The notes under the pieces were generated by a model. That model did no database searches. It saw only the letters and a program-made list of their open reading frames with translations, and had not been told where the DNA came from. Both the position numbers and the translations under genes were made by a program. 38,360 nt of DNA from Oscillospiraceae bacterium (lineage in GTDB: Bacteria; Bacillota; Clostridia; Oscillospirales; Acutalibacteraceae), in assembly GCA_015066215.1 (NCBI GenBank), contig SVOU01000003.1, forward strand, positions 1-38,360, written 5' to 3'. Shown here piece by piece: positions 1 through 38,360 of this stretch; positions within the stretch are counted from its first letter, which is position 1; every line of letters starts with the position of its first letter.

Positions 1-1218
1 GGTCCCGCAGGTATGGCGGCGGCTGTGGCCGCGTTTGACAGCGGTGTAACCGACGTGGTCATCCTCGACCGCGAGGAGCAGCTCGGCGGCATCTTGCGCC
101 AGTGTATCCACAACGGCTTCGGTCTGCACAAGCTCGGCGAAGAGCTGACAGGCCCCGAATACGCCGCCCACTATGCCGCCCTTGTCAAGGAACGCGGCAT
201 CAGGGTCTATACCGAAACCACCGTCACCAACCTGACCGCCGACCGCGTCGTGACGGCGCGAAGTCGCGACGGACTTGTGAAAATACAAGCGGGTGCTGTG
301 ATATTGGCCATGGGCTGTCGTGAGCGTAGCCGCGGCGCGCTCAATATCAGCGGCAGCCGCCCCGCAGGCGTGTATAGCGCCGGCACCGCCCAAAAGCTCA
401 TCAACATAGACGGCTATATGGTGGGCAAACGCGCCGTCATTCTCGGCTCGGGCGACATCGGGCTGATTATGGCGCGCCGCCTTTCTTGGGAAGGCGCCAA
501 AGTGGAAGCGGTGTGCGAGTTGTTGCCGTATTCGGGCGGATTGACCCGCAACATCGTGCAGTGCCTTGAGGATTTTGATATTCCGCTGTATCTCAGCACC
601 ACCGTGGTGAAAATTCACGGTGACAAGCGTGTGGAAGGTGTCACGGTGGCACAGGTGGACGAAAACCGCCGCCCCATTCCCGACACCGCGCGCTATATCC
701 CCTGTGATACGATTTTGTTGTCGGTGGGACTGATTCCCGAAAACGAACTCACCCGTGCGGCGGGCATCCCGATAGACCCCGTCACGGGCGGCGCGGTGGT
801 GGACGAGCAACGCCAGACCGCCGTCAAAGGTATTTTCGCCTGCGGCAACGTGTTGCAGGTGCACGATCTGGTAGACTATGTGTCCGACGAAGCCGAGTTG
901 GCGGGCGTCGGTGCCGCTGATTTTGTCAAAGGAACGCTTGCCGCTGAAAAAACGGTCAAAACCGCCGCGGGCAACGGCGTGCGCTACGTCCTGCCGCAAA
1001 CGGTCAGTTGTGACGGCGACGCCGTGTCGCTCTTTTTCCGCGTGAGCGAGCCGAGCGGCAAAGCGCGCCTGACGGTGCGATGCGGCGATGCGGTGCTGGC
1101 GACCAAAACCGCCTTGCGTACCGCCCCCGGTGAGATGGAAAAGATAACCCTCAAAAAAGGTGTGACGGCGGGACTTGCCGCCGACGCTTGTCTGACGGTG
1201 GAAAGAGAGGTGCTGTGA
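1..1218 (+). CDS. FAD/NAD(P)-dependent oxidoreductase, 5' end outside window
   Basis: The frame is open from base 1, so the true start lies upstream. The first residues, GPAG, look like the end of the FAD-binding glycine motif. Near residues 140-160 a second dinucleotide-binding stretch (VILGSGDIG) fits NAD(P)H. A C-terminal ATG-type FAD motif (GIFACGNVLQVHDLVDYVSDEAELAG) follows near residues 280-305. This layout matches the pyridine nucleotide-disulfide oxidoreductase-like proteins that sit beside DUF1667 proteins in clostridial glycerol-3-phosphate oxidation operons. The stop overlaps the start of the DUF1667 gene by one base (TGATG), so the two are translationally coupled. A role in glycerol-3-phosphate or related dehydrogenation is inferred from the family pairing, because the usual partner genes would lie left of the window. 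Confidence 0.85.
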   Translation, partial: GPAGMAAAVAAFDSGVTDVVILDREEQLGGILRQCIHNGFGLHKLGEELTGPEYAAHYAALVKERGIRVYTETTVTNLTADRVVTARSRDGLVKIQAGAVILAMGCRERSRGALNISGSRPAGVYSAGTAQKLINIDGYMVGKRAVILGSGDIGLIMARRLSWEGAKVEAVCELLPYSGGLTRNIVQCLEDFDIPLYLSTTVVKIHGDKRVEGVTVAQVDENRRPIPDTARYIPCDTILLSVGLIPENELTRAAGIPIDPVTGGAVVDEQRQTAVKGIFACGNVLQVHDLVDYVSDEAELAGVGAADFVKGTLAAEKTVKTAAGNGVRYVLPQTVSCDGDAVSLFFRVSEPSGKARLTVRCGDAVLATKTALRTAPGEMEKITLKKGVTAGLAADACLTVEREVL

Positions 1219-1562
1219 TGAGCCGCCAACTGACTTGTATCCTCTGTCCGCGCGGCTGTGCGCTGACCGTGCAAGAAGCGGACGGCGCGTGGCAGGTGAC
1301 AGGCAACGCCTGTCCCCGCGGCGCACGCTATGGCATCGAGGAATGCACCAACCCCACCCGCACCGTTACCAGTATCGTGCGCGTGAAAAACCGCGATACG
1401 ATGCTCAGCGTCAAAACCGCCCACCCCGTGGCGAAAAAGGATACCTTCGAGGTCATCCGCTTCTTGCGCGGACAGCAAGTGTCTGCCCCCATCAAAGTGG
1501 GACAGGAACTGTTCCCCGACGTCTGCGGCAGTCCCATTGTCGCGACGAAAGACGTGGAATAA
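1218..1562 (+). CDS. DUF1667 family cysteine-rich protein
   Basis: This 114-residue protein starts with MSRQLTC at the ATG that overlaps the upstream stop. It carries two cysteine clusters: CILCPRGC near residues 7-14, and a later C-PRG near residue 33. They resemble iron-sulfur or metal ligands. The family is DUF1667, which is almost always encoded next to an FAD oxidoreductase and a glycerol-3-phosphate dehydrogenase-like gene. A role as an electron-transfer or assembly partner of the upstream oxidoreductase is inferred. A longer in-frame start 30 bases upstream would lie inside the upstream gene and is less likely. A terminator hairpin follows within ten bases. Confidence 0.85.
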   Translation: MSRQLTCILCPRGCALTVQEADGAWQVTGNACPRGARYGIEECTNPTRTVTSIVRVKNRDTMLSVKTAHPVAKKDTFEVIRFLRGQQVSAPIKVGQELFPDVCGSPIVATKDVE

Positions 1563-1567
1563 AGCAA

Positions 1568-1600
1568 AAAGATGCACGAAATGTTCGTGCATCTTTATTA
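1568..1600 (+). terminator. Rho-independent terminator of the oxidoreductase/DUF1667 operon
   Basis: GATGCACGAA and TTCGTGCATC form a perfect 10-bp stem with a 3-base loop, extended by A/T pairs on both sides and followed by a T-rich tail. It lies just after the DUF1667 stop. Confidence 0.85.
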
Positions 1601-1701
1601 TATCTCAGCAAATTATGCGGCGCAGTACGCAAAAGCGGGGAAATTATTTTATAACCAAAAAGGATAGACGTAGCATGTCTTATGCCCTAAAATGACTTTG
1701 C

Positions 1702-1734
1702 GAAGAAAATCCACCCGAATTTCTTCGGATGGAT
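1702..1734 (-). terminator. Likely terminator of the AraC-type gene (minus strand)
   Basis: Read on the minus strand, ATCCATCCGAA and TTCGGGTGGAT form an 11-bp stem (one G-T pair) with a 4-base loop, followed by TTTTCTTC. It lies about 120 bases beyond the stop of the minus-strand regulator gene, so that distance is a caveat. No plus-strand gene ends here. Confidence 0.6.
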
Positions 1735-1854
1735 CATTTTGCTTTATTACGGTACGCCGAGGACGTCACGCGCTGCAACGCACGCTACAGGGTGAAAAAA
1801 CGCACCTCTTTTTGTGATGGTTGGAGTATAATCTTGTTTGTTGTATGTATGTCT

Positions 1855-2733
1855 CTACGCTTTGGGCTTGTGAATAGTGCGATAGAAGCCGGGGGACTGT
1901 CCGTAACGTTTTTTGAAAGCTTTGTTAAAATAACTCACCGTGTCAAAGCCGGAAAAAACGGCTACATCCGTAATTGGGTTATCGGTGGTTTTCAGGAGAA
2001 TACAAGCATGATTTAATCGTTTTTCCAAAACATAGCTGGAAAACGGCATCTTCATGGTTTCACTGAACAGTTTCGAAAAATAATTTTTGCTCATATGAAC
2101 CATATCTGCCATCTCCTCCAGAGAAAGGTGCTCCCAATAATGGGCGTTGATATGGTCTACAACACGGATCACCGCGTGATGGTGGTTTTGTGAGCTATTA
2201 GAATAATTATGTTCAAATCGCTTTTCGGACTCATAATAACGGTAGACGATTCCCAACAATTTCATCAGATCTGTTTTAATGAACATTCTGTAACCGGGGT
2301 CTTTTTGCGTCCATTCTTTCTCAATGTTCAAAATAATAGGAACAAGTTCCTTTGCCACAGGCTCATCAGCTCGGAGAAACGGACGGTCACTTTCCCCCCG
2401 TTCAAAAAAAGCCTTCAAAAAAGAATAATCTATTTGGTTGCCATTCCATACCAGGTCAGCATTAAAAACGATTACTTTCAGAAAAAGGTTTTCTTCGTTG
2501 TAAGCCATGTGATATTCATGATTGTTGATAATGTAAATATCACCGGGGTGAAGCTCATATTTTTGATTGTTGTAGAGATAGTAACCTTTTCCGCTGACAA
2601 TGTAGTTGACCTCAAGGCTATCGTGTTTATGGACGTAGGGATTGTCAGAAAGTGCATCAGACTGTCCATGGGCATCATAAATGGCAAAGGGAAATTCGCT
2701 GCTTTTAATGACATTTTCTGCTTTATGTATCAT
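1855..2733 (-). CDS. AraC family transcriptional regulator with cupin sensor domain
   Basis: This 292-residue protein has an N-terminal cupin-like sensing domain (HKHDSLEVNYIVSGKG, then LHPGDIYIINNHEYH) and a C-terminal double helix-turn-helix. The signature regions there are LSLEEMADMVHMSKNYFSKLF and ITDVAVFSGFDTVSYFNKAFKK. Such regulators usually respond to a sugar or related ligand. The start MIHKAENV is preferred because GGAGG lies 9 bases before its ATG; the frame extends 25 codons further upstream without a comparable site. The gene is divergent from the UroD-like gene at 2952, which it probably controls. Both are clearly AT-richer than the flanking genes, so they may have been acquired together. 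Confidence 0.9.
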   Translation of the reverse strand: MIHKAENVIKSSEFPFAIYDAHGQSDALSDNPYVHKHDSLEVNYIVSGKGYYLYNNQKYELHPGDIYIINNHEYHMAYNEENLFLKVIVFNADLVWNGNQIDYSFLKAFFERGESDRPFLRADEPVAKELVPIILNIEKEWTQKDPGYRMFIKTDLMKLLGIVYRYYESEKRFEHNYSNSSQNHHHAVIRVVDHINAHYWEHLSLEEMADMVHMSKNYFSKLFSETMKMPFSSYVLEKRLNHACILLKTTDNPITDVAVFSGFDTVSYFNKAFKKRYGQSPGFYRTIHKPKA

Positions 2734-2767
2734 TTTTTTGCGCCTCCCTGTGAAATGCCTTGCCGAT

Positions 2768-2796
2768 ATTTTACACCAAAACGGAAGCAGATGCAA
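2768..2796 (-). promoter_or_regulatory. Candidate promoter of the AraC-type gene
   Basis: On the minus strand the -35 TTGCAT and -10 TAAAAT are separated by exactly 17 bases. The -10 lies about 35 bases before the chosen ATG. I found no equally good promoter for the divergent gene in the same AT-rich gap (2734-2951). Confidence 0.5.
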
Positions 2797-2951
2797 CTTT
2801 TCGTTCACAAATCATATATTTGTTCAATTAATTGATAGGAAAGGTCAAGTTTTTTTCTTGTTATGTTGTTAAAATAACGACATTGGAATTTTTTATATTA
2901 AAAAATCAGTATGCAATCGGTGTTTGGAATGGCGGGAAAGTGAGGGTTACC

Positions 2952-4064
2952 ATGAAATTAGTATATCAGGAAAACTGGGATAAGATCAAGGAACGATTGA
3001 CACTGCTTTGGGACAATGAGATTTTGGATCGTCCCGTTGTTTCTGTGCGGTGCCTGAGAGACAAAAACAACCCGTACGGAAATCCCAACCTTAAAGTACC
3101 CAAGACATCAAAAGAGTATTATCTGGATGTTGCGTGTATGATAGAAAGAAATTTGGATGTCATCGAAAAAACGTATTTCGGCGGCGATGCCTATCCCGTT
3201 ATTTTCCCCGGTTGGGGTTGTGGAGGACATTCCAAGTATTTACAATCATGGGAAATGTATGAAAAACACACGCATTACACACCCCACACCATTTGGATGG
3301 ATCCGGTGATTGATGAATACAGTGATTTTGATTTTCATTTCGATAGGAACAATCCTGTTTTTCAGGCCGAATTGCAGAGCATGCAATATCTTGCCGAAGA
3401 AAGCAAGGGTAGATATATGGTAGCCATGCCGGACAATTGCGGCAGCTTCGACGGCTTGGGGAATTTGCGAAACAATGAAGATTTGATTGTGGATCTTATG
3501 GATCAGCCTGAAGAAGTAAAAATGGCCAGCGGTAAGTTGGTGGATGCTTTAATCCGGAGCGGAGACGAATTGTTCGAGGCGGTTCGGCGGGCTTGCGACG
3601 GCGGTTCTGCGCATGGATGGATGGGGACATGGTCTCCGGGCAAACACATGCAGTTGCAGTGTGACCTATCCGTTATGATCTCACCGGCTATGTATCAGGA
3701 GTTTATTCTGGAAGAAATTGAGAGAACCACGGCTTGGCTAGATCATTCCATTTACCATTTGGACGGCATTGAACAAGCCCGCTTTTTGGACTTTTTATTG
3801 TCTGTTAAAAAGTTGAACATGATCCAGTGGACCCAGGTGGAAGGTCAACCCGATGTCACACAAAATTTCCATCACATCCGGAGAATTCAAAAAGCCGGAA
3901 AAGGCGTTGTGCTGATCATCGATAAGTGCCAGTTGGAGGCTGTTCTTGATAATACATCTCCTAATGGGCGGATGTTGATTGTTAACGGTGCTGATGATCC
4001 ACAAGAGGCTGATGCCATCGTTGATTATGTCGCAAAGCATAGTTTTCAAAGGAAGCTTTATTGA
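2952..4064 (+). CDS. Uroporphyrinogen decarboxylase-like (UroD superfamily) protein
   Basis: This 370-residue protein resembles the UroD/corrinoid-methyltransferase (MtaA/MtbA/CmuA) superfamily: an acidic N terminus, a central GSFDGLGNLRNNEDLIVDL region, PAMYQEFILEEIE, then YHLDGIEQARFLDFLL and a late TSPNGRMLIVNGADD segment. It is not a haem-pathway HemE as far as I can see. Members found near regulators and glycan genes usually have unknown substrates; methyl transfer from a small methylated compound is one possibility. The start MKLVYQENW is chosen because upstream in-frame codons have no clear ribosome site; a weak purine-rich stretch (GGGAAAGTGAGGG) precedes this ATG. It is divergent from the AraC-type regulator and ends before a strong terminator. 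Confidence 0.75.
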   Translation: MKLVYQENWDKIKERLTLLWDNEILDRPVVSVRCLRDKNNPYGNPNLKVPKTSKEYYLDVACMIERNLDVIEKTYFGGDAYPVIFPGWGCGGHSKYLQSWEMYEKHTHYTPHTIWMDPVIDEYSDFDFHFDRNNPVFQAELQSMQYLAEESKGRYMVAMPDNCGSFDGLGNLRNNEDLIVDLMDQPEEVKMASGKLVDALIRSGDELFEAVRRACDGGSAHGWMGTWSPGKHMQLQCDLSVMISPAMYQEFILEEIERTTAWLDHSIYHLDGIEQARFLDFLLSVKKLNMIQWTQVEGQPDVTQNFHHIRRIQKAGKGVVLIIDKCQLEAVLDNTSPNGRMLIVNGADDPQEADAIVDYVAKHSFQRKLY

Positions 4065-4191
4065 AAATGTTGGATGCAGGTTGTGTGTGATCCTATCATT
4101 CTATCCTAATGGATGTATGATACGCGCACAGTGCTATTTGATAAATACTTAGTGACGATGTGATAGATACGGGAAGCCGCGTTTTACACAC

Positions 4192-4227
4192 AAAAAAGAC
4201 AGAGCAGATTTTCTGCTCTGTCTTTTT
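4192..4227. terminator. Bidirectional rho-independent terminator
   Basis: GACAGAGCAG and CTGCTCTGTC form a perfect 10-bp stem with a 5-base loop, flanked by an A run on the left and a T run on the right. It can therefore end both the plus-strand UroD-like gene and the minus-strand tex gene, whose stop lies a few bases away. Confidence 0.9.
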
Positions 4228-4231
4228 ATTT

Positions 4232-6385
4232 TTATTGTGCTTCTTTCGGCGGGAGCATCGTCAAGCCGATGCGTTTTTTCGCGACGTCGACGCTGATGAC
4301 CCACACCTTGATGATATCGCCGACTTTCAGCACCTCGGACGGGTGCTTGATAAAGCGGTTGGTGATGCGGGAGATATGCACCAGTCCGTCCTGATGCACG
4401 CCGATGTCCACAAACGCGCCAAAGTCAATGACGTTGCGCACCGTGCCGGTCAACTCCATACCCGCTTTGAGGTCTTCCATACCCATAATATCCACCCGCA
4501 GCAAAGGCGGCGGCAGTTCATCACGCGGGTCACGCCCCGGCTTTTGCAGCTCGTCGAGCATATCCTTGAGGGTCGGTTCGCCAACACCCAACTTTTCCGC
4601 CAAAGCGGCAAGTCCCAACTGCTCGGCACGGCTTTTCAGCACCGCCGCACCGCCACAGGCGAGCTCCTGCTCGGTCAAGCCGCATAAAGCCAACAGCTTT
4701 TTGGCGGCGTCATAGCTTTCGGGGTGAACCGCGGTGTTGTCAAGCAATTCGCGGCTTTCGGGCACGCGCAAAAAGCCTGCACACTGCTCGAACGCCTTAG
4801 GTCCCAGCTTCGGCACCTTTTTGAGCGCGTTGCGGTTGGCAAATGCGCCGTTTTCCTGACGGTAGGTGACGATATTTTTCGCCACCGCCGCACTGACACC
4901 CGCCACGCGGGAGAGAAGCGGCGCGGACGCGGTATTGAGGTCAACACCCACGCCGTTGACGCAACCCTCGACCACACCGTCGAGCGCTTCTGACAACTGC
5001 TTTTGCGGCATATCGTGCTGATATTGTCCCACGCCGATGGCCTTGGGGTCAATTTTCACCAGCTCCGACAGCGGATCTTGCAGACGGCGGGCAATCGACA
5101 CCGCTGAACGCAAGGATACGTCATAATCGGGAAACTCCTCCGCCGCCAGCTTGGACGCGGAGTAAACGGACGCGCCCGCTTCGCTGACCACCATATAGGA
5201 AAGCCCGCTGTCCAGTTCGCGGATGACCTCGGCGGCAAACACTTCCGTTTCGTGCGAAGCGGTGCCGTTGCCGATAGCAAACACCGTCACGCCGTGCTTT
5301 TTCACCAAGCCTTTGATAAAGGTTTTCGCCTGCTCCACCTTGTTGTGGGGCGGCACGGCATAGATCACACCCGTGTCCAGCACCTTGCCGGTGCCGTCCA
5401 CCACCGCCACCTTGCAGCCCGTGCGATAACCGGGGTCAAGCCCCAGCACCACGCGGTTTTTAAGCGGCGGTTGCATCAAAAGCTGACGCAGGTTGACCGA
5501 AAACACCTTGATGGCGTCGGTGGACGCCTTGTCGGTCAGCTCGTTGCGCAGCTCGCGTTCGAGAGCGGGGAACAGCAGGCGATCGTACGCATCCTCCATC
5601 GCCTCGCGTACCTGTGCGGCGCAGGCGTTATCCGCGTGCAGATGAATACTGCCGAGAATGGTCATCGCCCGCGCGCGGTCAAAGGTGACGGCGACTTTGA
5701 GGATTTCTTCCCGTTCGCCGCGGTTGACCGCCAACACGCGATGCCCTGCAATCTTGCAAAGCGGCTCGGCAAAATCCGCATACATCTCATAAACGCCCAG
5801 ATCCTCGGCGGCACCCTTGGCGGTCAGCTTGCCGTGTGCCATACACACCACGCGCAAGCGCTTGCGCGCCCCCGCATCGTCGGAAACGCGCTCGGCGAGA
5901 ATATCCCGTGCGCCCGCCAAAGCCTCTTCGACCGACGGCACTTCCTTTTCCTCGTCCACAAACGCCGCCGCCAAAGTGAGCGGATCGTCATCCGTTTGAG
6001 CATAAATAGCGTCTGCCAGCGGCTCCAACCCCTTTGCCTTTGCCACCGACGCGCGCGTTTTGCGTTTGGGGCGGAAGGGGCGGTAAAGGTCCTCGATTTC
6101 GGTGAGCGTCACCGCGGCATCGAGCGCCAGTTCCCACTCGGGGGTGGCGGCACCCTGTTCAATGACGGCGGCGCGCACCTTTTCGCGCTGCTCGTCTAGA
6201 TTGCGCAGGTAAGTCAGCCGCTCAAACAACTCGCGCAAGATCTGATCGTCCAGCGACCCCGTCATCTCCTTGCGATAACGCGCGATAAAGGGAATGGTGT
6301 TACCGTCGTCGATCAGCTGCACCGTGTTGGCGACCTGATTCGGCCGCAGGTGGAACTCCTGTTCCAGCGTTTTTAAGATATCCAT
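4232..6385 (-). CDS. tex: Tex-family RNA-binding transcriptional accessory protein
   Basis: This 717-residue protein is full length for the Tex family. In order it has an N-terminal helical Tex domain with IPFIARYRKEMTGSLDD near residues 33-50, a YqgF/RNase H-like domain beginning VVLGLDPGYRTGCKVAVVD near residue 314, a helix-hairpin-helix region (ASAPLLSRVAGVSAAVAKNIV), and a C-terminal S1 RNA-binding domain (GTVRNVIDFGAFVDIGVHQDGLVHIS). Tex proteins bind nucleic acid and associate with transcription; their exact role in Firmicutes is not settled. The ATG has a good ribosome site (TAGGAGG, 6 bases before). The gene follows the NUDIX gene by 30 bases on the same strand, so the two may be co-transcribed. 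Confidence 0.95.
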   Translation of the reverse strand: MDILKTLEQEFHLRPNQVANTVQLIDDGNTIPFIARYRKEMTGSLDDQILRELFERLTYLRNLDEQREKVRAAVIEQGAATPEWELALDAAVTLTEIEDLYRPFRPKRKTRASVAKAKGLEPLADAIYAQTDDDPLTLAAAFVDEEKEVPSVEEALAGARDILAERVSDDAGARKRLRVVCMAHGKLTAKGAAEDLGVYEMYADFAEPLCKIAGHRVLAVNRGEREEILKVAVTFDRARAMTILGSIHLHADNACAAQVREAMEDAYDRLLFPALERELRNELTDKASTDAIKVFSVNLRQLLMQPPLKNRVVLGLDPGYRTGCKVAVVDGTGKVLDTGVIYAVPPHNKVEQAKTFIKGLVKKHGVTVFAIGNGTASHETEVFAAEVIRELDSGLSYMVVSEAGASVYSASKLAAEEFPDYDVSLRSAVSIARRLQDPLSELVKIDPKAIGVGQYQHDMPQKQLSEALDGVVEGCVNGVGVDLNTASAPLLSRVAGVSAAVAKNIVTYRQENGAFANRNALKKVPKLGPKAFEQCAGFLRVPESRELLDNTAVHPESYDAAKKLLALCGLTEQELACGGAAVLKSRAEQLGLAALAEKLGVGEPTLKDMLDELQKPGRDPRDELPPPLLRVDIMGMEDLKAGMELTGTVRNVIDFGAFVDIGVHQDGLVHISRITNRFIKHPSEVLKVGDIIKVWVISVDVAKKRIGLTMLPPKEAQ

Positions 6386-6415
6386 ACTGCCTCCTATGTT
6401 AGGGTTTATCTACTG

Positions 6416-6949
6416 TCAAAGTCCCAGCCGCCGTGCCAGATGCAGCACCAGCGCCTGTGTTTTCGCGTCGGGAAGTTTGCCCTGCTCGACCCATTGGATC
6501 GCGGTGGCAAGCGGCACGCGCTCCACTTCCAAAAACTCATCCTCGTCGGGGCTTTGCGCTCCAAAGGACAGGTCGGTGGCGATAAACAGATGCAACACCT
6601 CGTCGGTGTAGCCCACGCTCGGAAAAAGTTCTCCGACCTTTTCGAGCGTGCCGCACGCGCCCGTTTCCTCTTGCAGCTCACGCCGTGCGCAGTCAAAGGG
6701 ATCTTCGCCCTTGTTTAGCTTGCCCGCGGGCAGCTCGGTGAGTATCTGCCCGTACGGATAGCGAAACTGCCGCACAAACAAAAGCTCTTGGGCATCGGTC
6801 AGCGCGGCAATACACACGCCGCCCGAATGGCGCACTACCTCACGCAGAGCGGTCTGCCCGTCGGGCAGACGCACCGTGTCCACCTGTAAGGTGAGAATGC
6901 GCCCTTCATATTTGTTTTCGCCCGCAAGGCGGACTTCGTCAAGATTCAT
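6416..6949 (-). CDS. NUDIX hydrolase, ADP-ribose pyrophosphatase-like
   Basis: This 177-residue protein carries a complete NUDIX box (GKLNKGEDPFDCARRELQEETG), with the catalytic REL-EE-G core. The preceding ELPAG and the N-terminal layout (YEGRILTLQVDTVRLPDG, RQFRYPYGQILTELPAGK) match the ADP-ribose pyrophosphatase subgroup, which cleaves ADP-ribose to AMP and ribose 5-phosphate. The start MNLDEVRL is chosen because AAAGGAG lies 9 bases before it; ten further codons are open upstream but lack such a site. It is divergent from the carboxypeptidase gene, with only 56 bases between starts, and lies upstream of tex. Confidence 0.9.
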   Translation of the reverse strand: MNLDEVRLAGENKYEGRILTLQVDTVRLPDGQTALREVVRHSGGVCIAALTDAQELLFVRQFRYPYGQILTELPAGKLNKGEDPFDCARRELQEETGACGTLEKVGELFPSVGYTDEVLHLFIATDLSFGAQSPDEDEFLEVERVPLATAIQWVEQGKLPDAKTQALVLHLARRLGL

Positions 6950-7005
6950 AGCGGACAACTCCTTTGTCATATATACCAATATGCGGTAAGAAAGAAGGGG
7001 TTTTC

Positions 7006-7908
7006 GTGGAACGTATCGTGATCCCGACGCCCGCCGACAGCGGCGCGGTGCGGGGGTTTATCGGAGCATTAAGACGGCGGTATCGGTTTTTGGAGAGTTT
7101 TCCCATCGGCGCATCCGTCTGCGGGCGGGAACTGTTTTGTCTGCGGCTGGGGCAAGGGGATGAGCGGGTGCTGTTTGCCGCCGCATTTCACGCACAGGAA
7201 TGGCTCACGTCACTGCTTTTGTTACGCTTTTGCGAGGATATGTGCGCCGCGCTGGCGGGTGACGGTATGCTCGCCGACATTCCCTTTGCGCGGGGGCTTT
7301 GCGGGCGCAGTATCTATATGATCCCGCAGATGAACCCCGACGGGGTGGATATCGCGATACACGGCGCGCAAACGGCGGGGATATACGCCGCCAAAGTGCG
7401 CGCGCTCGGCGGTGATACCTATGGGGTGTGGTCGGCCAACGCGCGCGGCGTAGACTTAAACCACAACTATGACGCGGGCTGGGACGCATTGGCAGCGGCG
7501 GAAACTGCCGCGGGCATCACAGGCCCCGCCCCACGCCAATGGCGCGGGCCATATCCCGCGAGCGAGCCCGAAACCAAAGCGCTGATCGCCCTGTGCGCGC
7601 GGGTGCGGTTTCGCCACGTGATCGCGCTACACTCACAGGGAGAGGAGATCTATTGGCAATACGGCGACAACACCCCCGACCAATCCCACCTGATGGCAAA
7701 GATCATGGGGGCGTGCAGTGGCTATACGGTCGCCCAGCCGACGGGGCTTGCGTCCCACGGCGGCTTTAAGGATTGGTTTATCCAGACCACGGGCAGAGCG
7801 GGCTTTACGTGGGAATGCGGCAAGGGAGAAAATCCCCTGCCGCAAGAAGATTTGGAGCCGATCTATGCGCGTATGCAGGAAATGATGGCGCTGTCTGCGC
7901 TGATGTAA
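7006..7908 (+). CDS. M14 family zinc carboxypeptidase (peptidoglycan peptidase-like)
   Basis: This 300-residue protein shows the M14 metallopeptidase signature. Zinc ligands are H62 and E65 in FHAQEWLTS and H209 in VIALHSQGEE; the catalytic glutamate is E270 in GFTWECGKGENP. The substrate-binding arginine/asparagine region is probably ARGVDLNHNYDAGW. The subgroup includes gamma-D-glutamyl-diaminopimelate peptidases that act on cell-wall peptides, and this role is inferred. The start is a GTG (VERIVIPTP) preceded by AAGAAGGGG at suitable spacing. No signal peptide is seen, which suggests cytoplasmic recycling of muropeptides. Its stop is one base from the stop of the convergent yihY-like gene, with no terminator between them. 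Confidence 0.9.
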   Translation: MERIVIPTPADSGAVRGFIGALRRRYRFLESFPIGASVCGRELFCLRLGQGDERVLFAAAFHAQEWLTSLLLLRFCEDMCAALAGDGMLADIPFARGLCGRSIYMIPQMNPDGVDIAIHGAQTAGIYAAKVRALGGDTYGVWSANARGVDLNHNYDAGWDALAAAETAAGITGPAPRQWRGPYPASEPETKALIALCARVRFRHVIALHSQGEEIYWQYGDNTPDQSHLMAKIMGACSGYTVAQPTGLASHGGFKDWFIQTTGRAGFTWECGKGENPLPQEDLEPIYARMQEMMALSALM

Positions 7909-7909
7909 A

Positions 7910-8785
7910 TCAGTCCTGCGGCGGCAGCGGTGCCTTTTTGCGCCTGAGAAATTTAGGCAGCGGCAGCGTGCCCGCTTGCAGCATAAAATTGAGCTGTGCG
8001 CCGAGCAACAGGATATACATACACGCGTAAAGCCACAAAATCAGCACCACCACGGCGGTCAGACTGCCGTAAAGGTTGGCGTAGTTGCCGAAATGCTCGA
8101 TGTAAAAAGAAAACAGGCGGGAAAAGCCCAACCAGCCGACGGCGCTGATAAATGCCCCCGGCAATTCCGCCCACAAGGTGCTTTGGCGACGCGGCAAAAA
8201 GCGGTAGAGCAGTAAGAAAAATACCACCAGCAGCCCACCGCCGACGAGATTGCGCCAATCCAGCACGCCCCACGTGATGGAGCGCAACTGGGGAAACAGC
8301 TGCAACAGCCAGTTGGCAATGTTGTCGCCAAACACCAGCACGCCCAACGCCGCCAGCAAAAATACCATAAATAACAAGGTGAACACGATGGAAGTCAGCC
8401 GCAACGCAGGATAGCGGCGGCGCTCTTTGACGTCATAGACGGTGTCAAGCCCCTGTATCAACGCCACAAAGCCTTTGGACGCCGCCCACAGGGTGGTCAG
8501 CACCGTCACCCACAGCACCGCGCCGTTGTTATCGTACAGCGCCGACACCTGATCGTCGAGAAACACAGTGGACGAAGTGGGGAACAGCCCGCTCAAAAAC
8601 GCGGTGAGCTGTTCTTTGGTAAACGGCAGATACGGTACCAGTGCAAACAGCAGCATCGCCAAAGGGAACAGGGACAAAAACAGAAACAGCGCCGCTTTGG
8701 ACGCAAACGCTCCCGTGTGACAGGCGACCGTGCGCTGCCCGAAATCGCGTGCATAGTGCCAGAGGTTCAATAGCTTTTGTTTCAT
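7910..8785 (-). CDS. YihY/BrkB family inner-membrane protein
   Basis: This 291-residue polytopic membrane protein has about six hydrophobic segments. Family-typical stretches are ASKAALFLFLSLFPLAMLLFALVPYLP near the N terminus, LWAASKGFVALIQGLDTVYDV in the middle, and a late GSLTAVVVLILWLYACMYILLLGAQLN. The family (UPF0761/BrkB, formerly annotated as RNase BN) has no firmly established function. The ATG start MKQKLL has GAGGTG about 6 bases before it. A TTG six codons upstream is in frame but has no ribosome site. It follows the HPr-like gene by 14 bases and is probably in the same transcript. Confidence 0.9.
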   Translation of the reverse strand: MKQKLLNLWHYARDFGQRTVACHTGAFASKAALFLFLSLFPLAMLLFALVPYLPFTKEQLTAFLSGLFPTSSTVFLDDQVSALYDNNGAVLWVTVLTTLWAASKGFVALIQGLDTVYDVKERRRYPALRLTSIVFTLLFMVFLLAALGVLVFGDNIANWLLQLFPQLRSITWGVLDWRNLVGGGLLVVFFLLLYRFLPRRQSTLWAELPGAFISAVGWLGFSRLFSFYIEHFGNYANLYGSLTAVVVLILWLYACMYILLLGAQLNFMLQAGTLPLPKFLRRKKAPLPPQD

Positions 8786-8799
8786 AGCCGCACCTCGCT

Positions 8800-9036
8800 T
8801 CAAGGAGCAGAAAACAGACCGAGCTGCGCGGCAAAAAAGGCTTCATCCTGTGGAGACAGCGCGGCGCAAAGATGAATGGCGCGCGCTCTGTCCAAACTGA
8901 AAATACCGATGATGGAACGTCCGTCCACACAGACGGCTCCCTGCGTCAACTCCACCGTTCCCTCAACACGGTCGCACAGATGCGCAAAATCGTGTGCCTT
9001 CGACGGCGTTGACAAAAAAATATCAGCTTGCAACAA
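8800..9036 (-). CDS. Small HPr-like protein without the usual phosphorylated histidine motif
   Basis: The protein has about 78 residues. The segment CVDGRSIIGIFSLDRARAIHL closely resembles the second half of HPr-fold proteins (the Ser-46 region, KSIMG-F-SL). The usual N-terminal phosphorylation motif GLHARPA is absent; in its place is STPSKAHDFAHLC. Such short HPr-like proteins occur widely in Clostridia and probably do not take part in PTS phosphotransfer; their job is unknown. I choose a TTG start because AAAGAGGTGA lies directly upstream, and an earlier GTG at 9078 would place that ribosome site inside the gene. A second TTG follows immediately. It has its own promoter and leads into the yihY-like gene. 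Confidence 0.7.
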   Translation of the reverse strand: MLQADIFLSTPSKAHDFAHLCDRVEGTVELTQGAVCVDGRSIIGIFSLDRARAIHLCAALSPQDEAFFAAQLGLFSAP

Positions 9037-9068
9037 GACGCTCACCTCTTTTGAAAGTATATAGTACC

Positions 9069-9097
9069 AGTATACCAAAAAAGTTGGAAAAATTCAA
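9069..9097 (-). promoter_or_regulatory. Promoter of the HPr-like/yihY operon
   Basis: On the minus strand the -35 TTGAAT and -10 TATACT are exactly 17 bases apart, about 32 bases before the TTG start. It is arranged back to back with the mtaB promoter, with -35 boxes only 7 bases apart. Confidence 0.75.
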
Positions 9098-9104
9098 CTG
9101 CCGC

Positions 9105-9133
9105 TTGAAAAAACCTCCGTTGTTCGGTATAAT
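9105..9133 (+). promoter_or_regulatory. Promoter of mtaB
   Basis: The -35 TTGAAA and a consensus -10 TATAAT are separated by 17 bases, 33 bases before the mtaB ATG. This is a near-ideal vegetative sigma-A promoter. Confidence 0.85.
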
Positions 9134-9166
9134 ATGACCGAGAAAGCCAAAAGGAGGGGGATACCG

Positions 9167-10462
9167 ATGCGCGCGCTGTTTTATACGTTGGGTTGCAAGG
9201 TCAATCAATATGAAACCGAAGCGATGAAATATCAGCTTGCCGAAGCGGGCTTTGAAACGGGACCGTATATCCTTGGCGAAGCGGTAGGGGACAGCGTCGT
9301 TGTCGTCAACTCCTGCACCGTCACCGCCGAGAGTGACCGCAAACTGCGTCAACTGTTGCGCCGTTGTCGCCGCGAAAATCCAGTCTGTACGCTGGTGGTG
9401 ACGGGCTGTATGCCACAGGCATTCCCTGAAAAGGCGGCAGAGCTGACCGAAGCAGATGTGGTGTTGGGCAACGCCCGCCGCAGTGAGCTTTTGCCGCGTA
9501 TACAAGCGGCACTGGCGGAAAAACGGCGTCAGGTGGCGGTGACAGACCACACCGCCGACTATGAGCCGCTGTTTATCACCACCTTTGAAGAACACACCCG
9601 CGCTTTTGTGAAGATCCAGGACGGCTGCAACCGTTTTTGCTCCTATTGCATCATTCCCTATGCCCGCGGTCGCGTGCGCTCCCGTCCGCTTGACGACCTC
9701 AAACGCGAACTCGAAGCGCTCGCCCAAAAAGGCTATCGTGAAGTGGTGCTGGTGGGTATCAACCTGACCGCCTACGGACAGGACATCGGGCTGTCGCTGT
9801 GCGACGCGGTGGAAACCGCCTGTGCGGTGGAAGATATTGCCCGCGTGCGGCTCGGCTCGCTCGAACCCGATATGCTCACCCCCGACGTCATTGCGCGGCT
9901 GGCGACACAAAAGAAGCTCTGCCCGCAATTTCACGTTGCGTTGCAAAGCGGCTGTGACGAAACCCTCAAACGTATGCGCCGCCGCTATGACACGGCGGAG
10001 TACCGTGAGGTTTGCCAAAATCTGCGCGCGGCGTTTCCCGATTGCGCCCTCACCACCGACGTGATGGTGGGCTTTGCAGGGGAGAGCGACGCGGAATTTG
10101 CCGCGTCGCTCGCCTTCGTGAAAGAAATCGGCTTTGCCAAGGTACACACCTTTGCCTATTCCCGCCGCGACGGCACGCCCGCCGCCAAAATGCAAGGGCA
10201 GGTGACCGCTGCCGAAAAATCCCGCCGCAGTCGCGAGATGATCGCGGTGGCGGATAAAACGGCGGCCGCCTATGCCGCTTCTTGGGTGGGCAGAGAAACC
10301 ACCGTGCTGGCGGAAACACCCCAGCCCGACGGCACCACCGTCGGCTATACCCCCGCATATTTGCCGACGACGGTCAACGCCGCCGTCCCTGCGGGTGAAA
10401 CGGTGCGGGTAAAAATCGTACGTGCCGACGGTGAGCAGGTGTTCGCAGATCTGCTGTGCTGA
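9167..10462 (+). CDS. mtaB: tRNA (N6-threonylcarbamoyladenosine(37)-C2) methylthiotransferase MtaB
   Basis: This 431-residue radical-SAM methylthiotransferase adds a methylthio group to t6A37 of tRNAs. The N-terminal UPF0004 domain holds the three cysteines of the auxiliary cluster (TLGCKVNQYE, VNSCTVTAESD, VTGCMPQ). The radical-SAM motif is CNRFCSYC in the line DGCNRFCSYCIIPYARGRVRSR. A TRAM-like tail ends the protein. The sequence TLGCKVNQYETE is typical of MtaB rather than MiaB. The start MRALFYT has a strong ribosome site (AAAGGAGGGG, 6 bases before); eleven codons upstream are open but overlap the promoter -10. A tRNA gene follows on the same strand. Confidence 0.93.
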   Translation: MRALFYTLGCKVNQYETEAMKYQLAEAGFETGPYILGEAVGDSVVVVNSCTVTAESDRKLRQLLRRCRRENPVCTLVVTGCMPQAFPEKAAELTEADVVLGNARRSELLPRIQAALAEKRRQVAVTDHTADYEPLFITTFEEHTRAFVKIQDGCNRFCSYCIIPYARGRVRSRPLDDLKRELEALAQKGYREVVLVGINLTAYGQDIGLSLCDAVETACAVEDIARVRLGSLEPDMLTPDVIARLATQKKLCPQFHVALQSGCDETLKRMRRRYDTAEYREVCQNLRAAFPDCALTTDVMVGFAGESDAEFAASLAFVKEIGFAKVHTFAYSRRDGTPAAKMQGQVTAAEKSRRSREMIAVADKTAAAYAASWVGRETTVLAETPQPDGTTVGYTPAYLPTTVNAAVPAGETVRVKIVRADGEQVFADLLC

Positions 10463-10493
10463 CGCTGTTTTTACGGGAAATCTCACAAAACCC

Positions 10494-10522
10494 TTGCCAA
10501 AACGCCCAAAAGGGTGTAAAAT
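10494..10522 (+). promoter_or_regulatory. Promoter of the tRNA-Arg gene
   Basis: The -35 TTGCCA and -10 TAAAAT are separated by exactly 17 bases. The predicted start near 10529 lies about 26 bases before the tRNA 5' end. No clear terminator separates mtaB from this site, so read-through from mtaB may also supply the tRNA. Confidence 0.65.
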
Positions 10523-10526
10523 AAGC

Positions 10527-10548
10527 GAGCCGCCCAAAAAGGCGGCTC
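10527..10548 (+). other. Hairpin at the 5' end of the pre-tRNA leader
   Basis: GAGCCGCC and GGCGGCTC form a perfect 8-bp stem with a 6-base loop (CAAAAA). It coincides with the predicted transcription start of the tRNA. No T run follows, so it is not a standard terminator of mtaB. A role in leader stability or processing is inferred. Confidence 0.5.
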
Positions 10549-10554
10549 CCATAT

Positions 10555-10631
10555 CCGCCCGTGGCGAAGCTGGATATCGCAGTGGATTCCGATTCCAAAG
10601 GCCGGGGGTTCGAATCCCTCCGGGCGGGCCA
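10555..10631 (+). tRNA. tRNA-Arg (anticodon CCG)
   Basis: A 77-base cloverleaf with an encoded CCA end. The acceptor stem CCGCCCG/CGGGCGG is perfect, discriminator G. The D stem is GCGA/TCGC with a 9-base loop containing GG. The anticodon loop TTCCGAT gives CCG at 10589-10591, with T33 and A37 in place. The T arm is GGGGG-TTCGAAT-CCCTC with one G-T pair. The outermost anticodon-stem pair (10582 with 10598) is a G-A mismatch. It would read CGG codons. Confidence 0.92.
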
Positions 10632-10632
10632 G

Positions 10633-10664
10633 AAAAACCGACTTGTTTCGACAAGTCGGTTTTT
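10633..10664 (+). terminator. Rho-independent terminator of the tRNA gene
   Basis: CCGACTTG and CAAGTCGG form a perfect 8-bp stem with loop TTTCGA, extended by an A5/T5 run on each side. It begins one base after the tRNA CCA. Confidence 0.88.
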
Positions 10665-10672
10665 CAACTAAA

Positions 10673-10843
10673 ACCACCCTTTCGGGTGGGTGAAATATTG
10701 CTCCGCAATGTGAAATACTCACTTCGCTCGTGTGAAATCGCTGCGGCGGTGGGTGGATTTAATTTCACATTTTGCTTTAGCAAAATATTTCACCAAAGGC
10801 GTAAGCCTTTGATTTCACCGTGAGCGTTCGCGAACGATTTCAC
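10673..10843. repeat. Hairpin array punctuated by GTGAAAT and ATTTCAC heptamers
   Basis: GTGAAAT occurs at 10690, 10710 and 10732; its reverse complement ATTTCAC occurs at 10762, 10787, 10812 and 10837. Between heptamers lie short hairpins: CCACCC/GGGTGG, ATTGC/GCAAT, ATTTTGC/GCAAAAT, CAAAGGC/GCCTTTG and the palindrome CGTTCGCGAACG; the pairings around 10717-10748 are weak. The last four heptamers are spaced exactly 25 bases apart. The whole forms a large dyad in which left heptamers can pair with right ones around stacked hairpins. It is not a CRISPR array: no spacers and the repeat is only 7 bases. I know no name for it; it may be a structured RNA or a small non-coding mobile repeat. Confidence 0.7.
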
Positions 10844-10854
10844 TTAAAATATGT

Positions 10855-10880
10855 AGGGGTTCGAACATACGGGCCAAAAA
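10855..10880 (+). other. Possible tRNA 3'-end remnant
   Basis: This stretch contains AGGGGTTCGAA, then GGGCCA and an A run. The intact tRNA-Arg nearby has GGGGGTTCGAA, then GGGCGGGCCA and an A run. It could be a decayed tRNA end or one arm of an old integration site; chance similarity is possible. Confidence 0.25.
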
Positions 10881-10923
10881 TTAAAAAAGCATCTAATTTA
10901 CACTACCCTTCCAAAAAAGAAAG

Positions 10924-10952
10924 ACACCACCGCAAGGTGGTGTTTTTCTTTT
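10924..10952. terminator. Rho-independent terminator-like hairpin
   Basis: ACACCACC and GGTGGTGT form a perfect 8-bp stem closed by a GCAA tetraloop and followed by TTTTCTTTT. It would end any transcript reading through the hairpin array. Confidence 0.8.
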
Positions 10953-11100
10953 CCGCACGGAGAGATTTGTACAAAAGAACAAACGGTATATCGTAGCGGA
11001 AGGCGTCCTCTTTTTGCTAAAAATGCTATACAAATAGGATAAAAATGGTTCTACGCAGCGAAAAAAGTCTGATTTTGCACAATAGTCGTCTAATATTACG

Positions 11101-11130
11101 ATGACAAGTGGAAGCGCCGCGTGTTATACT
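11101..11130 (+). promoter_or_regulatory. Candidate promoter of the surface-module lipoprotein cluster
   Basis: The -35 ATGACA and -10 TATACT are separated by 18 bases. The start near 11137 would give a 5' leader of about 165 bases before the ATG at 11303. An 8-bp dyad (AAGCGCCG at 11112 and CGGCGCTT at 11181) flanks the -10. Confidence 0.5.
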
Positions 11131-11137
11131 AATAAAT

Positions 11138-11169
11138 ACAAAAAGATGGGTCAAACTATTTCTTTTTGT
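11138..11169 (+). other. Hairpin at the start of the 5' leader
   Basis: ACAAAAAGA and TCTTTTTGT form a perfect 9-bp stem with a 14-base loop, beginning within a base or two of the predicted transcription start. It may stabilise the messenger end or act as an attenuator. The stem is A/T-rich, so it is weak. Confidence 0.35.
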
Positions 11170-11302
11170 GCAGATTGCCACGGCGCTTGCGCGAAAAGCG
11201 GAGAAATCCACCTTGATACGTACGTTTTCTCGTGTGAAGCCGCGAATCTGAAAATGGTATAGTCCCAAAACTGTGACCTTTATCACAAAAGGAGGAAGAA
11301 TT

Positions 11303-12139
11303 ATGAAAAGAAAAGTATGGGCATTGATGGCAATGTTGTTGGTGTTCGCGTTGCTGGTGACCGGCTGCGGTGAAGCGGATACCACCGGCGGCACTACCAC
11401 GACCACCTCGTCGACGACTGCCGCCAACAACGGTGACAGCACCACCACGACGGAAGCGGCTACCACTACCACGACGGAAGCCACCACCACCACGACCACG
11501 ACCGCCACGCAGATTCAACTGCCGACGCTCGATCCCGCTACTTACAGAGCGAGTGATCTGCTGATGGATATGCTGCAAGAGGGCGAAGTGCCCGAGGATG
11601 CGCTGTGGAAGCCCGTTTTCCTGGATGCCAACTGCATCAGCGGCTGGAAAGAAATGTATGCTGTCACCGAGACCTTCTCGATGAAGGTGGTCGACTTCGC
11701 GCTGCCCTTTGTGTATCCTTCTACTGACAACAACGGTTTGATTCTCAACGCCAACCAGTGGGCTTCTGACAGCGCCTATTGGGATAAAGCGGGCGTTGCG
11801 TTCTACTGCCCCGGCCGTTGCCAAGCAGTGTTGCGCGGAAGCGACAAAAACGGCAAGATCGCGGCGGCATCGGATACCAACGCCGACGCGCTGACCAAGA
11901 CCGAAGGCCGCATTGAGATCTATCTCAACGACGAGCTGATCTGGCCGACTGACAAGGACTTTGCGATTGTCAACTCCACCACGGCTATCGACTTCCCCGA
12001 AATCGAACTGGACCTCTATCCCGGTGACGTCGTGGTTATCGCAGGCTACGGTGCAAAGCCCGGCGAGGATATCCGCGCCAACACCAACGGCACGTGGGAA
12101 AACCACATCCTGTTGGATCCCGTGATGGAGATTAAGTGA
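11303..12139 (+). CDS. Lipoprotein with one unrecognised surface module (type B)
   Basis: This 278-residue protein has a lipoprotein signal (LLVTGC, lipid-attached C22), a threonine-rich linker at about residues 28-75, and one ~195-residue module from about residue 81. The module shares landmark motifs with copies in the two other module genes of the cluster: SDLLM-LQEGEV, GWKEM, LNANQWA, YWDKAG, RIEIYLNDELIWPTDKDF, DFPEIELDL-PGD, GYGAKPGEDI and LLDPVME. I do not recognise it as a named family; beta-rich folding and glycan binding are inferred. The start follows GGAGGA by 6 bases. It is the first gene of the cluster and probably a membrane-tethered display of a single module. Confidence 0.85.
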   Translation: MKRKVWALMAMLLVFALLVTGCGEADTTGGTTTTTSSTTAANNGDSTTTTEAATTTTTEATTTTTTTATQIQLPTLDPATYRASDLLMDMLQEGEVPEDALWKPVFLDANCISGWKEMYAVTETFSMKVVDFALPFVYPSTDNNGLILNANQWASDSAYWDKAGVAFYCPGRCQAVLRGSDKNGKIAAASDTNADALTKTEGRIEIYLNDELIWPTDKDFAIVNSTTAIDFPEIELDLYPGDVVVIAGYGAKPGEDIRANTNGTWENHILLDPVMEIK

Positions 12140-12173
12140 TCTATACTTATTAGGTATCGAGGGAGTGTGTGTG

Positions 12174-12304
12174 ATGATGTTTCGCGTACTGTGCAAACGC
12201 CTGTTGCCGATGATGCTTGCGGCAGGGCTGCTGTTGACCGGTTGTGGCGGCGCCGACAATACCGATGCCACCACGACTACAACCGGCAAGGAAAACGGCA
12301 CCAC
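12174..12304 (+). repeat. Signal-peptide cassette, copy 1 (with 13776-13906)
   Basis: The first 131 bases of this gene match those of the GH32 gene at all but four positions, and the match stops sharply inside the linker. The copies encode the same 24-residue lipoprotein signal and the first linker residues. Confidence 0.9.
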
Positions 12305-13667
12305 AGCAACGACGCGGACCCCGTCCACCGGCATTGACCCTGACAAAAACAACCTGAAAGTGTTGTTTGTGGGTAACAGCTTCACCGAAATGAACAATAT
12401 GCCCAATATGTTTAAGAAGCTGGTCGAAAAAGCAGGTTACACGGTCACGGTAGATATGATCGCTTGGGGCGGCTGCACGCTGACGCGCTATGCCGACCCT
12501 AACGACGATGCCGGTGCAGCTTTCCGTGGAAAACTTGCGACGAGCCCGGACATTGTGTTTCTGCAGGATCATTCGACGGCGATCACTTCGGAAGACCGCC
12601 AAAATGAACATATTGAGGCTGTAAAAACGCTGGATGAAATGGTTCGTGCCAAAGGCGGAAAGAGTATTGTGCTTGCCCGTGCAGGCTGGAATCATAACTG
12701 TGTCAGCATACCTCCGTCCGAACAGAACGCCGAAGTTCTGAAACTCTCAAAAAGAGCCGGCGAAGCAATCGGTGGAGCACCGATTGCCGACGTTGCCTCG
12801 GCTTACGAATACGTGCGTCAGAATTTTGCGGATATCAACCTGTATTCCTCTGATGACGAGCATCCCAGCAAGATCGGCAGTTTCCTGACTGCTTGTGTGG
12901 CGTTTTCTACGCTGTATGATCACTCGCCGGTTGGCTTGTATAATGCCGGCTTGAATGATTCGGTGACCAATACGTTGCAGCAGGTAGCTGCACACGTGGT
13001 CTTTGGTCTTGAGGTGACGCCGCCCGATCCCGATTCGGATTCCGAGAGCACCAATGCTACTCCGTTGCCCGCAGGTACTTACAGCGCCGCCGAGAGCTTG
13101 AAAAAGTCGCTGGCCGCCGGTGACGTTCTGATGGATGAACCGTGGGTGCCTGTGTATTGCGACAAGGCCCGTGTAAATTGGGAGGTTATGCAGACCGGCA
13201 AGGAGACCTTCTCCTTCAAGGCTACCGATTGGGCGCTGCCTTACGTGCATCCGAAAGCTGACGGGGGCGTGGTTCTTAATGCCAACCAGTGGGCCGACGG
13301 TGGCTCCTGGTGGGATAGGGCCGGTATTATCTTTACTGCCCCTGCCGATCAGGACGTAATTCTCACTTCCGGAGATATCAAAACCATTTCCGCCGGAGGT
13401 GCCGGACAGTTGACTACCACAGAGGCCCGCGTTGCTATCTATTTGAACGGCACCAAAATTTGGCCTGCCGACGCTGACTATGCGGCAATCAACCGGAATA
13501 CCAGCGTCAACTTCCCGGAGCTGCCCTTGAGCTTGAAAAAGGGTGACATGATCGCTATTGAGGGTTATGGTGCTGTTCCCGGCGGAAAGATCACCGACAG
13601 CGTCAACAGCGCTTGGAACAACCAGGTGATCATGGATCCGGTCATCGTCGTACCCGACGACAAGTGA
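12174..13667 (+). CDS. SGNH-hydrolase lipoprotein with C-terminal surface module (type B)
   Basis: This 497-residue lipoprotein (LLLTGC, C24) has a short Thr-rich linker, an SGNH-hydrolase domain at about residues 60-260, and a module from about residue 302 to the end. The hydrolase shows block I GNSFTE (nucleophile S69), WGGCTL, QDHS, and a C-terminal DDEH (D227, H230), so the catalytic set appears complete. Such enzymes deacylate glycans or esters; the substrate here is unknown. The module has NANQWADGGSWWDRAG, RVAIYLNGTKIWPADADY, FPELPLSLKKGD and GYGAVPGGKI. Tandem ATGs follow GAGGGAG. The first 131 bases are almost identical to the start of the GH32 gene. Confidence 0.85.
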   Translation: MMFRVLCKRLLPMMLAAGLLLTGCGGADNTDATTTTTGKENGTTATTRTPSTGIDPDKNNLKVLFVGNSFTEMNNMPNMFKKLVEKAGYTVTVDMIAWGGCTLTRYADPNDDAGAAFRGKLATSPDIVFLQDHSTAITSEDRQNEHIEAVKTLDEMVRAKGGKSIVLARAGWNHNCVSIPPSEQNAEVLKLSKRAGEAIGGAPIADVASAYEYVRQNFADINLYSSDDEHPSKIGSFLTACVAFSTLYDHSPVGLYNAGLNDSVTNTLQQVAAHVVFGLEVTPPDPDSDSESTNATPLPAGTYSAAESLKKSLAAGDVLMDEPWVPVYCDKARVNWEVMQTGKETFSFKATDWALPYVHPKADGGVVLNANQWADGGSWWDRAGIIFTAPADQDVILTSGDIKTISAGGAGQLTTTEARVAIYLNGTKIWPADADYAAINRNTSVNFPELPLSLKKGDMIAIEGYGAVPGGKITDSVNSAWNNQVIMDPVIVVPDDK

Positions 13668-13717
13668 TTCTGATACCAACCTCGCCAACGCGGGAGTCTG
13701 GCAAAAAACATATTCTC

Positions 13718-13741
13718 TTGAATCTCGTGATGTAGATTCAA
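13718..13741. promoter_or_regulatory. Perfect inverted repeat upstream of the GH32 gene
   Basis: TTGAATCT and AGATTCAA are perfect 8-base inverted halves separated by 8 bases, about 35 bases before the GH32 start. It could be an operator or a small hairpin. The gap 13668-13775 contains no clear promoter. Confidence 0.4.
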
Positions 13742-13775
13742 AAACCTATTCTATTGACAAGGAAGGGGGTGCGCG

Positions 13776-13906
13776 ATGATGTTTCGCGTACTGTGCAAAC
13801 GCCTGTTGCCGATGATGCTTGCGGCAGGGCTGCTGTTGACCGGTTGTGGCGGCGCTGACGATACCGATGCCACCGTGACTACAACCGGCAAGGAAAACGG
13901 CACCAC
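13776..13906 (+). repeat. Signal-peptide cassette, copy 2 (with 12174-12304)
   Basis: It differs from the copy at 12174 at four positions in 131 bases. After this point the two genes are unrelated, which points to recent duplication or gene conversion of the export signal. Confidence 0.9.
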
Positions 13907-15515
13907 CTCCACCACTGCTGCATCAACCGCAGCAAACGGTTCCGAGGGATCGACTACCGCGACCGACGGTGACGGCAGTATTTCTACCGGCGGCGATAGT
14001 TCCGTGACGTCGACCACCTCGACGACCAAAACCACCGCCACCACCAAGCCTACCACCGTTGCGTTCAAAAACGCCCTCAAAAACACGGTGAAGGGCAACT
14101 TCTCCACCGATCCGCTCCAAGCGGACGGCGAACTGTACGGCGAAGCAAACCGCAACCAGTTCCATTACAGCACCAAATTCGGTTGGGGTAACGACCCCAA
14201 CGGCTTGGTGTATTATGACGGCGAGTGGCACCTGTTCTATCAACATAACACGGAGTCCAACTATTTTGGCCGTTGCTGGTGGGGCCACGCGGTGAGCAAA
14301 GACCTGCTCCATTGGGAAGAACTTGCCCCCGCTCTTGCGCCTACCGACAAGTATAACATCTGGTCGGGTAGCTGTGTTGTGGACAAAAACGACACCACAG
14401 GCTTCTTTGACGGCGGCTCGGGTCTGGTGGCAATGTTCACCTATGCCGAAACCAACAACAATCAGTGCCAAGGTATTGCATACAGCAAAGACAAGGGACG
14501 CACGTGGACGATGATCGAAGAGCCGGTGCTCTATACCGACGGCGAGCAAGCCTTCCGCGATCCCAAGGTATTCTGGCACGAGGAGAGCGGCAAATGGATC
14601 GCCATTATTGCGGGCGGTCAGGTGCGTATCTATTCCTCGCCCAATCTGCAGGATTGGACACTGGAATGCAAGCCCTCCATCTGGACGGAATGCCCCGATA
14701 TGTTCAAGATGAAGGTCGAAGGCACCAACGAGACCAAATGGGTCATCAGCCTTGCAGGCAAAGGCTTTGTCGTCGGTGACTTTGACGGCAAGACCTTTAC
14801 CCCGCTGACCGGCTCCGTTATGGATGAGGACAGTCCCGACCGCTATGCGGGTCAGACCTTCTTTAACGCGCCCAACGGCCGCCGCATCGAGATGGTGTGG
14901 TTCGGTAGTTGGACTTATGGCACCGAGTTGGCGACGATGCTCCCGGGCAACGCCGTCTACTCTCTGCCCGTCGAGCTGTCGCTGGTGAAAAACGGCAACG
15001 ACTACAAGATCGTGCGCACGCCGGTCAAAGAAATTGACGCCTTGCGCGGTGAAAAGGTTTTCTCTGCGAAAAACGGCTACGTGAAAGCGGGTTCCGCCAA
15101 CCTGTTCAAGGATATTGCGGCGAAAACGCTGGATATCGAGCTCACCTTCGTGCCCAAGGGCGACGAAGTGATCGGTTTCAAGTTCCGCACAGGCACCGAT
15201 CAAGAAGTGGTCGTCAGCTACGATTGCAGCAAGAATAAGTTGTACGTTGACCGCAGCAAAACGGTCAGCAAGCCCAAGATCAAATCCTTCACTCGCAAAT
15301 ACAACACCGTCATTGAGCCTGATGCCAACGGCGAAGTCACCCTGCGTATTATGCTCGACTGGAACGGCGTTGAGATCTTTGCCAACGACGGCACTGTTAT
15401 GAGCGCGCTGTTGCTGCCCGACAAAGCGGCAGACGACGTTGAATTCTACGTCGAAAACGGCACGGCACAAATTGTTTCCCTTGACGCATGGCGCGTTAAA
15501 TCCATTTGGAAATAA
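13776..15515 (+). CDS. GH32 family beta-fructosidase (levanase/inulinase-like) lipoprotein
   Basis: This 579-residue lipoprotein (LLLTGC, C24) has a Ser/Thr-rich linker to about residue 100, a five-bladed beta-propeller GH32 catalytic domain from about residue 125, and a C-terminal beta-sandwich ending near residue 575. The three GH32 motifs are intact: WGNDPNG with nucleophile D140, FRDPK with D262, and TECPD with acid/base E305. The enzyme should hydrolyse beta-fructosides such as levan, inulin or sucrose; which one cannot be told from sequence alone. The lipid anchor places it on the outer face of the membrane. It lacks the surface module of its neighbours but shares a near-identical signal sequence with the SGNH gene. 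AAGGAAGGGGG precedes its tandem ATGs. Confidence 0.93.
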   Translation: MMFRVLCKRLLPMMLAAGLLLTGCGGADDTDATVTTTGKENGTTSTTAASTAANGSEGSTTATDGDGSISTGGDSSVTSTTSTTKTTATTKPTTVAFKNALKNTVKGNFSTDPLQADGELYGEANRNQFHYSTKFGWGNDPNGLVYYDGEWHLFYQHNTESNYFGRCWWGHAVSKDLLHWEELAPALAPTDKYNIWSGSCVVDKNDTTGFFDGGSGLVAMFTYAETNNNQCQGIAYSKDKGRTWTMIEEPVLYTDGEQAFRDPKVFWHEESGKWIAIIAGGQVRIYSSPNLQDWTLECKPSIWTECPDMFKMKVEGTNETKWVISLAGKGFVVGDFDGKTFTPLTGSVMDEDSPDRYAGQTFFNAPNGRRIEMVWFGSWTYGTELATMLPGNAVYSLPVELSLVKNGNDYKIVRTPVKEIDALRGEKVFSAKNGYVKAGSANLFKDIAAKTLDIELTFVPKGDEVIGFKFRTGTDQEVVVSYDCSKNKLYVDRSKTVSKPKIKSFTRKYNTVIEPDANGEVTLRIMLDWNGVEIFANDGTVMSALLLPDKAADDVEFYVENGTAQIVSLDAWRVKSIWK

Positions 15516-15535
15516 ATATATAGGAGGAAAACGGA

Positions 15536-18500
15536 ATGAAAAAGACATTAGCGTATCTTTTGGCAACGATACTCTGCTTTTCCATGGTCGTCACCGTGAT
15601 CGTCGCAAATGCGGACACCGGTGACTCCGGCGTGTATAACGCCAAAGCAGAGCTGTCTGCCATGCTGGACACCCTGACCGTTCCCAATGACGGCACCGAG
15701 TCCAAGGCGGCACAGCCTGCGGGCAAATGGCAGGCCTACGCCGTCAACCCCAACAACCCGAACGGTATCGCGTTCGGCATGGCAGGCGACCAGTGGCTCA
15801 AAGGCTTTGGCAACAGCGGAGCCAGCGTCTATTCCCAGCCCCGCATTCTCTTGAATGCCAACGGTGTCGTGTTCGATACCAACCCGTGGGCAGACGCTTC
15901 CTGGTATGACGGTGCCAAACTCAACTTCACCGCCTCCGAAGCGGGCACCTACGTGCTCTCCGGCGGCACCAACAAGCAGATCTCCAGCCTCTACATCGGC
16001 AAAGGCTCCGATGGCACTGACTACTATTCTCTGACCGCCGAAGGCGGCGCAGGTTTGGTGGCTATCTATAAGAACGGCACCAAGATCTGGCCGACCGACA
16101 AGGATTATGCCATCGTGAAACACGGCGCGCCCGTCGACTTCCCCGAACTGGAAGTGGAACTGGCCGCAGGTGACGTCATCAGCGTTTTCGGTATCGCAGG
16201 TAGCGAAACCGACGGCGTGCACGCCAACCCCAACCAGGCGCTCAACGGTAACATTGACGGTCTTGGCTGGGTCAGCACCTTCGGTGCGATCCTGATGGAT
16301 CCCCAGATCGCCAAGAAGGTGGACGGCGGCTCCGGCAACACTCCCTCCGACACCCCCGCTGTTTACAACCTGAAAGATACCCTCGCGGCGATGCTGGACA
16401 CCCTGACCGTTCCCAATGACGGCACTGAGTCCACTGCGGCACAGCCCGCAGGCGCTTGGCAGATGGTGACTGTCGACCCCAACAACCCGAACGGCAAAGT
16501 GTTCGGTATGGCAGGCGACAAATGGACCAAAGGCTTCGGCAACAGCGGCGCCAGCGTTTACAGCCAGCCCCGCGCCATTTTGGATGCCAACGGCGTCGTT
16601 TTTGAGGCGAACCCCTGGGCGAGTGCTTCTTGGTGGGATGCCGTGCAGGCAAACTTCACCGCTCCCTCTGCCGGCACCTACAAGATCTCTGCCGGTGACT
16701 ACAAGCAGATCTCCAGCATCTACGTTGGTCAAGAATCCAACGGCAATCAGCACTTTTCTCTGTCTGCCGAAGGCGGCGCAGGCTTGGTGGCTATCTACAA
16801 GAACGGCACCAAGATCTGGCCGACCGACAAAGATTTTGCCATCGTGAAGCACGGCGCGCCCGTTGACTTCCCCGAGCTGGAAGTGGAACTGGCCGCGGGC
16901 GACGTTATCGGCATTTTCGGTACCGCGGGTAGCGATACCGAAGGCGTCCACGCCAACCCCAACGTCGCGTTGAGCAAAGACTATGACGGTGTTTGGATCG
17001 GCGGTCACAACCGCATCCTGATGGATCCCCAGATCGAAAAAGTGGTCAAAACGACTGAGTCTTCCTCTACCTCGACTTCCACCTCTACCTCGACTTCTAC
17101 CTCTACCTCGACTTCCACCTCTACCTCTACCTCGACTTCTACTTCCACCTCTACTTCCAAGCCCACCACTAAGCCCACCACCGGTGGCAATACTGCCGCA
17201 GGTGTGACTTACGGTGCTTCGGATATTCTGCTCGAATCCCTGTTGGAAGGCGAGCTGCTCGAGGGCTCTGTGTGGATCCCCGTCAGCTCCGATGCCAACA
17301 CCACCGATTGGAAAGAGATGCGTGCCAACGTTGAGACCTTCACGGCAAACGTCACCGACAAATCTCTGCCCTACGTGATGCCGATGGAAGGCAAAGGCGT
17401 GGTGCTTAACGCCAACCAGTGGGCAGACGGCGGCGTCTGGTGGGATAAAGCGGGTATTATGTACGTCGCTCCCGAGGCGCAGGAAGTTATCCTGAAGGCC
17501 GGCGCCATCAAAACCATCAGCCCTGCGGCGGATATTGATGCCGAAAACTGCAGCATCTCCGAAGGCCGTGTCGCTATTTACAAGAACGGCACCAAGATCT
17601 GGCCGACCGACGCTGACTTTGTGGCGGTGCAAAAGGGCGAATCCATTGACTTCCCCGAGATCAAACTGTCCCTCAAGAAGGGCGACGAGATCGTGATCGA
17701 AGCCTACGGCGCAAAGCCCGGCGGAAAGATCACCGATAAGATCAACCCCAACGACTATGAGTGGCGCAACGCGGTCCGTATGGATCCCGTCATCTTCATC
17801 CCCGGTGCTACCGAAGATGAGGAGGACACTCAGAAACCTGATGAGGGTGCGGATATCAAAGCCGAGCACAGCGCTTCCGACATTCTGTTGGAGCAGCTGT
17901 ACGAAGGCGAAGTGCTGGAAAGCGCTCTGTGGAAGCCCGTTTATCTCGATGCCAACTGCCAAGACGGTTGGAAAGAGATGATCGCCAACGCCCAGAGCTT
18001 TGCGGCGAAGGCTGTCGATATGTCCCTGCCTTACGTGATGCCGATGGACGGCAAAGGCGTGGTGCTCAACGCGAACCAGTGGGCCGGCAACGGCTTCTGG
18101 GATAAAGCGGGCATTGTTTACACCGCTCCCGAGGCGCAGAACGTGATCCTCAAATCCGGCAAGATCGGCACGATCTCTCCTGCGGCGGATATTGATGCCG
18201 AAAACTGCAGCGTCAACGAGACCCGCGTGGCCATCTATAAGAATGGCAAGAAGATCTGGCCGAAGGATGCCGAATTCGTGGCGATCAAGAAGGGTGAATC
18301 CGTTGACTTCCCCGAGATCGAACTGTCCCTCAAGAAGGGCGACGAGATCCTTATTGAAGCTTACGGTGCCAAACCCGGCGGCAAGATCGACGATGAAAAC
18401 GGCAACGACTGGCGCAACGCGGTCCGTATGGATCCCGTCATCGCCGTGAAAGCGGATGCGGAAGAAAACCCCGATACCGGCGTGACTGTTATCCCCGTGG

Positions 18501-18565
18501 TGGCTGCGATGCTGTTGGCTTCCAGTGCGACCGGTCTGGTTGTTATCAACCGTAAACGTCGCTGA
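15536..18565 (+). CDS. Sortase-anchored surface protein with four copies of the unrecognised module
   Basis: This 1009-residue secreted protein starts with a signal peptide (about residues 1-27). Two type-A modules (about 33-258 and 276-500) are followed by a Ser-Thr linker (about 508-545), two type-B modules (about 559-755 and 778-970), and a cell-wall sorting signal: NPDTG at 978, a hydrophobic stretch and a final RKRR. All modules share VAIYKNG-KIWP, DFPE(L/I), GD-I and MDP-I. Type B carries VVLNANQWA and EAYGAKPGGKI; type A carries NANGVVF-NPWA. No catalytic motif is seen. It looks like a multivalent binding or scaffold protein coupled to the wall, encoded 20 bases after the GH32 gene behind ATAGGAGG. 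Fructan or other glycan binding is inferred from context. Confidence 0.85.
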   Translation: MKKTLAYLLATILCFSMVVTVIVANADTGDSGVYNAKAELSAMLDTLTVPNDGTESKAAQPAGKWQAYAVNPNNPNGIAFGMAGDQWLKGFGNSGASVYSQPRILLNANGVVFDTNPWADASWYDGAKLNFTASEAGTYVLSGGTNKQISSLYIGKGSDGTDYYSLTAEGGAGLVAIYKNGTKIWPTDKDYAIVKHGAPVDFPELEVELAAGDVISVFGIAGSETDGVHANPNQALNGNIDGLGWVSTFGAILMDPQIAKKVDGGSGNTPSDTPAVYNLKDTLAAMLDTLTVPNDGTESTAAQPAGAWQMVTVDPNNPNGKVFGMAGDKWTKGFGNSGASVYSQPRAILDANGVVFEANPWASASWWDAVQANFTAPSAGTYKISAGDYKQISSIYVGQESNGNQHFSLSAEGGAGLVAIYKNGTKIWPTDKDFAIVKHGAPVDFPELEVELAAGDVIGIFGTAGSDTEGVHANPNVALSKDYDGVWIGGHNRILMDPQIEKVVKTTESSSTSTSTSTSTSTSTSTSTSTSTSTSTSTSTSKPTTKPTTGGNTAAGVTYGASDILLESLLEGELLEGSVWIPVSSDANTTDWKEMRANVETFTANVTDKSLPYVMPMEGKGVVLNANQWADGGVWWDKAGIMYVAPEAQEVILKAGAIKTISPAADIDAENCSISEGRVAIYKNGTKIWPTDADFVAVQKGESIDFPEIKLSLKKGDEIVIEAYGAKPGGKITDKINPNDYEWRNAVRMDPVIFIPGATEDEEDTQKPDEGADIKAEHSASDILLEQLYEGEVLESALWKPVYLDANCQDGWKEMIANAQSFAAKAVDMSLPYVMPMDGKGVVLNANQWAGNGFWDKAGIVYTAPEAQNVILKSGKIGTISPAADIDAENCSVNETRVAIYKNGKKIWPKDAEFVAIKKGESVDFPEIELSLKKGDEILIEAYGAKPGGKIDDENGNDWRNAVRMDPVIAVKADAEENPDTGVTVIPVVAAMLLASSATGLVVINRKRR
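15632..16309 (+). repeat. Module copy A1
   Basis: Type-A module, about residues 33-258. Matching positions in A2 lie 729 bases (243 codons) downstream. Landmarks are AMLDTLTVPNDGTES, GFGNSGASVYSQPR, GAGLVAIYKNGTKIWPT and HGAPVDFPELEVELAAGD. Confidence 0.85.
16361..17036 (+). repeat. Module copy A2
   Basis: Type-A module, about residues 276-500, with long stretches nearly identical to A1 in DNA as well as protein, so a recent tandem duplication is likely. Confidence 0.85.
17059..17160 (+). repeat. Ser-Thr tandem repeat linker
   Basis: A run of alternating Ser and Thr codons (TCN/ACN, a six-base unit) encodes about 34 residues between the A and B modules. It should be an extended, probably glycosylated spacer. 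Third codon positions vary, but the unit is prone to slippage in whole codon pairs. Confidence 0.85.
17210..17800 (+). repeat. Module copy B1
   Basis: Type-B module, about residues 559-755. Landmarks are SDILLESLLEGE, DWKEM, VVLNANQWADGGVWWDKAG, RVAIYKNGTKIWPTDADF and LSLKKGDEIVIEAYGAKPGGKI. Matching positions in B2 lie 657 bases downstream. Confidence 0.85.
17867..18446 (+). repeat. Module copy B2
   Basis: Type-B module, about residues 778-970, very similar to B1. In the SALWKPVYLDANCQDGWKEM stretch it is closer to the single module of the first lipoprotein (11303-12139). Confidence 0.85.
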
Positions 18566-18604
18566 TTCCCTGTTTTTAAGTTTCCTCTTTTTAAGAATTA
18601 AGCA

Positions 18605-18651
18605 GACCCGAGCCCCACCGTCCTTTGACGAGAAGGGGTGGGGCTCGGGTC
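18605..18651. other. Long GC-rich hairpin between the surface cluster and the next operon
   Basis: GACCCGAGCCCCACC and GGTGGGGCTCGGGTC form a perfect 15-bp stem with a 17-base loop. There is no T run on either side, so it is not a classical terminator. It may still stop or slow transcription, protect the 3' end of the surface-protein messenger, or be a dispersed palindromic repeat. Confidence 0.65.
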
Positions 18652-18662
18652 ACTATTCCACT

Positions 18663-18679
18663 TACTATCAAGGATAGTA
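18663..18679. promoter_or_regulatory. Palindromic operator candidate upstream of the Gfo/Idh gene
   Basis: TACTATC-AAG-GATAGTA is a perfect 7-base inverted repeat with a 3-base centre, 25 bases before the start of a long operon. This is a typical place and size for a repressor site. I see no convincing -35/-10 pair next to it. Confidence 0.4.
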
Positions 18680-18704
18680 CTACAGCGAAAGGTGTTATGT
18701 ACCT

Positions 18705-19985
18705 ATGAAATCTACTATACGAGTGGCTGTTGTTGGCTGCGGCAATCGGGGCACAAACTCCTATGCGCCGTATGTCGATGCGTTTGAGGGCGTGGAGATC
18801 GTGGCGGCGGCTGAACCTATTCAGGAGCGGCGCGAGAGTTTTGCCAAGCGTTTTGGTTTGCGTCCTGATCAATGTTATGGAACTGCGGAAGAGTTTTTCT
18901 CGAAACCGCGTATGGCCGAAGTGGCGTTTATCTGCACACAGGATCAGCAGCACTATGACCACGTGATGAGTGCCATGCGGTTAGGCTATGACGTTCTGCT
19001 GGAAAAGCCGGTATCCAATGTGCCGGAGCACTGTATTGCCATTGCCGACGAGGCAAAACGGCTGGGGCGTAACGTGGTGGTTTGCCACGTGCTGCGTTAT
19101 ACGCCGTTCTATCAAAAAATCAAAGAGACCATCACGAGCGGCCGTATCGGTCAGGTGATGTCTTTGCATCAGTTTGAAGAAGTTGGCTGGGGGCACTATG
19201 CCCACAGCTTTACGCGAGGCTTGTGGAGAAATTCCGAAGAAACCTCGCCCATGATCCTGGCAAAATGCTGCCACGATATGGATATTATTTTGTGGTTGGT
19301 GGGCGAGGACTGCAAGCGCGTATCTTCGTTTGGACACCTGACCCATTTCAAAGCCGAGAATGCACCTGCCGGCAGCGAGCTGCGTTGCAACGAAAACTGC
19401 TCGGCATATGATACCTGTCCCTACAACGCAAAGAAGATCTACTTCTCCGACAAGTGGCAATGGGCGCAAGGCGCGGTGACGCTGGATCCCACGCCCGAGC
19501 GTGTGGAAGCCGCCTTGCAGGAAGGACAGTACGGCCGTTGTGTTTACCATTGTGATAACAACGTGGTGGATCACCAGATCGTCAACATGCAATTTGATAA
19601 AGATATCACCGCCTCGCTGACGATGTGTGCCTTCACCAACGATATGACGCGTGAACTCAAAATTATGGGTACCCGCGGCGAGATCACGGGCAACATGGAG
19701 AAAAACGAGATCCGTATCCGCGTGTTCGGCGAACCGGAAGAAGTTATCGATGTGACGACGCTCAGCACCGACCTGTCAGGCCACGGCGGCGGCGAGAACC
19801 GCCTGTTGCGTGATCTGTTCAACCAGACGAAGGGCGTTGCAGATGCGGTAAGCTCGCTGACCTCTATTGAGAAATCCGTGCAAAGCCACATTATGGCTTT
19901 CGCTGCGGAGCGTTCCCGTCTTGAGGACGGTCGCGTGGTTGCTCTGTCGGAAATCTATCAGGATTGCGCTTTGCCGACACCTTGA
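18705..19985 (+). CDS. Gfo/Idh/MocA family NAD(P)-dependent oxidoreductase
   Basis: This 426-residue protein has an N-terminal Rossmann fold (VAVVGCGNRG, residues 7-16) and the family EKP motif (E100-K101-P102 in DVLLEKPVSN). A substrate-binding alpha/beta domain follows, with HVLRYTPFYQKIKE and a CCHDMDIILWL stretch. Near residue 230 is a cysteine-rich insert (CNENCSAYDTCPYNAKKIY), seen in a subset of family members. Members oxidise or reduce hydroxyls of sugars, inositols or glycosides. As first gene of the long glycan operon it probably modifies a sugar released or imported by the products downstream. The ATG has a modest ribosome site (GAAAGGTG). The cytoplasmic location is inferred from the lack of a signal. 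Confidence 0.9.
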   Translation: MKSTIRVAVVGCGNRGTNSYAPYVDAFEGVEIVAAAEPIQERRESFAKRFGLRPDQCYGTAEEFFSKPRMAEVAFICTQDQQHYDHVMSAMRLGYDVLLEKPVSNVPEHCIAIADEAKRLGRNVVVCHVLRYTPFYQKIKETITSGRIGQVMSLHQFEEVGWGHYAHSFTRGLWRNSEETSPMILAKCCHDMDIILWLVGEDCKRVSSFGHLTHFKAENAPAGSELRCNENCSAYDTCPYNAKKIYFSDKWQWAQGAVTLDPTPERVEAALQEGQYGRCVYHCDNNVVDHQIVNMQFDKDITASLTMCAFTNDMTRELKIMGTRGEITGNMEKNEIRIRVFGEPEEVIDVTTLSTDLSGHGGGENRLLRDLFNQTKGVADAVSSLTSIEKSVQSHIMAFAAERSRLEDGRVVALSEIYQDCALPTP

Positions 19986-20008
19986 TTGCAAAGAAAAGAG
20001 GCAGTTAC

Positions 20009-22231
20009 ATGGACAGAATCGTGCAAAATCTGAATATGGCGTGGGAATACCGTGAGGTGACACAGGACGCCTTTGCGCCCATACATATTCCGCACACAAT
20101 GTGCGAACTGCCGTTCAACTGCTTCGACGAAAAAAGCTATCAGACACAAGGCGTCTATCGCCGTGTGATATTTGTTCCCGCCGATTGGGCAGGACGCCGC
20201 TTGCGTTTGCGCTTTGAAGGCGTGATGACGCAAGCACAGGTGTTTCTCAACAACACTCCCGTCGGCGCGCACGATGGTGGTTATACGCCGTTTGAGGTGG
20301 ATATCACCGATGCCGTGCGATTTGGCGGGGATAATCAGCTGGTGGTGGAAGTGGATTCCCGCGAGATCCCTACCATTCCGCCCTTTGGCGGGCAGCTGGA
20401 CTATCTCACGTTCAGTGGCATCTATCGGGACGTGACCTTGCTCGTCACCGCGCCGCTGTACGTGGAAAATGCGCGTATCACGTCGCAGAATCTGTTGACT
20501 TGTGCGCCCGCCGTCACGGCTGAGGTGTTTCTCAACAACACTACCGCCGCCAAGACGGTGCAGGTACAGGTGACGGTCAGCGGGGCAGAAGGGGTTGTCG
20601 CCACGGGCGAACAAAATCTGCCCGTGCCGTTAGGCGCACAAAGCGTGCAACTGCCGCTGACCGTGTCGCAAACGCTCAACCTGTGGGATACGGAAAACCC
20701 GCATCTGTACGAGGTGCAGATTGCCGTTCTTGCCGACGGTGTTTTGTGCGATACCTATCATCTGCGCACGGGATTTCGTGAGGCGCAGTTTACCGAGCGC
20801 GGCTTCTTACTCAACGGCAAACCGCTTAAAATTTTCGGTCTTAACCGCCACCAATCCTATCCGTACGTCGGCTATGCGATGCCGGCGCGCGCTCAACGCC
20901 GCGACGCCGACATCTTGAAGGAAGAGCTTTGCTGTAATATGGTGCGTACCTCGCACTATCCGCAATCGCCGCACTTCTTGGATCGCTGCGATGAGATCGG
21001 GCTTTTGGTCTTTGAAGAATTGCCCGGTTGGCAGTTTGTCGGCGATGAGGCGTGGCAGAAAAAAGCGCTGGTGACCATGGAAGAGATGATCCGTCGCGAC
21101 TGGAATCACCCCGCTATTGTGCTGTGGGGTGTACGCGTGAACGAATCGCTCGATTTCCACGATTTTTATACCGAAACCAATCGCGTGGCACACGCACTCG
21201 ACCCCACCCGCCAGACGGGCGGCGTACGCGCTATTGACCACAGCGAATTTCTGGAAGACGTCTATACCGCCAACGATTTTATCTTTGACGGTACCAATAC
21301 CCCCCTGCGTGCACAGCAACAGGTGACAGGGCTTTCTAAAGACGTGCCCTATCTGGTCACCGAGTGCAACGGACATATGTTTCCCACCAAAAGCTTCGAC
21401 CAAGAAGAGCGACTGGTGGAACACGCTCTGCGTCACGCGGCCGTTCACGATACGGCGGCGCAGGATGATGCCGTCAGCGGTGCGCTGGGCTGGTGTGCTT
21501 TCGACTATAACACCCACTGCCAGTTTGGCAGCGGCGACAAGATCTGCTACCACGGCGTAATGGATATGTTCCGCCTGCCCAAATATGCCGCCTATTTTTA
21601 TCAGAGCCAATGCCCGCCCGAAAAGCGCGGCGTTCTGAAAGCGGCGTCGGTGGGATCTATGGGTGAACGCAGTAAGAGCGGTATTGCGCCCTTTACCGTG
21701 TTTACCAACTATGATTTTATCCGCATTTTCTCGGGCGAACGGTTGCTGGGTGAATATTATCCCGCGCGTGACCGTTTCCCCGGCCTTGCCCACCCGCCCA
21801 TTATCGCAGAAGAGGGTTTGGGCTTTTTGTGGGGCGAAAATTGGAAAGGCTTGCGCGTGGAAGCCTGGTGGCAGGGCCGTCAGGTGGAAACGGTGGATAT
21901 GGCGGCAAGCCCCCATACGGCACGCCTGACGGCTGTTGCCGATGATAACACCCTGTTTGCCGATGGCAGTGACGTGACGCGTGTGGTTTTCCGTTTGGAA
22001 GACCAAAACGGCAACCTGCTGCCGTTTACGATGGCAGTTTTGCAGCTATCCCTGGAAGGGAACGGCACCGTCATCGGTCCGTCGCTGTTGCCCTTGCGCA
22101 GCGGTACGGTTGCCGTGTGGGTGCGTGCAGGTGAACAAGCGGGTTCCCTGCGGCTGCGCGGTGTGGCGGCGGATATGGAAGCCGTCACAGAGATCACGAT
22201 GATTTCAAAGGAAGGAGTAGACTGCGTGTGA
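20009..22231 (+). CDS. GH2 family glycoside hydrolase (beta-galactosidase-like)
   Basis: This 740-residue protein has no signal peptide and should be cytoplasmic. The layout is a sugar-binding jelly roll (YRRVIFVPADWAGRRLRLRFEGV, then HDGGYTPFEVDITD and FSGIYRDVTL), an Ig-like domain, and a TIM barrel starting near FGLNRHQSYP. Acid/base E379 sits in GVRVNES and nucleophile E452 in LVTECNGHM, so the active site looks complete. C-terminal beta domains follow. The family covers beta-galactosidases, beta-mannosidases and beta-glucuronidases; the exact sugar is uncertain. The start MDRIVQ is 23 bases after the oxidoreductase stop behind AGAGG. Its stop overlaps the next gene's GTG start by four bases. 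Confidence 0.9.
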   Translation: MDRIVQNLNMAWEYREVTQDAFAPIHIPHTMCELPFNCFDEKSYQTQGVYRRVIFVPADWAGRRLRLRFEGVMTQAQVFLNNTPVGAHDGGYTPFEVDITDAVRFGGDNQLVVEVDSREIPTIPPFGGQLDYLTFSGIYRDVTLLVTAPLYVENARITSQNLLTCAPAVTAEVFLNNTTAAKTVQVQVTVSGAEGVVATGEQNLPVPLGAQSVQLPLTVSQTLNLWDTENPHLYEVQIAVLADGVLCDTYHLRTGFREAQFTERGFLLNGKPLKIFGLNRHQSYPYVGYAMPARAQRRDADILKEELCCNMVRTSHYPQSPHFLDRCDEIGLLVFEELPGWQFVGDEAWQKKALVTMEEMIRRDWNHPAIVLWGVRVNESLDFHDFYTETNRVAHALDPTRQTGGVRAIDHSEFLEDVYTANDFIFDGTNTPLRAQQQVTGLSKDVPYLVTECNGHMFPTKSFDQEERLVEHALRHAAVHDTAAQDDAVSGALGWCAFDYNTHCQFGSGDKICYHGVMDMFRLPKYAAYFYQSQCPPEKRGVLKAASVGSMGERSKSGIAPFTVFTNYDFIRIFSGERLLGEYYPARDRFPGLAHPPIIAEEGLGFLWGENWKGLRVEAWWQGRQVETVDMAASPHTARLTAVADDNTLFADGSDVTRVVFRLEDQNGNLLPFTMAVLQLSLEGNGTVIGPSLLPLRSGTVAVWVRAGEQAGSLRLRGVAADMEAVTEITMISKEGVDCV

Positions 22232-25125
22232 GAAGTCGAATCGGATGCTTGACAAAACGCCTTGTCGGCACGGTGTGTGCGCTGTCCCTGTTGCTGTCTG
22301 TGGGCGGTATGTGGGTCGCGGCAGAAAGTGAAAACGCGGTGCCGGACGAAGACCGTTTCACCGAGAGCCTGATGGATCGCGAAAACACGTACGCCGCGTA
22401 TGAGCTGGCCAATGCGGATCGTCCGCAGGGCACTGCGACCATAGAGCTGTTGCCTGACGCGTTTGCGACAGAGGAGCTCCTTCCGGCTATCTATGAAGAA
22501 AAATCGGCACTTTCGTTTGTCGGTGAAGGGGAGTCGGCAACGGCCACCTTCTCGGTGCAAACTGCCGGTATGTACGAGCTGCAGTTTGTGTATTATCCCA
22601 CCCCCGGCAACAGCCGTGAGGTGGAGATCGGCTTGGAATTGGACGGTTTGTTCCCGTTCAGCGAAGCGGCCGCGATCACGTTGGAGCGGGCGTGGAAGGA
22701 CAAGACTGCCATCCAAACCGACCCCATTACCGATAATCAGTATAGTCCCCGCCAAGAAGAGGCACCGATGTGGATGACCGCGCGCCTGAAAAATCGCGAC
22801 GGCAGTTATCGGGGGGCCTATCGGTTTTATCTGTCGGAAGGCGAGCATACTCTGCGCCTGACCGCCTTGCAAACCGCGTTTGCTTTCGGCGGCTGCGCTT
22901 TTGTGCCGTCTGTGACGGTGCCTACCTATCAGGAATACATAGCACAACACGGCGCGCCGCAAAACGGCACGCATATAGAGGTCTTGGAAGCGGAGGCGGC
23001 GTCGCTCAAATCCGACCAGACGCTGGTTCCCGCCAACGACCGCACCAGCCCCAACACCTCGCCCTATGACGTCGCCAAGATCCGTATGAACGTGATCGGT
23101 GCCAACTGGTCGGCGACGGCGCAGTGGATCGAATGGTCGTTTTCGGTGCCCGCTGACGGCTGGTATCGCTTAAACTTCCGTTATCAGCAGGACGCGATCA
23201 AAGGTATGCCTACCCACCGTCTGCTGACCATCGACGGCGCTACGCCCTTCAAAGAAGCGCTGACGGTGAAATTCCCCTACACCGAGCGGTGGGATTCCGT
23301 CGGCTTGCAGGATAGCGAGGGCAACGAAGCAGCGTTGTGGCTGACCGCAGGTCCGCACACGTTGCGTATGGAAACCACGTCGGGCGAGCTGACCGACTCT
23401 ATTCGTCAGCTGGACAACGTGGTGTATGATCTCAATGAAATTTATCGCCAGATCATTATGATCACGGGCGTATCTCCTGATGAATATCAGGACTATAACC
23501 TGGTTGCCAGCATTCCGAAACTGCTCGAAACGCTGTCTGCCTGCGCGGTTTCTCTGCGCAGCGCCTACGACGACGTGTCGGCACTTTCCGGCGGCAAGGG
23601 CAACTATGCGGAGCTGCTCAGCCGTTTTGCTTATCAGCTGGAAGATTTCGTGGAAGAAAGCGACACGATCGACCTGCGGTTGACCGAGTTCAAGGATAAT
23701 ATCACCGCACTGTCGGCGTGGCTGTTGGATATGAAGCAGCAGCCGTTGATGCTCGACACCATCACGGTGAGCAGCCCCGGCGTGGAGCTGCCGCGTGCCA
23801 CCGACACCTTCTGGGAGCGGTTGAAGCACGAGATTATGGCGTTTTTCGTGTCCTTCGTGGCGAACTATGACATCGTCGGCTCGGAAGACCGTCAAGAAAA
23901 CATCACCCTGTGGCTCAATTCCGGTCGCGATCAGGCACAGGTGATCAAATCGATGATCAACGATATGTTCACCGCCGAAACGGGTATCGGCGTCAATATC
24001 AAGCTGGTCAACGCCAGTTTGGTGCAGGCAAAGCTGTCGGGCAATTCCCCCGACGTGTCCATTATGCAGGGACGCGGACAACCCGTCAACCTGGCGGTGC
24101 GCAACGCGCTGCTGCCGTTGGATGAATTTGAAGGCTTTGACGAGGTGCTGACGCGTTTTCAGGAGTCGGCGGTCATTCCCTATCAGCTGGACGGCAAGAC
24201 CTACGCGTTGCCGGATTCCCAGAGCTTCTTTATGATGTTTTACCGTAAAGACGTGCTGCGGGAGCTGTTGCTGACGCCGCCCCAAACGTGGGATGAACTG
24301 AAAGCCGTGTCCTCGGTGTTGCAGCGCAACAATATGGAGATCGGTCTGCCGTATACCAGCATCGACGCCAGCGGCGCCGTAGACTCGGGTATGGGTTCGC
24401 GCAATATTTTTTCCGCGTTGCTGTTGCAGGCGGGCGGTCGCGTTTATAACGACAACCTTTCCGCAACAGAGCTGTCTACCCCTGTTTCTCAGCAGGCGTT
24501 TATCGACTGGACGGAGTTTTATCAGCTTTACGATATGCCGCTCGCCTACGATTTCTATAACCGCTTCCGCACGGGCGAGATGCCGATCGGTATTGCCTCT
24601 TACACGATGTATAACTATCTGGCAGTTGCTGCACCCGAGCTGCGCGGTCTGTGGGATATGGTGCCCATTCCCGGCACCAAAAAGGCAGACGGCAGCATTG
24701 ATATTTCGCAGGGCGGTGCAGGCAGTGCGTGTATGATCCTGTCCGATACCAAACACCCCAAGGAGTCTTGGGAGTTCCTCAAATGGTGGACGGGCGCGGA
24801 CGCCCAGATTCGTTACAGCAGCGATATCGAGGCTGTGATGGGCGTGTCGGCGCGTTATCCGACCGCCAATATGGAAGCTTTTGCCAGCGTAAACTGGACG
24901 CGGCAGGAGATGGCCAACCTCAACAAGCAGTGGTCTGCCGTGAAGGAGATTCCGGAAGCCATCGGTGGTTATACGCTGGTGCGCGGCTTGGATAACGCCT
25001 TCCGCGAGGCCGTTTTGGAAGGACGTAATGCCCGCGAGGCGTTGCTTGTCTGGGATCGCAGCATCAACGATGAGATCCGCAGAAAACGAGAGGAGTTCCA
25101 TTATGACATTGATGAAGCGTCTTAA
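22228..25125 (+). CDS. Large extracellular solute-binding protein with N-terminal carbohydrate-binding-like modules
   Basis: This 965-residue protein starts with a GTG overlapping the GH2 stop by four bases, behind AAGGAAGGAG. It has a signal peptide (about 1-33) without a lipobox cysteine. Two beta-sandwich modules follow (about 84-245 and 250-400), each with an F-V-GxY-L-F-Y pattern (FSVQTAGMYELQFVYY; FSVPADGWYRLNFRY) like CBM35/CBM6-type domains. A helical region precedes a family-1 solute-binding domain from about residue 559 (ITLWLNSGRDQ, SPDVSIMQGRG, KTYALPDSQSFFMMFYRKDVL, WEFLKWWTG). It should capture a glycan for the permease pair that follows. Fusion of binding modules to such a receptor is known in Firmicutes; the ligand is unknown. 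Confidence 0.85.
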   Translation: MRSRIGCLTKRLVGTVCALSLLLSVGGMWVAAESENAVPDEDRFTESLMDRENTYAAYELANADRPQGTATIELLPDAFATEELLPAIYEEKSALSFVGEGESATATFSVQTAGMYELQFVYYPTPGNSREVEIGLELDGLFPFSEAAAITLERAWKDKTAIQTDPITDNQYSPRQEEAPMWMTARLKNRDGSYRGAYRFYLSEGEHTLRLTALQTAFAFGGCAFVPSVTVPTYQEYIAQHGAPQNGTHIEVLEAEAASLKSDQTLVPANDRTSPNTSPYDVAKIRMNVIGANWSATAQWIEWSFSVPADGWYRLNFRYQQDAIKGMPTHRLLTIDGATPFKEALTVKFPYTERWDSVGLQDSEGNEAALWLTAGPHTLRMETTSGELTDSIRQLDNVVYDLNEIYRQIIMITGVSPDEYQDYNLVASIPKLLETLSACAVSLRSAYDDVSALSGGKGNYAELLSRFAYQLEDFVEESDTIDLRLTEFKDNITALSAWLLDMKQQPLMLDTITVSSPGVELPRATDTFWERLKHEIMAFFVSFVANYDIVGSEDRQENITLWLNSGRDQAQVIKSMINDMFTAETGIGVNIKLVNASLVQAKLSGNSPDVSIMQGRGQPVNLAVRNALLPLDEFEGFDEVLTRFQESAVIPYQLDGKTYALPDSQSFFMMFYRKDVLRELLLTPPQTWDELKAVSSVLQRNNMEIGLPYTSIDASGAVDSGMGSRNIFSALLLQAGGRVYNDNLSATELSTPVSQQAFIDWTEFYQLYDMPLAYDFYNRFRTGEMPIGIASYTMYNYLAVAAPELRGLWDMVPIPGTKKADGSIDISQGGAGSACMILSDTKHPKESWEFLKWWTGADAQIRYSSDIEAVMGVSARYPTANMEAFASVNWTRQEMANLNKQWSAVKEIPEAIGGYTLVRGLDNAFREAVLEGRNAREALLVWDRSINDEIRRKREEFHYDIDEAS

Positions 25126-26071
25126 AGAGAATTATGCATGGAACCGCTCGCGCAGAGAGGATGCCCGTCGCACGCGCATCCCCTTCAAGAAGGAGCTGCG
25201 TCAAAACTATCAGCTCTATCTGATGTTGATGCCGTTTCTGCTTTTGTTCTTGCTGTTCATCATTCTCCCCATCGTCAGTGCCGTGGGATTGAGCTTTACC
25301 TACTATAACATCTATGAAGAGCCGATGTTCAACGGCTTCAAAAACTACGTCAGCCTGTTTGCCAACGACGACGTGTTTTTCATCGCCTTGAAAAACACGC
25401 TTGTCTTCGCGGTGATCACGGGCCCTGTCAGTTATGTGCTGTGCTTTTTTATCGCGTGGCTCATCAACGAGATGTCGCCGCGTGTGCGCGTGCTGATGAC
25501 CTGTATCTTTTACGCGCCGACGCTGGCGTCATCGGTGTTTTTCATCTGGCAGTTCATTTTCAGCGGTGACTCTTACGGCTTTATGAACAGCATATTGATG
25601 AAACTGGATCTCATCCGTGAGCCGATTCAGTGGCTTGCCGACGCGCGGTACAGCTTGGCCGTGCTGATGGTCGTGCAGATCTGGATGAGCCTCGGCACCA
25701 GCTTTTTGGCGTTTATCGCCGGCTTCAAAGCGGTGGATCCCAGCTTGTATGAAGCGGCGGACATCGACGGTGTGCGCAACCGCTATCAGGAGCTGGCGTA
25801 TATCACCCTGCCCATTATGAAACCGCAGTTGGTGTTCAGCGCCGTGATGCAGATTTCCGCATCCTTCTCGGTGAGTACCATTTCTATGCAGTTGTGCGGT
25901 TTCCCCAGCACGAAATATTCCGCGCACACCATCGTGTTGCACATTATGGACTACGGCAATATCAAATATGAGATGGGCTATGCCTGTGCGATTGCCGTGG
26001 TGCTGTTTGCCATTATGCTGTTGGTCAAATTCTTGGTTGACCGCGTGTTGGCGTTGCTTGGTTCAGAATAA
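25103..26071 (+). CDS. Carbohydrate ABC transporter permease (MalF/LplB type)
   Basis: This 322-residue protein has about six membrane segments, beginning with YLMLMPFLLLFLLFIILPIVSAVGLSF. The permease EAA-type loop is seen in DPSLYEAADIDGVRNRYQELAYITLPIMKP, which contacts the ATPase. The ATG at 25103 lies inside the 3' end of the solute-binding gene (23-base overlap) behind GAGAGGAG, which indicates tight coupling. The frame is open further upstream but only inside the preceding gene. It forms the first permease pair with the next gene. Confidence 0.9.
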   Translation: MTLMKRLKENYAWNRSRREDARRTRIPFKKELRQNYQLYLMLMPFLLLFLLFIILPIVSAVGLSFTYYNIYEEPMFNGFKNYVSLFANDDVFFIALKNTLVFAVITGPVSYVLCFFIAWLINEMSPRVRVLMTCIFYAPTLASSVFFIWQFIFSGDSYGFMNSILMKLDLIREPIQWLADARYSLAVLMVVQIWMSLGTSFLAFIAGFKAVDPSLYEAADIDGVRNRYQELAYITLPIMKPQLVFSAVMQISASFSVSTISMQLCGFPSTKYSAHTIVLHIMDYGNIKYEMGYACAIAVVLFAIMLLVKFLVDRVLALLGSE

Positions 26072-26089
26072 ACGAAAGGAGGGCGTATT

Positions 26090-26959
26090 TTGTTCGGGAT
26101 AAAAAAGGCTTCGACACGCAACCGCCACGCAAACCGTACGCGGTTCGGTACCTTTATGATCTTTCTGTTTTTGGGTTTGCTCGGTGCGTTTATGATATTG
26201 CCGCTTTTGTACGGTATTCTCAACGCCTTTAAGCCGCTGGAAGAGATCTATATCTATCCGCCGCGCTTTTGGGTGCGCAACCCCACGATGGAAAACTTTT
26301 CTATGTTGTTTAAGCTGGCGTCGGGACTGCAAGTGCCGTTCAGCCGATACGCCTTCAACAACATATTCGTTTCGGTAGTCACGACGGTAGGACACGTGGT
26401 CATCTCCTCGATGGCGGCGTTTCCGCTCGCCAAATACAGATTGCGTATTGGTTGGCTGTTCAAGGTGGTGGTCAGCTGTCTGATGTTCAGCTCCGCCGTT
26501 TTGTGGATCCCGCAATACGTGATTATGTCCCGCCTGGGAATGATCGACACCTATTGGGTGTATATCCTGCCGGCGTTGCCGGCACCGATCGGTGTCTTTC
26601 TGATGAAGCAGTTTATGGAGCAGATCCCCTTCGTTTTGGTGGAATCTGCGACGATTGACGGCGCAAGCCAGTGGCGCACCTTCTGGAGTATTGTGATGCC
26701 GCAGGTCAAGCCCGCGTGGCTGACCTTGGCGCTGTTTGCTTTCCAAGGTGTCTGGAACCAGAGTCTGCAAGGCTTGGTGTTCAGCGAAGAGTTAAAAATG
26801 TTGGGTGATGCGATCAGCCAGATCATGGCGGGCGGTTTTGTCCGTATGGGCGCATCTATGGCGGGTAGCGTATTTATGATCATACCGCCGTTCCTGTTGT
26901 TCTTGGGAACACAAAACCGCGTTATCGAAACGATGGCGCACTCGGGTATCAAAGGTTAA
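26090..26959 (+). CDS. Carbohydrate ABC transporter permease (MalG/LplC type)
   Basis: This 289-residue protein has about six membrane segments (FMIFLFLGLLGAFMILPLLYGILNAF near the N terminus) and the EAA loop VESATIDGASQWRTFWSIVMPQVKP. The start is a TTG placed 6 bases after AAAGGAGGG; no ATG or GTG with a ribosome site is nearby. It lies 18 bases after the first permease and forms the partner half of the channel. Confidence 0.9.
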   Translation: MFGIKKASTRNRHANRTRFGTFMIFLFLGLLGAFMILPLLYGILNAFKPLEEIYIYPPRFWVRNPTMENFSMLFKLASGLQVPFSRYAFNNIFVSVVTTVGHVVISSMAAFPLAKYRLRIGWLFKVVVSCLMFSSAVLWIPQYVIMSRLGMIDTYWVYILPALPAPIGVFLMKQFMEQIPFVLVESATIDGASQWRTFWSIVMPQVKPAWLTLALFAFQGVWNQSLQGLVFSEELKMLGDAISQIMAGGFVRMGASMAGSVFMIIPPFLLFLGTQNRVIETMAHSGIKG

Positions 26960-26982
26960 CCTACGCGAAGGAGTGAATACGG

Positions 26983-29067
26983 GTGACACGTTTTATACCG
27001 AAAACCGTGATAGCGGTGCTGGTCATTATGTTGTTATTGACCCCCGTTTTTCAAGTTGCGGCCGCGTCGGTTGACGAAGGATACGGCTATAACAGCTACG
27101 ACGAGTCTGTACCTGCCCCTGCGGGCTATCAGGACGACCTGACCGTCTACGGTCAGGTGTCGCCCGAAGGGTCCTTCGGTATGGCGCAGGATATGGCGAC
27201 CTATGACGGTGAACTGTACGTGCTCAACAGCAAGATCGGCATTATCACGGTGCTCAACGCCGATCTGGAATATCAACGCAGCATTCGCTTTACCCGCGAT
27301 GGGGAAGAGCTGTCCGTCGTGGGTGCCAACGGTATGTTTTTGGACAAGACCGACGACGGCTTGCAGATCTTGCTGGCAGATACCGAAAACCAGCGGGTGT
27401 TGCGCGCCGACGCAACGGGTCGCGTGATGCAGGTCTATCAAAAACCCACGGAGGAATTGTTCCCCCAAAAACAAGAATTTCGTCCTACCAAGGTGTTGGT
27501 AGGCAGCGATAAAACCGTTTACGTGATCTGCCAGGGCGTCTATAAAGGCGCAGTCACGTTCTCTGCCGACGGTGAATTTCTCGGCTTTTACGGCAGCAAC
27601 GATATTGATATTACCGCGGCTATGCTGTTGGAGCATTTTTGGAAAAGCCTGATGAACCAGGAACAGTTGGGTCGCGTACAACAAAACGTGTCCATTGAGT
27701 TTACCAATTTCGCGGCAGATTCCCGCGGGTTTATCTACACCTGCACCCGCGTCACCGATAACTCTATGGGCGAGATCAAACGCCTCAACGCCAAGGGCAT
27801 CAACCTGTTGCCTGTGGACAATTACGGCGATCTGGAAGATGCGTGGATCAAGAGCGAGCATCAGGACACCGCATTTGTCGACATCGTGTCGATCAACGAC
27901 AATTTGGTGGCGGCGTTGGATACCCAGCGCGGTCGCGTGTTCCTGTATAGCAACGACGGTATGCTGCTGATGATCTTCGGCGGCAGCGGACAGTTCCAAG
28001 GGACGTTCCGTACCCCTTCGGCGTTGGAATGTATCGGCGACAGTATCTACGTGTTGGATCCTTACAAGGATTCCATCACACGGTTTGCTCCCACGTCCTA
28101 CGGAACGGCGCTGTTGACGGCGTCGTCCCTGTATCAGGACGGACGGTATGCCGAGTCGCTGGATCTGTGGAAACAGGTGATTCGGCAAAACGGCAACTTT
28201 GAAACGGCGTACGTCGGCATCGGTCGCGCGCTGATGGGACAAGAGGACTATGCCGGCGCGATGGACTATTTCAAAAAAGGTCAGGACCGCACGGGTTATT
28301 CCCAAGCCTATAAAGAATATCGCAAGACCAGCGCACAATTTCTGGTGGCGCCGATGCTCATAGCCATCGTGGTGCTTTTGGTGGTGTATGGCTTGTATGC
28401 GCGCTATCTGCGCGGACCGAAGCGTGAAGTAAGCCTGACAACCGCCTCGGTAGCAAGACGGTGCAGCCACACGCTGCTGCATCCTACCGACGGTTTTACA
28501 GCCCTGATGAACGCGCCGCGCCGCGGGATTTCGGTGCTGTGCGGTATATTGATCACCTGCCTGTTTGGTGTGGCGATCCTTCACCGTCAGGCAACGGCGT
28601 TTGTGTTTAACGAAAACAAGCTGGAAGAGTTGGATATCCGTATGATCTTTGCGATCACGGTGATCGTGTTCTTTGCCTTCGTGCTGTCCAACCGCTTGGT
28701 GTGTACGCTGTTTAACGGCAACGGCGCGGTGCGCGAGATTATATGCGTCTGTGCCGTATCGTTGATACCGATGATGTTGGCGATGGTGCTGAAAATCGCC
28801 ATCAGCCATTTCCTGTCGCTGGATGAAGGCGGTCTGCTGACTGCTTTGATGGTGATAGGCATTATGTGGTCTGTGTTGCTCCTGCTGGCAGGTATGCGAC
28901 AGATCCACGAATACGATACCAAGCAAGCGGTGCTGTCGGTGATATTCACCGTTATCGGTATGATGCTGATGGCGTTTATCGGCTTGCTGGTCTATGGACT
29001 TTACAACCAGATCGCCGCATTTTTCGGCGCGATCATCGACGAGATCTCGTATATTGGTATGACCTAA
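26983..29067 (+). CDS. NHL beta-propeller/TPR membrane protein with C-terminal Yip1 domain
   Basis: This 694-residue protein has a signal peptide or anchor (about 1-28). An extracellular NHL/six-bladed propeller region spans about 45-365, with repeats such as LQILLADTENQRVLR, VVAALDTQRGRVFLYSNDG and DSIYVLDPYKDSITRF. TPR-like helices follow at about 380-440 (LYQDGRYAESLDLWKQVI, YVGIGRALMGQEDYAGAMDYFKKG), then a transmembrane helix near 453-474 and a multi-helix Yip1-like domain to the end. Proteins with this layout recur beside DUF5696 and carbohydrate ABC genes in Firmicutes. A sensing or assembly role at the transporter is inferred, not proven. The start is a GTG behind GAAGGAG, 24 bases after the permease. 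Confidence 0.75.
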   Translation: MTRFIPKTVIAVLVIMLLLTPVFQVAAASVDEGYGYNSYDESVPAPAGYQDDLTVYGQVSPEGSFGMAQDMATYDGELYVLNSKIGIITVLNADLEYQRSIRFTRDGEELSVVGANGMFLDKTDDGLQILLADTENQRVLRADATGRVMQVYQKPTEELFPQKQEFRPTKVLVGSDKTVYVICQGVYKGAVTFSADGEFLGFYGSNDIDITAAMLLEHFWKSLMNQEQLGRVQQNVSIEFTNFAADSRGFIYTCTRVTDNSMGEIKRLNAKGINLLPVDNYGDLEDAWIKSEHQDTAFVDIVSINDNLVAALDTQRGRVFLYSNDGMLLMIFGGSGQFQGTFRTPSALECIGDSIYVLDPYKDSITRFAPTSYGTALLTASSLYQDGRYAESLDLWKQVIRQNGNFETAYVGIGRALMGQEDYAGAMDYFKKGQDRTGYSQAYKEYRKTSAQFLVAPMLIAIVVLLVVYGLYARYLRGPKREVSLTTASVARRCSHTLLHPTDGFTALMNAPRRGISVLCGILITCLFGVAILHRQATAFVFNENKLEELDIRMIFAITVIVFFAFVLSNRLVCTLFNGNGAVREIICVCAVSLIPMMLAMVLKIAISHFLSLDEGGLLTALMVIGIMWSVLLLLAGMRQIHEYDTKQAVLSVIFTVIGMMLMAFIGLLVYGLYNQIAAFFGAIIDEISYIGMT

Positions 29068-29091
29068 TCCGAAGAAGGAGAGATGCAAGGG

Positions 29092-31350
29092 ATGAAAACA
29101 AAACGATTCCTGCGGTTGCTGGCGGCTTCGACAGCGGTACTGCTGATACTCTCTGTTTTCGGGTGTTCTTCGGCAGACAGCGTACAGGAAGACGACAAAA
29201 CGCCGCCGATGGAACGGGGGGTACGGTTGTCGGGCGACGGATTTACCGAAGTTGCCGCCAACGACCGCTTTGCGCTGTCGTGTGATACGGAAAACGGCGT
29301 ATTGCTTTTGCTGGACCGTCAGACGGGTCGGCAATATCGCAGCAATCCCGAAAACGTCAAGGACGATCCGCTTGCCAAGGGTATTACGCGCACGAATATG
29401 AGTTCGCAGCTGCTCATCACCGTGGCAGATCAAAAAGGCAACATCGATCCTTATAACTCTTCCGTGGATGCGGTGGGCGAGAACGGACTTGTGGTATCGC
29501 GTACGGAAAACGGGATCATCTTGGACTACAACTTCAAACGGCTGGGCATCAATATCCCGCTGGTCATCACGCTGAGTGATGAGGGGATCAAAGCAAGTGT
29601 CTTGCTCAATGAGGTGCAAGAAACCAACGAAAAATATCGCTTGGTCTCGGTCGGCGTGTTGCCGTATTTCGGTGCCGCAAACTCCGAAGAAGAGGGCTAC
29701 GTGTTGTTGCCCGACGGCAGCGGTGCGCTTTTGCGTTTCAACAACGGCAAAACCACCTACGGCTATTACACCAAGCCTGTGTATAACAACGATGCCTACG
29801 AGAGCGGGCAATTCGGCTCCAACACCGGCGAAGCGGTGATGCTGCCGCTTTACGGTATGCACTATGACGCGACCGAAAACGGCAAAGAAGCCGGTTTCGT
29901 GACGCTGGTTTCCGAGGCGGCGGCGATGGCTACCCTCAACGCCACGCCTGCGGGTGTGAATTGCAGTTATAACAACGCCTATTTCTCCTTTGTCTATCGC
30001 ACGGCAAAGGAAGTCAGTGTGCTCAGCCGTACGTGGGCAGAAAAAGCCTTCAATATGGTATCGAAGTACACGGCAACGAGTGATAACCCGACGATGGAAT
30101 ATTGTTTCCTGCAATCGGAAACTACGGGCTATACCGATATGGCGCGCTTTGTCAGCGACCGTCTGCAACAGATGGGTGCCACTCCAAAAGCCGCCACGCC
30201 TTCGCTGGTGCTGGACGTTTACAGCACGGTGGTCAAGTTGGGCTACACGCTGGGTATTCCCCACGACAAGTCGGAAGTGATCACCGATTTCGTTCAAACA
30301 GAGGCGATCTTGCAGGATATGCAGGCGCACAACGTGACCTTGCGGTTGCTGGGCTGGGACGAAGACGGTGCCGTGGGCGGCAGCGTGCGCAACGATTATG
30401 ATCCCGCGTCGGTCGCAGGCGGTGATAAAGGACTCGAAGCCCTGTTTGCCGCCGCTGACAAAATGGGCGTGCCGATCTATCTGGAAGCAGAGCCGATGCG
30501 GTTTACCGACGGCACGTTGCAGTATAACGCCCTGTTCCACGCCGCCACCCAGATCACGAACAAACCCATCAAGGTGTATACCTATCGCCGCAGTACGAAC
30601 GAGCGCAACACGTTGGTGGATACCTATTCGCTGTTGTCACCGCAGTATCTGCCCGAGGTGGTAGGGGATATGAACGCCTCGTTGCCCGACGGTATGCATT
30701 TGTCGCTGGGCTCGCTCGGACAGTACACCTATGCGGATTTCGGTAAGCAGTTTTTCAGCCGTGAGCAGACGGCAGACGTTGCCGCCTCGCTGATTGCACA
30801 GGTGGCAGAAAACCGCAAACTTTACGGTGAAAATCCCGCGTGGTACGCACTGCCGTATATGCAAGTGGCAGCAGACGTGCCGCTTTACAGCAGCAAATAT
30901 AACTATTTTGATGAATCCGTTCCTTTCGTGCAGTTGGTACTGCGCGAGCTGATGACGGTGTCCACCCCGTCGGTCAACCTGTCGGGCGAGCCGCAAAAGG
31001 TGTTTTTGCGGGCGGTGGAAACCGGTTGCAATCTGAAATTCTCCTTCATCGGTTGCTCGTATGAGGAGATTCGCGATACCCAGTTGAACGTGTTGTACGG
31101 TGCAGAATACGCCCTGTGGAAAGACGAGGCACTGCACTATCAGAAAGAGCTGGAAACGGCGCTCGACGGTCTTGGCAACGTGTCCATTAGCGAGCACCGT
31201 ATGCTGACCGACACGCTGGTATCGGTCATTTACGAAAACGGCGTCGAGATTTTGGTCAACTATGGCCGTGAAGCCTGTACCGTGGGCGAAGATACGGTAG
31301 AGGCGCTCTCGTGGTTGCGCCGTACGCAGACGGGAGGTGCCGACGTATGA
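29092..31350 (+). CDS. DUF5696-like lipoprotein
   Basis: This 752-residue lipoprotein has signal LLILSVFGC (lipid C25) and a long extracytoplasmic part. The layout is a beta-rich N-terminal half (RFALSCDTENGVLLLLDRQTGRQYRSNPE, YVLLPDGSGALLRFNNGK) and a TIM-barrel-like C-terminal half (TLRLLGWDEDGAVGG, GVPIYLEAEPMRF, MHLSLGSLGQYTYADFG). It resembles DUF5696 proteins that co-occur with Yip1/NHL proteins and carbohydrate ABC genes; a glycan-processing role is suspected but unknown. I prefer the ATG at 29092 (MKTKRF) over one at 29083, because the latter is only 2 bases after GAAGGAG. Its stop overlaps the next permease start (ATGA). Confidence 0.7.
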   Translation: MKTKRFLRLLAASTAVLLILSVFGCSSADSVQEDDKTPPMERGVRLSGDGFTEVAANDRFALSCDTENGVLLLLDRQTGRQYRSNPENVKDDPLAKGITRTNMSSQLLITVADQKGNIDPYNSSVDAVGENGLVVSRTENGIILDYNFKRLGINIPLVITLSDEGIKASVLLNEVQETNEKYRLVSVGVLPYFGAANSEEEGYVLLPDGSGALLRFNNGKTTYGYYTKPVYNNDAYESGQFGSNTGEAVMLPLYGMHYDATENGKEAGFVTLVSEAAAMATLNATPAGVNCSYNNAYFSFVYRTAKEVSVLSRTWAEKAFNMVSKYTATSDNPTMEYCFLQSETTGYTDMARFVSDRLQQMGATPKAATPSLVLDVYSTVVKLGYTLGIPHDKSEVITDFVQTEAILQDMQAHNVTLRLLGWDEDGAVGGSVRNDYDPASVAGGDKGLEALFAAADKMGVPIYLEAEPMRFTDGTLQYNALFHAATQITNKPIKVYTYRRSTNERNTLVDTYSLLSPQYLPEVVGDMNASLPDGMHLSLGSLGQYTYADFGKQFFSREQTADVAASLIAQVAENRKLYGENPAWYALPYMQVAADVPLYSSKYNYFDESVPFVQLVLRELMTVSTPSVNLSGEPQKVFLRAVETGCNLKFSFIGCSYEEIRDTQLNVLYGAEYALWKDEALHYQKELETALDGLGNVSISEHRMLTDTLVSVIYENGVEILVNYGREACTVGEDTVEALSWLRRTQTGGADV

Positions 31351-32240
31351 AAAAACCTCATCGTCGTATGTCCTTGGCCACACGGCAGGGCTTAAGCGGG
31401 TTTTTGTTCATCTCTCCGTGGTTGGTCGGTGTCACCGTTTTCTTCCTGATTCCGTTTTTCAGCACCATCATCTATGCATTCGGCAAGGTGCAGTTCGTTT
31501 CGGGCGGTGTGGAATATGAGTTCACCGGCTGGGAAAATATCCGCGAGGTGTTTTTCCGCGATCCCGACAACTTCCGTATGATTCTGGAAAATCTGGGCTC
31601 ATCCATCGGCAGCGTGTTGCTCGTGTTGGTATTTTCTCTGTTTGCCGCGTTGTTGCTCAACCAGAAATTCCACGGTCGCGCCGTTGTGCGTGCGCTTTTC
31701 GCATTGCCGATCATCGTGTCCTCCGGCGTGTTGCTGATGGTGTTCAAGGAAGACCTGTTTGCACAGTCTATGATGTCCGAGCCGGGCACCATCTTCCAAA
31801 GCTCCGCGTTGGAAGATACGCTGACGAATATGGGATTGGGTCACGAGTTCGTCACCTTTGTCACCGACTTCGTCGATAATATTATGGACATCATCTGGAA
31901 ATCCGGCGTGCAGATTTTGCTGTTCTTGGCAGGCTTGCAGGCGGTTCCGCGCACGTTGTATGAGGTGAGTTCGGTGGAAGGCGCCACGGCGTGGCAAACC
32001 TTCTGGAAGATCACCTTCCCGTTGCTGGCTCCCTACATCGTGCTCAACAGCGTCTACTCTATCATTGATTCCTTCACATTCTATGACAATCCCGTGATGG
32101 AAAAGGTCAACAAGTTGTTTGGCGAGATGAGCTATGGACACGCATCTGCGCTGTCAATTGCCTACTTCCTGCTGATATTCTTGCTGACGGCGACGGTGCT
32201 GGTGATCTCGTCACGCCGCGCGTTCTATCAGGAAAAGTAA
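31347..32240 (+). CDS. Carbohydrate ABC transporter permease, second pair (MalF/UgpA type)
   Basis: This 297-residue protein has about six membrane segments (GFLFISPWLVGVTVFFLIPFFSTIIYAF near the N terminus) and the EAA loop in PRTLYEVSSVEGATAWQTFWKITFPLLAP. A larger periplasmic-side insert between segments (residues about 140-180) is visible. The ATG overlaps the previous stop by four bases behind GGGAGGTG, so it is coupled to the DUF5696-like gene. Confidence 0.92.
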   Translation: MKKPHRRMSLATRQGLSGFLFISPWLVGVTVFFLIPFFSTIIYAFGKVQFVSGGVEYEFTGWENIREVFFRDPDNFRMILENLGSSIGSVLLVLVFSLFAALLLNQKFHGRAVVRALFALPIIVSSGVLLMVFKEDLFAQSMMSEPGTIFQSSALEDTLTNMGLGHEFVTFVTDFVDNIMDIIWKSGVQILLFLAGLQAVPRTLYEVSSVEGATAWQTFWKITFPLLAPYIVLNSVYSIIDSFTFYDNPVMEKVNKLFGEMSYGHASALSIAYFLLIFLLTATVLVISSRRAFYQEK

Positions 32241-32279
32241 TCTTTCGATATCCGAAGCACAGGAGGTGCGGACGTTTTG

Positions 32280-33230
32280 ATGACAAAACTGAATATGAAT
32301 GTGGATTGGAATCGGTTGGGAAGCCGAGCCGTCAAGCGGTGGATCTGGCCGTTTTGCCGTGCGATGATCCTGTTCGGCATCTGTTTCCTACTGCTCTATC
32401 CGCTGTTGTTTATGTTTACCAGCGCGTTTCGCAGCCGAGAGGATATGTGGGATCCCTCGGTGGTGTGGATCACGCGCAACTTCACCTTGGAACATCTCGA
32501 AACCCTGATCGACGTGATCAACTATCCCAAAGCCCTCACCAACACGCTGCTCATCAGCGTAGGTACTGCAACGTTGCAGATGCTGGTGTGCTCGCTGGCG
32601 GGATATGGCTTTGCGCGGTTCCGCTTCAAGGGCCGCGAGGCACTGTTTTTGCTGGTGATATTCACCATCATCGTGCCGCCGCAGGCGATCATCAACGGTC
32701 TATATATGATTATGCGCTTTTTCCATATCCCCATATATTCTCTGTTTGCCGGCTCGGTCAATATGCTGGACACGCCGATGGCGTTTTGGGTGCAGGGACT
32801 TTTGGGAATGGGATTGCGCTCGGGCTTCTTCATATTTATCTATCGACAGTTTTATCGAGGAATGCCTGCCGATCTGGAAAACGCCGCGCTCATCGACGGT
32901 TGCGGTGCGTTCAAAACTTACTTGCGCGTAATGTTGCCAAATGCTATTATGGTGATGGTGACGGTGTTTATGTTCTCACTGGTGTGGCACTGGAACGACT
33001 CCTACACGACCAGTATTTTGTCACCTAACAACCAAACGCTGTCGGTGGCGTTGGCGGATCTGCGTATCATCGTCTTCCGACTGGACGGTGCAGGCGAAGA
33101 GGATCCGATGATCACGCAAGTGCGTGTGCAGGCGGGTGCGTTGCTCTCGATTTTGCCCATGCTGATACTGTTTATGTTTACCCAAAAAACTTTCACAGAA
33201 AGCATAGAGCGTACGGGCATCGTCGGATGA
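32280..33230 (+). CDS. Carbohydrate ABC transporter permease, second pair (MalG type)
   Basis: This 316-residue protein has about six membrane segments (MILFGICFLLLYPLLFMFTSAF) and the EAA loop LENAALIDGCGAFKTYLRVMLPNAIM. The ATG at 32280 is chosen; a TTG directly before it is in frame and at a slightly better distance from AGGAGGTG, so the start is uncertain by one codon. It completes the second permease pair. Confidence 0.92.
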   Translation: MTKLNMNVDWNRLGSRAVKRWIWPFCRAMILFGICFLLLYPLLFMFTSAFRSREDMWDPSVVWITRNFTLEHLETLIDVINYPKALTNTLLISVGTATLQMLVCSLAGYGFARFRFKGREALFLLVIFTIIVPPQAIINGLYMIMRFFHIPIYSLFAGSVNMLDTPMAFWVQGLLGMGLRSGFFIFIYRQFYRGMPADLENAALIDGCGAFKTYLRVMLPNAIMVMVTVFMFSLVWHWNDSYTTSILSPNNQTLSVALADLRIIVFRLDGAGEEDPMITQVRVQAGALLSILPMLILFMFTQKTFTESIERTGIVG

Positions 33231-33241
33231 TCCAAGCGTTC

Positions 33242-33278
33242 CGATCATCGCCGTTTGTGCAGCTGACGGCGATGATCG
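33242..33278 (+). other. Intercistronic hairpin before the second solute-binding gene
   Basis: CGATCATCGCCGT and ACGGCGATGATCG form a perfect 13-bp stem with an 11-base loop between a permease and a solute-binding gene. No T run follows. Such hairpins often protect one side of a polycistronic messenger, allowing the binding protein to be made in larger amounts. Confidence 0.65.
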
Positions 33279-33315
33279 CAACAAAAGCTGCGTATTTAGA
33301 AAAGGAGTGCGACTA

Positions 33316-34662
33316 ATGAAAAAGATGACTCGATGGATCAGCCTGTTGTGCTGCCTGCTGATGGTTCTCGCGTTCTTGGGCGGCTGCGGTGACAACGGCA
33401 ACGGCGATGACACCGATACCACCAAAACCACCGTGGCGGCGCCTAACTATGGCGACCGTCCGCTGGAAGACAACGTGAACACCGACCAGATTGGCTTTGA
33501 AAAGAAGGAACTGGCAAACGCCAACGTCACCCTGTTCCTGCCGTATGAGCCCACCGATGATGCCAAAGAGCGCATCGCGGCTTATGAAACCTATTACGGC
33601 GGCAAAGTGAATCTGATCACCTGCTCTTGGGACGTGCGTATTTCCCGCTTGGCACAGTTGATCCAGTCCGGCGACTCCCCCGACGTTGTGTCGGTGGTGT
33701 GCAGTGATATGCCCACCTTCGCGGTGAAGGGTCTGTTGGATCCTATCGACGGCTATACCGATCTGACCAACAAGGTGTATCATCAGGAAAGCAACGACGG
33801 CATTTACAGCTTTAACGGCAAGCATTATGCGCTTACCACCTTCGCCGCTCCCTATGCTATCTTCTTCAACCGTACTATGTTCAAACGCGCGGGCGTGACC
33901 GCTCCCGACGAGCTGTACAAAGAGGGCAACTGGAACTGGGATACCTTCCGTCAGACCGCTCTGGATATGAGCGAGGACACCGATCAGGACGGCTTCAACG
34001 ACGTGTGGGGCTTCGGCACCTGGCGTGACGACATCTTCCTGACCGCCAACGGCACCGACCTCATCAAAATGGAAGACGGTTATCCCGTGCTCAACGTGAC
34101 TGATCCCAAGGTTTCCAAGGGTCTGCAACTGTTCCAGGATATGTTCTACACCGACCTGTCCATCCAGAAAGCACACTGGGGCTGGTACGAAGGCTTCCGC
34201 GATAAGAAAGTGGCGATGGTCTTTGAAGGCGCCGATTGGCAGATCAGCCGTCTGCTGGCCGAGGGCTTTGAAGATGAGATCGGCATCGTGCCGTTCCCGA
34301 TGGGCCCCGACGCCACTGAGCAGGTCAACTATGTTGCCAATACCGGCTTCGGCCTGGGTAAAGACGCCCCCAACAAAGAGGGCGGCGCTGCCTTTATCGA
34401 ATTCTTCCTCGCCGAAGGCTATAAGAGCATGATGCAGGGCAAAGGCTGGTCTCACCTGACTGATGACCAGTACGATATGCTGCACAGCATGCTCAGCCAA
34501 AAGGCTGTTGTGTCTTTGACCACTGCCTACGGTGATTTCTCCACCAAGTTCTTCAACCTGACCGACGATCTGCGCGCGGGCAAACCTGTGGGTACGCTGC
34601 TGCAATCCTACGCCCCCGTTTTGCAGGCGGAAATCGACAAGGTGGTTTCTTCGGACGTCTGA
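33316..34662 (+). CDS. Extracellular solute-binding lipoprotein (ABC family 1)
   Basis: This 448-residue lipoprotein has signal MVLAFLGGC (lipid C24), a short acidic/Thr linker, and a family-1 carbohydrate-binding-protein domain. Landmarks are LIQSGDSPDVVSVV, HYALTTFAAPYAIFFNRTMFKRAG, WNWDTFRQTALDMSEDTDQDG, WGWYEGFRDKKVAMVFEGADWQ and GGAAFIEFFLAEG. It should deliver an oligosaccharide to the second permease pair. A potential calcium loop (DTDQDGFND) is visible. The start MKKMTRW follows AAAGGAG at good spacing; the ORF opens three codons earlier. It lies after the 13-bp hairpin and 24 bases before the mosaic lipoprotein gene. Confidence 0.92.
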   Translation: MKKMTRWISLLCCLLMVLAFLGGCGDNGNGDDTDTTKTTVAAPNYGDRPLEDNVNTDQIGFEKKELANANVTLFLPYEPTDDAKERIAAYETYYGGKVNLITCSWDVRISRLAQLIQSGDSPDVVSVVCSDMPTFAVKGLLDPIDGYTDLTNKVYHQESNDGIYSFNGKHYALTTFAAPYAIFFNRTMFKRAGVTAPDELYKEGNWNWDTFRQTALDMSEDTDQDGFNDVWGFGTWRDDIFLTANGTDLIKMEDGYPVLNVTDPKVSKGLQLFQDMFYTDLSIQKAHWGWYEGFRDKKVAMVFEGADWQISRLLAEGFEDEIGIVPFPMGPDATEQVNYVANTGFGLGKDAPNKEGGAAFIEFFLAEGYKSMMQGKGWSHLTDDQYDMLHSMLSQKAVVSLTTAYGDFSTKFFNLTDDLRAGKPVGTLLQSYAPVLQAEIDKVVSSDV

Positions 34663-34686
34663 TAGCACTTGAAGGGAGAGTTTACT

Positions 34687-37275
34687 ATGAAAAACCGTTA
34701 TTTTGCACGGCGCATTATCGCCCTTGCCTGTTGCTTTGTGATGGCGATAGCGATGACGGGCTGCGGCGCGGATGACGGCGGCGAGGTGAGTACGACGACT
34801 GCAACAACCACAACAACGGCCGCCGATGCTCCTTCTAACGATGGCGGCGATAAGGGCACGACGGCTGCGACCGGCGGTACGACGACCACGACCACCGGTA
34901 CGACGAACGTGCCGACGGATACAGAAAGCAAGCCCAATCCGCCGACGCGTATTCCCGCGGCGCCGGATAAGCCGTACGTGGATCCGACGACGATCAATGC
35001 GGTGGGCGCCCCTGCACCCGAATGGATGCGCGAGGGCGAGATGTATACCCACGGCACCTATCTCATCCCCGGCGATTTTATGTATGACCTCAACGAGTGG
35101 GCACCCTATTTCAACTTCATTACCGGCTCTGCTTGGAACACCGATACCAACAACACCTACCGCGAGCTTGGTGTGAAGAGCGACTCGTATTTCGACCCCT
35201 ACCACGTTTTCAGCGACCACAACATTACCGTGATGACCGCGCGTGGTGAGTACGTGCAATCAGACTATATCGAGCCGGGTCGCAACGACTTGTACGTGGT
35301 TTGCCACAACTGTCCCGATATGACGCTGCCGTGGGCGTATGACTATATCGACCGCGCCATGTCCTTTGGACAGACGGGTATGTTCTTTGACGATATCCGC
35401 GCTCCCTATGAGAGCATCGCCAAAGCGTATAATACCTGCTACTCCACCAACCACAAACATACGTTGACGGGCACCAATACCTACAACTATTTCCACAGCA
35501 CCCTGCCCGCCATCTACGACTACGTCAAAAAGCAAAATCCCAACTTCTACGTACTGCTCAACGGCGGCAACCCCATGTCGCCCGCCGATGACGTGAGTAC
35601 GCCCAAAACGGTTTGGCCGTTTGCTGACGCACTTATGTGGGAGCACGCTATCTATGACGCCAACACCACCAAGTGGTGCTCGTGGGCGATGCTGAAAAAT
35701 GCGGCGGAGATTTTGAAGCCCGGCATCGACAACGGCAAGGTGGAATTGCTCCTGTCCTATTCCTACAACAAGATGACCAAGCAAAAGGCCTTGGATGCCG
35801 TGAAGTATACGCTGGCCTATTGCCGCCTCTACGACTATATGTGGAGTGATTATAACACTCTGCTGACCTCGCCGCTTGGCTTGGATCAGGTCAAAGAGGT
35901 CTACGGCACCAAGACCGGCCCTGCGGGCGCCTATGGCGTGTTCTACGGTCGCGTGGTGGAGGCAACGAGCGGTGCGGCTATTGCGGGTGTGACCGTGAAG
36001 GCTGGCAATGTCAAGGCGACCACCGACGATAACGGCTACTTCTCCATCAGGACGCCGAAAAACACCACCACCGTGACCCTCACTTGCGACGGCTATAAAA
36101 CCACGTCGCAGCGCTTGACGGGCTATCAGGATAACCTGAAAATGGAAAAGACGAGTGGCAAGACCTATTATGTCGCGCCTTTCGGCAGCAACGACAACGA
36201 CGGTCTGTCCAAAGCCACCCCGTGGCGCAGCATCAACAACGGTGATGCGAAGGGTATTCTCAAGCCCGGTGACACGGTCGTGCTGACCGAGGGTACGTAC
36301 AGCGTGCCCAACCAAACGGTCTACAAGTCTTCCGGTACCGCCGATGCGCCCATCACCTATATAGCGGACGGCTACGTGGTCGTGCGTACGGCACAGGGCA
36401 ACGGTTCTCCGTTTGTGCTGAAAGGTAACTATACGGTGTGGGACGGCATTATCTTTGAAGGCAGCCAAGCGGGCGTGAAGAGCCTGATGACCGTCGTCGG
36501 CAACTATAACCACATCCGCAACTGCGAATTCGGTGATACCGCGTTCTATAACGAAGCCAACAAGCTGTCGGCTGAGTCGGCGGTCACCATTCGCGGTGAA
36601 AACACCAAGTTCCACCACAACGTGCTCGGCAGTGACGTCTATGCGTCGACCGCGTTGCGTGTGGAGGCGAAATCTGCCGAAATCCTGCACAATACCTTTG
36701 ACGGTACCTTGACCGCAGGCGGCAAAACCAAAACGGCACTCACCCTGACCAATGCGGGCGACTCCATCGTGATCAAGAACAATATGTTCAGCACCTACGA
36801 TCAGGCGTACGCAAACGGCAAGGGAGCCACCTTTGCGGGCAACTTCTTCAACAAGACCTCGCGCGATGCGGCTTGTGCCGGCGACAAGGATCAGTTGGAC
36901 AAGGATCCCTGTTTTATGTGGCAACTCTCGGGCGACTATGACCTCAAACGCACCAGCCCCGCTGTCAATGCGGGCGTGTATGCGGGCTTTGCCTATCGCG
37001 GCTCTGCTCCCGACATCGGTGCTTGGGAGACCGCCTACAACGACAACTATGATGCGGTGCTCAACGGCCGCGTGATGACGCGCGTCTTTGCCAACACGGT
37101 GGTGCTGCTCAACACCTCGCTCGCTGAGCAGGTGGTTTCGGTACCGCTTGGCGTGTCCGGCGCGCAGCTCAAAGAAGTTTTGGGCGACAAGATCTGGACG
37201 GCTGACGGCAGTGGCAACCTTCTGGTGACGGTGCCCGCTGACCGCGCACTCATTTTGGTCGGCGTGGACAAATAA
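34687..37275 (+). CDS. Mosaic lipoprotein: glycosidase-like domain, regulatory-like domain and beta-helix
   Basis: This 862-residue lipoprotein (AIAMTGC, C26) has a Thr-rich linker to about residue 95. A TIM-barrel-like region follows (about 100-410) with MFFDDIRAPY (D235, D236) and ALMWEHAIYD (E319), which may be catalytic acids of a glycosidase-like fold; the family is not one I can name. A carboxypeptidase-regulatory-like beta-sandwich comes next (about 416-485, GVTVKAGNVKATTDDNGYFSIRTP). Then a right-handed beta-helix from about 492 (TYYVAPFGSNDNDGLSKATPWRSI, a DUF1565-like start) is typical of polysaccharide lyases or adhesins. It is the last gene of the operon, behind AAGGGAGAG. Polysaccharide binding or cleavage is inferred. 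Confidence 0.75.
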   Translation: MKNRYFARRIIALACCFVMAIAMTGCGADDGGEVSTTTATTTTTAADAPSNDGGDKGTTAATGGTTTTTTGTTNVPTDTESKPNPPTRIPAAPDKPYVDPTTINAVGAPAPEWMREGEMYTHGTYLIPGDFMYDLNEWAPYFNFITGSAWNTDTNNTYRELGVKSDSYFDPYHVFSDHNITVMTARGEYVQSDYIEPGRNDLYVVCHNCPDMTLPWAYDYIDRAMSFGQTGMFFDDIRAPYESIAKAYNTCYSTNHKHTLTGTNTYNYFHSTLPAIYDYVKKQNPNFYVLLNGGNPMSPADDVSTPKTVWPFADALMWEHAIYDANTTKWCSWAMLKNAAEILKPGIDNGKVELLLSYSYNKMTKQKALDAVKYTLAYCRLYDYMWSDYNTLLTSPLGLDQVKEVYGTKTGPAGAYGVFYGRVVEATSGAAIAGVTVKAGNVKATTDDNGYFSIRTPKNTTTVTLTCDGYKTTSQRLTGYQDNLKMEKTSGKTYYVAPFGSNDNDGLSKATPWRSINNGDAKGILKPGDTVVLTEGTYSVPNQTVYKSSGTADAPITYIADGYVVVRTAQGNGSPFVLKGNYTVWDGIIFEGSQAGVKSLMTVVGNYNHIRNCEFGDTAFYNEANKLSAESAVTIRGENTKFHHNVLGSDVYASTALRVEAKSAEILHNTFDGTLTAGGKTKTALTLTNAGDSIVIKNNMFSTYDQAYANGKGATFAGNFFNKTSRDAACAGDKDQLDKDPCFMWQLSGDYDLKRTSPAVNAGVYAGFAYRGSAPDIGAWETAYNDNYDAVLNGRVMTRVFANTVVLLNTSLAEQVVSVPLGVSGAQLKEVLGDKIWTADGSGNLLVTVPADRALILVGVDK

Positions 37276-37282
37276 TGAACTT

Positions 37283-37315
37283 AAAAAACCGCCGCCTCGT
37301 TTGGCGGCGGTTTTT
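37283..37315 (+). terminator. Rho-independent terminator of the long glycan operon
   Basis: CCGCCGCC and GGCGGCGG form a perfect 8-bp stem with loop TCGTTT, extended by A/T pairs, and followed by a T run. It lies 8 bases after the mosaic lipoprotein stop. Confidence 0.9.
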
Positions 37316-37339
37316 GTCCTTTGACAGAAAGGAAACAAT

Positions 37340-38360
37340 ATGCAACGGAAACTTAGTGAACGCGAAAACTTTTTTCGCGTAATGAAAGGTGAAGGGTTTG
37401 AGCGTATTCCGCTGTTTTTAACCCTGTGTGACCGTTTGAAAGAACGATTGCGTACGGAGCGTGGTGTCACAGACTCACAAGCCTATTACGGCATTCCCTT
37501 CGTGTACGCAGGCCCCGCACCTTCGCGTTATCCGGTGGATTACACGCCCTATTACCGTGACAAACAGGTGGATTATATCGGCGAATGGGGTGACGGGCAC
37601 CGCTATGGCAGTATGGAACATTTCACCCACTTCATTCCCTGTATGGACACCTTTGAAACGCCCGAACAGGTGCGTGCATTTCCGCTGCCTGACGTGCTTG
37701 CGGATTATCGCTGGGAAAATACTGCCGCCGAGGTGCAAGCACGCAAAGAACAGGATAAAATCGTCATCGGCAGCATCAATATCGACGTTTTTGAGCCGGC
37801 GTGGTATCTGCGCGGCTTGGAACAGATGCTGATGGATTTTTACGACGACGAAGAGATGGCGTTTGCTTGCCTTGACCGCATCGGTGAATGTAAAGAACAG
37901 GTGGCGGTGCGGTTGGCACAGGCAGGGGTGGACGTTATCGTGTTTGGCGACGACGTAGGCACGCAAAACGGGATGATGATCTCGCCCGCTATGTGGCGCA
38001 AATATTTGCAGCCGCGCCTCAAACAAATTATTCGCCGTGTGAAAGAGACGAGCCCCGACGTTTTGTGCTATTATCATTCCGATGGCGACATCCGCGACAT
38101 TTTGCCGGAACTGTTGGATTGCGGTATGGATATTCTCAACCCCATCCAGCCTGAGTGTATGAACCCCGTCGACATCTATACGCAGTATCACCATCGCGTG
38201 GCGCTGTGGGGAACTATCGGCACGCAAACGACTATGCCGTTTGGCACCGTGGGTGACGTGCGCGAAAAGGCGTTGGAAATGCTGCAGCTCGCTAAAAAAA
38301 GCGGGCGCTTGGTGTTAGCGCCCACTCATTTGCTGGAACCTGAGGTCCCGCTGGAAAATA
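37340..38360 (+). CDS. Uroporphyrinogen decarboxylase-like protein, 3' end outside window
   Basis: The frame is open from the ATG at 37340 (MQRKLSEREN) to the window end, giving 340 codons. AGAAAGGAAA precedes the start. The sequence matches the UroD superfamily: N-terminal ERENFFRVMKGEGFERIP, later VIFGDDVGTQNGMMISPAMWRKYLQPRLKQII, CYYHSDGDIRDILPELLDCGMDILNPIQPE and LWGTIGTQTTMPFGT. The HSDGD and DILNP segments are typical of the methyltransferase-like branch rather than HemE. It is only distantly like the UroD-like protein at 2952. It starts 24 bases after a terminator with no obvious promoter between, so read-through or an overlapping promoter must drive it. Confidence 0.88.
   Translation, partial: MQRKLSERENFFRVMKGEGFERIPLFLTLCDRLKERLRTERGVTDSQAYYGIPFVYAGPAPSRYPVDYTPYYRDKQVDYIGEWGDGHRYGSMEHFTHFIPCMDTFETPEQVRAFPLPDVLADYRWENTAAEVQARKEQDKIVIGSINIDVFEPAWYLRGLEQMLMDFYDDEEMAFACLDRIGECKEQVAVRLAQAGVDVIVFGDDVGTQNGMMISPAMWRKYLQPRLKQIIRRVKETSPDVLCYYHSDGDIRDILPELLDCGMDILNPIQPECMNPVDIYTQYHHRVALWGTIGTQTTMPFGTVGDVREKALEMLQLAKKSGRLVLAPTHLLEPEVPLEN

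Follow-up and report, generated by a model that had tools for sequence, protein, structure and literature searches.

A propeller–Yip1 membrane protein and a GH129-related lipoprotein as probable parts of a conserved glycan-uptake module in Bacillota

Results

Genes of the locus

The stretch analysed here, referred to as the window, comprises 38,360 nucleotides from an Oscillospiraceae bacterium (contig SVOU01000003.1, positions 1 to 38,360). The genes relevant to this study are:

22228..25125, + strand: SBPfus, secreted, in which a helical linker joins N-terminal CBM35-like domains to a C-terminal solute-binding domain (SBP_bac_1/8)
24965..26071, + strand: permA1, ABC permease (PF00528, 6e-9)
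26090..26959, + strand: permA2, ABC permease (PF00528, 1.2e-11)
26983..29067, + strand: NHL/Yip1 protein, with signal peptide, NHL propeller (residues ~60-370), TPR (378-435), TM segment (448-478) and Yip1 domain (497-665)
29083..31350, + strand: DUF5696 lipoprotein, by alignment a GH129-superfamily homologue without the GH129 catalytic residues
31311..32240, + strand: permB1, ABC permease (PF00528, 1.5e-7)
32277..33230, + strand: permB2, ABC permease (PF00528, 3.5e-11)
33307..34662, + strand: lipoprotein solute-binding protein (SBP; PF01547, 1e-21; lipobox LGGC)

Two SBPs and two BPD_transp_1 permease pairs provide the solute-binding and permease parts of a carbohydrate ABC importer. The NHL/Yip1 and DUF5696 genes lie between the permease pairs (24965-26959 and 31311-33230), exactly where an earlier note on this DNA had placed them. 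The real start of permA1 is likely near ATG 25103, its orthologues being ~300-330 aa long, and permB1 most likely starts at ATG 31347, overlapping the DUF5696 gene at its stop codon by 4 nt (ATGA). No ATPase gene was found in the module of the window; one UgpC/MsmX-type ATPase gene exceeds the cut-off elsewhere in the genome.

The window also contains a GH2 gene. Directly after the lipoprotein SBP, and outside the conserved module, lies an 868-aa lipoprotein with a carboxypeptidase-regulatory-like domain (34669-37275). The regions 11273-13667 and 15536-18565 together encode a local paralogous family, in which a 1009-aa secreted protein has sequence in common with two shorter proteins upstream of it (288 and 500 aa). 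An 1168-aa open frame antisense to the pair (27034-30540, - strand) lacks support as a gene and probably results from the codon usage of GC-rich coding DNA.

Architecture of the NHL/Yip1 protein

The fusion of propeller, TPR and Yip1 domain proposed in the earlier note is borne out by profile searches, orthologues and structure prediction. Yip1 (PF04893) matches the window protein at 8.6e-12 and 45.7 bits, over a cut-off of 28.6, and the hydrophobic segments at 513-675 agree with the ~5 TM helices of that family; TPR matches at 8.5e-6. For the window copy taken alone, NHL stays below threshold (0.097). Among the 24 members of the ortholog alignment, 19 match the NHL family, the ortholog profile matches PknD, TRIM and designed Pizza propellers, and the predicted structure (mean pLDDT 53, the propeller part mostly higher) matches TRIM71/Thin NHL domains in fold comparison. 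Yip1 is matched by 20 of the 24 alignment members, the other four being split NHL halves; in 14 loci NHL-TPR-TM and Yip1 are encoded as two adjacent genes, and elsewhere they are fused. The signal peptide and TM segments suggest that propeller and TPR face the exterior and that the Yip1 domain is embedded in the membrane. No orthologue possesses a cytoplasmic signalling domain, Yip1 forming the C-terminal end, and the split Yip1 genes likewise encode no additional domain.

A conserved seven- to eight-gene module

DUF5696 was surveyed in two sets of 200 genomes, one from the window's family and one from its phylum. From these we retrieved ~80 loci, identified neighbours with profiles built from the window genes and examined 74 DUF5696 genes. 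The common order is SBPfus > permA1 > permA2 > NHL/Yip1 > DUF5696 > permB1 > permB2 (> SBP), with SBPfus as the opening gene in most loci. The recurrence that the earlier note ascribed to the pair is therefore real and far beyond chance, and the recurring unit is larger, at seven to eight genes. Its order is kept across Bacillota families, including plasmids of Paenibacillus cellulosilyticus, with ugpC in front, and of Butyrivibrio fibrisolvens. Some genomes contain six or more copies; in the window's own genome a second NHL/Yip1-DUF5696-permB1-permB2 module (L004, G000:C79) is cut by a contig end.

The propeller gene is present in the locus for 52 of the 74 DUF5696 genes and absent for 22. 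Where it is present it precedes DUF5696 in 51 of 52 cases, 49 of them within 50 bp (median gap 13 bp); at L111 it lies downstream. Permeases accompany every propeller-linked DUF5696 gene except at L104, where the contig ends. The distance from DUF5696 to permB1 is within 50 bp in 51/51 loci, 30 of which overlap, with a median of -4 bp, which together with the ATGA overlap in the window substantiates the suggested coupling of the pair to the second permease pair. SBPfus and the permA genes (the A half) usually lie upstream of NHL/Yip1 and occur downstream in L035, L051 and L102. Since no A half is seen beside ~9 B halves (some of these stretches end at contig ends), its presence in cis is not obligatory.

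Module flanks carry GH3, 10, 16, 26, 28 and 43, GDSL esterases and AraC/LacI regulators, with a histidine kinase nearby in some loci. We rejected a single-substrate hypothesis on account of the variation of these flanking GH families, which points to a general chassis serving many substrates. In Paenibacillus cellulosilyticus (L114, 12058-22046) several LLM-class flavin oxidoreductases and additional SBPs lie behind the module, which hints at a substrate out of the ordinary. Scans of viral contigs found no relatives.

Within the phylum sample of 200 genomes, 17 carry both genes, none carries DUF5696 only, and one has a weak partial propeller match only (nominal Fisher p 1e-23, uncorrected for genome relatedness); a strong full-length NHL/Yip1 match was found in none of those lacking DUF5696. 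SBPfus is present in 17/17 genomes with the pair, full-length in two others and as a partial match in a third, more distant matches elsewhere covering the SBP domain only. Distance matrices of the seven module genes correlate at 0.67-0.87, the highest value (0.87) being that between NHL/Yip1 and DUF5696; part of this co-divergence signal is contributed by the shared ancestry of the genomes.

The 22 DUF5696 genes with neither propeller nor permeases nearby all belong to the window's family. Because they stand alone the pairing is not absolute, and we dropped the strict claim that the two genes always occur together. The earlier note had expected neither gene to be found often by itself and far from transporters; DUF5696 is so found at these 22 loci, and the propeller protein is not. 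Six stand-alone genes (L062, L063, L066, L070, L072, L082) start 52-129 bp after sigF, five of them behind a complete spoIIAA-spoIIAB-sigF operon, and this GH129-like lipoprotein is possibly tied to sporulation.

DUF5696 as a distant relative of GH129

PF18952 (DUF5696) matches residues 140-743 of the window lipoprotein (lipobox LSVFGC) at 6.4e-143. When a profile built from 43 DUF5696 proteins was searched against the whole PDB sequence set with hmmsearch, the best match was DagB (8RZK, 5OPQ; 6.7e-10), and NagBb (5WZN) was matched at 2e-5. Profile-profile comparison of linked DUF5696 with GH129 aligned 615 columns at 99.95% (global mode; E-value not database-calibrated). Conversely, PF18952 picks up true GH129 proteins at 1.5e-24, which also match Glyco_hydro_101 weakly; such proteins, NagBb-like and with catalytic residues intact, were detected by the DUF5696 model in the window's family (L084-L090). 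Weak PF18952 matches to branching enzyme and other GH13-like proteins were set aside as general TIM-barrel signal. DagB consists of a beta-sandwich, a TIM barrel and an Ig-like domain (PMC5698469), a layout that fits the aligned DUF5696 layout. On these alignments, DUF5696 is a full-length distant relative of the GH129 glycosidases NagBb and DagB. It is to the TIM-barrel part of GH129-type enzymes that the second half of the lipoprotein aligns, and its earlier description as barrel-like was correct.

The view that nothing in the sequence fixes the activity was too pessimistic, as the superfamily can be identified and its catalytic residues checked. In eight GH129 sequences D330, D435, E478, H320, D322, H366 and W398 (NagBb numbering) are invariant; among these, D330, D435 and E478 are functional residues of NagBb, with D435 and E478 as the catalytic pair. 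By an alignment of ~10% identity, in which local shifts are possible, DUF5696 does not conserve the catalytic and Ca-binding residues of GH129. Of the 52 linked proteins, 3 have Asp where GH129 has D330 and 7 have Glu where it has E478; nothing corresponds to W398. Near D435, a residue named in PMC5698469, residue 544 of the window protein is Ser; the corresponding residue is Asp in 22/22 stand-alone forms and 19/52 linked ones. DUF5696 thus seems to have lost the catalytic residues of a sugar-cutting enzyme fold, and on this residue evidence we rejected GH129 membership with GH129 activity. D552 (43/52 linked, 21/22 stand-alone) and E646 (47/52 and 21/22) are well conserved, and a different catalytic pair or mechanism is therefore possible. 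Mean identity within DUF5696 is 26%.

Discussion

The pair is almost always inherited with two sugar-importing transporters, and is therefore probably a set of working parts of a widespread and hitherto undescribed glycan-uptake machine. Our preferred reading, to which we assign a probability of about one half, is that both proteins belong to a conserved Bacillota module for ABC import of glycans, with the Yip1 protein as membrane-assembly scaffold and DUF5696 as glycan-handling subunit. Oligosaccharides freed by glycosidases, whether neighbouring or secreted, would be retained on the external surface of the membrane by the SBPs and the GH129-fold lipoprotein; the NHL-TPR-Yip1 protein would act as a scaffold or assembly factor tying the lipoproteins to the permeases; and a shared MsmX/UgpC-type ATPase, encoded elsewhere, would power the permeases. 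Gene identities, order, linkage, co-occurrence, fold family, topology signals and the missing GH129 catalytic set can be read directly from sequence. We infer from them a physical complex of the pair with permeases and SBPs. The scaffold role is proposed by analogy with YknW, a Yip1-family protein that modulates assembly of the ABC transporter YknXYZ (PMC4887032); Yip1 genes also accompany ABC exporters in bacteriocin clusters (PMC10707071). By similar analogy, the DUF5696 lipoprotein may bind or position glycans. The picture may be extended further: at the cell surface the Yip1-propeller scaffold would join two ABC importers, and DUF5696, as a glycosidase that no longer cleaves, would pass glycans on to the permeases, so that the module would parallel SusCD-type capture systems in Gram-positive bacteria. 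We offer this only tentatively, and consider it rather doubtful as it stands.

Several other readings account for part of the evidence. DUF5696 could represent a new family of glycoside hydrolases, active at the cell surface through relocated catalytic residues; it would trim oligosaccharides just ahead of import, and NHL/Yip1 would anchor it to the importer. In keeping with such an enzyme are the homology to GH129-type enzymes over the full length, the conserved polar and acidic positions D552, R560, Q617, N632 and E646, and the glycosidase genes adjoining the module. Catalytic residues do shift within the superfamily, DagB being reported to have just one of NagBb's two (PMC5698469). However, the canonical residues are not conserved, the Asp shared by all stand-alone forms is kept by only a minority of linked ones, and the high divergence of DUF5696 fits loosened constraint or changing ligands. 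We therefore regard cleavage as a minority possibility, though one to be taken seriously, and a surface glycan-handling subunit that binds rather than cleaves as more likely on the residue evidence.

The earlier note had envisaged an extracellular sensor-processing complex serving transport. Its link to transport is strongly supported; the sensor has no direct support, and scaffold plus glycan-handling subunit fits better. A sensing propeller protein would read glycan or SBP load outside through NHL/TPR and relay it across the membrane through Yip1 to regulate transport or expression, as might befit a propeller outside the cell that a TM helix connects to a membrane domain. Some bacterial sensor kinases do carry NHL propellers, among them PknD, which the profile matches, and some loci have regulators or a histidine kinase nearby. 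Yet the protein ends with Yip1, split Yip1 genes bring nothing further that could signal, and separate regulators are already present, which makes sensing improbable. That the pair is an envelope-maintenance unit merely co-transcribed with transporters is more improbable still: the stand-alone genes downstream of spoIIA operons do imply that the family can serve envelope roles unconnected with transport, but the near-invariable permease pair beside propeller-linked DUF5696 and the high co-divergence with SBP and permeases speak against it.

These results trace a DUF family to a known fold and assign it a role that can be tested. They also bring to light two putative accessory subunits, near-obligate ones, of glycan ABC importers in gut and rumen Clostridia and in Paenibacillus. 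Should they be true structural parts of the importers, the customary picture of an SBP, two permeases and a shared ATPase would be incomplete for a large group of polysaccharide users. Our literature search on DUF5696, or on Yip1/NHL with carbohydrate transport, found nothing relevant.

Comparison with characterized systems places these proteins more precisely. NagBb, a GH129 alpha-N-acetylgalactosaminidase, resembles DUF5696 in full-length profile, domain layout and a C-terminal H...T/Y..NG motif; DUF5696 differs in its low identity, in its lack of conservation at D330, D435, E478, the Ca ligands and W398, and in being a lipoprotein linked to ABC importers. DagB, a GH129-like 3,6-anhydro-D-galactosidase (5OPQ, 8RZG-8RZK), shares its domain order; unlike DUF5696 it lies outside any ABC importer module, and most DUF5696 proteins lack Glu at the position matching catalytic E517/E478. 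YknWXYZ of Bacillus, a MacAB-like exporter, offers the likeness of a Yip1-family membrane protein as a required partner modulating ABC transporter assembly, but has neither propeller/TPR nor GH-like lipoprotein. The permeases of our module are of the BPD_transp_1 importer type, and no membrane-fusion protein or MacB-like exporter gene occurs in its conserved part. Also comparable are those carbohydrate ABC importers of Gram-positive bacteria that rely on a multitask MsmX/UgpC ATPase, which likewise combine an SBP with two MalF/MalG-type permeases and no operon ATPase, and for which the literature searched describes no accessory proteins of the NHL/Yip1 and DUF5696 kind. The module departs from them in bringing together two permease pairs and two SBPs with two accessory proteins.
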